From assembly GCF_002849715.1 (NCBI RefSeq), contig NZ_CP018863.1, forward strand, positions 682,001 through 746,000: a DNA stretch of 64,000 nt, written 5' to 3'. The position numbers and the translations under genes are program-made. This stretch comes from Arthrobacter crystallopoietes (GTDB lineage Bacteria; Actinomycetota; Actinomycetes; Actinomycetales; Micrococcaceae). Of the stretch, positions 1-64,000 are shown in pieces. Every line of letters begins with the position of its first letter. Position 1 is the first letter of the stretch. The notes beneath the pieces were generated by a model that saw only the letters and a program-made list of their open reading frames with translations, made no database searches and was not told the DNA's origin.

Positions 1-1191
1 GCGGTTGCCGTGGCGCCGCAGCACCAGGGCCAGCAGGACGCAGAGCAGGTAACCGGCACCGACCAGAATCCAGCCCGGTCGGAAGGTGCCGCTGCCCTCC
101 AGCAGCAGTCCCATCAGCAGCGGGCCCGCCGCAAACCCGGCATACATTCCCATCGAGACCACGCCGGAAGCAGAGCCTACGCGTGCCGCCGGCACCACCT
201 TCATAACGCCGGCCATCACCACCACGTTGGTCCCCAGCACGGTGGCTCCGTGCAGCGCGACTCCAAGCCAGAGCAACAGCGGACTGCCCAATTCGCCGGC
301 CCCCAGCAGCGCCGCCGCACCGAGCAGCGCGCCAAGCCCCAGCAGGATCAGGAGGGTTGATGCCCGTCTGCCCTTGGCCATCTCGCGCCCCCACAGAATG
401 CGCGATGTCACGCCGACCACGCCGGAGACACCTGCGGCAAGCCCACCAAGGAGCAGCGAGAAGTCCAGCTCGCGGACGGTGAACAGCGGCAGGTACACAT
501 TGGTGGCCTGCATGCCGAGCCCGGTCAGCAGTGCGTAACCGGCAAACAGCCAGACGGCCAGCGGATATCCCTTGGCTTCTACCGCAGCCGGCGGGGCAGC
601 TGCGCGGCCGGGAGCCGCCGTCGTTATTGGTTTTTCCTCGGGCAGGTGCCGCAGGCCGTACAGCAACAGCCCGACGGCGACGACTGCGGCAAGTGCGGTG
701 GCTCCTTGCCACCCCAGCCAGAGCGCGACCGGCGGGAAGAACAGGCCGGCGAAAAGCTGGCTGCCCTGCACGCCGGACTGTTTCACGCCGATCCAGCCGG
801 GACGTTTGGTCGCCGCCACGTGGTGGATGATGATGCGGTTGGTGGTCGGGTTCGAGATGGCCTGGGCGGGACCGGCGAGCAGCGCGGCAACGAGCAGAAC
901 GAAGTAGTGGTGCGCCAGCGAGGCTATCACTAGGGCTACCGCGGTACCGGCGAAGATCAGGATCAGCTGCGCGCGGTTGGAAATGCGGTCGCTGAGCCGG
1001 CCCAGCCACATGCTGCAGACGGCGGCGCTGGCGAAGATTGCCGTTGCCAGCAGACCGAACTGTGACTCGCTGATGCCCAGATCAGTGATAATCAGCGGGC
1101 TCGTGGCGCTCAGCCCGTAATTCAGCAACGGGCCCACGCCCATGGCGCAACTGAGGACAAACAGTAAGGCGCCGGTGGGCTGCTTGGTCAT
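1..1191 (-). CDS. MFS transporter, 3' end cut by window edge
   Basis: Reading the minus strand from the ATG at 1191 gives at least 397 codons with no stop before the window edge. The protein starts MTKQPTGALLFVLS and is built of about twelve hydrophobic segments. The MFS loop 2-3 signature appears as WLGRLSDRISNR near residues 59-70. The central hydrophilic loop (RHLPEEKPITTAAPG) splits two six-helix halves. The family moves small solutes across the cytoplasmic membrane by proton coupling. The substrate cannot be told from sequence, but the N-terminal half resembles CynX/YfcJ-type permeases. The next gene upstream is on the same strand about 105 bp away. The family call is secure; the function is not. 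Confidence 0.85.
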   Translation of the reverse strand, partial: MTKQPTGALLFVLSCAMGVGPLLNYGLSATSPLIITDLGISESQFGLLATAIFASAAVCSMWLGRLSDRISNRAQLILIFAGTAVALVIASLAHHYFVLLVAALLAGPAQAISNPTTNRIIIHHVAATKRPGWIGVKQSGVQGSQLFAGLFFPPVALWLGWQGATALAAVVAVGLLLYGLRHLPEEKPITTAAPGRAAAPPAAVEAKGYPLAVWLFAGYALLTGLGMQATNVYLPLFTVRELDFSLLLGGLAAGVSGVVGVTSRILWGREMAKGRRASTLLILLGLGALLGAAALLGAGELGSPLLLWLGVALHGATVLGTNVVVMAGVMKVVPAARVGSASGVVSMGMYAGFAAGPLLMGLLLEGSGTFRPGWILVGAGYLLCVLLALVLRRHGNR

Positions 1192-1296
1192 AGGTACTTG
1201 GTCTCCTGCTCGACTGGAGCCTTATCTGCTCCTTTGCAGGTTATCGCGCCCGCGGCCCCGCTCCGACCCGCAGCGGACTGCTTCCGGCGCTCAGGA

Positions 1297-1938
1297 TCAG
1301 CTGGCGGGAGCCGTGGCCTCTTGCCCGGCCGCGAGGGCAGGCCCGCAGATCGCCTCGATCTGGCGGTGGATGTCCCGCACCGGCCCGTCGGCCTGCACGA
1401 GGCGGAAGCTGCCGAAGTCCGCCAAGCTGCGGTAGGCCGTGTCCAGGTCGCGCAGGTCTTCCAGCGTTTCGGTATCGGTGCCGCGGACCTGGATGCGCTC
1501 CAGTGCGCGGGCGGGAGAAATCTCGAAGTACAGCACGAAGTCCGGCTGGGGCACGAACTTCCGGAGCAGGCGCAGCAAGAGTCCGGGCTCCACCCCGCGT
1601 TTCGCGTTCGCTGCCAACTGGCAGTACAGGTACCGGTCGTGGATTTCGACGTCGGCAGGAGCTTTTGAGGCGAGGCTGCCAAGCAAAGCGAAGGCCCGGA
1701 CCACCGTTTCATAGTGGCTGAGCAACCGGGCGCCGAGCAGCTTTTCCGCGCTGCTACCAAACCGGCGGGCAACAGTGTCCAGTGTCCTGCGCCCGCCCGG
1801 GTTCCGGCACAGCCGAACCTGCGCCCCACCCAAGGTGAGCTGGTCCGCCAGGTAACGCGCCGCCGTCGTTTTTCCGGCGCCGTCAATACCAATCAACGCG
1901 ATTCTCAACGGCGCGGATTGGTGATGGCGTGCGGGCAT
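1297..1938 (-). CDS. Thymidylate-kinase-like P-loop NMP kinase
   Basis: A 213-residue protein with a Walker A motif GIDGAGKTT near its N-terminus, as in thymidylate kinases (dTMP + ATP to dTDP + ADP). A DRYLY segment sits near residue 105 where canonical Tmk has DRY followed by a Ser/Ala-rich stretch, and here that stretch reads CQLAANAK. I therefore call it Tmk-like, not the housekeeping tmk. The start at 1938 is preferred over an in-frame GTG/ATG upstream because AGGAAAGGAG lies nine bases before it. It lies upstream of the MFS gene on the same strand, with a gap of about 105 bp. Confidence 0.75.
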   Translation of the reverse strand: MPARHHQSAPLRIALIGIDGAGKTTAARYLADQLTLGGAQVRLCRNPGGRRTLDTVARRFGSSAEKLLGARLLSHYETVVRAFALLGSLASKAPADVEIHDRYLYCQLAANAKRGVEPGLLLRLLRKFVPQPDFVLYFEISPARALERIQVRGTDTETLEDLRDLDTAYRSLADFGSFRLVQADGPVRDIHRQIEAICGPALAAGQEATAPAS

Positions 1939-2177
1939 GGGCGGTGACTCCTTTCCTGGGCGGAGCATCTACTTTAGCTGGTTCCCATAGGCAGAGTCTG
2001 TGTGGCGCCTGAATGATTGCTGATGATTCCTTCAAGGCGCCGCCTAGCAGAAACATTCGGGACGGGGACGTACGACACACGGGCACGCCACTGCGATTCT
2101 GCCGCAGTTATCACGCTGGCCCAACTATGATCAACCTGGGCGGCCTCGATAAGGGGCCTGAGTTGGGGGAAGGTTAC

Positions 2178-2930
2178 GTGGAGGCTGACGAATCGTGGCG
2201 TGCCCGCGAGGCGCTGCGGCAGTTCAAACGTGCCGGCGTCGCGCTGCTTGCCGTCGGGGCATTCTGGCTCTGGCTCCTGCTCGGCAGCGCCGGGTTCATC
2301 GCCGCCATTTTCGAATCACCCAAAGCAATGGTCGTCGTCTTCTACGGCGGCGCCGTGCTCGTCCTGGTGTCCCTGCTCGTTGCCCTGACAGCCATCATGG
2401 TCCTTCTTGCCAACTGGCCGGACAAGTCCCAGCGCGAGGCCGCCTACGGAAGCATGCAAGAGCGCGCGAGCGGGGCTGTCGCCTTTGTGCTGCGTCAGGT
2501 CCACAGCAAGACCCGTACGGTTCCTTCCCCCGGCTGGTCACGGCTCGGTGGTTTATCGTTGCACGCGGTTCGCGCCTACATTTCCGCGCGGTTGCCCGGT
2601 CTCCGCGCCGGACTTCTTGCCAGCACGGGATGGCTTGTCCCGAGAGTCGTCCGGCCGGCTGCCCGGTGGGCGCGACGGGCAACGGGCACGTGCCGGAGTT
2701 TCGCCGAACGCAAGATGCCGGCCCTCCAACGCAGGAATGCTGCCCTGGCAGGCGCCGGCCAGCTCCCCCGTGCAGAAGCCGCTTCGATACAGACTCCCGC
2801 CGCCGGGCAGGCAGGACCTGTATCCGCCCGCACGTCCCTCCCGGTGCGGCGGCCTCCGATGCCTAACAGGCCGCCAGCTTCCGCCGTAGCTCCACGGCCA
2901 CTCCAGGACCGGCGGGACATCGTTTCCTAG
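2178..2930 (+). CDS. Two-helix membrane protein with basic tail, unknown function
   Basis: I do not recognise the family. From the GTG at 2178 it is 250 residues. A short acidic N-terminus (EADESWRARE) is followed by two strong membrane segments at about residues 18-40 and 48-72. Then comes a long Arg/Pro/Ala-rich cytoplasmic-looking tail with no clear domain. The GTG is chosen because GGGGGAAGG stands four bases before it; the in-frame ATGs at 2013 and 2127 lack a ribosome site. Codon choice is GC-rich at third positions across the membrane part, supporting coding. The second half is low complexity, so its frame is less certain. Confidence 0.6.
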   Translation: MEADESWRAREALRQFKRAGVALLAVGAFWLWLLLGSAGFIAAIFESPKAMVVVFYGGAVLVLVSLLVALTAIMVLLANWPDKSQREAAYGSMQERASGAVAFVLRQVHSKTRTVPSPGWSRLGGLSLHAVRAYISARLPGLRAGLLASTGWLVPRVVRPAARWARRATGTCRSFAERKMPALQRRNAALAGAGQLPRAEAASIQTPAAGQAGPVSARTSLPVRRPPMPNRPPASAVAPRPLQDRRDIVS

Positions 2931-3186
2931 GCAACCGCCGCGCGCCCACGCGGCCGCGTTTGGTGATGGCTCCGTCGGAACCCGCGTTCGGCCCGTCATT
3001 TGATGGCCGAGGTCACGGTCCCGTGAGGCCAACTTCACCCGCTGTGGTGGCCGGATTCACCTCGTTTTGGTCAGTTGTGTCAGGCGACCTTAACTAAAAT
3101 TGAATCAGGGCCACGGATCGTGTAAGCCCGCCTACTTCACACTTCATTTCACGCCTGTTCAGGCACCCTATTTCCACGGAGGAAAA
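2931..3186. other. Intergenic region, no gene seen
   Basis: This 256-bp stretch holds no convincing ORF or strong hairpin. It becomes AT-richer from about 3070, which fits a promoter for the small membrane protein at 3187. I could not assign -35 and -10 boxes with confidence. Confidence 0.4.
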
Positions 3187-3519
3187 ATGCTTCGCACTCG
3201 TCAGCGCGTCGGTCACGATATCCTGCTGGCCCGGCACGGTCGCAACATCACGTCCATGCGGCTGGACCGCCAGTCAAACTCGGTGGTAGCCGTTCTGGAT
3301 GACGGCACCGTGGACCGTGCCCCGAACCTCATCGCCGCGGACCTGGCTTTGCCGGCGGACCGGACGGGCCTAACCTCGGAGGACCGCAAGGTTCTTGGCA
3401 TCATGACCGCGGCATGTGCCGGACTCGGCGCCCTCATGGTCGGCGCCGTCCTGGCCATGGTGCAGTTCGGCGAGCAGCTCGGCCTGACCGAGGCCGCCCA
3501 GTACCTCAGCACCTACTAG
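3187..3519 (+). CDS. Small single-helix membrane protein, unknown
   Basis: A 110-residue protein beginning MLRTRQRVGHDIL. The start is set by GGAGGAAAA directly before the ATG at 3187; an in-frame ATG at 3100 has none. The first 65 residues look like a small soluble beta-rich domain (NSVVAVLDDGTVDRAP). One membrane segment follows at about residues 74-97 (IMTAACAGLGALMVGAVLAM), and the short tail ends TEAAQYLSTY. No known family recognised. It converges with the SDR gene on the other strand, 15 bp away. Confidence 0.7.
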   Translation: MLRTRQRVGHDILLARHGRNITSMRLDRQSNSVVAVLDDGTVDRAPNLIAADLALPADRTGLTSEDRKVLGIMTAACAGLGALMVGAVLAMVQFGEQLGLTEAAQYLSTY

Positions 3520-3534
3520 CCCGCACTCCGCCGG

Positions 3535-4431
3535 TCACGGCGAGGGCGAACCGCCGTTGACGTTCAGCGTCTCGCCCATCACGTAACTGGATTCCGACGA
3601 CGCCAGGAACACATAGGCCGGGGCGAGCTCGGTAGGCTGGCCGGCCCGGCCGATCGGCGTGGACTTGCCGAACTTCGGCAGGGCTTCCTTCGGCTGCCCG
3701 TCGCTCACCTGCAGCGGAGTCCAGAACGGTCCCGGGGCAACAGCATTCACCCGGATGCCGCGCGGCGCCAACTGCTGGGCCAGGCCCTTGGTGAAGTTGT
3801 TGATCGCTCCCTTGGTCGCCGCGTAGTCGATCAGCGTCGGTGAGGGCTGGTAGGCCTGGATCGACGTCGTATTAATAATGCTGGAGCCGGGCTGCAGGTG
3901 CGGCAGGGCCGCCTTGGTGATCCAGAAGAATGCATAGATATTGGTCTTGAAAGTCGTGTCGAACTGCTCGTCGCTGAGGTCTTCAAGCTTCTCGACGGCG
4001 ATCTGCCGCCCGGCGTTATTGACCAGGATATCCAGGCCGCCCAGGCCTTCCACTGCGTTCTTGACCAGTTCGCGGCAGGTGTTTGAATCGGTCAGGTCAC
4101 CCGGCAGCTGGACCGCTTTCTGGCCGGCCTCTTCGATCACCCGGGCCACTACCTTGGCGTCTTCCTCCTCTTCCGGCAGGTAGGACAAGGCGACGTCGGC
4201 CCCTTCACGTGCAAAGGCAATTGCCACCGCCGCACCGATGCCGGAATCCGACCCCGTGATCAGTGCCTTGCGGCCCTTCAACCTGCCCGTTCCGCGGTAG
4301 GTGTCTTCGCCGCGGTCGGTATGGGGCACCAATTCCTTGTCCAGCCCGGGCTCGGGCTGGTCCTGCTGAGGCGGCTCGATGCTGGGGTAGCGCTTGATCG
4401 GATCCTGGAAGGTGTACTGGTCCTGGCCCAT
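3535..4431 (-). CDS. SDR family oxidoreductase (YdaD/YhdF/GsiB-neighbour type)
   Basis: A 298-residue short-chain dehydrogenase. An N-terminal extension of about 50 residues (DPIKRYPSIEPP) precedes the Rossmann motif TGSDSGIGAAVA, as in the long SDRs linked to general stress in Bacillus and actinobacteria. NNAGRQ, the Ser of INTTSIQAYQ and the YAATK catalytic pair are all present, so it should be an active NAD(P)-dependent alcohol/aldehyde oxidoreductase. The frame stays open upstream to 5136, but GGAG five bases before 4431 and the conserved MGQDQYTFQDP start mark the true N-terminus. The substrate is unknown. Confidence 0.9.
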   Translation of the reverse strand: MGQDQYTFQDPIKRYPSIEPPQQDQPEPGLDKELVPHTDRGEDTYRGTGRLKGRKALITGSDSGIGAAVAIAFAREGADVALSYLPEEEEDAKVVARVIEEAGQKAVQLPGDLTDSNTCRELVKNAVEGLGGLDILVNNAGRQIAVEKLEDLSDEQFDTTFKTNIYAFFWITKAALPHLQPGSSIINTTSIQAYQPSPTLIDYAATKGAINNFTKGLAQQLAPRGIRVNAVAPGPFWTPLQVSDGQPKEALPKFGKSTPIGRAGQPTELAPAYVFLASSESSYVMGETLNVNGGSPSP

Positions 4432-4612
4432 TACTGCTCCAATCGGTAGGCAAAAACTAAGCTTGCTTACCAGCCTATTGGTCACAGTTCGGGTGTCAAT
4501 CCCGCAGCGCCCTTCAGAGGGACAGATGCCCGGGCCACCAGCAGAAAGCCCGCCGTCGCCGGCCCCACCATTCCATTGACCGCCCACGGCCAGCAGGTCT
4601 ACCGTTTGGGCC

Positions 4613-5296
4613 ATGAAGATCTCCGTCATCGGCACCGGAGCCGTTGGCCGCAGACTGTCGGCTGCCTTGGAGAGCGCCGGCCACGAGGTGCTGCTCGGCA
4701 CCCGCGACCCGGCGCAGACCCTCACCCGGACGGAAACCTCCGCCACCGGTACGCCGCCGATCGGTGCGTGGCACGAAGACCATCCCGGCATCCCGTTGGT
4801 TCCGCTGGCAGAAGCGGGCAACCACGCGCAGATCATCGTGAATGCGACCCAGGGCACAGCCTCGCTTGGGGCGCTGGAGGCAGCCGGCCCCCGTGAGGGC
4901 CAGACCATCATGGATGTCTCCAATCCGTTGGACGCTTCCTCCGGGTTTCCGCCGTCGCTCTTCGTCTGCAACACCGACAGCTTGGCCGAACAACTGCAGC
5001 GCCGTTTCCCCGTGGCCAAAGTGGTCAAGACGTTGAACACGGTCAACAACATGCTGATGGTGGACCCGGCCCGGCTGCCGGAATCCCACACCGTGTTCGT
5101 CGCCGGAGACGACGCCGACGCGAAGGCGCTGGTCACCGGGCTCCTGCATCAACTGGGCTGGCCCGCCGAGGACATCCTGGATCTGGGCGGATTGGAATCC
5201 GCGCGCGGCATGGAGATGTACCTGCCGCTGTGGCTGCGGTTGATGGGCGCGCTGGGCCACGCCGACTTCAACATCAAAATCGTCAGGAAAGACTGA
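4613..5296 (+). CDS. NADPH-dependent F420 reductase-like oxidoreductase
   Basis: A 227-residue protein whose N-terminus MKISVIGTGAVGRRLSAAL is a textbook dinucleotide-binding GxGxxG motif. The middle (VVKTLNTVNNML) corresponds to the F420_oxidored family segment near the nicotinamide pocket. Members transfer hydride between NADPH and coenzyme F420 or act on other NADP substrates. In a Micrococcaceae-like genome F420 use is possible but not shown here. It is transcribed divergently from the SDR at 4431 and converges with sdaA, with a hairpin between them. Confidence 0.85.
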   Translation: MKISVIGTGAVGRRLSAALESAGHEVLLGTRDPAQTLTRTETSATGTPPIGAWHEDHPGIPLVPLAEAGNHAQIIVNATQGTASLGALEAAGPREGQTIMDVSNPLDASSGFPPSLFVCNTDSLAEQLQRRFPVAKVVKTLNTVNNMLMVDPARLPESHTVFVAGDDADAKALVTGLLHQLGWPAEDILDLGGLESARGMEMYLPLWLRLMGALGHADFNIKIVRKD

Positions 5297-5297
5297 A

Positions 5298-5321
5298 CGG
5301 CCGCGGCAAATGCCGCGACCG
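5298..5321. terminator. Hairpin between convergent genes
   Basis: CGG-C-CGCGGC, loop AAAT, then GCCGCG-A-CCG forms a compact GC hairpin between the end of the F420-type reductase and the end of sdaA. There is no U-run on either side, so it could act as a bidirectional terminator or simply protect 3' ends. Confidence 0.5.
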
Positions 5322-5353
5322 TCCGATCCATTTCAAGCGTTGCCTGTGGTCTC

Positions 5354-6769
5354 TTAGCACTCCACCACGTTGACGGCCAGGCCGCCCATCGCGGTTTCCT
5401 TGTACTTGGAGCTCATGTCCTTGCCGGTTTCACGCATGGTGATGATGACCTCGTCCAGCGAGACACGGTGCGTGCCGTCGCCCCACAGCGCCATCTTGGC
5501 CGCGTTCACGGCCTTGGCCGCACCGATCGCGTTGCGCTCGATGCACGGTACCTGCACCAGTCCGCCGATCGGATCGCAGGTCAGCCCCAGGTTGTGCTCC
5601 ATGGCGATCTCGGCAGCGTTTTCCACCTGCGCGGGGCTGCCGCCCATCACCTCGGCCAGGCCCGCGGCGGCCATGGAGGAAGCGGAACCCACTTCGCCCT
5701 GGCAACCGACTTCGGCACCGGAGATAGACGCCTGCTCCTTGTACAGCACGCCGACGGCAGCGGCCGCCAGCAGGAACTTCACGATGACGTCTTCCTTGTC
5801 AGCCTGCGTTGCCTTCTCCATGCCCGGCGCGTAGTGCGTGGCATAGAACATGACCGCGGGAATGATGCCCGCCGCGCCGTTGGTCGGTGCCGTGACCACC
5901 CGCCCGCCGGAAGCGTTCTCCTCGTTCACGGCCAGTGCGACGAGGTTCACCCATTCCTGCCAGTACTTGTGGTCCCGGTCCTTGTCTTCCTTGCGCAGCC
6001 GGTCATGCCAGTCAGGCGCACGACGGCGGACGTTCAGTCCCCCGGGCAGGACGCCTTCGCGCTTGATGGCGGAGTCCTTGCATTCCTCCATCACCTGCCA
6101 GATGTGAATCAGACCGGCGCGGATGTCCGCCTCGGAACGCGAGACCTTCTCGTTGAGCATCATGATGTCGCTGATACCCAGGCCGGTGTTGCGGCAGTGT
6201 TCCAGCAGTTCCGCCGCCGTCCGGAAGGGGTACGGCAACTCCTGCTTGGAGGCATCCAGCTCCCGCGCGGCCTCGTCTTCCTCGCCGTCGCGGACAATGA
6301 AGCCGCCCCCCACGGAAAAGAACGTCGCCTCGTGCAGGACTGCACCGGCGTCGTCGGTCACCTGGAATTTCATCCCGTTGGTGTGCCGCGGCAGCACGGT
6401 GAGCGGATGCTGCACCATGTCCTCGACCTTGTAGTCCAGAACCACACCGGCCGAGCCCTCAACCTGCGAGCAGAGCTGCAGCTCGCCGGTCGAGGCCATG
6501 TCTGCGAGACGGGATTCGACTTCATCCGGCAGGATCTGTTCCGGCTGGAAACCCTCCAGCCCCAGCATCACTGCCGTGAAGGTGCCGTGGCCGCGGCCGG
6601 TAGCTGCAAGGGACCCGTACAGGTCCACCCGCAGTCCGGCCACGCGGTCCAGCACTCCGGTCGAAACCAGCTCCTCGGCAAAGACGGCAGCCGCCCGCAT
6701 CGGACCGACGGTGTGCGAACTGGAGGGGCCGATGCCCACGGTAAAGAGGTCGAATACGCCTACAGCCAT
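5354..6769 (-). CDS. sdaA: L-serine ammonia-lyase, single-chain iron-sulfur type
   Basis: A 471-residue one-chain L-serine dehydratase (L-serine to pyruvate + NH3). The beta domain comes first ([20 protein letters not shown]) and the alpha domain second. Cluster-binding cysteines are visible in [25 protein letters not shown] and [12 protein letters not shown], as expected for a [4Fe-4S] enzyme. AAGGAGCCAAC precedes the ATG. It is the last gene of the minus-strand gcv run, 81 bp after gcvH. Glycine-derived methylene-THF plus glycine can give serine by GlyA (not in this window), which this enzyme would deaminate to pyruvate. Confidence 0.96.
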
Positions 6770-6850
6770 GTTGGCTCCTTAGTGCCCTTCGGCGGCCTGT
6801 TGCCGCTTCCGGTTAGAGACGATGAATAACGACGGCGGTACCAGCGGCTG

Positions 6851-7231
6851 TTAGGACAGCTCGCCGCCGTTCTTGGAACTGTAATCCTCGGCCGAGAGCA
6901 GGGGGCCCTCTTCCGAAACGTTGACGGTGAACAGCCAGCCCTTGCCATACGGATCCGAGTTCAGCAGGGCCGGGTCGTCGATGGCGGCCTGGTTGACCTC
7001 GGTGATCTCGCCGGAAACCGGTGCGTAGATGTCGGAGACGGACTTGGTGGACTCCACCTCGCCGCAGGTTTCGCCGTGGGTGATCGTGGAGCCGACCTCG
7101 GGCAGGTCAATGTAGACCACGTCGCCGAGCGCGTCGGTGGCGACCTGCGAGAGGCCGACCTTGACCGGGCTGGAAGCATCCACCCACTCGTGCTCTTCGG
7201 AGTAACGCAGGTTGGAAAGAACTGTGCTCAT
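6851..7231 (-). CDS. gcvH: Glycine cleavage system H protein
   Basis: A 126-residue lipoyl carrier that shuttles the aminomethyl group from GcvP to GcvT. The lipoylated lysine is in the segment GEVESTKSVSDIYAP. The N-terminus (LRYSEEHEWVD) and the C-terminal helix (GKGWLFTVNV) are canonical. Length is usual. It follows gcvT by 140 bp, a wider gap than elsewhere in the run, so it may have extra initiation of its own; no promoter could be identified by eye. GAAAGG precedes the ATG. Confidence 0.97.
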   Translation of the reverse strand: MSTVLSNLRYSEEHEWVDASSPVKVGLSQVATDALGDVVYIDLPEVGSTITHGETCGEVESTKSVSDIYAPVSGEITEVNQAAIDDPALLNSDPYGKGWLFTVNVSEEGPLLSAEDYSSKNGGELS

Positions 7232-7371
7232 GGGTAGAACCTTTCGAAAGAGGGGAAAAATCAGGAAGAACAGCGGCCGCCGGCAATAATCTGTAAACGC
7301 ACGCCCGCACCGGTGAAGGGTGGATGTGCCTTACGACTGGACTATTGCCGGCAGCTTCGCAGCAGCGTTGC

Positions 7372-8508
7372 TTACTTGTCGCGCTTGTAGAAGGGCAGCG
7401 CCACGACCTCGAACGGCTCGGGCTTGCCGCGCAGGTCAACGTCGAGGCGGGTGCCGGGTTCGATGTGCTCGATATCGACATAAGCCAGCGCTACCGGGTA
7501 GCCGAGCGTGGGGCTGGGCTGGCCCGAGGTCACTTCGCCAACTGCCTGGCCGTCCTTGGAGACCGGGTAGTGCGAGCGGGCGGCGCGGCGGCCAAGGCCC
7601 TTCAGCCCGACCAGCTTGCGCTTGGAGCCGCGTTCCTTCTGGGCTTCGAGTGCGGCACTGCCGACGAATTCGCCTTCCTTCTTCAGCGCGACGATCGGGC
7701 CGAGTCCGGCGTCGTACGGGCTGACTTCCAGGGACAGCTCGTTGCCGTAGAGCGGCATGCCGGCTTCCAGCCGCAGCGAATCGCGGGCGGCGAGGCCTGC
7801 GGGCACCAGATCGAAGTCCTTGCCTGCCGACAGGAGGGCGGACCACAACGAAGCGGCGTTCTCGTTCGGGACGTAGATCTCGAACCCGTCTTCGCCGGTG
7901 TAGCCCGTGCGGGCCAGCAGCAGCTTGAGCGGAGCACCGCTCACGGTGAAATGGACCTCGTCCGCAGCGTAGTACTTCATCTCGGTCACCGTGGCGTGGT
8001 CGGCCGCGGCCACCAGCTGCTTCAGGATGTCCACGGAGTTGGGCCCCTGGACAGCCACCAGCGAGATGGACGCGGTGACGTCCTCCACCGTTACGTCGAA
8101 GTCCTGTGCACGCTCGGCCAGAGCCTCGGCAACGGCCTTGGCGTTGCCGGCGTTCGGCACCACCAGGAACTTGTCCTCCGCGCGGCGGTAGCTGATGAGG
8201 TCATCGATGATGCCGCCGTCTTCGTTGCAGATCAGCGAATACTTGGCCTTGCCTACGGCGACGGCGGAGAGCCGGCTCACCAGCGCGTAGTCGAGGAACT
8301 TGCCGGCGTCGGGGCCGGTAACCCAGACCTCGCCCATGTGGGAGAGGTCGAACAGGCCCGCGGCCTTGCGCACAGCGTGGTGCTCGGCCAGTTCGCTCTG
8401 GTACTTCAGTGGCATCTGCCAGCCGCCGAAGTCCGTAAAGGACGCGCCAAGCTTCTGGTGCTCTTCATACAGGGCGGTGTACTGCTTCGTAGCGGTTTCA
8501 GCGCTCAT
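7372..8508 (-). CDS. gcvT: Glycine cleavage system aminomethyltransferase T protein
   Basis: A 378-residue tetrahydrofolate-dependent enzyme that releases ammonia and 5,10-methylene-THF from the H-protein-bound intermediate. It shows FGGWQMPLKY near the N-terminus, LFDLSHMGEV, and the catalytic-region motif ARTGYTGEDGFEIY. The start at 8508 is set by AGAGGAAGG; an in-frame ATG 34 codons upstream would lie inside gcvP. Only 16 bp separate it from the gcvP stop, so the two are surely co-transcribed. Confidence 0.97.
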   Translation of the reverse strand: MSAETATKQYTALYEEHQKLGASFTDFGGWQMPLKYQSELAEHHAVRKAAGLFDLSHMGEVWVTGPDAGKFLDYALVSRLSAVAVGKAKYSLICNEDGGIIDDLISYRRAEDKFLVVPNAGNAKAVAEALAERAQDFDVTVEDVTASISLVAVQGPNSVDILKQLVAAADHATVTEMKYYAADEVHFTVSGAPLKLLLARTGYTGEDGFEIYVPNENAASLWSALLSAGKDFDLVPAGLAARDSLRLEAGMPLYGNELSLEVSPYDAGLGPIVALKKEGEFVGSAALEAQKERGSKRKLVGLKGLGRRAARSHYPVSKDGQAVGEVTSGQPSPTLGYPVALAYVDIEHIEPGTRLDVDLRGKPEPFEVVALPFYKRDK

Positions 8509-8524
8509 GGTCTGGAACCTTCCT

Positions 8525-11392
<2,868 letters not shown>

Positions 11393-11442
11393 GAAGGAAC
11401 TCCAGTTATTGGCTGGCACGGTTGTACCAGGTGGATCGGGTT

Positions 11443-11642
11443 CCTCCCCGCTCTGTATTGGACCTGAGAGATTCCGCGGAAACTTTTCCAAGTTCCGCTT
11501 GCACCGTCGGTGAGCCGAGCCGTTAAGGTCGACTGCTTTCCAGAGTTGCCTGTCTGCGGCGGTACAGGGGCCTGAGAGATTCCTGGGGAGGTATTGCTCC
11601 TACGGCGCCCGCTGACATTCATCCAGCAGGACTCTCCCGCCG
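11443..11642 (-). promoter_or_regulatory. Tandem glycine riboswitch (two aptamers)
   Basis: On the minus strand two glycine aptamers stand in a row. Aptamer I (about 11541-11642) begins GGCGGGAGAG and contains GGGCGCCGTAGGAGCAA, AATCTCTCAGGCCCCTGTAC and the closing AACTCTGG. Aptamer II (about 11443-11537) contains CACCGACGGTGCAAGCGG and AATCTCTCAGGTCCAATAC. These are the conserved blocks of the gcvT-motif RNA. About 50 bases then separate it from the gcvP ATG. AGGAAC at its 3' edge (11440-11445) can pair with GTTCCT next to the gcvP ribosome site (11395-11400), so glycine binding would be expected to free translation; this last point is inference. Confidence 0.93.
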
Positions 11643-11669
11643 CAATTCGAAGGCATTATGCAGTTATGA

Positions 11670-11682
11670 CACTTTTGAAGTG
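11670..11682. promoter_or_regulatory. Short inverted repeat upstream of glycine riboswitch
   Basis: CACTT-TTG-AAGTG is a perfect 5-bp inverted repeat about 28 bp before the start of the riboswitch, in an AT-rich stretch where the gcv promoter should lie. It may be a protein operator or chance; no cognate regulator is adjacent. Confidence 0.25.
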
Positions 11683-11739
11683 CGTTCTATCTTCTTGAAT
11701 GGTAGCCGGTGAGGGCGAACACAAACAAGGCGGCCAGCA

Positions 11740-12261
11740 TTAACCGCGTGCTTCGCGGAGCTGGACCATTCCTTTAACATAGGCGGCCTGCCCGGCGTGC
11801 TCCAAACAGTCGTCAATGACGCTGACAAGCCGGACGCCGAGGGTAACGTGCGGGTCCCAGCGCGTATCCACAATCCGGTCCAGCTCGTCTTCGGTCAGCG
11901 AACCGATGAACTCGAGGCTTTGGCGGTGCACCGCGTCGAAATACTCGGCCAGCAGGCTTCCGGATTCCACCGTGACGGCGCTGACCTGCTCCGACGTGTG
12001 GCCGTAGCCGGTTTCACGTGTGTCCAGCGGAAGGCCGAACAGTTCCGCCCAACCGCCTGAAGTCCAGCGCTGCTCCACACCGGCGACATCGGCAATGTGA
12101 TCGTCCTGGATCCGGGTCAAATGCCAGATCAGCCAGGCGATCGAGTTGCCGGTCCCTCCGGGCCGTTCGGCCAGTTGGTCCGGGTCCAGTCCATCAAGCA
12201 CCTCGTGGACCCGTTCCTGGATCCGGCCAAAAGCGTCTGCCAGCAGATCGTTGAACTTCAT
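11740..12261 (-). CDS. DinB family / DUF664-type protein
   Basis: A 173-residue four-helix-bundle protein of the DinB/YfiT superfamily, seen from NSIAWLIWHLTRIQDDHIADV near residue 40 and the second metal-site helix DDCLEHAGQAAYVKG near the end. Histidines at these places typically hold a divalent metal, and in actinobacteria members often act as mycothiol-dependent transferases. GAGGAGCG before the ATG at 12261 defines the start; the open frame upstream is spurious. It is the last gene of a minus-strand run that starts with the M4 protease, 50 bp after the MFS gene. Confidence 0.85.
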   Translation of the reverse strand: MKFNDLLADAFGRIQERVHEVLDGLDPDQLAERPGGTGNSIAWLIWHLTRIQDDHIADVAGVEQRWTSGGWAELFGLPLDTRETGYGHTSEQVSAVTVESGSLLAEYFDAVHRQSLEFIGSLTEDELDRIVDTRWDPHVTLGVRLVSVIDDCLEHAGQAAYVKGMVQLREARG

Positions 12262-12311
12262 CTTCGCTCCTCGTAGATCCGGGATTGGCGGCAACGAACC
12301 CAGCCTATGCC

Positions 12312-13634
12312 TTACGCCCGCGGATGGTCCTCCAGATAGCGCGGTTTGCTGACAATGAAAGCACCGACGACGAGGACGACGAGCGATACGGCGAGCAGGC
12401 CGAACGATGTTGCCCACGTTCCGGTGATGTCTTTAAGCAGCCCGAAGGTCAGCGGCCCAAGGCAGGCAACGGAGTAGCCGATGCCTTGGGCAAAGCCGGA
12501 AAGCGCCCCCGAACCGGCGGTGGTCCTGGTCCGCAGGTTGACCAGCAGCAAGGCCATGGCAAATGTTCCCTGTCCCAGTCCTGCCAGCGTGATCCAGAGG
12601 ATCGTGCCCGATGACGGTGACAGCAGCAGGCCCGCATATCCGCCGGCGTAGCAAAGCACGAACAGGGCTGCGAGCGGGAAGGGATTGCGCATTCTGGCGG
12701 CCAGGTAAGGAACCAGGAGGCTGGTCGGCAGGCCAAGGATGGCGTAATAGGACAGCAGGGTTCCACCCTCTGCCGCGTTCATCCCCGCGTCGAGCAGCAG
12801 CGGAGGCAGCCAGGTAAACATCGAGAAAGTGTTCGTGGACGTCCCGGCAAACACCATGGCCAGCCCCCAGGCCACCGGAGAGGACCAGACACGGACCTTC
12901 GCGTGGGGCACTGCGGCCAACGGGGGTTGAACGGCTTCTGCCCGCCGCGTTGCCCGCTCTCCCAGCAAAGTGGCCACCCACGGCCCGAGCGCCGCCAGGC
13001 TCACACCAGCCCAGATGCCGATCGACCAGCGCCAGCCGGACGTGTTTGCCAGCGGCACCGCCACCAACGGGCTGAAGGCGGTACTCACCGCCAGCAGGGT
13101 CACGTACAGGGAAGTCACCAGGCCGATACGGTCCGGGAAATACCGCTTGACCAGCGGCGGCATGACGATGTTGCCCAGCCCGTAACCCACCATGGTCACG
13201 GCGGAGAAGCCCAGGAACAGCGGCACGTCGGAGGCCAGCGCCCGTCCGATCTGGCCTGTCGCGGCCAGCACCAGCGAACCGAGCAGGACCGCGGGTATGC
13301 CGAGTTTTCTGATCAGTGCCGGGGTCGTAAAGCCTGCCAGGGCGAAGGCAGCGGTCGGCAGCATACCGAGAACGCCGATGGAGGCAGGGCCAAAGGGCAG
13401 CTCCTTGGAGATCTCCGCCAGCACGGGTGAAACACCCGAGACCGCGAGACGGAGGCTCAGTGCCATGATCAGGATGCCGGCGAGGACGATCAGGCGGCGC
13501 CGGCGAAGTCCGGGAACGGACGCGGTGTCCTTCGATACAGGCTGATTCGCAATCTGGGGTTGGTTTGTTCTAGGCACTCTGATTTCCGTCTGCAGGCAGG
13601 CTTGGCCGGCGGCTGGTGCCGGCTTCTTCACCAT
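12312..13634 (-). CDS. MFS transporter, CynX/NimT type
   Basis: A permease of about 440 residues with twelve predicted helices. It resembles the CynX/NimT group from the motifs LRLAVSGVSPVLAEI after TM1, PTAAFALAGFTTPALIRKLG and the paired region GLGQGTFAMALLL. Family members move cyanate or nitroimidazole-like anions, but the substrate here is unknown. The start is ambiguous: ATG at 13634 with a weak GAGA site, or GTG at 13664. It begins 10-40 bp after the emfourin-type gene, so it is probably in the same transcript, though a functional link to the protease is not evident. Confidence 0.82.
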   Translation of the reverse strand: MVKKPAPAAGQACLQTEIRVPRTNQPQIANQPVSKDTASVPGLRRRRLIVLAGILIMALSLRLAVSGVSPVLAEISKELPFGPASIGVLGMLPTAAFALAGFTTPALIRKLGIPAVLLGSLVLAATGQIGRALASDVPLFLGFSAVTMVGYGLGNIVMPPLVKRYFPDRIGLVTSLYVTLLAVSTAFSPLVAVPLANTSGWRWSIGIWAGVSLAALGPWVATLLGERATRRAEAVQPPLAAVPHAKVRVWSSPVAWGLAMVFAGTSTNTFSMFTWLPPLLLDAGMNAAEGGTLLSYYAILGLPTSLLVPYLAARMRNPFPLAALFVLCYAGGYAGLLLSPSSGTILWITLAGLGQGTFAMALLLVNLRTRTTAGSGALSGFAQGIGYSVACLGPLTFGLLKDITGTWATSFGLLAVSLVVLVVGAFIVSKPRYLEDHPRA

Positions 13635-13674
13635 AGCTGTCTCGACGGCGGCCGCTGTCCCCACCTGAAGTCGG

Positions 13675-14016
13675 TTAACGCTCTCCGGAATCCTTGTCCC
13701 GGAAAAAGCCCTCCGTGCCCTGGGGACCGCGTTCGGCGCGACGGCCCTCTTGCTGCCGGGCGCTTTCCAGGGTGCGGTCCACCAGTTGCCGCCAGGGGCC
13801 GGTTACGTCTTGCTCGGGGAGGGAGGCCTCACGCTCGCCGGCGCTGATCCAGTACATGTAGCGGTCCGGCTGGTTCTGCGTCTGCGGGACATCGTCCCAA
13901 GGGCAGGATTCAATAATGGGCAGCCACTCGTCACGCAGTTCGGGCTGGCCCACTTCAACTGCCCAGCGCCTCGTCAGACCCGCGAATCCGCCGGTGCGCT
14001 TGACGCTGATCCTCAT
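13675..14016 (-). CDS. Emfourin-type inhibitor of M4 protease
   Basis: A 113-residue protein beginning MRISVKRTGGFAGLTRRW and continuing to ISAGEREASLPEQDVTGPW. The GGFAG turn, the D-x-Y segment (DRYMYWI) and the closing P-E-x-x-V-x-GPW pattern match the emfourin family, small tight-binding inhibitors of protealysin-like metalloproteases in Serratia and relatives. Its ATG overlaps the stop of the M4 protease gene (ATGA), so the pair is translationally coupled. An enzyme-inhibitor pairing is expected from the family; that this one inhibits its neighbour is inferred. The C-terminal 30 residues are a charged tail beyond the usual core. Confidence 0.85.
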   Translation of the reverse strand: MRISVKRTGGFAGLTRRWAVEVGQPELRDEWLPIIESCPWDDVPQTQNQPDRYMYWISAGEREASLPEQDVTGPWRQLVDRTLESARQQEGRRAERGPQGTEGFFRDKDSGER

Positions 14017-15077
14017 TCCAAGACGCCCACCTCAGTCCAGGCCGCCGTTACGGCCTTGAGTTCCTCTGAATCCTTACCGTAGCGGCTTTCCGCCGCACTT
14101 TCAGTAGCTGCCGCGAAACCTGCAAAGTCCGTATCCGCCACGACTTCCGTACCGGTGATTGTGTCGTACCAAATCAGGCCGGCGCGTTCCCAGGCGTTGC
14201 CGCCCAGGATCGAGGCCAGCCGGTAGAAGGCATGGTTGGGGATGCCGGAGTTCAGGTGCACTCCCCCGTTGTCGTCCGTGGTGTCGATGTAGTCCGCCAT
14301 CGTGGCAGGCTGCGGATCCTTGCCGAGCACGTCGTCGTCGTACGCAGTGCCCGGTGCCTTCAGCGAGCGCAGGCCGTCGCCGCTGACCTGGTCGGTGAAC
14401 AGGCCTTCGCCGATCAGCCAGCTCGCGTGGTCTGCACTGTGCCTCAGTTTGTACTGTTCCACCAAGGCGGCGAAGACGTCCGAAATCGACTCGTTCAACG
14501 CGCCGGGCTGGCCCTGGTAGACCAGGTTGGTGGTGTGTTGCGTGATGCCGTGGGTCAGTTCATGCCCGATGACGGACAGCGATTTGGTGAAGCGCTGGAA
14601 GACCCGCCCGTCGCCGTCGCCGAAAACCATCCGCGTGCCGTTCCAGAACGCGTTGTCATAGTCCTCGCCATAATGGACGGTGGCGCGAAGGATTCCGCCC
14701 CGGCCATCCAGCGCATTGCGTTGGTACGCGTCAGCGAAAAGCTCGAAGGTGGACCCCAACCCGTCGTAGGCTTCGTTGACCGCGACGTCTTCCACCGGGC
14801 CGTCGCCCTCGCTGCGCACGCGGATGCCGGGCAGCCGCTCCATGTTCTGGGCGTCATTGATCTGCCGGGTGGGATTCAGTCCTGTGGCCCGGATTCGCTG
14901 CGACGGCAGGAGGGTGGGCAGGGCCGGCATCTGCGCACGTTTGACGTTGCGGTTCCGGCGCATGGCAGCATCCCGGGCCAGGGCACGCTGGGCAGCTTCC
15001 GCCACAGGCAGCAGGGACCGGTCATCCAACCGGGCGAGCCGTCGGAGCAGGTACGGCGGAACAATAGAGCAGAACAT
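14013..15077 (-). CDS. Protealysin-like M4 family metallopeptidase
   Basis: A 354-residue zinc endopeptidase. The N-terminus MFCSIVPPYLL carries the PPL motif and the short propeptide (about 50 residues) typical of protealysin rather than the long thermolysin propeptide; no classical signal peptide is seen, and such enzymes may act inside the cell or exit by an unknown route. The catalytic HELTH is at residues 172-176 and the third zinc ligand Glu in ALNESISDVF at about 196. The late motif GGVHLNSGIPNHAFY is present, so the enzyme should be active. AAGGAGGTCCAC before 15077 fixes the start. It is followed by its putative inhibitor. Confidence 0.95.
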   Translation of the reverse strand: MFCSIVPPYLLRRLARLDDRSLLPVAEAAQRALARDAAMRRNRNVKRAQMPALPTLLPSQRIRATGLNPTRQINDAQNMERLPGIRVRSEGDGPVEDVAVNEAYDGLGSTFELFADAYQRNALDGRGGILRATVHYGEDYDNAFWNGTRMVFGDGDGRVFQRFTKSLSVIGHELTHGITQHTTNLVYQGQPGALNESISDVFAALVEQYKLRHSADHASWLIGEGLFTDQVSGDGLRSLKAPGTAYDDDVLGKDPQPATMADYIDTTDDNGGVHLNSGIPNHAFYRLASILGGNAWERAGLIWYDTITGTEVVADTDFAGFAAATESAAESRYGKDSEELKAVTAAWTEVGVLE

Positions 15078-15216
15078 GTGGACCTCCTTGCGTTGCCCCA
15101 AGCCTATGGTCCGGGTGTGACAACCTGTGGCAGCCACGGCATACGGGTATTCGTGCTCCATGACGGCCCGCTACGCTGGCAATACTCTGCCGAAATGATT
15201 AAGCGTGAGGGAACCG

Positions 15217-16038
15217 ATGAAATCGAGCAAAATTGCCGTAACTTCTTTCCTGGCCCTGGTGGCCTTGACCGGTTGCACGACCGTAGGCACGTCCGGCGAT
15301 GGCAGTTCCGCTTCGGCCTCGCAGTCCGACGAACCGTCACGTTTGGAGACTGTTGCAGACAGCGGCGTGCTCAAAGTGTGCACCACAGGAGACTATCGAC
15401 CGTTCACGTATCTGGATCCAGGGACGGGGGAATACACCGGGATCGACATCGATATGGTTGAGGACTTGGCCCAGCGACTGGAAGTGGACGTTGAGTACGT
15501 CCCGACCACCTGGGCAACCTTGATGCCGGACTTTCTGGGCAAATGCGATATCGGCGTGGGCGGCATTTCCATCTCCTTGGAGCGGGCTGCCCAGGCGTTC
15601 TACACTGAGCCGACTCTGGACGAAGGCAAGACGCCGATCACGCTGTGCGAAAACGTTGAGAAGTACGACACTGTGGAGGAGATCAACCAGCCCGGTGTCC
15701 GTTCGATCACACCAATCGGCGGGACCAACGAGAAGTTCGCCGACGAACATTACCCCGATGGCGAGGTTATCCGTTACGAAGACAACAACACCATTTTTGA
15801 TGAAATCATCGCTGGCCGCGCGGATGTCATGACGACGGACGCATCGGAAACAATGTGGGTGGCGAACGAACATCCGGAGCTCTGCGCCGTCCACCCTGAC
15901 GAGCCATTCAACTTCTCGCAGAAGGCCTACTTACTTCCGCAGGACGACGTCGAATTTCGCGAATACGTGGACCAGTGGCTGAACATAGCCAAGAACGACG
16001 GCACCTATGACGCAGCCAAGGCCCCCTGGTTCGGCTAG
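15217..16038 (+). CDS. Lipoprotein of the cyclohexadienyl dehydratase (PheC)/solute-binding family
   Basis: A 273-residue predicted lipoprotein with signal peptide and lipobox ALTGC, Cys at about residue 20. The mature domain is a type II periplasmic-binding fold. It is unusually close to Pseudomonas-type cyclohexadienyl dehydratase (prephenate/arogenate to phenylpyruvate/phenylalanine): TTGDYRPFTY, PTTWATLMPDF, GGISISLER, DEGKTPITLC, GGTNEKFAD, PELCAVHP and FSQKAYLLP all align with my memory of PheC. It may be an enzyme or an ancestral-type amino-acid binder. GAGG before the ATG at 15217 is preferred to the start at 15205. No ABC permease genes are adjacent. Confidence 0.82.
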   Translation: MKSSKIAVTSFLALVALTGCTTVGTSGDGSSASASQSDEPSRLETVADSGVLKVCTTGDYRPFTYLDPGTGEYTGIDIDMVEDLAQRLEVDVEYVPTTWATLMPDFLGKCDIGVGGISISLERAAQAFYTEPTLDEGKTPITLCENVEKYDTVEEINQPGVRSITPIGGTNEKFADEHYPDGEVIRYEDNNTIFDEIIAGRADVMTTDASETMWVANEHPELCAVHPDEPFNFSQKAYLLPQDDVEFREYVDQWLNIAKNDGTYDAAKAPWFG

Positions 16039-16064
16039 AGCTACCCGCCGGATACGCTAAGGAA

Positions 16065-18053
16065 ATGCCTGAGTCTGCCGCCACGCGCAAAAGAATGCCA
16101 ACTTGGGCGATCATCGCCGTCCTGTGCCTGTCCGGAACAACAGTCTCGCTCCAACAGACAATGGTCATCCCGCTGCTGCCCGAGTTCGCGCAACTGCTCG
16201 ACGTCTCCATCGACGATGTCTCCTGGCTGGTCACCGCCACGTTGCTGACCTCCGCCGTTGCGACACCGATCGTGGCCAGGCTGGCGGATATGTTCGGCAA
16301 GCGGCTGATGATGCTGGTCTGCATCATCCTGATGACAGCCGGTTCCGTGGTGGCCGCGCTCGGCGGCGACTTCGCCACTATAATTGTTGGCCGCGCCTTG
16401 CAGGGGTTCTCTTCGGCGTTGATCCCGGTAGGCATCAGCATCATGCGCGACGAACTCCCCCGGGAGAAGGTCGGCAGCGCGATTGCCCTGATGAGCGCCA
16501 CGCTGGGCATCGGCGGCGCCCTCGGCCTGCCCTTGGGCGGAACCCTGTACCAGCAGGCCGGCTGGGAATCGGTGTTCTGGCTTTCCGCCGTCGTTGGTCT
16601 CGCGATTCTTGCCGCGGTCTACCTGGTGGTCTCGGAATCCGAGGTGCGGACCCGCGGCCGGTTCGATTTCCTCGGCGCCATCATGCTCTCCATCGCGCTG
16701 ACCTCGCTCCTGCTGGCCATCTCCAAGGGTGGCAGCTGGGGCTGGGGCGACGAGCTGACCATAGCGCTGTTCATCCTGACGATCGTGGTCCTGGCAGTCT
16801 GGATTCCGTATTCGCTGAAGGTCAGCCAGCCCCTGGTCGACCTACGCACCTCGTCCCGGCGGCCGGTGCTGCTCACCAACATCGCCTCCGTCCTGGTAGG
16901 TTTTGCCCTGTTCGCCAACATGCTGCTGAGCACCCAGCAGCTGCAGCTGCCCGCTTCGGTGCCGCACGGGTTCGGGCTCGACCCCGTCACGGCCGGCTTG
17001 GCGATGGTTCCGTCCGGGCTGGCCATGGTTGCCTTCTCCCCCGTATCCGGCGCAATGATCAACCGCTTGGGCGGCAAGACCACGCTGATTGCCGGTTCGG
17101 CGATCATGGCCGTGGGGTACGTGGGCCGCGTGTTCGTCAGCGATTCGGTGACCGCGATCATTATTGGCTCCACCGTCGTCAGCGTCGGCTCCGCGGTGGC
17201 CTATGCCGCGATGCCGAGCCTGATCATGGCCAACGTGCCGATCACCGAGACGGCCTCCGCCAACGGCCTCAACGCGCTGCTGCGGGCCATCGGCACCTCG
17301 ACTTCGAGCGCCGCCGTCGCAGCCGTCCTGGCGTCGGTAACGGTCAGCGTCAACGGCGGCGAGCTACCTGCCCTGGAGGCTTTCCAGGACGTGTTCTGGA
17401 TTGCGGCCGTAGCCTCGCTCGTGGCCTGTGCCGTGGTGTGGTTCGTGCCCAGGTACGAGGCGGTGCCTGCGGCCGAAGGCGTTCCAGTCGAGACCGCTGC
17501 CCTCGCCGTTACCCAGGCCGGCAACAGCGCCGAAACCGTGGTGCACGGGCGCGTGCTGCACACCGACGACCAGCCCATTCCGCACGCCGTGGTCACGGTG
17601 ATGAAGACCTCCGGCGAGCCTGTGGACTGGAGCAGGGCAGCGAACGACGGCGGGTTCTCCCTTGCGCTGCCAGGTCCTGGCGAGTATCTGGTCGTGGCCA
17701 ATGCGGACGGCTGGGTCCCCACCTCCAAGGTGGTCAGGTTCACCGGTACCGAACGCGATGAGCAGATCCGGCTGACGCAGCGGCTGACCGTCACGGGCTG
17801 GGTGCTGCGGGGCGGGGCCGCGCTACCCGGCGCGCTCGTCGCGCTCAGCGCACACACGGGCGAGTACATCGCCTCCACCAAAACCAACGACGCCGGCCGC
17901 TACGAATTGCGGCTTCCCCCCACGGGCAGATATGTGGTCACCGTTGTCGAACCCGACACGCAGTACACGCAGTCCCGGAAGCTGGTGATGACGGCCGAGT
18001 CCTCCGTGGTGAATTTCGATCTTGTCGGCAAGGCCCGGGAAACCACGCTCTAG
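16065..18053 (+). CDS. MFS transporter fused to two carboxypeptidase-regulatory-like domains
   Basis: A 662-residue protein. Residues 1-465 are a DHA-type MFS exporter with many helices, including RLADMFGKR after TM2 and GRALQGFSSALIPVGIS in the motif C area. Residues 485-655 hold two Ig/transthyretin-like repeats of the carboxypeptidase-regulatory type: VVHGRVLHTDDQPIPHAVV and VTGWVLRGGAALPGALVAL, each ending in a G-x-Y-x-V strand. Such beta domains usually work outside the cell, but the MFS C-terminus is normally cytoplasmic, so the topology deserves attention. It is 26 bp downstream of the PheC-like gene and probably co-transcribed. Confidence 0.88.
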   Translation: MPESAATRKRMPTWAIIAVLCLSGTTVSLQQTMVIPLLPEFAQLLDVSIDDVSWLVTATLLTSAVATPIVARLADMFGKRLMMLVCIILMTAGSVVAALGGDFATIIVGRALQGFSSALIPVGISIMRDELPREKVGSAIALMSATLGIGGALGLPLGGTLYQQAGWESVFWLSAVVGLAILAAVYLVVSESEVRTRGRFDFLGAIMLSIALTSLLLAISKGGSWGWGDELTIALFILTIVVLAVWIPYSLKVSQPLVDLRTSSRRPVLLTNIASVLVGFALFANMLLSTQQLQLPASVPHGFGLDPVTAGLAMVPSGLAMVAFSPVSGAMINRLGGKTTLIAGSAIMAVGYVGRVFVSDSVTAIIIGSTVVSVGSAVAYAAMPSLIMANVPITETASANGLNALLRAIGTSTSSAAVAAVLASVTVSVNGGELPALEAFQDVFWIAAVASLVACAVVWFVPRYEAVPAAEGVPVETAALAVTQAGNSAETVVHGRVLHTDDQPIPHAVVTVMKTSGEPVDWSRAANDGGFSLALPGPGEYLVVANADGWVPTSKVVRFTGTERDEQIRLTQRLTVTGWVLRGGAALPGALVALSAHTGEYIASTKTNDAGRYELRLPPTGRYVVTVVEPDTQYTQSRKLVMTAESSVVNFDLVGKARETTL

Positions 18054-18081
18054 CCGGAGTTACAGCGCGCCAGCCGGCCGC

Positions 18082-18726
18082 CTACATGTGCCCGGCCCGC
18101 AGCTCCTCCGTCACAATCCAGAAGACCTGCCGCAGCCGCTGGACGGCCGCGTCCGGTTCCTGCCGGCGCAGCAGCGCAACTGCCTCCTTCCACCCGTCGA
18201 TCCAGATGGAATAAAGGTCCTCCCGGGGGTAGAGGAAAAGGCGGCCCAGGGAACGGGCCAGCACATGCTCATTCACGGCGCGTAGCTCATCGTGGTCGGC
18301 CGCATCAAGGATGATTTCGATCAACTCCCGCAGCGCGGTGTGGGCGGCCAGCATGTCGCCTGCTTGGAGCGCGCCGTCCAGCCGCTCGGTGGCTGCCGCC
18401 ATCGCCTCGACATCATCTTGGCCTAGCTGGGCGGCCGAACGTTCGAAGACCGCCACCAGGACAACACCGAGAACATCCAGCAACTGGACCGCATGGAGCT
18501 CGTCGAGCACGGCCACCCGGCGCCGTTTGTTCGGCAGACTTTCGATCAGGCCCTCGGTCATCAGCTCCGTCACCGCCTCCCGAACCGGTGTAATACTCAC
18601 CCCCAGCCGCTCGGCCAGCTCGGCGTCCTTAATCGGCGCTCCCGGCGGAAGCTCACCGGCCAGGATTTCGTCTCGCAGTTGCCGGGAGATTGCCGCCCGT
18701 CGCGTCGCGGGAATGTCACTGCCCAT
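18082..18726 (-). CDS. GntR family transcriptional regulator (FCD type)
   Basis: A 214-residue regulator. The winged helix-turn-helix covers residues 8-75 (RRAAISRQLRDEILAGEL, then AELAERLGVSITPVREAV). An all-helical FCD ligand domain follows, with scattered metal/ligand histidines (HTALRELIEI and NEHVLARS). It probably responds to a small acid. It stands alone, convergent with the MFS fusion and divergent from a small ORF, so its target is not obvious; an inverted repeat at 18766-18780 may be an autoregulatory site. Confidence 0.9.
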   Translation of the reverse strand: MGSDIPATRRAAISRQLRDEILAGELPPGAPIKDAELAERLGVSITPVREAVTELMTEGLIESLPNKRRRVAVLDELHAVQLLDVLGVVLVAVFERSAAQLGQDDVEAMAAATERLDGALQAGDMLAAHTALRELIEIILDAADHDELRAVNEHVLARSLGRLFLYPREDLYSIWIDGWKEAVALLRRQEPDAAVQRLRQVFWIVTEELRAGHM

Positions 18727-18765
18727 GATGGCCTCCTCGTCATCGCCGGCTGCCAGGAAACGTCA

Positions 18766-18780
18766 CATATGGGTAATATG
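18766..18780. promoter_or_regulatory. Candidate GntR operator
   Basis: CATAT-GGGTA-ATATG is a perfect 5-bp inverted repeat 40 bp before the GntR start, in the expected promoter. A second loose pair, GCATT...AATGC, follows at 18783-18802. Assignment to the GntR protein is by position only. Confidence 0.3.
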
Positions 18781-18897
18781 GCGCATTTGTTGGCATCAAT
18801 GCATTCTTCATCCTAACCTTATGAGACCTGCATCACAGCGTCGTGGGGCAGGGTCAAACTTCATTTCAGATGGGTGTTCGGCCCGGGGCGGGGTTGG

Positions 18898-19185
18898 ATG
18901 GACTTCGCCCCTGATGATCCGGACGGGACCAGCATGAACAAAAAATACTCGGCGTCGGCCGAAGCCAGCAGCCGCCATCCCCAGGACTGGGGCCGTGCGA
19001 TGGCTGCGGCCATGACGGATCTGGTGGAACAACGCCGCGAAGACGGCGGACGGGTGGACCACGAAGATCTGTACGGCGAAGACCTGCATTTGGTCATCGC
19101 CGCCGTCCGCGGCGGCGTCGAAATCACGCTTACCTGGCAGCCCGAAGGCGAACCGGAGGACGACGGCCACCGCCACAACGGCTAG
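18898..19185 (+). CDS. Small acidic/amphipathic protein, unknown
   Basis: An ORF of 95 residues from the ATG at 18898, or 83 from MNKKYSASAEAS at 18934; neither start has a good ribosome site. The sequence (DWGRAMAAAMTDLVEQRRE, then DLHLVIAAVRGGVEITLTW) looks like a helix followed by beta strands, a plausible small fold. It ends HRHNG. No family recognised. Its 3' end overlaps the end of the LacI gene by four bases on the other strand. Confidence 0.5.
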   Translation: MDFAPDDPDGTSMNKKYSASAEASSRHPQDWGRAMAAAMTDLVEQRREDGGRVDHEDLYGEDLHLVIAAVRGGVEITLTWQPEGEPEDDGHRHNG

Positions 19186-20243
19186 CCGCCGGGCCGCGGC
19201 ACAACTCTGCCGAGCGCATAGGGGGTCCGCACCACCAGGGCCGGCTTGAGCACCTGGTGCTGCTGCGGCCCCTCGCCTGCCGGCCGGCCGGCCAGCATAT
19301 GGGAGAGCACGGCGATGATCCGCCGGGCCGCATCGGCAACAGGCGGGGCCACACTGCTCAGGCCCACGGCGGCCGCGACCGGAGTGTCATCAAAACCGAC
19401 GACGGCGGGTTCCCGCTCCGCCGGCAACACCGCCCGCAGCTGGGCGAAGGCACCCAAAGCCAGCGAATCGCTGACACAGACCAGCGCGGTGACTCCCCTC
19501 GCCAGCAGACCCTCGACCGCCGCGGCGCCAGCCGCTACGTCGTCGTCGGTTGCCGTGCTCAGCTCGTCCAGGCTTCCGCCGATGCCGGCCGCTTCCATCG
19601 CCCGCTGCCAGCCGGACCGCCGGTCGTCCCCCAAGCCTTCGTCCGGCCGCCAGCCCAAGAAGCCGATCCGCCGGTGGCCCTGCTCCAGCAGGAACCCGGT
19701 GGCACTCTCGGTGCCGGCAGCGCCGTCGATATCAACCCACGGATGGGCCGACGCAAACGGATCCTCCGTTCGGCTCCACGGCCGGCCGAAGGCGGCGAAA
19801 GGAACGGCATGCTCCTGCAACCAAGCTGTCCGCGGATCCCCGGCATGAGTGCCGGTCAGCACAAAGCCATCCAGGTCCGCCACGTGCAGCAGCTCGTCGA
19901 TGTGGCGGATTTCTTCCTCGTCATCACGCGCACTGTAGAGGGTCAGGCGGTAGCCCGCGTCTTGGGCGGCTTCCGTCAGTGCGTGGAGAAAGCGGTCCTG
20001 CACCGCGCCGTTGATGCCGTCGGTGGCGGGCGTCAGCCGCAGGCCCAGATCCATCGACCGGCGCGTGCGCAGCTGGCGGGCAGCCGCACTGGGACGGTAT
20101 CCGCTCTCCCGGACGGCCTTCAGTACGCGCTCACGAGTGGCCGGCTTCACCCGCTGGGGTGCGTTGAGCGCGTTGGACACTGTCTGGCGGGAGACCCCGA
20201 TGGACTCGGCAAGACTGACCAGAGTGGGCTTCTTCTGTGTCAT
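19182..20243 (-). CDS. LacI family transcriptional regulator
   Basis: A 353-residue repressor. The HTH reads TLVSLAESIGVSRQTVSNAL at residues 6-25, followed by the hinge region (RPSAAARQLRTRRS) and a sugar-binding periplasmic-type effector domain (GFVLTGTHAGDP, GHRRIGFLGW, VVGFDDTPVAAA). The start at 20243 has AAGGGACCC upstream; the frame runs open to 20390 but crosses the promoter. It is divergent from a glycogen-debranching-type glycosidase, which it likely controls through a palindrome at 20368-20377, with a sugar as inducer. Confidence 0.93.
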   Translation of the reverse strand: MTQKKPTLVSLAESIGVSRQTVSNALNAPQRVKPATRERVLKAVRESGYRPSAAARQLRTRRSMDLGLRLTPATDGINGAVQDRFLHALTEAAQDAGYRLTLYSARDDEEEIRHIDELLHVADLDGFVLTGTHAGDPRTAWLQEHAVPFAAFGRPWSRTEDPFASAHPWVDIDGAAGTESATGFLLEQGHRRIGFLGWRPDEGLGDDRRSGWQRAMEAAGIGGSLDELSTATDDDVAAGAAAVEGLLARGVTALVCVSDSLALGAFAQLRAVLPAEREPAVVGFDDTPVAAAVGLSSVAPPVADAARRIIAVLSHMLAGRPAGEGPQQHQVLKPALVVRTPYALGRVVPRPGG

Positions 20244-20365
20244 CGGGTCCCTTTTCTGCGGACTTCCGCGCTGGCTAACGCCGGCGTCCGTGCTGGCCGC
20301 TACGTAACCACCGAAGACGGGGTGTTGCATCGGAGGGGGTATCTGCCAAGATGTAAACACCACAG

Positions 20366-20379
20366 TATGAACGTTCAAA
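20366..20379. promoter_or_regulatory. Putative LacI-family operator
   Basis: TGAACGTTCA (20368-20377) is a perfect 10-bp palindrome with the central CG typical of LacI-family operators. It sits in the divergent promoter region between the LacI gene (start 20243) and the debranching-type gene (start 20493). Confidence 0.55.
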
Positions 20380-20492
20380 TGAGGTGTCAATGACCATCGG
20401 GGACTGACCGGCAGCTCCCTTTAAGGAGCCCTCCCGCCACCCGGCACCACCGGCACGAGGCCGGCAACTTCACGCTAACCCAAGGAGCAGCC

Positions 20493-22379
20493 ATGGCTTT
20501 CCAGCAGCCCTATCTGCACGATCTCACCGGCGTATTCACCGCGCCTATCCAGGTCTGGAGCGACCAGCACGGCCAGATCCGCGGCGAGGGTGCCCAAGGT
20601 GCCTACTGCGGGGATGACAGGGTTCTGGCGCGGGCCGTCCTCACTGTCAACGGCCACGAACCGGAATGGGTCTCCACCCAGCTGAAGTCCACCGAGCATG
20701 TGGACTTCATCCATTTCATCCGTGTTCCCGCCAACGTCGCTGACCCCCTGGTCTCCATCATCCGGAGCCGCTCGGTTGATACCGGCCGGCTCGCCGAGAC
20801 CCTGACGTTCAAGTCCGTACTGGCCGAACCGGTGACGCTGGACGTGAAGATGGAACTGGTCGCCGACGCCCTGCCGATGGACCAGATCAAAGCAGGCCTG
20901 GCCCTGGCCGCAGGTTCCGTGGCGCCGGAAGACCGCCGCTGGCGCTGGCGGGGCCAGGACACCAGCGCGGAGCTGACCGCGGAGGGGGCCGAGCTGGCCT
21001 TCATGGGCAGCCAAGTTGTGCTCAGCTGGCGTATCGCGCTCCAGCCGGGAGACGCCGTCGAGCTTGGCTGGTCGCTGGCCGTGTCCGACAAGGGCGCGCC
21101 GATGATTGCCGCCGGCGGACAGCCGCTGCGCACTCCCTCGGTGGCAGGAGACCCGCGCCTCATGCGGCTGATGACGCGGTCGATCAGCGACCTCAACAGC
21201 CTGCGGATCGCGGACCGGCAGCGTCCGGAACACGCGTTCCTGGCCGCGGGCGCGCCGTGGCACCTGACCATGTTCGGCCGGGACGCCCTGATGGCCGCCC
21301 GCATGCTGTTGCCGATCGATGCCGCCACCGCCGCGGGCACCCTGCGGGCTTTGGCCGGACGGCAGGGTACCGACGTGGTGCCGGAAACTGGCGAGGAACC
21401 CGGCAAGATCCTGCGCGAAGTCCGCCGCAGCACCTTCGTCATGGGTCCCGGCGGCACGGTTATCTCGGTGCCGCCGGTCCACTACGGCAACATCGATGCC
21501 ACGCCGTTGTGGATCATCCTGCTCCATGACGCCTGGCACTCGGGGATGCCGGAGGCCGAGGTCAGGGCGTTGCTGCCGAACCTCGAGGACGCCCTCGGCT
21601 GGATGCAGCACTACGGCGATTCCGACGGCGATGGTTTCCTCGAGTACGGCGGCGCTTTCGACAGCAAACTGGTTGACCAGGGCTGGAAAGACACCGCTGG
21701 TTCGATCCGCTGGCATGACGGCACACCGGCGGCAGGCCCGGTTGCGCTGGCAGAGGTGCAGGGTTATGCGCATGAAGCCGCTACGGTCGGGGCCGAAATG
21801 CTGGACCACTTCGGCCGGCCGGGCTCGGGCGAATGGCGGGCCTTTGCCGCCGATCTCGCGGACCGCTTCCGGGAGAAGTTCTGGTGCACCGACGATGCCG
21901 GCCCCTATCCCGCGATCGCCCTGGACGCGGACAAGAAACCGGTGGATTCCATCGCTTCCAACATGGGGCACCTGCTCGGCACCGGCCTGCTGAACGCGCA
22001 GGAAAAGGACGCCGTCGTGACGCGGTTGATGGATCCCTCGATGTTCTCCGGCTACGGCATCCGGACCCTCTCCACCACCAATGGCGGCTACTGGCCCACC
22101 CGGTACCACGCCGGCTCCGTATGGAGCCACGACAGCGCCTGGATTCTGCTGGGCATGCTCAAAGACGGCTTCGAAGACGAGGCGGCAAAACTCGCCGGCG
22201 GCATGCTGGACGCGGCCGAGGGTTTTGAGTGGCGGCTGCCGGAACTGTTTTCCGGTGATCCTGCCGACCGGAGGTGGCCGCCGGTGCCGTACCCGGCGGC
22301 GTGCCGTCCGCAGGCCTGGGCAGCTGCATCAGCAGTGCCGATCGCGCAGGCACTTCGCGGCTTCAACGTCCTCGGCTAG
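20493..22379 (+). CDS. Glycogen debranching-type amylo-alpha-1,6-glucosidase family protein
   Basis: A 628-residue protein with an N-terminal beta-sandwich of about 200 residues (GDDRVLARAVLTVNG), typical of the bacterial glycogen-debranching N-terminal domain. The C-terminal (alpha/alpha)6 barrel contains WHLTMFGRDALMAARMLLP, DSDGDGFLEYGG, LVDQGWKDTAGSI and TRYHAGSVWSHDSAW. The acidic residues in GWKD and in the late W-S-H-D block fit the catalytic region. It should hydrolyse an alpha-glucoside or related glycan in the cytosol; the exact substrate is open. AAGGAGCAGCC precedes the ATG. A LacI regulator is divergent. Confidence 0.88.
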   Translation: MAFQQPYLHDLTGVFTAPIQVWSDQHGQIRGEGAQGAYCGDDRVLARAVLTVNGHEPEWVSTQLKSTEHVDFIHFIRVPANVADPLVSIIRSRSVDTGRLAETLTFKSVLAEPVTLDVKMELVADALPMDQIKAGLALAAGSVAPEDRRWRWRGQDTSAELTAEGAELAFMGSQVVLSWRIALQPGDAVELGWSLAVSDKGAPMIAAGGQPLRTPSVAGDPRLMRLMTRSISDLNSLRIADRQRPEHAFLAAGAPWHLTMFGRDALMAARMLLPIDAATAAGTLRALAGRQGTDVVPETGEEPGKILREVRRSTFVMGPGGTVISVPPVHYGNIDATPLWIILLHDAWHSGMPEAEVRALLPNLEDALGWMQHYGDSDGDGFLEYGGAFDSKLVDQGWKDTAGSIRWHDGTPAAGPVALAEVQGYAHEAATVGAEMLDHFGRPGSGEWRAFAADLADRFREKFWCTDDAGPYPAIALDADKKPVDSIASNMGHLLGTGLLNAQEKDAVVTRLMDPSMFSGYGIRTLSTTNGGYWPTRYHAGSVWSHDSAWILLGMLKDGFEDEAAKLAGGMLDAAEGFEWRLPELFSGDPADRRWPPVPYPAACRPQAWAAASAVPIAQALRGFNVLG

Positions 22380-22434
22380 CTGGCTGACGGCGCAGGCGAC
22401 GTTTCGCCGATCTGCCCGCGCAGTCCACGCTGAT

Positions 22435-22460
22435 GTGCCGGCGGACTTTGCCGCCGGCAC
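22435..22460. terminator. Strong hairpin between convergent genes
   Basis: GTGCCGGCGG, loop ACTTTG, CCGCCGGCAC: a perfect 10-bp stem between the glycosidase stop (22379) and the baeRF2 stop (22482). CTCAGTTT follows on the plus strand, so it probably ends the glycosidase transcript. Confidence 0.7.
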
Positions 22461-22481
22461 CTCAGTTTATGGATAGGTTAT

Positions 22482-23612
22482 TCAGGATGCGCTGGGACCG
22501 GTAGGCCAGCGCAGCAGCGCGGCCACCTTGGTTCCTTCCGACAGTACGCCCGAGGGCACGAGGGAAACCTTCGCGTCCGTCAGGGCCGCGGCCCGCACCA
22601 TGGCTGCCGGCGCCGAAATAGTTCCGAGCACCCGGCCGTCCAGCGCATTGGCCTTCTCCGTGGCGATCCAGGGTTCCTTGTCCAGCGCCAACGCTTCATG
22701 GTCTCCGAGTGCGGCCTCCTCGAGGATCAGCCGTTCCACCTGCGCCTGTTGCAGTGCCGTCACCACATTGCCGTAGCCGGTGGTGGACTCCGGGTTGTCC
22801 TGGCCCTGCTGCATTTCCAGCCGGCTCAGGATCTCCTGCTGCTGTTGCGCCCAGACCTCTGCCACCAGGCGCGAGACTTCCTCCTGGAAGACCTTCTGGT
22901 CTGCGCCGCCGGTGCGGGTATGCGATTCCACCGTTGCTTCGATGGACCGGCTCGCTTCGGAGAGCTGGTTGACCACAAGTTCGCGAGCCCGGATGTCGCC
23001 GGCGACCACAAGCAGCCGGGGCCGGCAGGTACTGACAACGCGGTCAATGGCACCGGCGATCTCGTCGGCGTTCTTGCGCCAGATCTCTTCCGTCCGGTGC
23101 TGACGCCTGCCTTGCTCCCACCCGCCGGTGGGAACCTTCTTCAGGTTTTCCTTCGAGCCTTCAACGGCATGTTCCTCGGCCACCCCGTTGCGGCGGGCAT
23201 ACTGCAGCCTGATCTCGCCGCCATCGCGTCCCACTTCGGCCACTACATAGGGAAAATCATCCCCGCGCTGCTTCATCAGCGGGACCAAATCCGGCACGCT
23301 GTCCACGGAGATCTTCTCCGGTCCGGCCAGCGGCCCGGGCAGGATTTCATTGACTTCAATATTGCCGTCGCGGACCAGCACAAAGCGGCTGACCGGGGAG
23401 GGCACGCCCGTTGCCGGGGATATCGCCTCCTCGACGGCCTTCAGGTCCTGCTTGGAAATGCCTTGGCCCGAGAGCACTTCGCGGACCCGGTCCGGCAGGA
23501 CGTCCCCGGCCCGCAGAGTATCGACGGTGCCGGTACTGGCGTCGACGTAAACGGTGGTCCACGGTCCGCTCTTCTTGAACAGTTCCGCGTACGTATTGAG
23601 CTGCTCGGCCAT
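22482..23612 (-). CDS. baeRF2/Rv2629-type release-factor-fold protein
   Basis: A 376-residue protein. The opening KKSGPWTTVYVDAST, the middle segment RPRLLVVAGDIRARELV and the C-terminal KVSLVPSGVLSEGTKVAALLRW match the actinobacterial Rv2629 family, assigned to the bacterial archaeo-eukaryotic release factor (baeRF) superfamily. Members are thought to act at the ribosome or in stress/dormancy, but the reaction of this subgroup is not settled. A Gln-rich helix (WAQQQQEILSRLEMQQGQ) sits near residue 265. Its ATG overlaps the stop of the upstream 79-residue gene by one base (TAATG), so the two are coupled. Confidence 0.85.
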   Translation of the reverse strand: MAEQLNTYAELFKKSGPWTTVYVDASTGTVDTLRAGDVLPDRVREVLSGQGISKQDLKAVEEAISPATGVPSPVSRFVLVRDGNIEVNEILPGPLAGPEKISVDSVPDLVPLMKQRGDDFPYVVAEVGRDGGEIRLQYARRNGVAEEHAVEGSKENLKKVPTGGWEQGRRQHRTEEIWRKNADEIAGAIDRVVSTCRPRLLVVAGDIRARELVVNQLSEASRSIEATVESHTRTGGADQKVFQEEVSRLVAEVWAQQQQEILSRLEMQQGQDNPESTTGYGNVVTALQQAQVERLILEEAALGDHEALALDKEPWIATEKANALDGRVLGTISAPAAMVRAAALTDAKVSLVPSGVLSEGTKVAALLRWPTGPSAS

Positions 23613-23851
23613 TAGCGGTCTCCACCATCCTCTTCTGCCCTGTCAGCTTTGCCCTGCTGGGCATTCCTGATGGCTGAATCGTTCCGTATCGCATCGAGCA
23701 CTTCGGGACTGTCCGTCTCGTCCGGGAAGGGTTCTGTCTCGCGGAATTCTTCTGCGTGTCCTGGTTTGCTGCCCTGGATCAGACCTTGGTCTTCATGTTT
23801 CATCTGGTCATCCAGCTCGGAACCGTGCTTATTACTGCCCCGCTCTACCAT
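23612..23851 (-). CDS. Small acidic protein coupled to baeRF2 gene
   Basis: A 79-residue, very hydrophilic protein (KHGSELDDQMKHEDQG, then ETEPFPDETDSPEVL and KADRAEEDGGDR) with no hydrophobic core, so probably disordered. GGAAGGAGATCACC before the ATG is an excellent ribosome site. The stop overlaps the baeRF2 start. Function unknown; the coupling suggests that it works with, or times expression of, its neighbour. Confidence 0.8.
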   Translation of the reverse strand: MVERGSNKHGSELDDQMKHEDQGLIQGSKPGHAEEFRETEPFPDETDSPEVLDAIRNDSAIRNAQQGKADRAEEDGGDR

Positions 23852-24043
23852 GGTGATCTCCTTCCCACGCGGCGTACCGCGCGCTGTATCGATCGGTAAT
23901 CCTCACCGTAGCACCGGCTCCAACCCCGTGGAAGGGCCCTTCCCACAACCGCAGGACCGTAAATAGAATCTGCAGAAAACGCCCAGGGTAGGCCACGTTC
24001 CCGGCAGAAACGTGCGCCTGTGGAGGGAGGCTGCCGGGCCCGC

Positions 24044-24083
24044 CAACGACCGTTCTGCGGCCTGCTGCCGCGCGCCGTCGTTG
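24044..24083. terminator. Two-tier hairpin after LLM oxidoreductase
   Basis: CAACGAC (24044-24050) pairs with GTCGTTG (24077-24083), and inside GCGGC pairs with GCCGC around CTGCT. It lies 15 bp beyond the LLM oxidoreductase stop. A short T-run (TTTG) is on the plus strand only, so direction is unclear. The rest of 23852-24097 holds no gene. Confidence 0.4.
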
Positions 24084-24097
24084 TTTGAAATGCGGTG

Positions 24098-25117
24098 TTA
24101 GGCGATGCCCCATGCCTCCGCCAGTAGCCGGTAGGAGTTTTCGCGTACCTGCCGGTCGTAGGCGTAGGTGACGACCATCAGCTCACTAACGCCGGTGGCC
24201 TCGACCAGTTCGCGGAGCCCGGCGCTGACCGTTTCCGCGGTTCCGACCGCACCGGCGGAGAGCCGCGCCTGCACCATTGCGGCCTCACGCGGGTCCCAGT
24301 CCGCCATGGCGTCCGCCTTCGGCGGCTGGACCGGACGGCGTCCGCCGGTGATGATGTCCCGGACCACCTGCTGGTGCGAGGAGAACTGGAACGCGGCTTC
24401 CTCGGCGGAGTCCGCGACCAGCACGTTCACGCCGGCGATCACGTACGGCTGGTCGAGCTGGGCTGTTGCGGCGTCCGGATCAAAGTACTGCTTGTAGACG
24501 GCGATGGCCTCATGCAGCGACTCCGGCGCGAAGTGGGAAGCCGCGGCAAAGGGCAGTCCCAGCTGACCGGCGACGGCCGCCCCGGAGGTTGAGGAGCCCA
24601 GCACGCACATGGGCACCTGGGCATCCCGGGCGGTGAGGGCGCGCACGGCCAGGCCCTCCTGCGAGCCAAAGAAGGCCTGCAGATCCGCGATTTCGCCGGC
24701 GAAGGCCTGGCCGGAGGAATCGCCGCGACGCAGCATGGCGGCGGTGCGCGGATCGGTCCCCGGCGCCCTGCCCAGTCCCAGGTCGATCCGGTCCGGATAC
24801 ATCCTCGCCAGGGTGCCGAACTGTTCGGCGACAACGAGCGGCGCATGGTTGGGCAGCATGACGCCCCCGGAGCCGACCCGGATGCGGGACGTGCGGGAGG
24901 CGGCGAGACTGATCAGCAGGGCGGTGGCGTTGCTGACTACGCCTTCGTTGTTGTGGTGTTCGGCAAACCAGTAGCGGCGGTAGCCGGCGGCGTCGGCCAC
25001 CTCGGCCAGCCGGGCGCTGGCCTCGATGGCCTCCGCCACGCTCTGGCCTTGGGAAACCGGGGCCAGATCCAGCACGGAGAGAGGGACATCGGAACGGAGG
25101 TCAAAGGCGTCAGTCAC
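24098..25117 (-). CDS. LLM class flavin-dependent oxidoreductase (luciferase-like)
   Basis: A 339-residue bacterial-luciferase-fold monooxygenase. It shows LDLAPVSQGQSVAEAI, the RYWFAEHHNNEGV segment, RIRVGSGGVMLPNHAPLVVAEQFG, and DRIDLGLGRAPGTDP, all diagnostic of the MsnO8-type LLM group. It should use FMN (supplied reduced) to oxidise an unknown substrate. It is monocistronic as far as can be seen, followed by a hairpin and preceded by about 95 bp without features. Confidence 0.93.
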   Translation of the reverse strand: MTDAFDLRSDVPLSVLDLAPVSQGQSVAEAIEASARLAEVADAAGYRRYWFAEHHNNEGVVSNATALLISLAASRTSRIRVGSGGVMLPNHAPLVVAEQFGTLARMYPDRIDLGLGRAPGTDPRTAAMLRRGDSSGQAFAGEIADLQAFFGSQEGLAVRALTARDAQVPMCVLGSSTSGAAVAGQLGLPFAAASHFAPESLHEAIAVYKQYFDPDAATAQLDQPYVIAGVNVLVADSAEEAAFQFSSHQQVVRDIITGGRRPVQPPKADAMADWDPREAAMVQARLSAGAVGTAETVSAGLRELVEATGVSELMVVTYAYDRQVRENSYRLLAEAWGIA

Positions 25118-25214
25118 CGGCCGATCTTACCGGCGGAGCCGATCGGCCGGGTGCTGCCCGCCGCTGCTGTTACAGCGGATGACCGGCTTGCCTTCTGCAG
25201 TTACCAGGCTGGGT

Positions 25215-26399
25215 TTACCGGGCCAGGTACTCCTTGTGCTGCTTGTGCGCCTCGGCCACCTGGGCGCGGATCCGGTCCACGTCCTTGGCCTTGTTGCGGT
25301 ACTTCGGCTCCATGTGTTCGATCTGCCGCTCTTCCTCGCGCAGCGCGTTGTAGATGCGCTCGCGCTCCGCCGGGTCCGCGGTGTAGCTGAGATCCAGGTA
25401 GTTGACCGCATGCCGGCGTGCGTTGTTGATGGCGGTCTGGGCCTTGCCAGCCTTGCTCAGCAGCGACGCCACGATGGTCACGACCAGCACACCGATGATG
25501 ACGGTCAGGGACAGACTCGTGGAAATCTCCACCACCGGAACGGGCTGGCCGCCGTTGACGAACGGCAGGTTGTTTTCGTGCAGGGCGTGCAGGATGAGCT
25601 TGACCCCGATGAAGGCGAGGATCGCGGCCAGGCCGTAGGACAGGTAGATCAGCCGGTCCAGCAGTCCGTCGATCAAGAAGTACAGCTGGCGCAGGCCCAT
25701 CAGCGAGAACGCCGTGGCGGTGAAGACAATGTAGACGTTCTGCGTCAGGCCGAAGATGGCCGGAATCGAGTCCAGCGCGAAGAGGATGTCCGTACCGCCG
25801 ATGGCCACCATGACCAGCAGCATGGGGGTCAGGACCTTCTTGCCGTTCTCCACGGTGAACAGCTTGTCGCCGTCGTAATCCTCGGAAGTGTGGAAGAACT
25901 TGCGGGCCAGCCGGATCATGAAGTTGTCGGCTTGGCCGCCGCCGTGGTCAGGCTTGATCAGGTTGCCGGCGGTGATCAGCAGGATGAGGCCGAAGGCGTA
26001 GAAGACCCAGGCAAAGGAATTGATCAGCGCGGCGCCGAGGAAGATGAAGCCGGTGCGGGCGATCAGCGAGAACACGATGCCGAACAGCAGCACCTTCTGC
26101 TGGTCCTCGCGCGGAACCCGGAAGCTGGCGATGATGATCAGGAAGACAAACAGGTTGTCCACCGAGAGCGCCTTCTCCGTGATGTACCCGGCGAAATACT
26201 CCGAGCCCATCGCGGTGCCGCCGTAGATCAGGACGAGAATGCCGAAGATGATGGCGATGCCCACGTAGATGGCGGACCAAATGGCCGCTTCCTTCAACTG
26301 GGGAACATGCGCCTTACGGATGTGGAAGAAGTAGTCAAAGGCCAGCAGGGCCAGGATGACCACTATCGTGATGCCCCAGATCAGGGGGGAAACAGTCAA
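25215..26399 (-). CDS. TerC family membrane protein
   Basis: A protein of about 394 residues with nine or so helices. The TerC metal-site acidic motifs are clear: TEKALSVDNLFVFLIIIASF and GGTDILFALDSIPAIFGLTQ. A charged C-terminal coiled segment (DPAERERIYNALREEERQ) extends about 60 residues beyond the core. TerC/Alx proteins export Mn2+ or help metallate exported proteins. The start is taken as TTG at 26399 with AGCAGG upstream, since the in-frame ATG at 26483 lies inside a probable Mn2+ riboswitch and the MPGAAAS stretch reads as RNA structure. Confidence 0.92.
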   Translation of the reverse strand: MTVSPLIWGITIVVILALLAFDYFFHIRKAHVPQLKEAAIWSAIYVGIAIIFGILVLIYGGTAMGSEYFAGYITEKALSVDNLFVFLIIIASFRVPREDQQKVLLFGIVFSLIARTGFIFLGAALINSFAWVFYAFGLILLITAGNLIKPDHGGGQADNFMIRLARKFFHTSEDYDGDKLFTVENGKKVLTPMLLVMVAIGGTDILFALDSIPAIFGLTQNVYIVFTATAFSLMGLRQLYFLIDGLLDRLIYLSYGLAAILAFIGVKLILHALHENNLPFVNGGQPVPVVEISTSLSLTVIIGVLVVTIVASLLSKAGKAQTAINNARRHAVNYLDLSYTADPAERERIYNALREEERQIEHMEPKYRNKAKDVDRIRAQVAEAHKQHKEYLAR

Positions 26400-26413
26400 G
26401 GTATGCCTGCTTT

Positions 26414-26536
26414 CGTAAGGTGGGTAGCAGTGAGCCGAGTAAGTCTCTCCGCCCGCCGTCCGGCTGGCCGCTGCACCCGGCAAGGCATCGGTGCCTGACG
26501 TGTTGACGTGTGCAACGCTTGGAATACTCCCTTACG
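26414..26536 (-). promoter_or_regulatory. Probable yybP-ykoY (Mn2+) riboswitch before terC
   Basis: On the minus strand the 123-base leader begins CGTAAGGGAGTA and ends ACCCACCTTACG. The ends pair perfectly over CGTAAGG/CCTTACG (P1). GGGAGTA at the 5' side and CGTCAACACG are conserved-looking blocks of this riboswitch class, which frequently precedes terC. The terC ribosome site lies only a few bases after P1, which fits translational control. The 3' loop block differs from the consensus I remember, so a covariance search is needed. Confidence 0.65.
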
Positions 26537-26737
26537 CATTTTTCATTCTAACGTCGGTTTCAAGAAGAGACGAATCGTTGGCCCGGTGCCGGCGGGGGAT
26601 TCTTGCTGGCCCACAGGGAACACAGTTGGAACGACGCAAGTCCTTGGCGGCGCATTGGAGCAGGCGATGGGCTGCAGCTTGATAGGCGGGGCGTGGCACT
26701 GCGGCGGCTATGCTGGCTGCGCGGCTCTACGGCGGAG

Positions 26738-26944
26738 TCAGGTGCCGTCGCTGCCGGGGCCGCGCTTCTTCTTGTCCGCGCTGATTCTGCCGGCGCCGAT
26801 GGCAGCACCGACGGCGACGCCGACGACGATCCACCACCACTGGCCAGCTATCGTCGACAGCACAACACCAAGCAAAATCCCGAAGATCAGCCCCATAATC
26901 AGCGGGTCGGTTCCGGGTTTGCGGCCCCTGGATCCCTCAGCCAT
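26738..26944 (-). CDS. Small two-helix membrane protein
   Basis: A 68-residue protein: a charged N-terminus (MAEGSRGRKPGTDP), two membrane helices (IMGLIFGILLGVVLSTIAG and WWWIVVGVAVGAAIGAGR) and a basic tail KKKRGPGSDGT. The hairpin with Gly zipper-like spacing suggests a small oligomeric membrane protein; no family name known to me. The start at 26944 has GGGAC upstream; an in-frame ATG at 26995 is less likely. The stretch 26537-26737 between it and the terC leader holds no gene I can support. Confidence 0.7.
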   Translation of the reverse strand: MAEGSRGRKPGTDPLIMGLIFGILLGVVLSTIAGQWWWIVVGVAVGAAIGAGRISADKKKRGPGSDGT

Positions 26945-27051
26945 TGTCCCAAGGTAGCAGTGGAGCAGGTTGCTGTCAGCAGGTCCGCGTCGCATGGGCG
27001 ACTATGCGGCATCCCCTATGCACGCTCTGCCGCCTGTGCAACGCTAGGGGC

Positions 27052-27249
27052 ATGGACAGAGCCGACTTGGAACAAGCCGTGCGGCTTGCCACCGACACCG
27101 AACGGGCGGCGGCTGCGGAGTACCGGCAAGAAATTCTGGCAAGCGAAGCGGACGGTAGCGCCACGCTCACGCCGAAGGGCCGCGAGTGGGTTATTGCCTA
27201 CGACGAACTCGCCGCGGCGCAGGACGCCTTGGAAGCCGACCAGCGCTGA
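27052..27249 (+). CDS. Small helical protein, unknown
   Basis: A 65-residue hydrophilic helical protein (MDRADLEQAVRLATDTERA, then GREWVIAYDELAAAQDALE) with AGGGGC before the ATG. Not recognised. It is 42 bp upstream of a second small gene on the same strand and probably shares its transcript. Confidence 0.65.
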   Translation: MDRADLEQAVRLATDTERAAAAEYRQEILASEADGSATLTPKGREWVIAYDELAAAQDALEADQR

Positions 27250-27291
27250 CCGGACGTTAGCCATGACCGTTACCGACGAGGAAAGGCAGCA

Positions 27292-27618
27292 ATGTCTTAC
27301 TTTCTGGAATACGTGATCCCAGCGGGCCAGGGCGATGGGGACTACGAGTTCCCGGTCAGCGAAGAACACCGCGGGTACACCGTCCCGCTGACCGAGGTTG
27401 ACGCGGAGGTCATCCACACCGACCGGTTGCCCGTCCGCACCGAGGTCATCGGCGCAAGCCTGGACGAAGCCAAGACCGCCGCGGAAGAAATCCTCAGCAA
27501 CAGCAAAGCCAGTCAGGCCCGTCTCTATGACGACCCGACCGAATCCATGCAGACCGGGGCCGGCACTCTGATCGCCAGCTATGCGCAAGGCAGCGGCTGG
27601 CAGGAACAGGCCCGGTAG
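27292..27618 (+). CDS. Conserved-looking 108-residue protein, unknown
   Basis: A compact protein, MSYFLEYVIPAGQGDGDYE at the N-terminus, with predicted beta strands (GYTVPLTEVDAEVIHT) followed by one helix (SLDEAKTAAEEILSNSK). GAGGAAAGGCAGCA before the ATG is a strong ribosome site. No domain recognised. It forms a likely two-gene unit with the 65-residue gene and converges with the GT2 gene of the glycan cluster. Confidence 0.72.
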   Translation: MSYFLEYVIPAGQGDGDYEFPVSEEHRGYTVPLTEVDAEVIHTDRLPVRTEVIGASLDEAKTAAEEILSNSKASQARLYDDPTESMQTGAGTLIASYAQGSGWQEQAR

Positions 27619-27636
27619 CAAGCAGGGCGAAAGCTA

Positions 27637-28497
27637 CTACTGGTCGAGGATGACCTCGGATGCTTCGGTGGACCGGTCCGTCACGGTAGTGGGCGCTTCC
27701 AGATGCACCGCGCCGGAGGGCAGGATCCCCGCCCCGCCGTAGCGCTCCATGACCCGCAGTTGCGCGACCACGTCTTCACCGGCATGGGCGGCCGGCAGCT
27801 CCTTCCAGAACTCGAAGCCGCCGCACTCAACCAGCTTGTCGCGGTCGTAAAGCACGCAGCCGCCCACCCAGGCCACCTTGTACAGCCGCCATCCGCCGTC
27901 GGGAATCTCCAAAGACCGGGCGATGTGGGTCAGGTTCGCCGCGTTGTGCAGCGTCCAGCGGGCGAACCGTTCATCCGTCCGGCGCACGCGCTCCGGCTCG
28001 ACGGCCCCCTCCCATAGTTCAAAGGGCTCCTGCTCCTGGGGCCGCTCGTCGTCCAGGTAGGACAGCCCCTGGACGGCGGCGCCGATGAACCCGCAGCCCG
28101 CCTCGCGGATGGCCGCGTGCATCCGTGCCAGCATGCCCGGCTCCAGCCAGATGTCATTGTCCAGGAACAGCACCAGCGGCGCGTTGGCAAGGCCCAACAG
28201 GAAATCGCGCTGCTCCGCCATGCCCTGCCTGGGCAGATGCCGCTCGAGCCTGACCTTCCGGCCCTGGGCCCGGAGTACCCGGACCATTGCGGCGACCGCC
28301 GGATGCTCCCAGGTGGGGTCGCCGTCGGTCTGGTCGCTGATGGTCACCGAGAACGCGGGCCCGTCCTGGGCGGCGAGTCCGGACAGCGTCACGGCCAGTT
28401 CCGCCTCGCGTCCGTAGGTGGGGATCAGTACGTCCACCTCGGCCGGCGGCTCCTCGGGCACCGGGAGCGCCCACTGCCCCGAGTGCCTGCGCGTCAT
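27637..28497 (-). CDS. Family 2 glycosyltransferase
   Basis: A 286-residue GT-A-fold enzyme. EVDVLIPTYGREAELAVTL opens the nucleotide-sugar domain, LVLFLDNDIWLEPG holds the metal-binding acidic motif near residue 115, and AGEDVVAQLRVMERYG holds the late ED catalytic motif. No membrane segment is seen, so it acts in the cytosol. Its ATG overlaps the stop of the hldE-like gene (ATGA), making it the last of a three-gene operon (aldehyde dehydrogenase, hldE1, GT2) in the heptose/glycan cluster. Donor and acceptor are unknown. Confidence 0.9.
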   Translation of the reverse strand: MTRRHSGQWALPVPEEPPAEVDVLIPTYGREAELAVTLSGLAAQDGPAFSVTISDQTDGDPTWEHPAVAAMVRVLRAQGRKVRLERHLPRQGMAEQRDFLLGLANAPLVLFLDNDIWLEPGMLARMHAAIREAGCGFIGAAVQGLSYLDDERPQEQEPFELWEGAVEPERVRRTDERFARWTLHNAANLTHIARSLEIPDGGWRLYKVAWVGGCVLYDRDKLVECGGFEFWKELPAAHAGEDVVAQLRVMERYGGAGILPSGAVHLEAPTTVTDRSTEASEVILDQ

Positions 28498-30143
28498 GCC
28501 CGATCCGCCTCTTCGGCCACGGGTCCGGCCGCAGCGGTGCCCGTAGCCGTGCCCGTTGCGGGGCCGCCTGCCGTGGCCGCGTGGGTTCCCGCGCCTGCAG
28601 CCGTGCCGGTGCCCGTAGCCGCATCTGTGATTGCGGCTTTGGCCGGGGCCTCGGCTGTACCCGCACCCGCGCCGGTACCGCGGATGCGCCGCACTACCGC
28701 CGTCGTCGAATGTTCGGAGACATAGTCCAGGATGCTCACCTGTCCCCCGTACGCTTCGACCGCGGGCGTTTCCTCCAGCATCTGCGGCGAATAGTCCCCG
28801 CCCTTGGCATAGATGTCCGGTTTGACGGCCTCGATCAGCGGGATGGGGGTGTCCGTGTCGAACACGGTGACATAGTCCACGCAGCTGAGCGCCGCGATGA
28901 TGCCCGCGCGGTCCCCCACCGGATTGATCGGCCGGTCCGGGCCCTTGAGCCGGCGGGCGGATTCGTCGCTGTTCAGCGCGACCACGAGCACGTCGCCGAG
29001 CTGTTTGGCCTGGTTCAGGTAGCGCGTGTGTCCGCGGTGCAGCACGTCGAAGCAGCCGTTGGTCAGCACGATCCGCCGCCCCGCTGCCCGTTCGTCGCCG
29101 AGCCGCCGGGCCAGTTCCGCCGCGTCCAGCGCGGTGTCGCTGAAGCTGCCCAGGTGTCCGGCCAGATCCGCCGTAGTACAGACCGAAGTGCCGGGGCGGT
29201 GGACAACGACGTCGGCAGCGGCCTGCGCAAGATCCAGACAGGTGGTCAGCTGCAGGCCTGCCGCCCGCGCGAGCGTCAGGCAAGCGACAAAGGTGTCCCC
29301 CGCGCCGGATGCCTGCTTTTCGGTAACGGGACGCGCCCACGTGCGGTGCGTGCCGCCGTCGTTGTTGAGCAAAACGGTCCCGTCCCGGTCCAGGGTAACG
29401 ACGGCGGAGCGGGCACCTGCCGCTTCGAGCAACTGCCCGCCGCTCGCGGCGACCAGCCCCGCCCGGTCCGAGTCCGGTTCGAAGGCGATGCCGAGGAGCC
29501 CGGCGGCCTCGCCCGCATTGGGCGTGACCAGATCCGGCTGCACCTGCGCCCAGGGCCGCGGATCATGCGCGTCTACCACCGTCAGGCGGTCGCCGCGGTG
29601 GGCCGCCAGGGTTTCGCGCACCGCGCCGCCGAGGGCTCCGGAGCCGTAGTCGCAGACCACCACAGCGGCACTGGCCAGCAGCGCCTGCGGCACCGCGGCG
29701 GCGAGCTGTTCCACGGCGTCCGCCGGCATCCGCTGCGTCTGTTCGTCCATCCGCAGCATGATCTGGTCCCCGCCGATCACGCGGTACTTGGTGGTCGTGA
29801 CGACCTGAGGATGCTCGATGAGACCGGAGACGTCCACGCCGGCGCCGGCCAGCAGTTCGCGCAGGCGGCCTCCGGCCTCGTCGCTGCCGGTGAGCCCGAG
29901 GATCCGCACCCGCGCACCGAGCGCGGCAAGGTTCATGGCGGTGTTGGCGGCGCCGCCGGGGGCATACTCGCGCCGGGCCATGTCCACCACGGGAGCCGGC
30001 GCCTCGCGGCAGAAGCGCTCGATCCGGCCGGTGAACCAGCCGTCCAGCATCACGTCGCCGAGCACGGTGATCTGCGGGGCGGCCTCTGCCAAGCGCTGCG
30101 GCAGCCAGTCCGCGAGTCCGGAAATGCCTTCCAGCGAGCTCAT
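28494..30143 (-). CDS. Bifunctional heptose kinase/nucleotidyltransferase, HldE-like (copy 1)
   Basis: A 549-residue fusion. Residues 20-325 are a PfkB-family sugar kinase (VLGDVMLDGWFTGRIERF, GGAANTAMNLAALGARV, catalytic ASGAGDTF) and residues 355-490 a nucleotidyltransferase with LTNGCFDVLHRGHTRYLNQA and RRLKGPDRPINP. In HldE the kinase makes heptose-1,7-bisphosphate and the transferase makes ADP-heptose after GmhB. A tail of about 55 residues made almost wholly of Ala, Gly and Thr (GTGTAAGAGTHAATAG) is unusual. ATGA overlaps join it to the aldehyde dehydrogenase and GT2 genes. The sugar may be D,D-heptose; not proven. Confidence 0.9.
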   Translation of the reverse strand: MSSLEGISGLADWLPQRLAEAAPQITVLGDVMLDGWFTGRIERFCREAPAPVVDMARREYAPGGAANTAMNLAALGARVRILGLTGSDEAGGRLRELLAGAGVDVSGLIEHPQVVTTTKYRVIGGDQIMLRMDEQTQRMPADAVEQLAAAVPQALLASAAVVVCDYGSGALGGAVRETLAAHRGDRLTVVDAHDPRPWAQVQPDLVTPNAGEAAGLLGIAFEPDSDRAGLVAASGGQLLEAAGARSAVVTLDRDGTVLLNNDGGTHRTWARPVTEKQASGAGDTFVACLTLARAAGLQLTTCLDLAQAAADVVVHRPGTSVCTTADLAGHLGSFSDTALDAAELARRLGDERAAGRRIVLTNGCFDVLHRGHTRYLNQAKQLGDVLVVALNSDESARRLKGPDRPINPVGDRAGIIAALSCVDYVTVFDTDTPIPLIEAVKPDIYAKGGDYSPQMLEETPAVEAYGGQVSILDYVSEHSTTAVVRRIRGTGAGAGTAEAPAKAAITDAATGTGTAAGAGTHAATAGGPATGTATGTAAAGPVAEEADRA

Positions 30144-31555
30144 CGCCTCACCCCACCCGGCAGGCCGACATGGACCACCTTGACCTGGGTGAATTCGTCC
30201 AGCAGTTCCGGACCGTAGCCGAAACCGTGGCCACTGTCCTTGCGCGGCTGGGCCGAGCCACCCGGAGCGCCGCCGAAGACGGCGTTGATCTTGACCGTGC
30301 CGACCGGCAGCGCTGCCACCGCCTGCTGGGCATGCGCCATGTCGGCCGTCAGGACGGTGGCGGCCAGGCCATACCGTCCGGCGGCCGCGAGCTGCAGCCC
30401 GTCCTCGAAACTGTCCACCACCGTCACCGGTGCCACCGGCCCGAAGGTCTCCTCGGTCATGATGGTCATGTCCTCGGTGCAGCCGAGCAGCACGGTGGCC
30501 GGGTAGTGCGCGCCCGGCCCCTCGGGCGGTTCACCGCCTTCCGTGGCCTTCGCACCGGCGGCCACTGCCTGGGCAACCTGGGCATGGACTTCATCGCGCA
30601 GCCTGGTATCCACCAGCGGCGCAAACTGCTGGCTGGTGTTGCGTCTGCGGGCCTCCTCGGCGAGCGCGTTGCAGAAGGCGTCGGCGATGTCGCGGTGCAC
30701 GTAGATCCGTTCCACCGAGGTGCAGATCTGGCCGCTGTTGGCGAACGCCCCGATCGCCGCCTGCTCCGCCGCCCACTCCGGGTCCACGCCGGCGTCCACC
30801 AGCAGCGGGTCGTTGCCGCCGTTTTCGCGGATGACATGCGCTCCGGTCAGCGCCGCCGCCTGCGCGATCCTCGTCCCGGTGGCACTGGAGCCGACATGGG
30901 CGAAAACGTCAACGCCGGGATGGCTGGTCAGCGCCGAGCCCACCTGTGGTCCGCCGTTGAGCGTGATCAGGACATCCGGCGGCAGCACCGCGGCCAGCAC
31001 CTCCCCGAGTGCCGCGCCCAGGTGCGGGCAGCGCTCGCTCGGCTTGTGCACCACAGTGTTGCCGGTGACCAGGGCGGCGCCCAGCAGGCCCGCGGCGACG
31101 GCGACCGGATCGTTCCACGGGGTCAGCAGGACCGCGACGCCGCGCGGTTCGGCCACGGTGTAGTCGGCGGCCATTTTCGAACCGCGCAGGCTCAGCCCGC
31201 GGTGCACCGGGGCCAGTTCCGCGTACTGCCGCAGCGTTGCCGCGCCGGCTTTGACACCTTCCAGGGCTTCGGCTTCCGGCCGGCCGGTTTCGCGCGCGTT
31301 CAGCTGCGCCAGCCGTTCGGCGTTGTCGTTCAGCGCGGCAGCAGCCGCGTGCAGCAGTTCGCCGCGGGCCGCCGGGTCCACGCCTGCCCAGCCCTGCTGC
31401 GCGGCGCGGGCTGCGGCAACCGCCTGGTCCACGTCCGCGGGGCCGGCCTGCGGCACGCTGCCCACCAAGCTCCCGTCGCGCGGATCGTGAATGGTGATGG
31501 CCGCGTCGGCTGCTGCTTTTTCCTGCTGCAGTACTGTCTCGGAACCGGTTGTCAT
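30140..31555 (-). CDS. Aldehyde dehydrogenase family protein in glycan operon
   Basis: A 471-residue NAD(P)-dependent aldehyde dehydrogenase. The nucleophile is in FANSGQICTSVERIYVHRD, the general-base Glu in VIRENGGNDPLLVD (Asn replaces the usual Leu), and LLTPWNDPVAVAAGL and TEETFGPVAPV are typical. AAAAGGAGCGAT sets the start at 31555; the frame continues to 32452 only as the shadow of an opposite gene. It leads a three-gene operon with hldE1 and GT2. Its substrate could be a sugar aldehyde or a glycan precursor, but nothing in the sequence proves it. Confidence 0.92.
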   Translation of the reverse strand: MTTGSETVLQQEKAAADAAITIHDPRDGSLVGSVPQAGPADVDQAVAAARAAQQGWAGVDPAARGELLHAAAAALNDNAERLAQLNARETGRPEAEALEGVKAGAATLRQYAELAPVHRGLSLRGSKMAADYTVAEPRGVAVLLTPWNDPVAVAAGLLGAALVTGNTVVHKPSERCPHLGAALGEVLAAVLPPDVLITLNGGPQVGSALTSHPGVDVFAHVGSSATGTRIAQAAALTGAHVIRENGGNDPLLVDAGVDPEWAAEQAAIGAFANSGQICTSVERIYVHRDIADAFCNALAEEARRRNTSQQFAPLVDTRLRDEVHAQVAQAVAAGAKATEGGEPPEGPGAHYPATVLLGCTEDMTIMTEETFGPVAPVTVVDSFEDGLQLAAAGRYGLAATVLTADMAHAQQAVAALPVGTVKINAVFGGAPGGSAQPRKDSGHGFGYGPELLDEFTQVKVVHVGLPGGVRR

Positions 31556-31759
31556 ATCGCTCCTTTTCCAGATCGGCCCGGCCGCACACCAAAGTGCCGG
31601 CCGGACAAAGCGTTCTGCTTCACTCCGTACCCCGTTGCCTGCCCATTCAGACACGGAGGATCCAACCTCTTTGAAGCACTGGTCAGCGGCGCGGAAGCGC
31701 TTTAGTGTGAAGCTCAGAACAGCTACTGCCGCTGCCCGCCGGCGAAGATGGAGGTACAC
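31556..31759. promoter_or_regulatory. Divergent promoter region inside the heptose cluster
   Basis: A 204-bp region between the divergent aldehyde dehydrogenase and GT9 genes. It must hold the promoters of both units. No clear operator; GGAGGTACAC at its right end is the GT9 ribosome site. I could not place -35/-10 boxes reliably. Confidence 0.4.
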
Positions 31760-32959
31760 ATGGAACAGGAAATCGACGTCGACGAGGTGGCCACCGGCGG
31801 AGCGGACTTCGGCGGCGAGCGGCTCGATGCAACGGCGGGGCAGGGCCTCGTCGGCCCGCTGCTGGGACGGTTCGAGGATGTCAAGAAGATTGCGGTGCTG
31901 CGCGGCGGCGGGCTCGGCGACCTGATGTTCGCCGTGCCGGCCATGCAGTCGCTGGCCGCGGCGTATCCGGAAGCAACCATCACGCTGCTCGGGGCGCCGC
32001 TGCATGCCGCGCTGCTGGGCGGCCGGCCGGGTCCGGTGGACCGGGTGGAGGTGCTGCCCTATGCGGAGGGCGTGCGGCCGGGACCCGAGGATCCCGCGGT
32101 GGTGGAAGAGTTCCTGGCCCGGATGCGGGCAGAGCGCTTCGATCTCGCCGTCCAACTGCACGGCGGCGGGCGCTTTTCCAACCCGTTCCTGCTCCGGCTT
32201 GAAGCCCGGCACACCGTGGGCACCCGGACCGAGGACGCCGCGGCGCTGGAACGGACCGTCCCGTACCTCTATTACCAGCACGAAGTGCTCCGCGCGCTCG
32301 AAGTGGTGGGTCTGGCCGGCGCGGCGCCGGTGGCCCTGCAGCCCCAGCTGGCGGTCCTGCCCGAGGAAGAGGCGGCAGCTGCCGGCCTGCTGGACGCCGG
32401 CCGGCCCTCCCTGGTGACCATCCACCCCGGTGCCTCCGACCAGCGGCGGCAATGGCCGCCGTCGTACTTTGCGCAGGTCGCCGCCTGGGCGGCGCAGGAT
32501 GGCTGCCAGGTCCTCCTGGTCGGGGGCCCGGAGGATGTGGATTTGGCAGACAACGTGGTTTCCCAGGCGCAGGAATTAATGCACGACGCCGGCAGCATCC
32601 GTTCCGTGGCCGGGCAGTTGGGGCTCGGGGAACTGGCCGCGTTGCTGCGCGCGAGCGACGTCATGCTCGGAAACGACAGCGGACCGCGGCATCTGGCCCA
32701 GGCCGTGGGCACGCCCACCGTCGGGATCTACTGGGCCGGGAACCTGATTATGGCCGGCGCGCTGGGACGGACCGTGCACCGGGTCCACATGTCCTGGATG
32801 ACGCACTGCCCGGTCTGCGGATCCGATCTGACGCAGGTCGGCTGGACCGCCGAGCGCTGCGAACACGAGTTTCCGCTGACCGAGCAGATACGCCCCGAAG
32901 ACGTCTACTCGGACGTCCGCCAGCTTAGGGCCACGAGTCTTCTTCTTCGTGGCAAATAA
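31760..32959 (+). CDS. Family 9 glycosyltransferase (heptosyltransferase type) with Cys cluster
   Basis: A 399-residue GT-B enzyme. The N-terminal half has KKIAVLRGGGLGDLMFAVPA and the C-terminal half LVTIHPGASDQRRQWPP and MLGNDSGPRHLAQAVGTPTVGIYW, the donor-binding hallmark of ADP-heptose transferases. Near the C-terminus are Cys pairs CPVCGSD and RCEHEF that could bind zinc, uncommon in the family. The ATG at 31760 follows GGAGGTACAC. It is divergent from the aldehyde dehydrogenase and overlaps the tail of the SDR gene by 35 bases on the other strand. Confidence 0.92.
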   Translation: MEQEIDVDEVATGGADFGGERLDATAGQGLVGPLLGRFEDVKKIAVLRGGGLGDLMFAVPAMQSLAAAYPEATITLLGAPLHAALLGGRPGPVDRVEVLPYAEGVRPGPEDPAVVEEFLARMRAERFDLAVQLHGGGRFSNPFLLRLEARHTVGTRTEDAAALERTVPYLYYQHEVLRALEVVGLAGAAPVALQPQLAVLPEEEAAAAGLLDAGRPSLVTIHPGASDQRRQWPPSYFAQVAAWAAQDGCQVLLVGGPEDVDLADNVVSQAQELMHDAGSIRSVAGQLGLGELAALLRASDVMLGNDSGPRHLAQAVGTPTVGIYWAGNLIMAGALGRTVHRVHMSWMTHCPVCGSDLTQVGWTAERCEHEFPLTEQIRPEDVYSDVRQLRATSLLLRGK

Positions 32960-33644
32960 CCATCTCGCGCACCTCGCAGCCCTTCGGCTGTGAGAGTGCG
33001 AACAGGATGGCCTCGGCCACCCGCTCAGGATCGTTGAGCCGGGAATCGTCCTGCGGCTTATACTGCTCCGTCCGGTCGTCGAAGAACCGGGTCTTCATGC
33101 CGGCCGGAATCATGGTGGTGACGCCGATCTGCCCGCGGGTCTCCGCCGCGAGCGCGCGGCTGAAGCCGACGACGCCGAACTTGGAGGCGCAGTAGGCGGT
33201 TGCGTCGGATACAGCCTTGATGCCCAGCGACGAAGCGACTGTGATGACCCGCCCGTGCGAAGCCGTCAGGTAAGGCAGTGCGGCGCGGACCACCGAGACC
33301 GTGCCCATCAGGTTCACGCCGATCACCTTGTCCCATTCGTCCGCCGGGACGTCTTCCAGCCGGCCGCAGCGGTCGATACCTGCCGCGGTGACCACGGCGT
33401 CCAGCCCGTCCAGAGTTTCCGCCGCCTGCTGCACCGCCGCGGTGACGGCCTCGCGGTCGGAGACATCGACTTCCAGGCACTTCACGCCGGAGACACGGCT
33501 GACGTCACGGTCCAGCACCACCGGGGTGCCGCCGGCCTCGCGGACCGCTTCGACGACAGCGGCGCCGAGGCCGGAGCCGCCGCCGGTGACCAGAACTCGA
33601 CCGGGATTGTAGGGGGTCGTAGGCGTGGATCCTGCTGATTTCAT
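32925..33644 (-). CDS. SDR family oxidoreductase of the glycan operon
   Basis: A 239-residue classical short-chain dehydrogenase: VLVTGGGSGLGAAVVEAV, a partially altered NNAG motif (VVTAAGIDR), catalytic Ser in VASSLGIKAV, and YCASK. It is too short and of the wrong type to be HldD, the extended-SDR epimerase of ADP-heptose. It is the last gene of the seven-gene minus-strand operon, 35 bp after hldE2, with AGGAGGAACAG before the ATG. It may modify a sugar or an unrelated metabolite. Its end overlaps the end of the convergent GT9 gene. Confidence 0.9.
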   Translation of the reverse strand: MKSAGSTPTTPYNPGRVLVTGGGSGLGAAVVEAVREAGGTPVVLDRDVSRVSGVKCLEVDVSDREAVTAAVQQAAETLDGLDAVVTAAGIDRCGRLEDVPADEWDKVIGVNLMGTVSVVRAALPYLTASHGRVITVASSLGIKAVSDATAYCASKFGVVGFSRALAAETRGQIGVTTMIPAGMKTRFFDDRTEQYKPQDDSRLNDPERVAEAILFALSQPKGCEVREMVICHEEEDSWP

Positions 33645-33679
33645 CTGTTCCTCCTAATGGACGTGGATGGTCTTGTTGG

Positions 33680-35059
33680 CTAGCCGACCTTGGCCAGCGC
33701 GGCGGCCAGCCGGGTGGTGGAGCGGGCCGGATGGTAGGGAACCGTCACGGCCCGTCCGCCCCAGGTCTGCAGCAGCGCGGCTTCGGGCAACTGGTCCGCC
33801 GTGTAGTCCCCGCCCTTGACCCAAAGGTCCGGCCGCAGCTGTTCCAGTGCCGCCTCCGGCGTCTGCTCGTCGAAGACCAGCACCGCGTCCACGCACTCCA
33901 GCGAGAGCAGCAGTTCGGCGCGGTCCTGCTGGCCCATGATGGGGCGGTCTTCGCCTTTGAGCCGCGTAACCGAGGCGTCGGAGTTGAGACAGACGATCAG
34001 GCAGTCGCCCAGTCCGCGGGCCGCGGCCAGCGTCCGGGCGTGGCCGGCGTGCAGCAGGTCAAAGCAGCCGCCGGTCGCCACCACGGTGCCGCCGGCTTCC
34101 CGGGTCTGCCGGGCCACCCGCAGCGCATCCACGCCGCCGCCGTGCAGCTGTTCCGGCGCGGCTTCTTCGCGCAGGCTGGCCACCCCGCCGGCGGCGAGGA
34201 ATGCGGCCGCTTGTTGCACGGCGCCTTCGGCCGCGGCCTGCAGCGGCTGCCCGCCCATCAGCCCGACGGCGAGCGCGCCGGCAAAGCGGTCACCGGCGCC
34301 GCAGGGGTCCCCCGCCTGCACCTTGGGTGCCGGGATGACCTGCGGCAGGCCGTCATCGGCCAGGACCAGCGCGCCGGCGCCGCCGAGCGTGACGATCACC
34401 GAGCCGCACTGCCAGGCACGGCGCAGTTCCTCCGCGGCCAAGGCAGCTTCGCGCGCACCGCCGTCCTGCTTCGCGGAAAGCCCGGCTGCCCGGATCGACT
34501 CCGGCAGGTTGGGCGTGACCGCGGTGACGCCGGGTACCGGAATGCTTCCGGAAGGATGCGGGTCCCAGACCACGGGTATCCTGCCGGCCAGTTCCTGCAG
34601 GAGTCCGCGCAGCCGTATATTCGCGGCCAGACCCCGCCCATAATCCGCCACGACTACGGCGTCGGCCTGTTCGAGGGCGGCGAGCATAGCGTCGGTCACG
34701 CCGGGGATCTTCACCTCGCCGCACCCCTCGTCGAACCGGACAACGCACTGGCCGGCGGCCCGGATCCGGGTCTTCACCGGCGTGGGCACACCGGAGGGAC
34801 CGGCAATGACTTCTATCCCTTCGAGGGCGCCGCGCAGCTGACCGGAGGCGCCGTCGTCGGACAGCACGGTGACCAGCCGGACGGCATGCCCGTCGCGCTC
34901 CAGCATCCGCGCCACCAGCCCGGCGCCGCCGGCCCGGTAGTCCGTCTCCGCCACATCCACCACCGGCACCGGCGCATCCGGGGAAAGCCTGCTGGCGTCG
35001 CCGTGCACATCGGCGTCGAGCAGCACATCGCCCACCACCACAATGTTCTTCGGGCTCAT
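33680..35059 (-). CDS. Bifunctional heptose kinase/nucleotidyltransferase, HldE-like (copy 2)
   Basis: A 459-residue fusion with the same order as copy 1. The PfkB kinase has VVGDVLLDADVHGDASRL, PDAPVPVVDV and catalytic DPCGAGDRF; the nucleotidyltransferase has TGGCFDLLHAGHARTLAAAR and TRLKGEDRPIMG. The kinase half departs more from HldE (AGGAGLVARML where copy 1 has GGAANTAMNL), so its specificity may differ. The size equals classical HldE. It starts with an ATGA overlap on gmhA. Presence next to gmhA and gmhB argues for nucleotide-heptose synthesis. Confidence 0.9.
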   Translation of the reverse strand: MSPKNIVVVGDVLLDADVHGDASRLSPDAPVPVVDVAETDYRAGGAGLVARMLERDGHAVRLVTVLSDDGASGQLRGALEGIEVIAGPSGVPTPVKTRIRAAGQCVVRFDEGCGEVKIPGVTDAMLAALEQADAVVVADYGRGLAANIRLRGLLQELAGRIPVVWDPHPSGSIPVPGVTAVTPNLPESIRAAGLSAKQDGGAREAALAAEELRRAWQCGSVIVTLGGAGALVLADDGLPQVIPAPKVQAGDPCGAGDRFAGALAVGLMGGQPLQAAAEGAVQQAAAFLAAGGVASLREEAAPEQLHGGGVDALRVARQTREAGGTVVATGGCFDLLHAGHARTLAAARGLGDCLIVCLNSDASVTRLKGEDRPIMGQQDRAELLLSLECVDAVLVFDEQTPEAALEQLRPDLWVKGGDYTADQLPEAALLQTWGGRAVTVPYHPARSTTRLAAALAKVG

Positions 35060-35865
35060 GGACGCCCCCTTCTATCCGTACTGCGCGGACTGGCCGTGCG
35101 GCCCGAGCCTGCCGGGATCGTTCCGGCCGCGGCTTCGGCCGCCCGGCGGCGGGACACCTCGGCGTCGAACGCCCGGCAGATGGCATGCAGGGCCATCAGG
35201 TGGCCCTCCTGCACATTGGCCGGCAGCGCATCGATGGCGATGTAGTCGTCGCAGATCCTGGTCAGCGGGTTCGGGGCGCTGCCGGTCAGCGCCCAGGTGG
35301 TCACGCCCAGGCTGCGGGCGGCCTCCACGGCGTTGAGCAGGTTGGCGCTCTTGCCGCTGGTGGTCAGCAGGACCAGCACGTCCCCCTCGCGCCCGTGGCC
35401 CCGGACCTGCCGGGCGAACAGCTGGTCGAAGCCGTAGTCGTTGCCGATGGCGGTCACGGCGGAGGTCTCCGCATGCAGCGAGATGGCCGAGAACGCCTCC
35501 CGCTCGCCGTCGAACCGGCCCACCAGCTCTGCCGTTAGGTGCTGTGCCTCCGCGGCGGATCCGCCGTTGCCGGCCGCCAGCAGCCGTTGCCCGCCGAGCA
35601 GCCGGTCCGCCAGGTCGATGCCCCAGGCCGCGAGCTGCGGCGCCTGGCTGCGCAGCGAATCGACGGCCGGAGCCACCTGCCCCAAATGCGCCAGCACCGC
35701 GTCCAGGCCCTCAACCGTTTCCTCGCCGGCGCCGTCCTGGCGCCCGGGGCCGGGAACAGTGGAAGGCACGACGGCGGGACTCGGCACCGGGACAAGGGCG
35801 GGCCCCTGCGGCCGGACGTAGGTTTCCGGCTCCGTCTGGGTGGTGGTGATCGATACTGGTCTCAC
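35056..35865 (-). CDS. gmhA: SIS-domain sedoheptulose-7-phosphate isomerase-like
   Basis: A 269-residue protein from the GTG at 35865 (AAGGGGAAGCACT upstream). About 60 Pro/Thr-rich residues precede the SIS domain. The phosphosugar isomerase core has [37 protein letters not shown] and [15 protein letters not shown], as in GmhA, which converts sedoheptulose-7-phosphate to D-glycero-D-manno-heptose-7-phosphate; catalytic Glu/His positions (AEAQH and [10 protein letters not shown]) are kept. GTGA and ATGA overlaps couple it to the GT4 gene before and hldE2 after. A DiaA-type role is less likely in this context. Confidence 0.9.
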
Positions 35866-37124
35866 AGTGCTTCCCCTTCCAGCTGGCGCAGCGCCCCGCT
35901 CAGGGCACCGGAGTTCCGGGCCAGGTTGTAGGCCTTTTCGGTATCGGCGGCCACGCGGTCCCAGGAGTAACGGGTGCGGACCCGTTTCCGGCCGGCCCGG
36001 CCCAGCTCCTGGGCCAGTTGCGGATCCCGCAGCAGCTCCGCCAGTGCGCAGGCCACCGCTTCGGGGTCCTTCGGCGGCACCTGCAGACCGGTCTTGCGGT
36101 CCACCACCGTGTCGATCAGACCGCCCACGGAAGCGGCGACCACCGGAACGCCGCAGGCCATGGCTTCCAGCGGCACAATGCCGAACGGTTCGTACCACGG
36201 CACGCAAACGACGGCGTCGGCGCTGCGCAGCACGGTGGGGATCTTGTCCTGCGGGATCTGGCCGCGCAGCACCACCTGGTCCGCGACACCGAGCTCGCCG
36301 GCCAGCTCCATCAAACGCCGCGCTTCGGGGTCCCCTCCCAGCCCGTCCGGTCCGGAAGCTCCGCCGACCACCAGCAGTTCGACGTCGTCAATCCCCTGGT
36401 CTTTCAGCAGCCGCAACGCGCGGACCACCAGGTCAACACCCTTGCGCGGCACCAGCCGGCCCACGCTCATGATCCGGTGGCGGCGGCCACGCGGCTCGAC
36501 CTCGCCGGTGGCCCCGAACAGCTCCAGATCCACGCCGCAGGGGGCAATGGAGATGTTGCTCCGGGGCACGCCCATGGCGGTCAGCTCGAAAACCTCGTCG
36601 GAGCAGGTGGCGATGATGCGGTCCACGTTGCGTCCCACGGAGGGCTCCAGCCACGCGCGCTGGGCGGGGCTGGTGTCCTGCACGCCCTGGTGCCGGCGCT
36701 TGACCGTGCCGAGGGCGTGGAAAGTCTGCAGCACGGGCACCGGGTAACCGGAACCGTAGTTGCGCCGGGCGGCGTCGAGGGCGGCGACGCCGGACATCCA
36801 GAAATGGCCGTGGACGATATCCGGCGGGTTGCAGTCCCAGTCCGCGGAGATTCCGTCCGCCAGCTGGCCCATGAACGGCAGCAGCTCGTCCTTGGACACC
36901 GGCTCGGGCGGCCCGGCGTCAATATGGACCACTTCCACGCCGGGCCGCATCCGCACGCGTGTGGGCAGGGCGCCATTGTCCCGCCGGGTATAAACGGTGA
37001 CGGAGTGCCCGCGCTTGGCCAGGGAGGCCGAAAGGGCGGCGACGTGCACGTTCTGGCCGCCGGCGTCCACTCCTCCCAGTACGGCCAGCGGGCTGGCGTG
37101 TTCGGAAACCATGGAAATCCTCAC
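35862..37124 (-). CDS. Family 4 glycosyltransferase
   Basis: A 420-residue GT-B enzyme of the GT4 type: [20 protein letters not shown] at the N-terminus (as in sucrose-phosphate-synthase-like and MshA-like enzymes), [20 protein letters not shown] in the donor domain, and the E-x7-E motif in [16 protein letters not shown]. It begins with GTG at 37124 (AGAGGAGAGCT upstream), four bases overlapping the preceding glycosyltransferase. It is cytosolic and likely transfers a hexose from a nucleotide sugar to the cluster's glycan; acceptor unknown. Confidence 0.93.
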
Positions 37125-38125
37125 AGCTCTCTCCTCTCGTTCGCTGCAATAACCCTGCCGGCGTGTGTCCTTGTTTCGGCCAGGACCGCGTCCCAGTTGT
37201 CCAGGAAGGCGGCCAGTCCGTGCCGCTGCAGCACGGTTTCGCGTGCCACTGCGCCGCGGGCGCGAGCCTCCTCGGGTTCCTGCACCAGCCGCGCCGCTTC
37301 CCGGCGCAGCTCGTCCACATTCGTGGAGATGGCGCCGGCTTCCGGCGGAACCGCACGGGCTGCTTCGGTGGTGGCCAGCGCGATGACCGGCATGCCCAGG
37401 TGCATGGCTTCCAGCAGGGCCAGGCCCAGCGAGGTCCAGCGCAGCGGATGCACGTACGCGCGGCAGCGAGCCAGTTCGGCATGCAGCAGCTTGCCCGGCA
37501 GGTCGCCGCGGACGGTCAGCTGGTCAGGCCCCAGCCCGGTGGCGGAGGCGAGTTCGTCCGTGCCCATGCCGAAGACTTCCAGATGGCCGGCCAGCGCGAA
37601 TTCGGGCAGCAGGTCCGTGCCGGTCACCCGCCAGCGGCGGACGGGTTCGTTGACCACCACGGCCAGATGGTCCAGCTCGCCGGTATAGAGGTGGCCGGGG
37701 TCCACAACACCGTGTTCGATCACCGTGGTGGGCGCGTTGCCGCAGTCCCAGAAGAGCCGGTTGAAGTGGGTCACGTGCACCACCGGAATGGCTTGCTGGT
37801 CTGCCAGCGGGTGCAGCGAGTTGGGCACATCGCCCTTGGGCGTGTTGTGCTCGAGGAAGACCGCGGGAATATCGCGGCCCGGGCGCCTTCCCAGCAGCCG
37901 CTCGCATTCGGCCAGTTCCTCCGGCCGCTGCAGCACCACGACGTCGATATCCTCCTCGCGCAGGTCCTCCGGCGCGACGTCGCGAACGTTGTCGGGCCAA
38001 TCGCGGCCGGCCCGGCCTAGGCCCCAGGGTCCGCCGTCGGGCGTTGCGGGCAGCAGGTATTCGTGGCGGCCGCGCACAAACGCGTCGGTCCAGCCGCCGT
38101 GGACGTGCCAGAGCAGTATCTTCAT
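37121..38125 (-). CDS. GT4-like glycosyltransferase (divergent)
   Basis: A 334-residue protein with a short N-terminal Rossmann half starting [19 protein letters not shown], the middle segment [16 protein letters not shown], and a donor half ending in the GT4-like block [20 protein letters not shown] with the E-x7-E-type acidic pair partly replaced. It resembles actinobacterial DUF1972/GT1-like transferases of unknown specificity. The start at 38125 has GAGGAACGC and overlaps the previous stop (ATGA). Part of the seven-gene operon. Confidence 0.82.
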
Positions 38126-39189
38126 GCGTTCCTCGTCTCTCTGCGGGTGGGCAAGGACGTAACTCCGGTGGTCAGCCGCTGCACGGCCGCCACCACTTCT
38201 TCGGGTTCGACGCCGGACAGGCAGGGGTGGCCGGGCACCGGGCAGACGCGGGCGCGGCTGAGCCGGCACGGCGCGTTCTGGTCCCCCAGCAGTTCCAGCG
38301 GCACTTTGTACGGCGCCCAGCGCACGGCCGGAACCACCGGGGCGAAAAGGCTGACCACGGGAGTTCCGACGGCGGCCGCCAGATGCGCGGGACCGGTATT
38401 GCCGGTTACGACGGCGGAAGCACCTGCCAGCACGCCCGCCAGGCTGTGCAGGTCCGTCCGGCCGCCCAGGTCCAACCCGTCCGGGCCCGCCACCGTCGCG
38501 GTCAGTTCCGCCTCCGCGGGACCGCCGGTGACCACCACGCGGTAGCCGGCGGCGATGAGCAGTTCCACTGCGGCCGCATGGTGCAGCGGCGGCCAGGCCC
38601 TCGCGGGGACGGCCGCGCCGGGATGGACGGCGACGTACGGTTCGGTGCCAGCCAGCCAGCCGACGTCCGGAACGTCGCGCACGCGCAGCCGCCCGTCGTC
38701 GTTAGCCGGCAGACGGTAGCCCGCCGCCGCGGCGATCTGCAGGGCGCGCTCGGCCTCCGGCTGGTCTTCAGGAAAGTCTTCACCCGGCTTGAGCCGCATA
38801 TCCAGCAGCGAACCGGCATAGTCGGTGGACGCCGCGGTAATCCGTTCCACCCCGGCCAGCCGCAGCAGCATGGCCAGCGGCAGCGGGGACTGGTGGAACG
38901 ACGTCAGGATCACGGCCTCTTCAATCCGGCGGCCGCGCACCCAATCGCACAGCGCGGCGATATGGTCCTCGGTGACCGGCGGCGCCGGATCCACGATCCA
39001 CGGACTGGCCCAGGTGAACACGTCGGCAACGCCGGGCAGCAGCTGTGCCGCTGCGGTCCCCTGCGGCCCGCACAACATCAGGACCTCGTTGGGCCGACCG
39101 GCTCTGCCCGCGGCGACGGCACGGACGGCGGGACCGGCGAGCAGCACGTCCCCCGCGCTGTCCAGCCTGGCTACCAGCACCCGGCTCAT
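38122..39189 (-). CDS. Family 9 glycosyltransferase (heptosyltransferase type)
   Basis: A 355-residue GT-B enzyme: VLVARLDSAGDVLLAGPAVR at the N-terminus, VAVHPGAAVPARAWPPLHH in the middle, and VTGNTGPAHLAAAVGTPVVS in the donor site, matching ADP-heptose:acceptor heptosyltransferases. A late Cys pair (RVCPVPGHPCLSG) parallels the Cys-rich end of some lipopolysaccharide heptosyltransferases. ATGA overlaps on both sides bind it tightly between gmhB and the GT4-like gene, so its donor is most likely the heptose made by this cluster. Confidence 0.93.
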   Translation of the reverse strand: MSRVLVARLDSAGDVLLAGPAVRAVAAGRAGRPNEVLMLCGPQGTAAAQLLPGVADVFTWASPWIVDPAPPVTEDHIAALCDWVRGRRIEEAVILTSFHQSPLPLAMLLRLAGVERITAASTDYAGSLLDMRLKPGEDFPEDQPEAERALQIAAAAGYRLPANDDGRLRVRDVPDVGWLAGTEPYVAVHPGAAVPARAWPPLHHAAAVELLIAAGYRVVVTGGPAEAELTATVAGPDGLDLGGRTDLHSLAGVLAGASAVVTGNTGPAHLAAAVGTPVVSLFAPVVPAVRWAPYKVPLELLGDQNAPCRLSRARVCPVPGHPCLSGVEPEEVVAAVQRLTTGVTSLPTRRETRNA

Positions 39190-39791
39190 AGGCTGCCCCG
39201 CACCACGTCGGCGTCCCGGGTCCGGCCAGCTTCGCTGAGTTCACGGTCCGGCAGCCAGCCGGTTCCCAGCAGCAGCTCTAAGGCAGCGGCCAGATCCGGC
39301 GCGACCAGCTCCGCCGCGCCGACCTCCTCGGCACGTGTCACCGGGGTCGGCACCAGCACACCGGTTGCTCCGGCTGCGGCCGCCGCCTCGACGTCGGCAC
39401 CGATGTCGCCGATGAAGGCGACTTCGGACGGCTGCAGGCCGAGCCGGCAGCAGGCGCTGAGGATCATTCCCGGCGCCGGCTTCCGGCACCCGCAGCCGTC
39501 CATCGGTCCATGCGGGCAGACTTCCCAGAGGTCGAACGGACCCAGCAGTTCCTCGACCCGGGCGTTGACTGCGTCCACCTGCGGGCGCTGCAGCAGACCG
39601 CGGGCAATGCCCGATTGGTTGGTCAGCACGCCGCAGCGCAGTCCGGCGCGGCGAACCGCATTAAGGGCCTCGGCGGCGCCAGGCATCGGCCGGACCAGTT
39701 GCGGGTCCGCGTTGTACGGAACGTCCACCACCAGCGTGCCGTCCCGGTCGAAGAGGACGGCCTGCGGCGGATCAATAACGTGGCGACTCAT
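39186..39791 (-). CDS. gmhB: HAD-IIIA phosphatase, heptose-1,7-bisphosphate phosphatase-like
   Basis: A 201-residue HAD-IIIA phosphatase. The catalytic AVLFDRDGTLVVDVPYN near residue 11, GVLTNQSGIARG, a GmhB-type zinc site (CPHGPMDGCGCRKP) and AFIGDIGADVEAA make GmhB the best match: removal of the C7 phosphate of D-glycero-D-manno-heptose-1,7-bisphosphate. It is the first gene of the seven-gene operon, so the promoter should lie between 39792 and 39938. Only a weak ribosome site (GCTGG) precedes the ATG. Confidence 0.93.
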   Translation of the reverse strand: MSRHVIDPPQAVLFDRDGTLVVDVPYNADPQLVRPMPGAAEALNAVRRAGLRCGVLTNQSGIARGLLQRPQVDAVNARVEELLGPFDLWEVCPHGPMDGCGCRKPAPGMILSACCRLGLQPSEVAFIGDIGADVEAAAAAGATGVLVPTPVTRAEEVGAAELVAPDLAAALELLLGTGWLPDRELSEAGRTRDADVVRGSL

Positions 39792-39938
39792 ACCAGCACT
39801 GTTCCCGTAGAAGCAGCGGCCTAAACACTTCCGCTGCTACTTCTTTTACTTCTTCTCCCGCTTGCCCCGCTCCTGCCGGTCCGGCCGCGGCATGTGGCAC
39901 CATAAAACGAAGACCGATCGGAAGGACTCTGCACCACC
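39792..39938. promoter_or_regulatory. Divergent promoter region with hairpin, head of heptose operon
   Basis: This 147-bp region separates gmhB (minus) from a GT9 gene (plus). It contains GCAGCGG (39813-39819) and CCGCTGC (39831-39837), a 7-bp stem with an 11-base loop, followed by a pyrimidine-rich stretch. The hairpin lies in the leader of gmhB. GGAAGGACTC near 39930 is the GT9 ribosome site. No regulator gene is nearby. Confidence 0.4.
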
Positions 39939-40895
39939 ATGGAGCAATTGATGCGGGACGGACTGGAGCCCGATGGCAGGCCGGAACTGCTGGTGCTGCG
40001 CGCCTTGAAGCTCGGCGACCTGCTGGTTGCGGTGCCCGCGCTGCATGCCCTGCGGCGGGCCTACCCGGAGCACCGCATCATCTACGCCGCCCAGGGCTGG
40101 CTCCGTCCGATGATCGAACTGGTCGGATCCGTGGATGACCTGCTGGATACGCACGGCCTGGACGTTCCGTTGGCGCTCTCCCCGGGACGGGTGGACGTTG
40201 CTGTGAACCTGCATGGCAGCGGACCCGAAAGCCACGGCCGGATTAGGGCCTTGCAGGCCAAACGGATCATTGGCCATCTGTCGGAGGAGTGGGATGGTCC
40301 GTGCTGGCAGGACGGCGTCCACGAACGCGAGCGCTGGGCAAGACTCGTCCACTGGCATGGCATCGACGCCGACCCGCTCGACTACCGGCTGCAGCCACCG
40401 GCGGTTGCCAGCCCCCGGCCCGGTGCCGTGGTCATCCACGTGGGCGCCGCCTACGGCAGCCGGCTCTGGCCGGTCGATCGCTTTGCCGAAGTTGCGCGGG
40501 AACTGGCCGCCGCCGGGCATGAGGTGCTCTTTACCGGCAGCAGCGGCGAGCGGCCGCGCGCCGAAAAGGTGGCAGCCGCCGCCGGCCTCCCCGCCGAAAC
40601 CGTGGTGGCGGGCGAGCTGGGGCTGGGTGAATTCGCGGCGGCCGTCGCGGAAGCGTCACTGGTCATTTCGGCAGATACTGGAGCCGCCCATCTCGCCTCC
40701 GCGTACGGCCGTCCCTCCGTGGTGATCTTCGGGCCGGCCCCGGTAGCCGAATGGGGTCCGCCGCCCGGACCGCACATCGTGCTGACCAACGAATCGCTTC
40801 GCGTCGGGGACACCTTTTCGGACCAGCCGGACCCCGCGCTCCTGGCGGTCAGCGTGCAGGACGTGCTGTCCGCGGTGTCCCGGTTGGGCATTTAG
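39939..40895 (+). CDS. Family 9 glycosyltransferase (heptosyltransferase type), third copy
   Basis: A 318-residue GT-B enzyme: LLVLRALKLGDLLVAVPALH near the N-terminus, AVVIHVGAAYGSRLWPVDRF in the middle and VISADTGAAHLASAYGRPSV in the donor site. It lacks the Cys pairs of the other two GT9 enzymes. It is divergent from gmhB and closes the cluster, converging with the sigma factor gene. In enteric bacteria successive GT9 enzymes add successive heptoses; three copies here suggest an oligo-heptose or varied linkages, which is inference. Confidence 0.92.
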   Translation: MEQLMRDGLEPDGRPELLVLRALKLGDLLVAVPALHALRRAYPEHRIIYAAQGWLRPMIELVGSVDDLLDTHGLDVPLALSPGRVDVAVNLHGSGPESHGRIRALQAKRIIGHLSEEWDGPCWQDGVHERERWARLVHWHGIDADPLDYRLQPPAVASPRPGAVVIHVGAAYGSRLWPVDRFAEVARELAAAGHEVLFTGSSGERPRAEKVAAAAGLPAETVVAGELGLGEFAAAVAEASLVISADTGAAHLASAYGRPSVVIFGPAPVAEWGPPPGPHIVLTNESLRVGDTFSDQPDPALLAVSVQDVLSAVSRLGI

Positions 40896-40952
40896 TCCCG
40901 GCCGAGCTTCTAAGCAGCCTGGGGCCGCTGAAGAGCCCCCGGGCAAGTGGAA

Positions 40953-41729
40953 CTAGGCAGTGCGCACGCTGGCGCCGTTGTCGGCGTCGTGGTCTTCCAG
41001 CAACTGGCGCTGCAGCTTCACCAGGATCCGGGCCAGCGCACGGGAGACCTGCATCTGCGTCATGCCGACCCGCTCGCCGACCCGCTGCTGGGATTCCTCC
41101 TCGAAGTACCGGTAGTACAGCAGCTGCTGCTCGCGCCGGCTGAGCTCGCGGATGGCGCCGCGCAGCATGAGCCGCTCCTCCGCCTTGTCCAGCCTGTTGT
41201 CCGCGCCTCCCAGCAAGTCAGCCAGGTTCCGGCCGTCGGTATCCGCTTCCAGCGATTCCGGCCGAAGGCTGCTCTGGCAGTTCAGGGCCTCGGCTACCGA
41301 TTCCAGGCTCTCGCCCAGTTCGTCCGCCAGCTCTGATAGAAAAGGGTCCCGGCCCAGCCGCTGGGCCAGGGCCGGCCCGGCTTTGGCCACCGCTGTGCGC
41401 AGGTCCTGGATATGACGCGGCGGCCGGATCACCCAGCAGCTGTCCCGCAAGTACCGTTTGAGTTCGCCGGTCACCGTGGGCATCGCATAAGCAGGAAAAT
41501 CCGTCCCGCGTTCAGGATCGAAGCCCCGTACTGCCTTGAGCAGCCCCATCCGCGCAACCTGCTTCAGGTCATCAAGCTCGCGGCCCGTTCCCACGTAGTT
41601 CCGCGCGGCCGTTTCCGCGATGTCCAGGTGTCCCAGCACCAATTCCTCTTCAAGCGCCCGGCGCAGCGAGCCCTTTGCCCGTCGCGCCTGGCGAAAGAGT
41701 ACCTTGTTGTTGCTGGTGGCAAGCTGCAT
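40953..41729 (-). CDS. SigB/SigF-type RNA polymerase sigma factor
   Basis: A 258-residue sigma-70 factor of group 3. Region 2 includes DDLKQVARMGLLKAVRGFDP and FPAYAMPTVTGELKRYLRDS (the -10 melting and recognition area); region 3 follows (RLGRDPFLSELADELGES) and region 4 ends with an HTH (QRVGERVGMTQMQVSRALAR). This family runs general stress or sporulation programmes and is controlled by anti-sigma and anti-anti-sigma partners; a STAS gene lies just upstream on the same strand. AGGAGAG stands about eleven bases before the ATG. Confidence 0.93.
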   Translation of the reverse strand: MQLATSNNKVLFRQARRAKGSLRRALEEELVLGHLDIAETAARNYVGTGRELDDLKQVARMGLLKAVRGFDPERGTDFPAYAMPTVTGELKRYLRDSCWVIRPPRHIQDLRTAVAKAGPALAQRLGRDPFLSELADELGESLESVAEALNCQSSLRPESLEADTDGRNLADLLGGADNRLDKAEERLMLRGAIRELSRREQQLLYYRYFEEESQQRVGERVGMTQMQVSRALARILVKLQRQLLEDHDADNGASVRTA

Positions 41730-41792
41730 AACCGTTGACTCTCCTGATCAGGGGAACCACGCGGCGTATCCGCGTTCCACTTCAGGGAAACA

Positions 41793-41804
41793 TAAGCATG
41801 CTTA
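41793..41804. promoter_or_regulatory. Perfect 12-bp palindrome before sigma factor gene
   Basis: TAAGCATGCTTA lies 64 bp upstream of the sigma factor ATG in an AT-rich leader between the STAS gene and the sigma gene. It is a candidate operator. No GTTT-N-GGGTAT-like SigF promoter was recognised nearby. Confidence 0.3.
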
Positions 41805-41886
41805 CATATCAACGGTTCTTCGGGAAAAAGTTGCCGGAAAATCTTCTCCTACCCGGGGAGAAGAAGGTATAAGCCGAAGAAGCAGT

Positions 41887-42276
41887 TCAGGCGCTGTGCA
41901 GGCGGAGCGGCCGGGAGGCGTAGGCATCAGCGCCCGCCTGCACCCTGTCCATCCGGCAGGCCGGGGAAAGCTTCGGCAGCAGCAACACAACGACGCCGAT
42001 ACCCGCCAGCACACAGCGCACCTCGGAATAAATGGCCGTCGCGCTGGTGCTCGCGGGTCCGGGCAGGTAGCCAAGCATCTCGAGAGCCTCGACCTCAACG
42101 TGCCGCGCCTCCCGCAGATCCAGCGTGACGGAGACGTCCGCCGCCAGGGAGCGCGCCCGCTTCAGGACGCAGAGCAAAGCCTGGCAACTGGTGGCAGTCA
42201 GACAACCCCGGACATCGATCCGCGCGGATTTCAGATCGGCATCAAAACCGACAACGAGCTGCAGTTTGTGATCCAT
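41887..42276 (-). CDS. STAS-domain (anti-anti-sigma-like) protein
   Basis: A 129-residue STAS-fold protein (QLVVGFDADLKSARIDVRG, then CQALLCVLKRARSLAADVSV and VTLDLREARHVEVEALEML). The usual phosphorylatable D-S-S/T-G motif is not clear; the region reads EARHVEVEAL. A C-terminal stretch (VRCVLAGIGVVVLLLP) is unusually hydrophobic. It lies upstream of the sigma factor on the same strand with a 157-bp gap, so it could act in the same stress pathway. Loss of the phosphosite would make it an unregulated or divergent member. Confidence 0.7.
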   Translation of the reverse strand: MDHKLQLVVGFDADLKSARIDVRGCLTATSCQALLCVLKRARSLAADVSVTLDLREARHVEVEALEMLGYLPGPASTSATAIYSEVRCVLAGIGVVVLLLPKLSPACRMDRVQAGADAYASRPLRLHSA

Positions 42277-42363
42277 TGACCAGTCCCAGGAAGTAAGGCA
42301 ACGGGCTACTCCCTAACCCGGCCCTCCAGTAAACCAGAGTGTGCAGTGCATCACAAACAGTGG

Positions 42364-42723
42364 TCAGTCGCCGGAGCGCTCGGCTGCCGCTTCGGCCTTC
42401 GGCTGTCTGGAATCGACGACCTTCAACCCGATCACGCAGCCGATGATCCCGACGAGGAAAAGAACCTTCAGCAACCCAGCGGACTCACCGGTAAAGGCCA
42501 CCGCATAGGCGACGGTCAGCACCGCCCCGGCTCCTGTCCAGACGGCATAGGCCGTGCCGATCGGAATTCCCCGCATGGCATAGCCCAGACCCACCATGCT
42601 CAGGGACAGGGCGATAAAGAAAAGCACTGTCGGTCCTGGCCGCGACAGCCCCTCCGACGCGCCGAGGGCGGTTGCCCAGACGGCTTCCAGTACGGCACTG
42701 ATAAGCAAGACGGTCCAAAACAT
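42364..42723 (-). CDS. SMR family exporter, guanidinium (Gdx) type, second subunit
   Basis: A 119-residue four-helix small multidrug resistance protein: the TM1 Glu in LISAVLEAVWATALGASEG, then GTAYAVWTGAGAVLTV in TM3, the signature of the SugE/Gdx branch rather than EmrE. It follows its partner gene by three bases, and paired SMR genes normally form a heterodimeric exporter. A guanidine-III riboswitch upstream of the pair supports guanidinium export. The C-terminal tail (SRQPKAEAAAERSGD) is soluble. Confidence 0.93.
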   Translation of the reverse strand: MFWTVLLISAVLEAVWATALGASEGLSRPGPTVLFFIALSLSMVGLGYAMRGIPIGTAYAVWTGAGAVLTVAYAVAFTGESAGLLKVLFLVGIIGCVIGLKVVDSRQPKAEAAAERSGD

Positions 42724-42726
42724 GGC

Positions 42727-43041
42727 TCAACCCACCGCCTTCAGGCCTACCACGCAGCCGATTATGCCCACCAGCAGCAGCACCTTCGCCCACGAAACCG
42801 CCTCGCCGCCAAAGGCCATCGAGTAGGCGGCCGTGAGCACAGCACCCACGCCAACCCAGACGGCGTAAGCGGTGCCGACCGGGATCGCCGTCATCGCGTA
42901 GGCCAGGCCGGCCATGCTGACGATCATCGCCACGAAAAACGTGACCGTTGGCCACAGCCGGCGGAAGTTCCTGGACGCGCCCAGCGCCGTCGCCCACACC
43001 GCTTCCAGCACACCGGACAGGATCAGTATTATCCATTCCAT
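42727..43041 (-). CDS. SMR family exporter, guanidinium (Gdx) type, first subunit
   Basis: A 104-residue four-helix exporter beginning MEWIILILSGVLEAVWATAL with the essential TM1 Glu, and GTAYAVWVGVGAVLTAAYS in TM3. It is the first gene after the guanidine-III riboswitch; AAGGA between the aptamer and the ATG is its ribosome site, so the switch probably controls translation. Expected role: proton-coupled efflux of guanidinium. Confidence 0.94.
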   Translation of the reverse strand: MEWIILILSGVLEAVWATALGASRNFRRLWPTVTFFVAMIVSMAGLAYAMTAIPVGTAYAVWVGVGAVLTAAYSMAFGGEAVSWAKVLLLVGIIGCVVGLKAVG

Positions 43042-43055
43042 CGGAAATCCTTTGG

Positions 43056-43094
43056 CCAGTCTTGTCGCTCACCGGGTACTGATCCGTCGTCCGG
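43056..43094 (-). promoter_or_regulatory. Guanidine-III riboswitch (ykkC-III)
   Basis: The minus strand reads CCGGACGACGGATC, then AGTACCCGGTGAGC, then GACAAGACTGG. The conserved blocks CCGGACGA, GTACCCGGT and GACAAGAC in this order and spacing match the compact pseudoknot of the guanidine-III class. It lies 15 bp before the first SMR gene, with the AAGGA ribosome site immediately downstream, fitting translational activation by guanidinium. Confidence 0.9.
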
Positions 43095-43226
43095 AGACCT
43101 GCGGTTTCGAGGTCTTGCTACGAAGATATCAACGTACGACGGCGGCGGCTGGGTTTGGTTGCCAATGTCACCACCAGAAGCGCCCCACCGCGCCCGAAGG
43201 AGCGGCCCGCGTGGCACGATGGACAA

Positions 43227-43778
43227 ATGGAGAACCCGGAACCGCCGGACAGCTACCGGCTCAACACCGGCGCGCCGACGGAAGCCGACATCGACCAATA
43301 CCGCCTGCTCAGCGCCAACGCTGCCGCCGGCGTCGGCGTTGTCTCCACCAGTTGGCGCGGGCGGGACTATGCCGCAACGGTCACCGGCCATCTGTCGGTC
43401 TCCTACGATCCGCCCACCATGCTGGTCAGTCTTTACGGTGAGTCCCGCATCGCCGAAGCAGTAGCCGAAAGCGGGATCTGGGCGCTGAGCCTGCTCACCG
43501 GCAGCCAGCGCGGTATCGCGAATTGGCTCGCCAGTCCCGGGACACCGCTGGAGGGGCTGCTGACCCAGGTCCCGTACCGGCGCGGAACCGTCTCCGGCGC
43601 CGCCATCGTCGATCATGCCCTGGCCCATTTCGAACTACGGACCACGCAGATCCACCCCGCCGCCACGCACCTGCTGGTCGTCGGCGAAGTGCTTGCGATG
43701 GGCTCCGCCGCATCGGGTGCGGATGAACTCGACCCGCTTGTCCATTTCGGTTCCGCCTACTACCGGCTGGACCGCTAA
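43227..43778 (+). CDS. Flavin reductase-like FMN-binding protein
   Basis: A 183-residue split-barrel flavoprotein of the flavin reductase family: ANAAAGVGVVSTSWRGRDYA, VTGHLSVSYDPPTMLVSLYG (the canonical S-x-S-x-x-P-P block), SGIWALSLLTGSQRGIANW, and HLLVVGEVLAMG. It reduces FMN with NAD(P)H for a partner monooxygenase or acts alone. The ATG at 43227 is chosen because the protein family starts shortly before the L-S-A-N-A-A block; its ribosome site is weak. It is 14 bp upstream of the YihY gene. Confidence 0.88.
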   Translation: MENPEPPDSYRLNTGAPTEADIDQYRLLSANAAAGVGVVSTSWRGRDYAATVTGHLSVSYDPPTMLVSLYGESRIAEAVAESGIWALSLLTGSQRGIANWLASPGTPLEGLLTQVPYRRGTVSGAAIVDHALAHFELRTTQIHPAATHLLVVGEVLAMGSAASGADELDPLVHFGSAYYRLDR

Positions 43779-43792
43779 TAACAGAGGATCAG

Positions 43793-44878
43793 GTGATCAT
43801 GACCGCAGCGAGCAGCACAGGAAGTCCCCGGGACAGCCGCAAGTTTCCGCCGCCGGACAGCGACCGCAAGCCCGATTCCCCCACCGACCTGACCAAACCC
43901 GCCTGGGGCTACATCGTCAAGCGCACAATCCGCGAGTTCAGCTCGGACCGTTGTACGGATCTGGCCGCAGCCATGACCTACTTTGCCGTCTTGTCGGTCT
44001 TCCCCGGGCTGCTCGCCGTCGTCTCCCTTCTCGGCGTCGTCGGCCAAGGGGAAGCCACAACCCGGGCCATCATTGAGATGCTGGAAAGGCTGGGTGCTCC
44101 GGAAAACGCCGTCAGCCTCATTGAAGGGCCTATTAACCAGCTCACCACGTCCACTGCGGCAGGGGTGACGTTGGCCGTTGGTGTCATCGGTGCCATCTGG
44201 ACCGCCTCCGGCTATGTGCGCTCCTTCGGACGGGCCATGAACAATATCTACGAAGTGCCCGAGGGCCGGCCGATCTGGAAGCTCTACCCGATCATGCTGG
44301 GCATAACGCTCTCGCTCGTGATCGCCGTGGTCCTCATGATGCTGCTCTTCCTGCTCTCCGGCCAGGTGGCAGAAACCATCGGAGGCATGATCGGGCTCGG
44401 CGAGACAGCACTCCAAGTTTGGAACATCGCCAAGTGGCCGGTGATGGTACTGCTGCTGGTGGTCATGATCGCCCTGCTGTACTACGCCACGCCGAACGTG
44501 CAGCAACCTAAATTCCGGTGGATCAGCATCGGCGCCTTCGTCGCCATCCTGGTTATGGCCGCGGCGACCGCAGGATTTGGTTTCTACGTCTCGAACTTCG
44601 GCAACTACAACGCCACCTACGGCACCATCGGCGGCGTGATCGTACTGCTGCTGTGGATTTGGATCATGAATGTAGTGCTGCTCTTCGGCGCCGAACTCGA
44701 CGCAGAAATAGAACGCGGCCGCCAGTTGCAGGCGGGTATCGAAGCGGAGGAGACACTGCGCCTGCCTCCGCGCGATACCCGCCAGACTCTAAAGCTCCGC
44801 GATAAGGAACTCGAGTTGGTCAACGACGGCCGCGAACTACGGCATATCCATTCACATACTAATTACAGGGAAGGCTGA
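43793..44878 (+). CDS. YihY/virulence factor BrkB family membrane protein
   Basis: A 361-residue membrane protein with six to seven helices. DLAAAMTYFAVLSVFPGLLAV marks TM1, IWTASGYVRSFGRAMNNIYEV and YYATPNVQQPKFRWISIG are family signatures, and TYGTIGGVIVLLLWIWIMNV precedes the last helix with the AELDAEIERGR C-terminal motif. The function is unclear despite an old RNase BN name. Start is GTG at 43793 or ATG at 43799; both have GAGG or AGG upstream. Its 3' end overlaps the opposite small gene by 16 bases. Confidence 0.92.
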   Translation: MIMTAASSTGSPRDSRKFPPPDSDRKPDSPTDLTKPAWGYIVKRTIREFSSDRCTDLAAAMTYFAVLSVFPGLLAVVSLLGVVGQGEATTRAIIEMLERLGAPENAVSLIEGPINQLTTSTAAGVTLAVGVIGAIWTASGYVRSFGRAMNNIYEVPEGRPIWKLYPIMLGITLSLVIAVVLMMLLFLLSGQVAETIGGMIGLGETALQVWNIAKWPVMVLLLVVMIALLYYATPNVQQPKFRWISIGAFVAILVMAAATAGFGFYVSNFGNYNATYGTIGGVIVLLLWIWIMNVVLLFGAELDAEIERGRQLQAGIEAEETLRLPPRDTRQTLKLRDKELELVNDGRELRHIHSHTNYREG

Positions 44879-45099
44879 ACTTCGTCCGATACCGAGTCCT
44901 TGGCGTCGCGGGCGTCGAGCTCGACCCGGAGTTCTTCGCTACGGAATTCGGTTTCGGGATCCGGTAATCCTAACTGCAGGTATTCCCGTTCCATTTGGCG
45001 CAGAATGCGGCTGTTCAGGATTTCCAACTCCGTATCCGGCACCTTGCTGAGGTCCTGCGGAAAGCCTTCCTCTGGGGGAAGGAGGCGCTTCGGGGCCAT
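44863..45099 (-). CDS. Small charged protein, unknown
   Basis: A 78-residue hydrophilic, mostly helical protein (KVPDTELEILNSRILRQMER, then EFRSEELRVELDARDAKD). GGAGTGAACC precedes the ATG at 45099. No family recognised. It is convergent with YihY, and its tail overlaps the end of that gene. Confidence 0.65.
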   Translation of the reverse strand: MAPKRLLPPEEGFPQDLSKVPDTELEILNSRILRQMEREYLQLGLPDPETEFRSEELRVELDARDAKDSVSDEVQPSL

Positions 45100-45205
45100 G
45101 GTTCACTCCAATAATTTTCAAGAGAGCCACAGGCTGTTGCTTAACCTGAATTCTGAAAGTAGCAGAAGCAGAAGAACTCCACAATGATTCTCGGTGCGGG
45201 TTGAC

Positions 45206-45298
45206 CTACTCGACAGAAACATTTAGGGTGCACGTCCGCGCCGATACGTTGAAGCGCGTCTCTCCGCTGGGAGCGGGAACTTCAATGAATCCTTCCAT
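45206..45298 (-). CDS. Possible 30-residue small ORF
   Basis: An ATG at 45298 preceded by GGAGGTGCGG opens a 30-codon frame reading MEGFIEVPAPSGETRFNVSA and ending CTLNVSVE before TAG. The alternating hydrophobic pattern looks beta-like, and the frame stays open upstream to a TTG. Only the strong ribosome site supports it. The rest of 45100-45418, about 320 bp, shows no other gene. Confidence 0.35.
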   Translation of the reverse strand: MEGFIEVPAPSGETRFNVSARTCTLNVSVE

Positions 45299-45418
45299 CC
45301 GCACCTCCGGTCGGTCCCGGCTCCGCGCTTCCAGCCGATAACGGCGGAATAACAATATGAGCCGCGGACTGCGGCATTCCTCAGCCGAATTCCGCCGTGC
45401 TGGAAAGCTGCATCGGCA

Positions 45419-47074
45419 TCAAAAGGGCGGCGGGTACGCTTCCTCGCGGGACAGCAGAGGGAGTTGCGTCAGCGGGATCAGATTGGCGGGTTGGAAAGGA
45501 TCCTGAGGATCAGGCTGTGGCGGCTCCTGTTGCGCAAATTCGTCAAGATCGCGCCTTGGACTCCCCCGCCCGGTTCCCGGACGGACCCCAGGGTTGTCCG
45601 GCGGCGCGCTTGACTGCTTGCGTGGCGTTGGAATCAGCGGGCCGATTGGCTCCGGGATGTCGAGATATCGGTGCCCGGTTGGAGCCACCCATTCCAGTAC
45701 CCCGCCGTCCAGCTGCCGGCATTTCCAACCGGCCAAGTGCTTCAGGTCATGATGCATTTTGCAGAGACAGGCGAGATTGAGCAGCCACGACAGGCCCCCG
45801 TCTTCCCAAGCCACCGTATGATCGGTTTCACAGCTCGCGGCCGGTCGATCACAATTGGGGAACCGGCAACGTTTATCGCGGAACTGGACCCAACGTTTGA
45901 GTGCTTTGGGTGGAATGCGTTTCTTCGCCGCAGCGCGGACGAATGTGCCATCATCCGAGGTGAGGACCGGCAACCAGCTTTTGGCCAAACCGGCCAGTTC
46001 CCGGGCCAGGGACGGTGGGAGCGGGCCGTACCCGGCTAAGTCGCCCGGCGCCTCGGACAAGCCGAGCAAGGTTTCCAGAGATACCGTGGCGCTCAGGCCT
46101 GTGATGTTGATGGTTCCGCATGATCCGGATTTGGCCGTTTCGGATTTCCCGACCGGTATTGGCTCAGCGCTGGCCGACTGTTGATCGGGCCCTTCCAGCG
46201 GCGGCGCCTCCGGGTTGAGCAGCATCTCGCAGAATACGTCCGCCCGCAACTGGGGCAGTGTCCGGGATTCCTCCGGGCCCTGCAGCGCGCGTGCACCAGC
46301 CTCGACCCGGGCCTCAATTATCGCCGCCAGATGCGCGGGAATCCGCGCACAACAGTCCGCCATGCCATCCGGCTGCGGAAGGAAGAATACCTCCCGTTCG
46401 GCCGCAGCCCGATGGAAACGGGTTTCCAGTGGCTCAGGGTGAAGCGCATCCCGGTGCTTTTCGGCGAACTTCGCCAGCCTGCCCCGTGTCAGCGACGAAG
46501 CTTTCGGCAGCACTGCTGCTTCAAAATCGTTCAGCACGGCGTCCGGCAGACTGGTTGCAGCGCGCGCAATTACTGTGGCCCGCTGCTGATCCAGCCGGCC
46601 GGCCTGCATGGCGTCTGCCGTGCCGGGCAGGAACTCATGGATGAATTTGGCTTCTTTGAGGGCTTTGCGGGCCGACTGGTTCGGCATTGCCAGGGCGGCT
46701 GATATTTCCCCCGCGGCGAATTTGGAAATGCCTTCCTCGCCGGGGCCATCAAGCTGCGGCCTCAGTTCCGCAAAGCGGTTAAGGGCGGCCGATTGCAGGG
46801 ACTCCGTCCACGCGCGATGCCTCGCGGAGGCCTTCAGGAACTCGATGGCATCATCGTCATCGAGTGTGTCCGGATCGATCGAAGCCAGCAGTTCCCCCAG
46901 CTTGGCCGGCGGCAGAATCTCCCAGCTGCCGACGAGCCGTTCCACCGCTGACTGGCGGTTGATCATGGACTCTATGGCCGCTTCAGCGAGGGCCTTGTAG
47001 AGGCCGCGTTCAAGCACGGAACCCCGGGGTTTATCCGAAGGCAACCCGGTCCGCGTCGCGTCGTCCGTGCTCAT
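45419..47074 (-). CDS. DUF222/HNH endonuclease-type protein (13E12 family)
   Basis: A 551-residue protein. The N-terminal DUF222 region covers about residues 40-350 (AALNRFAELRPQLDGPGEE, EFLPGTADAMQAGRLDQQRA). The HNH part is at about 420-480: RWVQFRDKRCRFPNCDRPAA, ETDHTVAWEDGG, and LCKMHHDLKHLAGWK, giving CxxC zinc ligands and the H-N-H metal finger. Such proteins are repeated in actinobacterial genomes; whether they are mobile, toxins or repair nucleases is unknown. A Pro/Gln-rich tail ends the protein. No flanking terminal repeats were seen. Confidence 0.92.
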   Translation of the reverse strand: MSTDDATRTGLPSDKPRGSVLERGLYKALAEAAIESMINRQSAVERLVGSWEILPPAKLGELLASIDPDTLDDDDAIEFLKASARHRAWTESLQSAALNRFAELRPQLDGPGEEGISKFAAGEISAALAMPNQSARKALKEAKFIHEFLPGTADAMQAGRLDQQRATVIARAATSLPDAVLNDFEAAVLPKASSLTRGRLAKFAEKHRDALHPEPLETRFHRAAAEREVFFLPQPDGMADCCARIPAHLAAIIEARVEAGARALQGPEESRTLPQLRADVFCEMLLNPEAPPLEGPDQQSASAEPIPVGKSETAKSGSCGTINITGLSATVSLETLLGLSEAPGDLAGYGPLPPSLARELAGLAKSWLPVLTSDDGTFVRAAAKKRIPPKALKRWVQFRDKRCRFPNCDRPAASCETDHTVAWEDGGLSWLLNLACLCKMHHDLKHLAGWKCRQLDGGVLEWVAPTGHRYLDIPEPIGPLIPTPRKQSSAPPDNPGVRPGTGRGSPRRDLDEFAQQEPPQPDPQDPFQPANLIPLTQLPLLSREEAYPPPF

Positions 47075-47155
47075 GGTCTTACGCTATCCGCTGCCACTGA
47101 CATTATTTGGGCAAAGAGTCCCCAGACTCAGCCCCGGCGGACTTCAGGCAGCGCA

Positions 47156-47182
47156 GCTGACGCCGACGAATCCGGCGTCAGC
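47156..47182. terminator. Perfect hairpin at end of SDR gene
   Basis: GCTGACGCCG, seven-base loop, CGGCGTCAGC: a perfect 10-bp stem overlapping the last bases of the SDR gene (stop at 47178) and lying before the DUF222-HNH gene. CTTTCC follows on the plus strand; the minus strand has no T-run. It probably separates the two minus-strand transcripts. Confidence 0.5.
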
Positions 47183-47978
47183 CTTTCCGCCATTCTCCAC
47201 TGGTGATATGCGAGCCGGCCTGCGGCCCCATTTGCAGCATGCCGCCGTCGACCGACCAGGAGGCCCCCGTGACGTAGCTGGCTTCCTGCGAAGCGAGGAA
47301 CGCGATCACGGCCGCCACTTCGCGAGCGTCCCCTGGCCTGCCTAACGGGATGCCCGGCCGATCCTTCGTTCGGGGGTCTTCGTCGGTTTGCCCCGTCATG
47401 GGCGTAGCGATCTCGCCCGGTGCAACGGCATTCGCGGTGATGCGGTGCTCGCCCAGCTCCAGCGCCATGGTCTTTATCAGCCCGCCCAAGCCGTGTTTTG
47501 CGGCGTCGTACGCAGAAGACCCCACGCGCGGCTGGTGTTCATGCACACTGGTTACGGCAATGATCCGCCCGCCAGTACCAGCCGCCACCATCCGCCGCGC
47601 CGCCCGCTGCATGCAGACGAAGGCGCCGTCGAGATCCGTGGCCACTACCTGGCGCCACGTCTCGTAGCTGGTGTCCAGGAACGGCTCGCTGGCTCCGGTG
47701 CCCGCGTTGTTGACGAAGACGTCGAGCCCGCCCAACTCCTCCGCGAGCCCATCGACGACGTCGCCGCAATCAGGCAATTGGGTCGCATCCAGCCGGGCAA
47801 CGGTGGCACGCCGTCCGCAGGCGCGGACCTCCGCAGCGGTGTCTTCAGCGCCGGCTTCGTCCAGATGCCAGGTCACGCCGATGTCCATTCCGGCTTCAGC
47901 GAGGGCGACGGCGGTGGCGCGCCCGATGCCTGAATCCGAGCCGGTCACGATTGCTGTTCTGGGTTTGAACTCGTTCAT
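47178..47978 (-). CDS. SDR family oxidoreductase
   Basis: A 266-residue classical SDR: TAIVTGSDSGIGRATAVALA, FVNNAGTGASEPF, Ser in VTSVHEHQPRVGSSAYD, and YDAAKHGLGGLIKT, ending with the SWSVDGGMLQMGP type close. The pattern matches glucose 1-dehydrogenase/3-oxoacyl-ACP reductase-like enzymes using NAD(P); the substrate is unknown. It is divergent from the aminotransferase at 48068. Confidence 0.92.
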   Translation of the reverse strand: MNEFKPRTAIVTGSDSGIGRATAVALAEAGMDIGVTWHLDEAGAEDTAAEVRACGRRATVARLDATQLPDCGDVVDGLAEELGGLDVFVNNAGTGASEPFLDTSYETWRQVVATDLDGAFVCMQRAARRMVAAGTGGRIIAVTSVHEHQPRVGSSAYDAAKHGLGGLIKTMALELGEHRITANAVAPGEIATPMTGQTDEDPRTKDRPGIPLGRPGDAREVAAVIAFLASQEASYVTGASWSVDGGMLQMGPQAGSHITSGEWRKG

Positions 47979-48067
47979 ACGCCCATTGTTCCCATGCCCT
48001 CAGGTAGGCACTACCCCTTGCCGGGAAATGGCCAGGTGGCGCAGATCATAGGACGTTTGCGCGCGAT

Positions 48068-49399
48068 ATGAAAACATGGACTATGCGTCCAATGCAACAC
48101 TCCAGCAAGCTCCAGAACGTCCGGTATGAATTGCGCGGGCCCATCCTGCATGCGGCCAAGAAGATGGAAGCCGAAGGGCAGCGTATTCTGCGCATGAACC
48201 TTGGTGACCCTGCGCCGTTCGGACTGGAAGCGCCGGAGTCGATTGTCGTGGACATGATCCACCATTTGCGCGAGGCCCAGGGCTACAGCGATTCCAAGGG
48301 CATCTTTTCCGCCCGCACGGCCATCTCGCAGTACTACCAGACCAAGGGCCTGATGCAGATCGGTGTCGAGGACATCTTCATCGGCAATGGCGTCAGCGAA
48401 CTGATCTCCATGACGTTGCAGGCTTTCCTGGAAAACGGGGACGAGATCCTCATTCCCGCCCCGGACTACCCGCTCTGGACGGCGTCGGTCACTCTCAGCG
48501 GCGGCGAAGCCGTGCACTACCTCTGCGATGAGGACAACAACTGGTGGCCGGATATGGCGGACCTGGAAGCGAAGATCACGGAGCGCACGCGCGGCATCGT
48601 CATCATCAATCCGAACAACCCCACGGGTGCCGTCTACCCGCAGCACATTATGGAGCAGTTCGTCGAGCTGGCGCGGAAGTACGACCTGGTGCTTTTCTCG
48701 GACGAGATCTACGAAAAAATCACCTACGAAGACGCGGTCCACATCCATACGGCTTCGGTGGCCGACGACGTTCCCGTCCTGACCTTCAGCGGCCTGTCCA
48801 AGGCGTACCGGATGCCCGGCTACCGTGCCGGCTGGGTGGCCATCACCGGCCCGCGCGCTGCCACTGCCGCCTACCGCGAGTCACTGGAACTGCTGGCGTC
48901 GTTACGGCTGTGCTCCAACGTTCCCGCCCAGCACGCCATCCAGACTTCACTCGGCGGCTACCAAAGCATTAACGATCTGGTGCGGACCGGCGGGCGGCTG
49001 CGTGAGCAGCGGGACCGGGCCTGCGAGCTGCTCAACGCGATCCCCGGCGTGAGCTGCGTTCCCGCCGCCGGAGCGATGTACCTCTTCCCCAAGCTGGATC
49101 CGGAAATCTACCCCTTCGGCAGTGACGAGCAGTTCGTCCTGGACCTGCTGGAGGAACAGAAGATCCTGGTTTCGCACGGCACCGCCTTCCACTGGCCCAC
49201 CCCGGACCATTTCCGGTTCGTCATCCTGCCCTCGGTGAATGAAATCGAAGAAGCGGTGCGCCGCATTTCCTCGTTCCTGGCCCTCTACCGCAAGAAGGCG
49301 GCGGCCGCTGCACAGACCGCTACGGCGCAGCTGTCCTTGTCGGCCATCGCGCAGTCACAGGCCCAGGCGGAGGCGGCCACCACCAAACGCCCGGCGTAG
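48068..49399 (+). CDS. PLP-dependent aminotransferase, AlaA (alanine transaminase) type
   Basis: A 443-residue class I aminotransferase. KLQNVRYELRGPILHAAKKM near the N-terminus is typical of the AlaA group (pyruvate + glutamate to alanine + 2-oxoglutarate). The PLP lysine is in FSGLSKAYRMPGYRAGWVAI; NPNNPTGAVYP and the terminal Arg (HFRFVILPS) are present. A 35-residue Ala/Gln-rich tail exceeds the usual length. No ribosome site precedes the ATG at 48068, so either the transcript is leaderless or translation begins at 48083. Confidence 0.92.
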   Translation: MKTWTMRPMQHSSKLQNVRYELRGPILHAAKKMEAEGQRILRMNLGDPAPFGLEAPESIVVDMIHHLREAQGYSDSKGIFSARTAISQYYQTKGLMQIGVEDIFIGNGVSELISMTLQAFLENGDEILIPAPDYPLWTASVTLSGGEAVHYLCDEDNNWWPDMADLEAKITERTRGIVIINPNNPTGAVYPQHIMEQFVELARKYDLVLFSDEIYEKITYEDAVHIHTASVADDVPVLTFSGLSKAYRMPGYRAGWVAITGPRAATAAYRESLELLASLRLCSNVPAQHAIQTSLGGYQSINDLVRTGGRLREQRDRACELLNAIPGVSCVPAAGAMYLFPKLDPEIYPFGSDEQFVLDLLEEQKILVSHGTAFHWPTPDHFRFVILPSVNEIEEAVRRISSFLALYRKKAAAAAQTATAQLSLSAIAQSQAQAEAATTKRPA

Positions 49400-49445
49400 C
49401 AAGTGGACGCTGCGCACCTATCCGAGGCGACTAGGCGCCGTACGC

Positions 49446-49502
49446 TTCCCCCAAGATGCAACTGGTAGGCTTCGGCTCACAACCAATTGTGCCTTGGGGG
49501 AA
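49446..49502 (+). other. Structured RNA-like element with long-armed stem
   Basis: TTCCCCCAAG (49446-49455) and CTTGGGGGAA (49493-49502) form a perfect 10-bp stem. Inside, ACTGGT and ACCAAT-TGT can nearly pair and a TTCG sits in the central loop, giving a folded leader of 57 bases. The 3' arm contains a GGGGGAA ribosome-site-like run. It lies between the aminotransferase and the GNAT gene. Confidence 0.45.
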
Positions 49503-49553
49503 ATGTGCGCAGCAGTTTTGTACTGGCCCCAACCTCTACTCATGGAGGCAATG

Positions 49554-49880
49554 ATGCCCGTTGTCCGTCATAATCCCGCCGCGTCGCAGTTCGACATCTA
49601 TGACAACGGCGTGGTGGCCGGCTACCTCAGGTACCGCATGGAGGGCAGCGAGATCTGGTTCCTGACGACAACGATCATGCCGCGGTACCAGGGCAAGGAC
49701 TTCGAGACCGAACTCATCCGCAGCGTGCTGGACGATGCTCATCACCGCCGGCTGGGCGTGCTCCCGTTCTGTCCCGAGGTACGCAAGTTCATTGCGGGCA
49801 ATCCCCAGTACCTCCAGCTGGTTCCGCCAGCCCAGTTGGGCAGCTTCAAACTCGGACCCGCCGGCGCGCCAACAGTGTAG
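49554..49880 (+). CDS. GNAT-fold (YjdJ-type) N-acetyltransferase-like protein
   Basis: A 108-residue small GNAT domain: PAASQFDIYDNGVVAGYLRY, EIWFLTTTIMPRYQGKDFET and LIRSVLDDAHHRRLGVLPFC, ending with CPEVRKFIAGNPQYLQLV. This matches the YjdJ-type GNAT subset that binds acetyl-CoA. The start is ATG at 49554 with GGAGG five bases upstream; an earlier ATG at 49503, next to the hairpin, would add about 17 residues. Substrate unknown. Confidence 0.88.
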   Translation: MPVVRHNPAASQFDIYDNGVVAGYLRYRMEGSEIWFLTTTIMPRYQGKDFETELIRSVLDDAHHRRLGVLPFCPEVRKFIAGNPQYLQLVPPAQLGSFKLGPAGAPTV

Positions 49881-49931
49881 GTACAGCCACGCCCCGGCAG
49901 CTCAAAGCAGTTCGGAGCAGTTCAGCGCGGC

Positions 49932-50948
49932 TCAGAGCCACTTCAAACGCTTGAACACAAAATAAAGCCCGACGCCGATACCCACCATGAGCGCCAGCGC
50001 GAACGGATAGCCGAAAGCCCATGCCAGCTCCGGCATGTAGTCAAAGTTCATGCCATAGACGGCACCCACCAGGGTCGGGGCGAACAGGATGGCGGCCCAG
50101 GAGGAGATCCGCTTGACCTCCTCGTTCTGCGCGAGGCTGGTTTCGGTCAGCCGGGTCATCTCCTCGTTCTGCCGCTGCGCCACGAGCGTGGAATGAACGC
50201 TCAGGGCATTCTGGAGCAGGGCACGGAAGGCGTTGACGCGGTCAACCACGCGGATGACATGGTCATGGACGTCGCGCAGCCGCTGTTGCAGCTCGAGCTC
50301 CACGTCGTACTTGTCGGATCCGCGTTCCAGCGACTCGAGCATCTGGTCCAGCGGCTGGGTGGCCCGCTGGAATTCGATTACTTCGCGGTGCAGTTCGTAG
50401 ATCCGCCGTGAAACGTCAGGATTTCCGCCGAAGAGGTCGTCTTCGATTTCGTCGATGTCGTTTTCCAGGCCGGCCACCACTGGGGCGTATTCATCCACAA
50501 CCTGGTCCAGGATCGCGTACAAAACTGCCTGCGTGCCCTTGGCGAGAAGTTCCGGGCTGGCCTCCATCCGCCGTCGTACTTTGGCCAGTCCCGGTGATTC
50601 CGCGTGCCGGACGGTGACCACAAAGTCCGGGCCCACGAAGATGTGCAGCTCGCCGAACTCCACCTTCTCCACGTCGTCGAGGTAGCGGGCCGGGCGGAGC
50701 ACCATAAAGAGGGTGGTGCCGTAGCGTTCCAGCTTGGCGCGCTGGTGCCCGGACAGCGCGTCCTCCACGGACAGCTCGTGCAGCTCGAACTCGCGGGCAA
50801 CGGTGCGGACATCCTCGGCATTGGGCCGGTACAGGCCGATCCAGGCCATGCCCTGGTGCTCCCTCAGCAGTTCGAAAGTCTCGTCCAGACTTTCCGGACT
50901 CGCCATGCGGTGGCCGTCCACATATACCGCGTTGTCCACCAGTGACAT
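49932..50948 (-). CDS. corA: CorA family magnesium/cobalt transporter
   Basis: A 338-residue divalent-metal channel. A long cytoplasmic N-terminal region contains coiled-coil helices (QMLESLERGSDKYDVELELQ), followed by two C-terminal membrane helices with the YGMNFDYMPELAWAFGYP motif: the GMN filter and the acidic loop. This is the homopentameric Mg2+ uptake family. AAGGGACAGCGG precedes the ATG. It stands alone, convergent with the GNAT gene and divergent from the small gene at 51144. Confidence 0.95.
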   Translation of the reverse strand: MSLVDNAVYVDGHRMASPESLDETFELLREHQGMAWIGLYRPNAEDVRTVAREFELHELSVEDALSGHQRAKLERYGTTLFMVLRPARYLDDVEKVEFGELHIFVGPDFVVTVRHAESPGLAKVRRRMEASPELLAKGTQAVLYAILDQVVDEYAPVVAGLENDIDEIEDDLFGGNPDVSRRIYELHREVIEFQRATQPLDQMLESLERGSDKYDVELELQQRLRDVHDHVIRVVDRVNAFRALLQNALSVHSTLVAQRQNEEMTRLTETSLAQNEEVKRISSWAAILFAPTLVGAVYGMNFDYMPELAWAFGYPFALALMVGIGVGLYFVFKRLKWL

Positions 50949-51143
50949 CCGCTGTCCCTTCTTCAGGTGCCTTGTCGCCGCATGGCGGCTGGAACCATGC
51001 CAATCTACCGCGTCGGCGCCCGGGCCAAGACATCAGGTGATAGGTGAACTCCAGATGAATTCCTGGCCGTGCCCATAGCGCCGCAGCTGTCTGCTCAGCG
51101 AAGGTGGGAACGGCAAGCACGTCCAACCTGCACGGAGGCAACA

Positions 51144-51389
51144 ATGGATTCGACCCGCGCTGAAGACTGGGACCTGCTCCCCGGAACCCTTGTGGAAGTC
51201 CGCCTGCGCGGCTCTACGGTGCGTACGGGCAGAGTGGACGCGGTCTCGCTCAAGGCCGAAGTCCTGTGGCTGGCCAATGACGGGGCGCATCCCCGGCAGC
51301 TCTTCGAGAAGGCCGAAGGATACGAAGTTTGGCTTTGCGGCGCGGATGAAGACGACACCGGTCTTCCGGAGCGCGAGCTGGCGGTCTAG
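51144..51389 (+). CDS. Small SH3-like beta-barrel protein
   Basis: An 81-residue protein with five short beta segments (GTLVEVRLRGSTVRTGRVDA, EVLWLANDGAHPRQLF, YEVWLCGADED). The pattern resembles an SH3-like or Sm-like small barrel and aligns with the protein at 52533 (G-x-x-VE-R/R-x-GRV/x-V-W). GGAGGCAACA before the ATG at 51144 is a strong ribosome site; the earlier ATG at 51069 is rejected. The VOC gene follows ten bases downstream. Function unknown. Confidence 0.78.
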   Translation: MDSTRAEDWDLLPGTLVEVRLRGSTVRTGRVDAVSLKAEVLWLANDGAHPRQLFEKAEGYEVWLCGADEDDTGLPERELAV

Positions 51390-51398
51390 CGTAGTCCC

Positions 51399-51776
51399 AT
51401 GGACTGGAAACTTGAGCTAGTTGCCGTACCCGTCAGCGACGTTGACCGGGCCAAGAAGTTCTATGTTGACCAGGTCGGTTTCAACGCCGACCACGATCAC
51501 CGGGTCAGCGAAGACCTGCGTTTCGTCCAGCTCACGCCGAAGGGCTCGGCCTGCTCCATCGTGCTGGGAACCGGCATCACGGACATGGCCCCGGGTTCGC
51601 AGAAGGGGCTGCAGATCGTGGTCGACGACGCCGCAGCCGCCCGGGATGAACTGCGCGGACGCGGGGTCGAGACGAGCGACGTGGACGTGCAGCCGTGGGG
51701 CCACTTCGTCTACTTCAGTGATCCGGACGGCAACACCTGGGCGCTGCAGCAGATGCCGCCGCGGGACCGGGCGTAG
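51399..51776 (+). CDS. VOC/glyoxalase superfamily protein
   Basis: A 125-residue vicinal-oxygen-chelate protein: LELVAVPVSDVDRAKKFYVD starts the first beta-alpha-beta-beta unit and GHFVYFSDPDGNTWALQQMP closes the second. The metal-ligand Glu/His positions are partly altered, so it may be a resistance or binding member rather than glyoxalase I. It follows the SH3-like gene by ten bases and is probably co-transcribed. Confidence 0.92.
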   Translation: MDWKLELVAVPVSDVDRAKKFYVDQVGFNADHDHRVSEDLRFVQLTPKGSACSIVLGTGITDMAPGSQKGLQIVVDDAAAARDELRGRGVETSDVDVQPWGHFVYFSDPDGNTWALQQMPPRDRA

Positions 51777-51797
51777 GAGTACGACGGCGGGACTCGG

Positions 51798-52148
51798 CTA
51801 GGATTCTTGCTCCAGCTCCCGCGCCTGCCGCAGCCAGTCCGCGAACAGTTGCTCGTCCACATATTGCTCGGAGGCGAGCTTCACGGACGCCATCCGCCGG
51901 GAGCCTGCCTCGAGCTTGCCTGACGGATCCTTGATCTGCTGGCCCTTCCAGAGCCCGAAGGTCACGTACTTCGAATAGGCCTTGAGCAGCGCAACCGGTT
52001 CACCGTCCAGGAACCACACCGGGTGGCCGTGCCACATCCGGGACTCCGCCTCCGGCAGGCCCGCATCGATGACCCTGCGGGCCTTGGCCGCAGCTTCCTT
52101 CAGTCCCTCGTCCAAGGCACCGATGTACTCGTCGATGGTGTCCGCCAC
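51798..52148 (-). CDS. DUF1801 domain protein (YdhG/YjhX type)
   Basis: A 116-residue protein: MADTIDEYIGALDEGLKEAA, RVIDAGLPEAESRMWHGHPV, and KYVTFGLWKGQQIKDPSG. The W-H-G-H-P-V segment is the mark of DUF1801 (a small uncharacterised fold related to the YdeI family). No enzyme activity is established for it. It converges with the VOC gene. Confidence 0.9.
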   Translation of the reverse strand: MADTIDEYIGALDEGLKEAAAKARRVIDAGLPEAESRMWHGHPVWFLDGEPVALLKAYSKYVTFGLWKGQQIKDPSGKLEAGSRRMASVKLASEQYVDEQLFADWLRQARELEQES

Positions 52149-52532
52149 TTCGATCCCCGCTGTTCTGCCCGGAGCGGTCCGGCCCGTGCCGGCTGTTCGG
52201 ATACAGACTCGTACCCGTGCCGGCAGCTGTCAAGGACACGGCATCCAGCCCGACGAAGAAAAAGGAAAAGAAAAAGTGCAGCAGCGGGAATAACACCCGC
52301 CCGGCCCTCGTTGTCAAATATTGAGACTGCAAATCGGTCCCGTGAGTACAGCCTTGTACTGGCAGAGTTTCTGCGGTGAATGTCATTCCCGCACTTTGCC
52401 GCGGCTTTCCTCGAGACCGGCCGGTTTGCCTGCTTGTTGCGCTACCCCCACTTAGCCGGGGCCCGGTGTCCTTTGTGACGCGGCCGGTCTCTGCTGTTGC
52501 TGCCCTATTTACCGATCGATACAGGAGGTCTT
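52149..52532. other. 384-bp intergenic region, structured leader before 52533 gene
   Basis: No gene is supported here. GAGACCGGCC (52413-52422) and GGCCGGTCTC (52482-52491) are perfect 10-bp arms around a 59-base loop holding a smaller GC-rich hairpin (CCGGGGCCCGG). They lie 40-120 bases before the gene at 52533 and may be a structured 5' leader or terminator. An A-rich stretch near 52260 is otherwise featureless. Confidence 0.4.
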
Positions 52533-52763
52533 ATGACACTACCGACAATTACTGCCACCCCGACCCGCATCCGGAATCTCGGAGCGCTGCGCCGCGGCGA
52601 CGCCGTTGAAGCAAGGATCGAGAACGACGTTCAGTACCGCGGCCGAGTTGTCCGCACCGCACCCGGCGTCGGCCTGGTGTGGATCCGTGAGGACGAGGGC
52701 GGCGACCGCCGCACGGTCAGCCAGTCCGATTATTCAATTTGGCGGGTTCCCGAGGTCGCATAG
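52533..52763 (+). CDS. Small SH3-like beta-barrel protein
   Basis: A 76-residue protein with TRIRNLGALRRGDAVEARIE, YRGRVVRTAPGVGLVWIRED and RRTVSQSDYSIWRVPEVA, five short strands in the SH3-like pattern shared with the gene at 51144. AGGAGGTCTT before the ATG is an excellent ribosome site. It ends just before a strong terminator. Function unknown; it may bind nucleic acid or a partner peptide. Confidence 0.8.
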   Translation: MTLPTITATPTRIRNLGALRRGDAVEARIENDVQYRGRVVRTAPGVGLVWIREDEGGDRRTVSQSDYSIWRVPEVA

Positions 52764-52787
52764 GCGCGGCTTCTCCCCGTAGAAGAT

Positions 52788-52836
52788 GGTCCCGGTGGCC
52801 GGCTGTCGAAGCAGCCGGCCACCGGGACCTTTGTTG
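52788..52836 (+). terminator. Strong intrinsic terminator
   Basis: GGTCCCGGTGGCCGGCTG (52788-52805), loop TCGAAG, CAGCCGGCCACCGGGACC (52812-52829), then TTTGTTGT: a perfect 18-bp stem with a T-run on the plus strand. It ends the 52533 transcript and may also stop the minus-strand MHS transporter transcript. Confidence 0.9.
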
Positions 52837-52900
52837 TATCGGCAGTTGTATCAGCCGCAGCGGGCAGACAGCCGGCTTGGCGACGGCCTGCCCGAACCTG

Positions 52901-54247
52901 CTAGCGCGCCGGAACCGCTATCGGCTCCTCGCGCAGGTCCTTGCCCTTGGTCTCCGGGATGGTGAAGATGAACGCGACGCTGACCAGCAGCAGGGTCACG
53001 GTGTAGAACGCGAAGGCGTTGGGGCCGGCGTTGGCGGTCAGCCAGCTGTTCAGGTACGGGGCGGTACCGCCGAACAGTGCCACGCAGATGGAGTACGGCA
53101 CACCGACGCCGATGGTGCGGATGCTGGTGGGGAACAGTTCGGCGTAGACGGCCGGGACAATGGCGGCGCTGGCCGCGATGAAGATCAGCATGACGGACAT
53201 GGACACCACGAGCTGCCACGGTGAGTCCTGCAGCAGCCAGGTCATCGGGAAATGCATGGTCGCGGCTCCGATGGAGCTGATCCACAGCACCGGCTTCCGG
53301 CCGATCTTGTCGGAGACCTTGCCCCAGATGGGCAGCGCGATCAGGAACACAATGTTGGCGATGACGCCGGACCACAAGGCTGCGCCGCGGTCCATGCCCA
53401 GGCTGGTCGAGGCGTAGGTCGGCGCCACAATGCCCCAGGTGTAGTAGACAACGGTCAGGCCCACGGTCAGCCCGATGACCTGCAGCGCCTGCTTGCGGTA
53501 GCGGATGATCTGCGGCCACATCGGCTCTCGCTTCTCCTGCGTGGTCTCCTGCTCGAAGAGGTCGGTTTCCTTCATCCGGGTCCGCATGACCAGGCCGTAG
53601 AGACCGAGTGCGGCGCCCAGCAGGAACGGGATTCGCCAGCCCCAGGCGAGCATCTGCTCGCTGCTGAGGACAAGGGTCAGCACCGCACCGAGCAGGATGC
53701 CGAAGAGGGTGCCCACCGTGCCGGAGGTGTAGATCAGGGTGGCCCAGAAGCCGCGCTTTTCCTTGGGCGCCATCTCGGAGAGATAGGTCTGTGAGGAGGG
53801 CAGCTCGCCGCCATGCGCCAGGCCCTGGATCAGCCTCGCGACCAGCAGGGTCACGGACGCGAGGGCGCCCATCGCCGCGTATGTCGGAGCGATGCCGATC
53901 AGCAAGCTGCCCACCGATGCCAAGGCCACTGCCAGCGTCATCGAGTACTTGCGGCCGATCCGGTCTCCTAACCAGCCGAAGACGAACCCGCCCAGCGGCC
54001 GGGCGAGGAAGCCCACGGCGAAGATCGCCAGGGTCGCCAGTACGGCTGAGGCCGGATCCTCGTTGTTGAAGAGCTGCCCGGCGAAGAACGGGGCGAAGGT
54101 AGCGTAGACGGCCCAGTCGTACCATTCGATGGCGTTGCCGACGCCGGTGCCGAGGAGGGTCCGGCGCGCACTGACCACCGGCTGCGGCGGCAGGTGCTTG
54201 GCCGGGTGCCCGGGATGGGCCGGGTTGGTTTTCTCGTTCGTTGTCAT
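52901..54247 (-). CDS. MHS family (metabolite:H+ symporter) MFS transporter
   Basis: A 448-residue twelve-helix transporter. The N-terminal GTGVGNAIEWYDWAVYATFA is a hallmark of the MHS subgroup (shikimate, proline/betaine, alpha-ketoglutarate and citrate symporters); FVFGWLGDRIGRKYSM after TM2 and ELFPTSIRTIGVGVPY in the C-terminal half confirm it. Basal substrate unknown, but co-transcription with an M20 amidohydrolase 44 bp upstream suggests import of an N-acyl or carboxylate compound. Confidence 0.93.
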   Translation of the reverse strand: MTTNEKTNPAHPGHPAKHLPPQPVVSARRTLLGTGVGNAIEWYDWAVYATFAPFFAGQLFNNEDPASAVLATLAIFAVGFLARPLGGFVFGWLGDRIGRKYSMTLAVALASVGSLLIGIAPTYAAMGALASVTLLVARLIQGLAHGGELPSSQTYLSEMAPKEKRGFWATLIYTSGTVGTLFGILLGAVLTLVLSSEQMLAWGWRIPFLLGAALGLYGLVMRTRMKETDLFEQETTQEKREPMWPQIIRYRKQALQVIGLTVGLTVVYYTWGIVAPTYASTSLGMDRGAALWSGVIANIVFLIALPIWGKVSDKIGRKPVLWISSIGAATMHFPMTWLLQDSPWQLVVSMSVMLIFIAASAAIVPAVYAELFPTSIRTIGVGVPYSICVALFGGTAPYLNSWLTANAGPNAFAFYTVTLLLVSVAFIFTIPETKGKDLREEPIAVPAR

Positions 54248-54291
54248 GGGTGGCTCCTGGGGAAGGACGGTCGGGAAGGGTTCTTGGTTTG

Positions 54292-55590
54292 TCAGCGGGT
54301 CCGGCCGGCGGCGAGCTCGGCAATCCGGGTCAGCGCCAGTTCGGCGTAAAGGGCGGTTCCGTCCGCCAGCACGTTGTCGTCGAAGGTGGCGAACGGCGAG
54401 TGGTTGAAGGGTGCGGTGCGATGGTCTGCGCCGGGGGCTGCAGCCGAGAGGCAGATGAAACTGCCCGGCACCTCGGCCAGCACCCGGGAGAAGTCCTCGG
54501 AACCGCCCAGCGGCTGGGCCATCCGCGAGTACCGCTCGCCGCCGAAGAGCGAGGTGATGATGCGTTCGGCGTGGTGCGTCTCGTCCACATCCGTGACTGT
54601 CAGCGGGTATTCGGCCTGGTAGTCCACGGTGACGGCGAGTCCGTGCGCTGCGGCAATGCCCTCCAGCAGCTGCGGAACCGCCGTCATCATTTTCTCCCGC
54701 GAGGCCTCCGAGAAGGTCCGCACCGTGGCCTCGAAGCGGGCGTTTTCCGGGATGACGTTCCGTTTGGTGCCGGCCTGCAGCAACCCGACGGTGAGCACTA
54801 CCGGGTCGAACATGTTGAACTGGCGGGTGATCATGACCTGCAGGGCAGTGACCATTTCGGAGACCGCGGTGACCGGATCCTTTGCACTGTGCGGGGCGGA
54901 ACCATGTCCGCCGGCACCGTGCACTGTCACGAAGAGCCCGTCCGAGGCCGACATCAGGATGTCCGGCTTGGTGAAAAACCGGGCGTTGGGCTCCAGTCCG
55001 GCCATCACATGCATTCCGAAAGCTGCGTCGGGACGTTTGCCGGCTGCATCCAGCACGCCTTCGCGGATCATGACGCCTGCGCCGTCGCAGCCCTCTTCCC
55101 CCGGCTGGAACATAAGCACGACGTCGCCGGCCAGCTGGTGCCGGCGCTCGGCGAGGAGGGTGGCGGCGCCGGCGAGCATTGCGGTGTGCAGGTCGTGGCC
55201 GCAGGCATGCATGGCGCCGTCGATGCGGGAGCTGTAGTCCACACCGGTGGCTTCCTGGACGGGCAGGCCATCCATGTCGCCGCGCAGCAGCACCACCGGA
55301 CGGTCAGCGGCTGCAGAACTTCCGGTAGCGGCGGAGGCAGCGGCGTCGATCGTAGCGGCGTCGTCGTTCCTTGCGGCGGGCTGGTCCAGGCCTGCAGTGC
55401 CGCGGAGAACCGCGGTCACGGACGTGGTGTCCTGGCCGAGCGTGATTTCAAACGGCAGGCCATCGAGGGCTTCCAGCACCTTCTCCTGCGTCCGGGGCAG
55501 GTCCAGTCCGATCTCCGGCTCCTGGTGCAACCGGTGGCGCAGCCGGACAATTTCATCCTGCAGCTGACGGGCATCCGCTGTGACGGTCAT
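54292..55590 (-). CDS. M20 family amidohydrolase
   Basis: A 432-residue di-metal M20D-type hydrolase: LRHRLHQEPEIGLDLPRTQE, PVVLLRGDMDGLPVQEAT (metal and catalytic Asp), MHACGHDLHTAMLAGAATLL, MFQPGEEGCDGAGVMI (Glu-Glu) and PLGGSEDFSRVLAEVPG. Family members hydrolyse N-acyl amino acids such as hippurate or acetylated amino acids. An Ala/Asp-rich insert (NDDAATIDAAASAATG) near residue 85 is unusual. AGGAGTCTACCC sets the start at 55590. It leads an operon with the MHS transporter, divergent from an AsnC-type regulator. Confidence 0.95.
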   Translation of the reverse strand: MTVTADARQLQDEIVRLRHRLHQEPEIGLDLPRTQEKVLEALDGLPFEITLGQDTTSVTAVLRGTAGLDQPAARNDDAATIDAAASAATGSSAAADRPVVLLRGDMDGLPVQEATGVDYSSRIDGAMHACGHDLHTAMLAGAATLLAERRHQLAGDVVLMFQPGEEGCDGAGVMIREGVLDAAGKRPDAAFGMHVMAGLEPNARFFTKPDILMSASDGLFVTVHGAGGHGSAPHSAKDPVTAVSEMVTALQVMITRQFNMFDPVVLTVGLLQAGTKRNVIPENARFEATVRTFSEASREKMMTAVPQLLEGIAAAHGLAVTVDYQAEYPLTVTDVDETHHAERIITSLFGGERYSRMAQPLGGSEDFSRVLAEVPGSFICLSAAAPGADHRTAPFNHSPFATFDDNVLADGTALYAELALTRIAELAAGRTR

Positions 55591-55634
55591 GGGTAGACTC
55601 CTGACAAAAAGACGTTCCAACCATTATTCAGTGA

Positions 55635-55661
55635 TTGGACTCACAATGGCCTAAAATCCAA
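55635..55661. promoter_or_regulatory. Candidate regulator site in M20/AsnC divergent promoter
   Basis: TTGGA (55635-55639) and TCCAA (55657-55661) form an inverted repeat 17 bases apart in the 122-bp region between the M20 gene and the Lrp/AsnC gene. Spacing fits an Lrp-type dimer site; the link to the neighbour is by position. Confidence 0.3.
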
Positions 55662-55712
55662 GAAAACAACATCAAAACTGTCCGATTCTGAAGAAACGAT
55701 CACGTCCGACCC

Positions 55713-56720
55713 ATGGATCTCAGCGACGACGACAGAGCGCTCATCAATCTCCTGCAATTGGCACCGCGGATCAGCTGGACCGACGCCGCAGCCGTCCTGG
55801 ACCGCCACCCCGGCACACTGGCGGCGCATTGGCAGCGGTTGCGGGCCGGGGGGCTGGCCTGGATCACCGCGCATTTGCTGGGCGATCCGGATGAAATGAC
55901 GCTCAGTTTTGTGGACGCCGACTGCGAGTTGAGCCGGCGGCAGGAAGTCGAGGACGCGCTTTGCGCCATCCCGGAAGTTGTCTCGCTGGAAGAATCCGCC
56001 CGGAACCGGGATCTTGTTTTGACCGTGGTGACGCCAAGTTGGGCGGCGTTCACCCGTACCGTGCTGCCCCAACTGGCACAGATACCCGGTCTGGTCCGCT
56101 ACCAAAGCGGAGTCTGCACCACCCTGCACACCGGCGCCGACTCCTGGGAGCTGGACGCCCTCAGCCCGCAGCAGCGCGCCCGCTTCCGGAAACTCCAGCC
56201 GCCTCCGGCGGGCACCTCCGCGGGGCCGCCGCCGTCGTCGTACTGGCCTATTGTCCAGGAGCTGAGCCGCAACGGCCGAGCCACCGCAACGGAGATCGCG
56301 CAGGCTACCGGGCTGCATCCGGTCACCGCGCGCCGCCAGCTCAACCGGGTGCTTGAGTCCGGCACGCTGGCCTTCCGCTGCGAGGTGGCACAGGATTACT
56401 CCGGCTTCCCGGTCAGCTGCCAATGGTTCGTGGACGTACCTCCGGACCAGCGGCTCCGGGCCGCGGCCGTGCTGCGGCAAATCGGGCAGCTGAGACTGTG
56501 CGCTTCCACCACCGGAACCAGTAACTTCACCTTCATCATGTGGCTGCGCTCGGCCTCCGATGTCACGGACGTCGAAGCGGCTTTCCTGGCCGCTGTGCCG
56601 GGAGCGCGGATTGTGGAGAGTTCGCTGACCGTCAAGTTCGTCAAGCGTGTGGGCTGGATGCTCAATACGGACACCACGGCGACGGGAGAAGTGGTAGTGC
56701 CACGCCCGCCGGCTGGTTAA
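55713..56720 (+). CDS. Lrp/AsnC family regulator, duplicated module
   Basis: A 335-residue protein, twice the usual AsnC length. The first module (DDDRALINLLQLAPRISWTD, then QRLRAGGLAWITAHLL) and the second (SSYWPIVQELSRNGRATATE, with HPVTARRQLNRVLESGTLA) each have an HTH, followed by regulatory RAM-type strands (FTFIMWLRSASDVTDVEAAF). Such fused pairs occur in actinobacteria. Divergent position suggests that it controls the M20-MHS operon in response to the imported compound. Confidence 0.88.
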   Translation: MDLSDDDRALINLLQLAPRISWTDAAAVLDRHPGTLAAHWQRLRAGGLAWITAHLLGDPDEMTLSFVDADCELSRRQEVEDALCAIPEVVSLEESARNRDLVLTVVTPSWAAFTRTVLPQLAQIPGLVRYQSGVCTTLHTGADSWELDALSPQQRARFRKLQPPPAGTSAGPPPSSYWPIVQELSRNGRATATEIAQATGLHPVTARRQLNRVLESGTLAFRCEVAQDYSGFPVSCQWFVDVPPDQRLRAAAVLRQIGQLRLCASTTGTSNFTFIMWLRSASDVTDVEAAFLAAVPGARIVESSLTVKFVKRVGWMLNTDTTATGEVVVPRPPAG

Positions 56721-56765
56721 GTTGGGCGACTGGCCAGGACGTTGGCTGGCCAGCTGCCATCCAGC

Positions 56766-57794
56766 TCAGGCCACCCGGCCGAGCCGCCGGGCCACGTCCG
56801 CAGCAGGTTCCGCCGTCGCGTCCGGAAAGCCGACGCCGGCCCACAGCGACATCAGCTGCGGATCCTGCGCCTCGGCCGCCGCGGCCCGGACGGCCCGGGT
56901 GAGCTGGTTGACCTGCGGGTAGACCGCCGGGGCGTACTTGCTGAACCCGCGGATGAAGTCATTCTCCAGCCCGCGGGCCAGCCGTCCGGAGAAGGCCCGG
57001 GTGAGTGCGGTTGAGCTGAAGCGGGCGTCGATCAGGGCGTCCTTGTAGAACTTGGCGGCGCCGGATTCCGGGGTGCGCAGGAATGCCGTGCCGGCCTGCG
57101 CCGCCACCGCCCCCAGTTCCAGCGCCCGCCCCGTCTGGGCCGGGGAACTGATTCCGCCGGCCGCCACCAGGGGAAGGCCGACGGCGGCACGCACCTCGGG
57201 CAGCAGCGTTTCCAGGGTCTGGTCATTGGGCTCGGCCCGTACGCTGAACGTCGACCGGTGTCCGCCCGCTTCCGCGGACTGGACCACCAGTACGTCGCAG
57301 CCGAGCGCCTCGGCCGCGCGGGCGTCCTGGGCGCTGGTCACCATGGCCCACACCGAAATGTCCGCCCGGTGCAGTTTGGCGACGGTCTCTTCCTCCGGCA
57401 GCCCGAAGGTGAACGAGACGACCGCCGGCCGGGCTTCAAGCAACAGCTCCAGTTTGCCGGCGTAGTCGTCGGTGTCCTGCCAGTCCGGCTCCGGGACTGC
57501 GGTCTCCAGGAACTCGGCGAGCCGGCGCCGGTAGGCCTCGACGGCTTCGACGTCTTCGGTGGCCGGTTTCCCGGCGGTGTTCGCGGGCACGAAGAGGTTG
57601 ACCCCGAACGGCTTGTCCGTCAGCGCGCGCAGGTGCGCGATTTCCTCGGTAACCTTGCCCCGCGCTTTCAGTGCCCCGGCCAGGAAACCCAGCCCGCCGG
57701 CGTCGTTCACTGCCGCGGCCAGCGCAGGGGTGGACGGCCCTCCCGCCATCGGGGCGGCGACGACGGGCAGTTCAAGTTCGGCTGGAGTCCACAT
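56766..57794 (-). CDS. Nitronate monooxygenase family protein
   Basis: A 342-residue FMN-dependent TIM barrel. The opening [20 protein letters not shown] is the nitronate monooxygenase/2-nitropropane dioxygenase signature; [11 protein letters not shown] supplies the catalytic-His region near residue 180, and [20 protein letters not shown] is the phosphate-binding loop. Family enzymes oxidise propionate-3-nitronate or act on enoyl thioesters. It starts 13 bp after the stop of the upstream flavoprotein on the same strand, so the pair is probably one transcript. Confidence 0.93.
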
Positions 57795-57807
57795 AACCGA
57801 AGACTAC

Positions 57808-58725
57808 CTAACCCCCGGCTGCCGCCACATCTTCGCGGACTAGTTCGGCGTTCACCGAGACTGCCACCCGGTAGGCATCCCCCGCGGCGGCGATGAGCTG
57901 GGCGGACGGATCGTTCGCGTTTCCCACCGCCCAAACCCCCTCGATGTCCGTCTTGCCGATTCTGTCGGTGGTGATGCAGCCGTCCTCCGCGCGGCCGCAG
58001 CCCAGCGACGACACGATCGCGGCATCGACCGCGGCTTCAGGTTCAACGAACAGGGCCTGGCAGTCGACACGCTGCCCGTCCGCCAGTTCAAGCGCGGCCA
58101 GGGCATCGCCTTCAACGACCAGCTTCTTCACCTCGCCCGGCACAATCGCCACGTCCCGGGCAGCAAGCCGCCGGCGCTGGGCGTCATCCGGCTCCCCCGA
58201 GATGTGCGTGAACAGCGTGACGTGCGGTGACCATTGGCGGACCAGCAGGGCCTGTTCCAAGGAGGTATCGCCCGTGGCGAGTACCCCGAGTTTGCGGTCG
58301 CGGACCTCCCACCCGTGGCAGTAGGGGCACTGCAGGAGGTCCTTGCCCCAGCGCTCGCCGGCGCCGGCCAGCTCCGGGAGCACGTCGCGCAGCCCGGTGG
58401 CCAGAATGAGATGCCGCCCGCCCACCTGGCTGCCGTCGTCGAGCACCGCGGAGCGGGCTTCGGTAATGTCCACCACGGTTGCTTTAATCAGGTCAACGCC
58501 GTAACCGCGGACTTCTTCGCGCGCCAGCCGGAGCAGCTCCGCCGGGGTGGTCCCGTCCCGGGTGAGAAAACCGTGGGCGTGGGAGGCCAGCTGGTTGCGC
58601 GGAGTGCCGGAATCCACCACGGCTACCCTGCGCCGCGCGCGGCCGAGCACCAGCGCTGCGCTGAGGCCGGCGACACCACCGCCGATGATGACGACGTCGT
58701 AGTCCTGTTTCTGTGCGGAGGTCAT
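57808..58725 (-). CDS. Thioredoxin-reductase-like FAD/NAD(P)H oxidoreductase
   Basis: A 305-residue two-dinucleotide-domain flavoprotein: DVVIIGGGVAGLSAALVLG for FAD, LQCPYCHGWEVRDRKLGVLA with a CxxC pair, and an NAD(P) domain containing GDTSLEQALLV. The CPYCHGWE pattern is characteristic of the actinobacterial TrxB-like subgroup without a known thioredoxin partner. It could reduce small disulfides or a dedicated redoxin. It is 13 bp upstream of the nitronate monooxygenase gene. Confidence 0.93.
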   Translation of the reverse strand: MTSAQKQDYDVVIIGGGVAGLSAALVLGRARRRVAVVDSGTPRNQLASHAHGFLTRDGTTPAELLRLAREEVRGYGVDLIKATVVDITEARSAVLDDGSQVGGRHLILATGLRDVLPELAGAGERWGKDLLQCPYCHGWEVRDRKLGVLATGDTSLEQALLVRQWSPHVTLFTHISGEPDDAQRRRLAARDVAIVPGEVKKLVVEGDALAALELADGQRVDCQALFVEPEAAVDAAIVSSLGCGRAEDGCITTDRIGKTDIEGVWAVGNANDPSAQLIAAAGDAYRVAVSVNAELVREDVAAAGG

Positions 58726-58861
58726 GGACCAGTTTTACCGTTCCGGCCGTGGGCTGGGACAGTGCTTTGAGCGAATCGGACAGAATTCCGTGCGGCCGGC
58801 GATACCGGCCTTCTTCGGGCCAGCCCTCGACCATCCGGCTCGGGCTGGCTACGTTGGATGC

Positions 58862-59161
58862 ATGGCTATTGATGACGAGGTACAACAGAACCGGACCCGG
58901 CTTCTGGCCATTGTGAGCGGGCAGGTCCAGGGGGTGGGCTTCCGCTATTGGGCGCGGGAACAGGCCGAGCAGCTATACCTGCACGGTGCCGCCATGAACC
59001 AGCCCGACGGCACCGTCAAGATCGTCGCCGAGGGCCCGAAGGCAGCGGTCGAGGATCTACTCGCGCGGCTGGATTCGGGCAACACGCCCGGGCAGGTCCG
59101 GAGTATCGACGCCACATACTCGCGGGCCACCGGAGAATTCACGCGCTTCGGGGTGGGTTAG
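58862..59161 (+). CDS. acyP: Acylphosphatase
   Basis: A 99-residue acylphosphatase (hydrolyses acyl phosphates such as acetyl phosphate). The catalytic Arg is in VSGQVQGVGFRYWAREQAEQ and the Asn in HGAAMNQPDGTVKIVAEG. Normal length. The start at 58862 is set by the family N-terminus; no clear ribosome site is seen. It converges with the HNH/excalibur gene. Confidence 0.95.
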   Translation: MAIDDEVQQNRTRLLAIVSGQVQGVGFRYWAREQAEQLYLHGAAMNQPDGTVKIVAEGPKAAVEDLLARLDSGNTPGQVRSIDATYSRATGEFTRFGVG

Positions 59162-59192
59162 CATCACCATCCGCTGACGCTGACGTTTACGA

Positions 59193-60362
59193 TTACGGCA
59201 GGCTCACGCAGGCCAGCAGGTCGCCGTCGGCGTCCAATCCACCGATGTCCCCCATCGTCGGGTGGTAGTACTCGAACCAGGTTTGGGCTTCGGCGTGCGT
59301 GCCGAAGTCCGAACAGTTCACGCTCCGCGCAGGCGCCGGCTGCGGGCCGGCTCCTGCCGGGGCATTGTCCGCTTCCGGCGCGGGCGTCCCTGTGGGTGCC
59401 TTGGCCGCTGGAGCCTTAGCCGCTGGCGCTGTGGCCGCCGGCGCCTCCGCTTCGGCCAAGGGTTCCTCCACGAGGGTTGAACCGGCAGCAGCCTCGTCCG
59501 GACAATCGGCCAGGATCCGTTCCATCGCATCGTGCTCTGCCAGCGTCACCCACAGCGAGTAGGCGGCCTTGACCGAGATCTGACGGGAGACGTACGCGCA
59601 CCGGAAGGACTTGTTCTGCGGCAGCCAGGTGGCGCCGTCGCCGTCGGACTTCTGGCTGTTCATCCGCTGCGTGGTCGCCAGCAGATTCAGCGGATCGTTC
59701 GCCAGCAAAGTGCGCTGCTCAAGCGTCAACTGCTGCGCGCCCTTCTGCCAGGCATCACTGAGGGCCACCACGTGGTCCACGGGCACCAGCGCGCTGGTCT
59801 CCTGGCCGCGGGTGAATTCGACCGTCCGCCCCGAGTACGGGTCCTGCAGCACGCCGCTGATCACGCGGCAGGATTCGTTACTGCGGAAGGTGGGCGAGTC
59901 CACGTCGCGCGCGAGGATGTCGTTCCGGGTATCGCAGCCGTTGCGGTCCACGTCCGCCCATGCCTGCCCGAATTCGTCGCGGTCATACCCGGTCTTCGGT
60001 GCGCGGCCCTTGATCGGCAGGGTTTCCAACAGTGCGAGTGCTGCAACATCGGGCTCCTGCCGGTCCAGCGGCTCGGCCGATTCCGGTTCGGGGCTTGGAT
60101 CCACTGGAGCAGGCGCCTTCGCCGGCGCCGGGTTCCCAGTGGCGGAAGGCTCAACCAACGACGGCGGCGTCGGCACCGCCGCTGCCGGCGTTTGGCTTGG
60201 CGCCGGGCTGCTTTGGCCCCTGCTTTCCTCCGCGTCCGCCGACGTTCCGGCGATCAGCCAGAAAACCAGCAGCACAACGATCAGAAAACCGGCCGCAATG
60301 AACCGCCGGCGTGGTCTCACGGCCGCTTGCTTCTCCCCCAAGGAACTCTTCCCCCAACTCAA
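59193..60362 (-). CDS. Membrane-anchored or secreted HNH nuclease with excalibur domain
   Basis: From TTG at 60362 (AGGAG eight bases upstream) this is 389 residues. An N-terminal anchor or signal (RRRFIAAGFLIVVLLVFWLI) is followed by a Pro/Ala-rich linker. A DUF1524-type HNH domain spans about 120-270: GYDRDEFGQAWADVDRNGCD, SALVPVDHVVALSDAWQKGA, and LLANDPLNLLATTQRMNSQK. A C-terminal excalibur-like domain ends LDADGDLLACV (Ca2+-binding DxDxDG). It should cut DNA outside the membrane. Alternative starts at 60341 and 60320 are possible. Confidence 0.85.
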   Translation of the reverse strand: MSWGKSSLGEKQAAVRPRRRFIAAGFLIVVLLVFWLIAGTSADAEESRGQSSPAPSQTPAAAVPTPPSLVEPSATGNPAPAKAPAPVDPSPEPESAEPLDRQEPDVAALALLETLPIKGRAPKTGYDRDEFGQAWADVDRNGCDTRNDILARDVDSPTFRSNESCRVISGVLQDPYSGRTVEFTRGQETSALVPVDHVVALSDAWQKGAQQLTLEQRTLLANDPLNLLATTQRMNSQKSDGDGATWLPQNKSFRCAYVSRQISVKAAYSLWVTLAEHDAMERILADCPDEAAAGSTLVEEPLAEAEAPAATAPAAKAPAAKAPTGTPAPEADNAPAGAGPQPAPARSVNCSDFGTHAEAQTWFEYYHPTMGDIGGLDADGDLLACVSLP

Positions 60363-60565
60363 AAGATCTTCTCCTACACAGTACCGCCCGGTTACGACAG
60401 TCTGTGGAGACTCAATGCTGGCGGGCCCCCCGGGGCCGCTTTTTTGCTGCCGCACCAGCTCGGCAAGACCCGTCCGGGTCCAATCAGCCGCTGTCCGCCC
60501 CAGCACGGCGGACACACGATTAGACTCAGATCAAGCACTGTCAGCACAAAAACCTGAGGACGCAC

Positions 60566-61525
60566 ATGACCGAGCCATCGAACACGTCCCGGCGCGCCGC
60601 CGTCGTGCTTAATCCCATCAAGCCGACAACCGTGGACATCCGGGACCTGGTATCAAAAATCAGTGCTGACGAGGGGTGGGACGAACCGCTCGTGCTGGAA
60701 ACCACCAAGGAAGACCCGGGCCACGGCATGGCGCAGCAGGCTTTGGACGAGGACGTGGACCTGGTGATCGCCGCCGGTGGCGACGGAACCGTGCGCTGCG
60801 TCGCCGAAGAACTGGCCGGCACGAATACGCCGCTGGGACTGCTACCGCTGGGAACCGGCAACCTGCTGGCCCGCAACCTGGATCTTGACGTCGATGATCC
60901 CGAAGGCTCCGTCCGGGTCGCCCTGACCGGCACGGAACGCCGTCTTGACGTCGTCCATGTTACGGTCGACCGCGCCATGGAGGCACATGTTTTCCTGGTC
61001 ATGGCGGGCCTGGGCTTCGATGCGGCGATGATGGGCGATACGCGGGACGACCTCAAGGACAAGGTCGGCTGGCTGGCCTATGTCGACGCCGGAATCCGCA
61101 ATCTGCCCGGCAAGCCGCAGCGGACCAAGATCACTATCGACGGCGGAAAGCCGATCGGCCGCCGGCTGCGCAGTGTCATGGGCGGCAATTGCGGCAAGAT
61201 CATGGGCGGTCTGGAAATCTTCCCCGGGGCCAAGATCGACGACGGGCTGTTGGAAATCATGACTGTGGCACCGCACGGGACGTTCGGCTGGCTTGGGGTG
61301 GTCGCCGGGTTGCTCCGCCGCGGTAAGGGCAAGGACCCTTCGATCGAGTATTTCCAGTGCAAGTCTGCCGTAATTGAGACGCAGGTGCCGCAGGACATTG
61401 AGATCGACGGCGACTATCTGGGCAAGGGTACGCACATCGCCATGCGCGTTGAACCCAACTCCCTGCGCGTGCGGATGCCGTACGGCAAAAAGGATCCTGC
61501 CATCCTGACCAGCCCGGAGCCCTAA
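60566..61525 (+). CDS. Diacylglycerol kinase family lipid kinase
   Basis: A 319-residue DAGK_cat-type kinase: RRAAVVLNPIKPTTVDIRDL at the N-terminus, the catalytic LVIAAGGDGTVRCVAEEL, and GLLPLGTGNLLARNLDLDVD; the second domain contains GLEIFPGAKIDDGLLEI. It phosphorylates diacylglycerol or sphingoid-like lipids with ATP, acting at the membrane in lipid or lipoteichoic acid turnover. It overlaps the end of the TetR gene by four bases on the other strand. Confidence 0.92.
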   Translation: MTEPSNTSRRAAVVLNPIKPTTVDIRDLVSKISADEGWDEPLVLETTKEDPGHGMAQQALDEDVDLVIAAGGDGTVRCVAEELAGTNTPLGLLPLGTGNLLARNLDLDVDDPEGSVRVALTGTERRLDVVHVTVDRAMEAHVFLVMAGLGFDAAMMGDTRDDLKDKVGWLAYVDAGIRNLPGKPQRTKITIDGGKPIGRRLRSVMGGNCGKIMGGLEIFPGAKIDDGLLEIMTVAPHGTFGWLGVVAGLLRRGKGKDPSIEYFQCKSAVIETQVPQDIEIDGDYLGKGTHIAMRVEPNSLRVRMPYGKKDPAILTSPEP

Positions 61526-62160
61526 ACTTCCTTGCCGGGCTCCGGAGGCGACCGGTGTTCTTCGAGAAGCCGGAGGCCCATCTTCCGCGCCCGGCTGGCC
61601 GCCTGCAGGTCCCCCTCGGCCGCCAGGATGATGGAGCCCTTCATCAACAGGTGCCAGGCGTTGGAAAACTCTTCCGTATCGGAGAGACCAGCTTCATCGG
61701 CCCACCGCCGCAACTGGCCGCGGATCCTGCCCAGATACTCAACGCAGGCTTGGCCCAGCGGATGGCCTGCACCCATTTCCAACAGCACGTTGACGAAGGA
61801 GCAGGCTTCAAAATCGTAGCGCTGGAACCACTCGTCGAAGACGTCGAAAACAGCCAGCAGCCGCTGCTCCGCGGTGTCCCCTCTATGCATGGCTTCCGCC
61901 ACCACGTAACCCGTGGTCCATACTTGATCCCTGCGTTCCAGGAACGCCAGCCCCAGATCGTCTTTTGAGGCGAAATGGCGGTAAAAGGTAGCTTTGGCTA
62001 CGCCGGATTCTCGGATCAGCTCATCTACTCCAACGTCCCGGATGCCGCGCGTCGAGAACAGTGCATAGGCGGTTGCGAGGATTCGCTCCTTCGGATCGAG
62101 GCGGACGACGGCTGCTGCCGGAGCATCGGCACGGCCATCATCTTCGATCCTCGATGTCAT
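61522..62160 (-). CDS. TetR family transcriptional regulator
   Basis: A 212-residue repressor: the HTH ILATAYALFSTRGIRDVGVD and ESGVAKATFYRHFASKDDLG occupies residues 25-75, and a ligand-binding C-domain follows (FDVFDEWFQRYDFEACSFVN). The ATG at 62160 has no ribosome site and lies seven bases after a TACAAT -10-like box, so the transcript is probably leaderless. An AGACAG-AC-CTGTCT operator precedes it, suggesting autoregulation. Its inducer is unknown. Confidence 0.92.
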   Translation of the reverse strand: MTSRIEDDGRADAPAAAVVRLDPKERILATAYALFSTRGIRDVGVDELIRESGVAKATFYRHFASKDDLGLAFLERRDQVWTTGYVVAEAMHRGDTAEQRLLAVFDVFDEWFQRYDFEACSFVNVLLEMGAGHPLGQACVEYLGRIRGQLRRWADEAGLSDTEEFSNAWHLLMKGSIILAAEGDLQAASRARKMGLRLLEEHRSPPEPGKEV

Positions 62161-62179
62161 ACAACAAATTGTAGCCGGT

Positions 62180-62193
62180 AGACAGACCTGTCT
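62180..62193. promoter_or_regulatory. TetR-type operator over the TetR promoter
   Basis: AGACAG-AC-CTGTCT is a perfect 6-bp inverted repeat directly upstream of the TACAAT box (about 62168-62173) of the TetR gene, where it would block RNA polymerase. Arms of this TAGAC...GTCT kind are common for TetR repressors. Confidence 0.6.
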
Positions 62194-62225
62194 TTCTTTC
62201 CGGCCTGCAATATGAAAGACTAATC

Positions 62226-62323
62226 TTGCAGCGCGCGGCTTGCCGCCCGAACCCCCAACCGGGCGCCCCGCGTGTAAGCCCTCGGTAGAGACCCCCAACG
62301 TCTGCCGAGGGCTCTCTGCTTTA
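62226..62323 (+). ncRNA. 6C small RNA (B11-like)
   Basis: Two consecutive stem-loops carry near-identical C-rich loops. The first (about 62236-62278) has CGCCCG around loop AACCCCCAAC and CGGGCG, inside an outer GGCTT...AAGCC stem. The second (62278-62312) has GCCCTCGG...CCGAGGGC around loop GACCCCCAACG, followed by TCTCTGCTTTA, a terminator-like tail. This two-hairpin, C-loop design is that of the actinobacterial 6C RNA. I count five Cs per loop, one short of the name. Confidence 0.72.
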
Positions 62324-62539
62324 ACCGGATGCTTGTCATGCCACGGGCGGGAAGAGGACCATGTAGGTAGGGCTTCCGGGAAAAGTCCTTGCCGAATCCA
62401 AGCCGTTCCAGTCGACGCCGGTGAATGAACACGTCAAGCAATCCATCGGCCGCTCTGGAATAACCGGGCTCCAATCCGCCCACTGCAATTGTTCGACGTC
62501 GCCAGAAATGGCAACGTCATCAGAAAAAGGAAAGCTGTT

Positions 62540-62788
62540 ATGCCCGAGTTCATGGACGTGCATCACAACATGGTCGGCATCACCGCAGAGGCCCTCAAGG
62601 AGGCCCATAACGCGGACCTTGCCATCCAGGATGAAGAAAAAGTGGAATTCAAAAAGGCGTGGGCCGATCCGGAGAGCGGGGTTGTCTACTGCCTATCCGA
62701 AGCACCGTCGGCCGAGGCCGTCCAGCGTATCCACGAGCGCGCCGGCCATCCCGCCGACGAAGTGCACGCCGTACCGCTCGTCGTCTGA
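62540..62788 (+). CDS. DUF4242/SCO4226-type nickel-binding-like protein
   Basis: An 82-residue protein, MPEFMDVHHNMVGITAEALK with the D-V-H-H metal-like motif near the N-terminus and HERAGHPADEVHAVPLVV at the C-terminus. It matches the DUF4242 family, whose SCO4226 member forms ferredoxin-like-fold multimers and binds nickel. The ATG at 62540 has AAAGGAAAG about eight bases upstream. It is followed by a very strong terminator. Confidence 0.85.
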   Translation: MPEFMDVHHNMVGITAEALKEAHNADLAIQDEEKVEFKKAWADPESGVVYCLSEAPSAEAVQRIHERAGHPADEVHAVPLVV

Positions 62789-62800
62789 AGCACGGCACAG

Positions 62801-62851
62801 AAATAAGCAGAGGAGCCGCTTCCCCACGGGGAACGGCTCCTCTGCTTATTT
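62801..62851. terminator. Very strong bidirectional terminator
   Basis: AAATAAGCAGAGGAGCCG (62801-62818) pairs perfectly with CGGCTCCTCTGCTTATTT (62834-62851) around a loop with CCCC/GGGG. AT-rich bases at both stem ends give T-runs on either strand, ideal between the convergent DUF4242 and UspA genes. Confidence 0.92.
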
Positions 62852-62874
62852 GCCTCTCTGGCGGGCGGCGCGGC

Positions 62875-63264
62875 TTACGCCTTGACCGCGAGGACCGGAC
62901 ACTCTGCCTGCAGCAGGATCCGTTGCGCGGTGCTGCCCATGATCAGCTTGCCCACCGGAGTACGCTTGCGCAGACCGATCACGATCAGGTCCGCCCGATG
63001 CGTTTCCGCCGCATCGAGCACCTCATCCGCGGCGTCGTTCCCGCCCATGGGCTGAAGCAGGATGTGTTCCACCCCGGAGGCCGCCAGCCGGCTGTCCAGC
63101 GCTTGGGCGGCATCGGACTGGACAAACCGCTGGTCCACGAAGACATCCCCGCGGGTCGAGTTCACCACGACCAGCGGCGCCTTGGCGTTGGCGGCTTCCC
63201 TGATGGCCCGTTCCAGGGCGGCTTCGCCTTCCGGCGTGGGGATGTAGCCCACCACTATGCTCAT
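62875..63264 (-). CDS. Universal stress protein, UspA family
   Basis: A 129-residue single-domain Usp: SIVVGYIPTPEGEAALERAI at the N-terminus, then LIVIGLRKRTPVGKLIMGST with the ATP-binding G-x2-G-x9-G-S/T type pattern, and ILLQAECPVLAVKA. Shorter than the usual 140-160. Its ATG overlaps the stop of the TctA gene (ATGA), so it is co-translated with the tricarboxylate permease, a known tendency in this transporter family. Confidence 0.93.
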   Translation of the reverse strand: MSIVVGYIPTPEGEAALERAIREAANAKAPLVVVNSTRGDVFVDQRFVQSDAAQALDSRLAASGVEHILLQPMGGNDAADEVLDAAETHRADLIVIGLRKRTPVGKLIMGSTAQRILLQAECPVLAVKA

Positions 63265-64000
63265 GATCGCTCCCGTTCATTGTGGATGTTGTCCGAGCGG
63301 TGGCGCCCTGCGGGTTCCGCGGGACCGCCGCCGCTGTTGCCGTCGTGCTCCGGCAGGACATTGTCTTTGTCCTTGTCCTGGCCCGCGTCCTTGCCGCCGT
63401 AGGCTTGGCCCTTGGCCACGCCGCCGTCGTCGTTGGTTGCAGCAGTTTCACCCGGAGTTTCCGGGACGTTGCCAAGGAGGACTGAGTCAGGCCGGCGCTT
63501 GCGGATGATCTTCAGTGCCAGCGGTGCGAGCAGCACCAGTGCCACGATGATGTAGACAACGACGGCGACCGGCTCGCTCCACAGGCCGGAGATGTCTCCG
63601 GCGCTCAGCTGCAGCGTGGTGCGCAGGGACTCCTCCGCGCGCGGGCCGAGGATGAGGCCGATGACCAGGGGCAGCACCGGCAGGCCATAGCGCCGCATGG
63701 CGAAGCCGAGCAGACCGAGCAGCAGCAGAATCACCAGGTCGAACGTCTGCAGGTTGACTGCATAGGCGCCCAGGGTGGCGAAGAACAAGATGCCGGCGTA
63801 GAGGTACGGACGCGGCAGCTGCAGCAGCTTGGCCCAGACCGGCGCCAGCGGCAGGTTGATCAGCAGCAGCAGGGTGTTGCCGATGAACAGGCTGGCGATC
63901 AGCGCCCACACCAGCTGCGGCTCGCTGTCGAAAAGCAGCGGCCCGGGCTGGATGCCGAACTGGATGAAGGCAGCCAGCATGACGGCGGCGGTAGCGTTCG
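63261..64000 (-). CDS. Tripartite tricarboxylate transporter permease TctA, 5' end cut
   Basis: Only the C-terminal 246 residues are visible. ATAAVMLAAFIQFGIQPGPL at the cut end and NTLLLLINLPLAPVWAKLLQ are canonical for TctA, the large membrane subunit of TctABC (Na+/H+-driven carboxylate uptake). Predicted helices end near residue VALVLLAPLALKII. The protein then has a soluble, Asp/Lys/Gly-rich tail of about 75 residues (GGKDAGQDKDKDNVLPEHDG) that is uncommon in the family. It overlaps uspA by four bases; tctB/tctC should lie beyond the right edge. Confidence 0.93.
   Translation of the reverse strand, partial: NATAAVMLAAFIQFGIQPGPLLFDSEPQLVWALIASLFIGNTLLLLINLPLAPVWAKLLQLPRPYLYAGILFFATLGAYAVNLQTFDLVILLLLGLLGFAMRRYGLPVLPLVIGLILGPRAEESLRTTLQLSAGDISGLWSEPVAVVVYIIVALVLLAPLALKIIRKRRPDSVLLGNVPETPGETAATNDDGGVAKGQAYGGKDAGQDKDKDNVLPEHDGNSGGGPAEPAGRHRSDNIHNERERS

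Follow-up and report, generated by a model that had tools for sequence, protein, structure and literature searches.

The window, i.e. the whole stretch of 64,000 nucleotides of Arthrobacter crystallopoietes DNA that was analysed, contains between positions 27637 and 40895 a cluster of 12 genes, one fewer than the 13 proteins counted in the original prediction. All of the families predicted there were recovered in their expected places with Pfam and NCBIfam profiles, i.e. a GmhA, a GmhB, two HldE fusions, three GT9, two GT4 and one GT2 glycosyltransferases, an SDR and an aldehyde dehydrogenase. The genes, the promoter-like motif and the neighbouring sigma factor gene are as follows:

27637-28497, minus strand: GT2 glycosyltransferase, terminal gene of operon 2 (Pfam, NCBIfam, residue conservation)
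28494-30143, minus strand: HldE-A, second kinase/nucleotidyltransferase fusion, operon 2 (Pfam, NCBIfam; separate old clade in the tree)
30140-31555, minus strand: ALDH, aldehyde dehydrogenase, gene 1 of operon 2 (Pfam, NCBIfam, residue conservation)
31748-32959, plus strand: GT9a, heptosyltransferase-family protein of the second module, opposite in strand to the operons (Pfam, NCBIfam)
32925-33644, minus strand: SDR oxidoreductase, terminal gene of operon 1 (Pfam; Tyr151 and Lys155 conserved)
33680-35059, minus strand: HldE-B, kinase/nucleotidyltransferase fusion, cwgI counterpart (Pfam, NCBIfam, tree)
35056-35865, minus strand: GmhA-like sedoheptulose-7-phosphate isomerase (SIS), cwgH counterpart (Pfam, NCBIfam)
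35862-37124, minus strand: GT4, MshA-like glycosyltransferase, cwgG counterpart, 52% identity (TIGR03449)
37121-38125, minus strand: GT4b, strongly conserved GT4-like transferase, cwgF counterpart, 56% identity (Pfam)
38122-39189, minus strand: GT9b, heptosyltransferase-family protein, cwgE counterpart (Pfam, NCBIfam)
39186-39791, minus strand: GmhB-like HAD-IIIA phosphatase, gene 1 of operon 1, cwgD counterpart, 53% identity (NF006506)
39801-39826, minus strand: promoter-like motif GTTTAG-N14-GGGAAC, its final base 9 bases before the gmhB ATG
39939-40895, plus strand: GT9c, heptosyltransferase-family protein, divergent from operon 1, inverted cwgJ counterpart
40953-41729, minus strand: SigB/SigF/SigG-type sigma factor, candidate reader of the motif

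The gene starts given here are chosen ones; several mechanically called ORFs are over-extended. As predicted, 4-bp overlaps join most of the genes: operons 1 and 2, both on the minus strand, have eight internal junctions, of which seven are of this kind, and HldE-B and SDR are separated by a 35-bp gap. The plus strand carries the two GT9 genes GT9a and GT9c. A STAS-like identity of the ORF at 41887-42276 was unsupported by Pfam.

The order gmhB-GT9b-GT4b-GT4-gmhA-hldE-B, on one strand, is kept in 69 of the 73 named loci with sufficient flank, within a set of loci chosen for carrying GT4b (the best 80 of 567), and because of this conservation the gene grouping is more than chance. The core was found across many actinobacterial families. 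The original prediction knew of no name for this gene order, but at the sequence level the core is homologous to the cwg operon of Streptomyces coelicolor (SCO6179-SCO6190, 12 genes), a "putative cell wall glycan" operon in which "putative" is the wording of its authors in the passages available. Seven of the 12 cwg-type genes were matched in the 64-kb window, in the expected places and with 44-59% identity (E 1e-4), the identity to the cwg-type operon L173 being 45-59%; five, namely those for an epimerase, a carbamoyltransferase and the glycosyltransferases of places 3, 11 and 12, had no match in the 64 kb at the same threshold, and the SDR had no counterpart in L173. Vancomycin is reported to induce the cwg operon, which depends in part on the envelope-stress sigma factor sigmaE (PMC6767563). 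SCO6185 (cwgG) is reportedly among the most stable S. coelicolor transcripts over conditions (PMC4630627), which argues against strong inducibility. No description of the cwg product was found in the passages of the literature searched.

The motif GTTTA-N14/15-GGGNA lies just upstream of gmhB in 55 of the 75 named loci (the cleaner count, 29 of them from Arthrobacter), with shuffled controls of a looser form giving 1.1, and these counts are not blind, the motif having been loosened after sequence inspection and tested on the same loci, and its present form fixed after the rows had been seen. Control gene starts were those of the best tblastn matches and may belong to a paralogue. The textbook form GTTT-N13-17-GGGTA had zero matches in the 64-kb window. 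Over the whole genome, 2 copies of the 12-base motif stand against 1 of its backward control, and for the 10-base form the corresponding figures are 14 and 21, so that the rarity of the motif alone proves nothing. A sigmaE-type pattern upstream of gmhB was at chance level (one of 114 loci, a set that counts some genomes twice, e.g. L055 and L144, identical in the HldE tree; shuffled mean 1.05), and a strict sigmaE-type site upstream of the epimerase gene was found in none of four Streptomyces records, which gave one unconvincing loose match. The switch of operon 1 probably differs from that of cwg. No description of GTTTA-N14/15-GGGNA upstream of gmhB was found in the literature searched.

The most likely reader of the motif would be the SigB/F-type sigma factor encoded next to it, whose best-scoring family is TIGR02980 (216.7 bits, cut-off 234.35) and which passes the Pfam profiles for regions 2, 3 and 4; the motif was present in 10 of the 12 genus groups with an adjoining sigma gene versus 4 of the 12 without one. 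A less probable explanation, although one to be taken seriously, is that a different sigma factor uses the motif as a genuine promoter, the neighbouring gene being there for other reasons, as all eight Micromonospora loci carry the motif with no SigB/F-type sigma gene within 4.5 kb, and Goodfellowiella and Frigoribacterium have the sigma gene and not the motif. In Micrococcales, however, motif and sigma gene are mostly present or absent together, and the second-best sigma match genome-wide reaches just 28% identity.

Regarding the enzymes, the isomerase, kinase, phosphatase and nucleotidyltransferase families of the ADP-D,D-heptose route are all present with their active-site residues, which supports a predicted nucleotide-heptose pathway in a Gram-positive actinobacterium. 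GmhA, HldE and GmhB have relatives of solved structure, and in the eight genes tested the expected catalytic residues were at least 95% conserved over 35-118 rows per gene, including the DxD and the Cys/His ligands of GmhB (114 rows). GAGD and HxGH are present in both HldE-A and HldE-B, and GT9b has an Asn (264) where the D-S/T-G motif normally has Asp. The nucleotidyltransferase domain of HldE-A scored over the NCBIfam equivalog cut-off (192.4 vs 181.5 bits), and that of HldE-B was 2.2 bits short of it (179.3 vs 181.5 bits). The kinase domains of both were below their cut-offs, the GT4 reached 245.7 bits with TIGR03449 (cut-off 462.5), and GmhA, GmhB (NF006506, 112.5 bits, cut-off 178) and the GT9s were well under theirs; the easy naming of the enzymes is weakened because most of these cut-offs were missed.

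In an unrooted HldE tree of 65 rows, with 15 forks open and one row pair on a very long branch, a 100/100 branch sets the 38 HldE-B rows apart from the rest and a 99/87 branch leads to 21 HldE-A rows. Six rows, labelled A only since HldE-A was the better BLAST query, are placed between the two groups together with the HldE of Klebsiella and Paludisphaera. The HldE-B branch is long (1.1 changes per column). The separation of the two clades in this unrooted tree leaves a recent tandem duplication of hldE unsupported. The residue before STT is Arg in HldE-B, presumably tied to the use of ATP, CTP and UTP, and mostly His in HldE-A. No description of the second heptose module (HldE-A, GT2, GT9 and ALDH) was found in the literature searched.

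Heptose is best known from the Gram-negative outer coat. LPS proper was rejected here, as the genome gave no LpxC match (E. coli, Caulobacter, Synechococcus and Bacteroides, used as control genomes, did match) and no HldD 6-epimerase above the cut-off was found genome-wide (best score 97.1 vs 274.6 bits), and the earlier proposal that the heptose must go elsewhere agrees with the presence of the nucleotide-heptose gene families in a genome with no LpxC match. We lean towards a stress-linked envelope glycan or glycolipid based on ADP-D,D-heptose and started in the cytoplasm, with operon 1 transcribed from the GTTTA-N14/15-GGGNA promoter. GmhA would convert sedoheptulose-7-phosphate into heptose-7-phosphate, the kinase domain of HldE would yield the 1,7-bisphosphate, GmhB would take off the 7-phosphate, and the nucleotidyltransferase domain of HldE would form the nucleotide-heptose, kept in the D,D form. 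The GT4 enzymes may prime the acceptor to which the GT9 enzymes would add heptose, and the second module may draw on this heptose-7-phosphate pool to add an extra branch or decoration. The envelope location is suggested by analogy with the cwg name, and the locus may respond to stress in Arthrobacter. The cluster had been called complete-looking, which holds for the nucleotide-heptose steps but not for a finished envelope polymer, as no membrane, flippase, polymerase or ligase gene is present among the 12 genes and no obvious membrane span in their proteins, all 12 being without a hydropathy peak above 1.9.

The latter observation, the lack of an export gene among the 12 and the MshA-like GT4, of a family glycosylating inositol phosphate, would fit a heptose glycoside, resembling a solute or linked to inositol, that stays outside the wall, either in the cytoplasm or on the inner face of the membrane; we consider it an unlikely product that still deserves attention. 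GT9 enzymes, however, are mainly known from surface glycans. Relatives are reported to be induced by salt, which raises cwgA and not sigE in S. coelicolor (PMC13011467) and, in Frankia, a heptosyltransferase unique to tolerant strains (PMC5563000); the rise of these two genes fits the stress-linked envelope reading as well, and the unchanged sigE counts against that reading. The vancomycin induction and sigmaE control of cwg (PMC6767563) point to the envelope.

It is more doubtful that the true substrate is another sugar phosphate, e.g. of the mannose type, with heptose names inherited from distant relatives. We know of no route other than that to heptose which fits the GmhA/GmhB/HldE set. ADP-mannose is made by E. 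coli HldE in vitro, according to the part of the source available (PMC10948575), and the scores under the equivalog cut-offs and the long HldE-B branch would also agree with another substrate. Nevertheless, genes of the three types stand in one operon in the 69 of 73 loci, with their catalytic residues kept, and the gene set fits the heptose route. Finally, a heptose-containing secondary metabolite of the septacidin or hygromycin type, an option of the original prediction for which actinobacteria reportedly use nucleotide-heptose (one paper, by its title), was rejected as very improbable, with no scaffold-building or export gene among the 12 and the core syntenically conserved across many actinobacterial families.

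The preferred reading, an envelope glycan or glycolipid, would join the cwg envelope-stress operon and the nucleotide-heptose pathway, a link not found in the literature searched except where one paper mentions CwgE in passing as a putative heptosyltransferase (PMC5882110). On this reading, envelope heptose is predicted for many actinobacteria, scattered yet widely spread; vertebrates sense products of the nucleotide-heptose pathway via ALPK1 (PMC11573728). The promoter and the candidate sigma factor would provide a handle for switching on the missing glycan.

The locus has the HAD, GT9, GT4-like, GT4, SIS isomerase, HldE and GT9 gene types in common with the cwg operon, the cwgD-I types being contiguous in the same order and orientation on one strand. 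In contrast to cwg, it adds the SDR and the second HldE module, its second GT9 is inverted, and the putative promoter of operon 1 is not of the sigmaE type that controls cwg. With the LPS inner-core ADP-heptose pathway (GmhA, HldE, GmhB, HldD and WaaC/WaaF) it shares the GmhA, GmhB, HldE and GT9 families, but here LpxC is absent, HldD is sub-cut-off, there are two HldE clades, and the partners are GT4 and GT2 enzymes. We regard as speculative, and rather improbable, the idea of a heptose-based envelope glycan that would be the Gram-positive equivalent of the LPS inner core, with two nucleotide-heptose supplies (HldE-B and the old, separate HldE-A) and with a SigB/F-type sigma factor, dedicated mostly to this operon, that in Micrococcales replaced the sigmaE control of Streptomyces cwg. 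The tridomain NDP-heptose synthetases of actinobacteria, reportedly described by Tang et al. 2022 and compared here by description only, likewise provide isomerase, kinase and nucleotidyltransferase functions for nucleotide-heptose in this phylum, whereas in the Arthrobacter locus the isomerase (35056-35865) is unfused, with a 4-bp overlap to hldE-B (33680-35059), and the kinase and nucleotidyltransferase reside in two didomain HldE proteins.

The region 27637-40895 of the window (GC content, 66%) contains twelve genes of an Arthrobacter-like genome (G000, 5.03 Mb; top named match, Arthrobacter sp. SF27), with 4-bp overlaps at seven of the eight intra-operon junctions. The genes are arranged as follows:

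Operon 1, minus strand: gmhB, GT9b, GT4b, GT4, gmhA, hldE-B and SDR, in this order
Operon 2, minus strand: ALDH, hldE-A and GT2, in this order
GT9a and GT9c, plus strand: single genes, each transcribed divergently from an operon's leading gene

Placement in Pfam and NCBIfam bore out the families that the original prediction had assigned to this region. The nearest relatives of solved structure were phosphoheptose isomerases for GmhA, a putative cytidylyltransferase (5x9q) and a D-beta-D-heptose-7-phosphate kinase (4e84) for both HldE fusions, and, among others, D,D-heptose-bisphosphate phosphatases for GmhB. For the eight genes tested (all but the HldE and GT4 genes), 35 to 118 rows per gene were compared, and the residues expected in the active sites showed conservation of 95% or more. 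GAGD and HxGH are present in both HldE proteins of the window. The D-S/T-G motif has its Asp in GT9a and GT9c, whereas GT9b carries a conserved Asn at that position. Most scores were below the NCBI equivalog cut-offs, and therefore the enzyme names rest on family and context. None of the 12 proteins showed a hydropathy peak above 1.9.

Because no match to HldD was found above the cut-off in the genome, the D,D form is the expected heptose donor. In the proposed pathway, the GT4 pair would carry out the priming and the GT9 enzymes would add heptose. An Arg preceding STT has been linked to the use of ATP, CTP and UTP (PMC11573728). This Arg was present in 103 of the 113 HldE-B regions in which the motif was found by pattern (123 regions in total), and the 65 HldE-A regions with the motif (77 in total) carried His (32), Arg (22) or other residues (11). 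HldE-A and HldE-B may thus differ in the nucleotide used; this is only a suggestion, since neither window protein (YHPARSTT in HldE-B, YVSEHSTT in HldE-A) matches the full published motif, (F/L)XXGRSTT.

The six core genes were found on one strand and in order in 69 of the 73 named loci with enough flank, drawn from the best 80 of 567 named GT4b-carrying loci. This sample of the best 80 spans Micrococcaceae, Microbacteriaceae, Brevibacterium, Micromonosporaceae, Pseudonocardiaceae, Streptomyces, Nocardiopsis and Planobispora, in the last of which (L153) the core order is broken. With GT4b of Streptomyces megasporus as the query, 30 of 296 phylum-wide genomes gave a match at E 1e-30, a broad but patchy distribution. 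Of 70 named loci, 50 carried HldE-A in the right flank, and the HldE proteins of the two modules fall in separate clades. In two genomes (G204 and G279), HldE-A and GT2 are distant from the core or on a separate contig, indicating that the heptose modules are separable.

A promoter-like motif, GTTTA-N14/15-GGGNA, was observed directly upstream of gmhB in 55 of 75 named loci and, in a larger set of 114 that adds unnamed and duplicate genomes, in 72. Because the loci are related, neither these counts nor those by genus group (below) represent independent events, and the motif form was settled on the very loci in which it was counted. Of 12 other gene starts, each mapped in 20 to 123 loci, only that of the SDR showed the motif at all (1/107); controls with permuted blocks, wrong spacers or reversed order gave 0 to 2 occurrences, and 72 of the 89 occurrences in 2.50 Mb were those at gmhB. 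The window motif, like many others, ends 9 bases upstream of the gmhB ATG, which suggests a nearly leaderless message. We take the motif to be of SigB/F type from the consensus GTTT...GGGTAT, and a sigma gene of probable SigB/SigF/SigG type (40953-41729, minus strand) adjoins the cluster; the next-best match to it in the genome shares 28% identity. By genus group, the motif was present in 14 of 24: 10 of the 12 in which the sigma gene lies no more than 4.5 kb away and 4 of the 12 in which it does not. A sigmaE-type pattern upstream of gmhB was at chance (1 of 114 loci versus a shuffled mean of 1.05). Genome-wide, GTTTAG-N13/14-GGGAAC occurred twice (the gmhB site and one within another reading frame) and its backward control once, and GTTT-N15/16-GGGAAC occurred 14 times versus 21 for the control; the motif therefore draws its meaning from where it lies and how well it is conserved rather than from its rarity. 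These controls also weaken the case for a dedicated sigma factor and so lower the probability of the boldest reading, which we consider unlikely: a heptose envelope glycan made from two nucleotide-heptose supplies under a SigB/F-type factor that serves largely this operon.

The window has several other features. A BrkB-type membrane protein (43793-44878, plus strand) recurs near the cluster, and 7 of 17 BrkB starts, in Micromonospora (L128, L129, L131, L140, L142, L145 and L147), have their own GTTT-N-GGGTA site. On the minus strand, a guanidine-III riboswitch (43051-43118) directly precedes two small ORFs (42727-43041 and 42364-42723) that by eye resemble paired SMR exporters, tandem glycine riboswitch aptamers occupy 11443-11649, and a protein related to ribosome hibernation factors of the Rv2629 type (194 bits versus a cut-off of 320) is encoded downstream at 22482-23612.

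The cwg ("putative cell wall glycan") operon of Streptomyces coelicolor is described as a 12-gene, partly sigmaE-dependent and vancomycin-induced operon with a printed promoter (PMC6767563), and CwgE is already termed a putative heptosyl transferase (PMC5882110). A stress role is favored by this action of vancomycin and sigmaE, by the increase of cwgA with salt in S. coelicolor (PMC13011467), and by a salt-induced heptosyltransferase, possibly of this cluster type, that is unique to salt-tolerant Frankia (PMC5563000). In contrast, SCO6185 (cwgG) was picked as a stable reference gene (PMC4630627), and sigE itself was not increased with salt (PMC13011467).

A search of 392 genomes from the genus to which G246 belongs, presumably Streptomyces, located the printed promoter within 3 mismatches in 9, one of which (G783) has it exactly. 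Three of the nine loci were compared. In that of G783 (L173), the promoter is followed by epimerase, carbamoyltransferase, GT, HAD, GT9, GT4-like, GT4, SIS, HldE, GT9, GT and GT genes; the most upstream of six candidate starts of the first gene lies 147 bp from the promoter, the distance in PMC6767563, and G783 is probably S. coelicolor or close kin. L174 has two cwg gene types only and L175 none. From position 2078 of L174 (G673), the cwg-type sigmaE promoter (1 mismatch) is retained before just two cwg-type glycosyltransferases, with no match to heptose genes within the 18 kb examined.

Cwg-type clusters sit on large plasmids in Streptomyces sp. CA-256286 (L159), where GAF-ANTAR, STAS, CsbD and SigB-type genes surround it, and, in a shortened version, in S. 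fungicidicus (L157). On plasmid pFRL3 of Streptomyces sp. FR1 (L160, 5043-16189), a 656-aa rfaE2-named protein adjoins radical SAM, P450, GT9 and carbamoyltransferase genes; together they may form a cluster for a natural product containing heptose.

The annotated record L159, which matches L173 at all 12 places, served as the query for the window. Five of its 12 genes had no match anywhere in the 64 kb, whereas seven matched at the expected places with 44-59% identity; the carbamoyltransferase and epimerase of the Streptomyces relatives hint at a decorated sugar. The original observation is confirmed and its interpretation is supported in part: the gene content fits a nucleotide-heptose pathway, but the gene order cannot be called unnamed, since the S. 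coelicolor cwg operon is a known relative.
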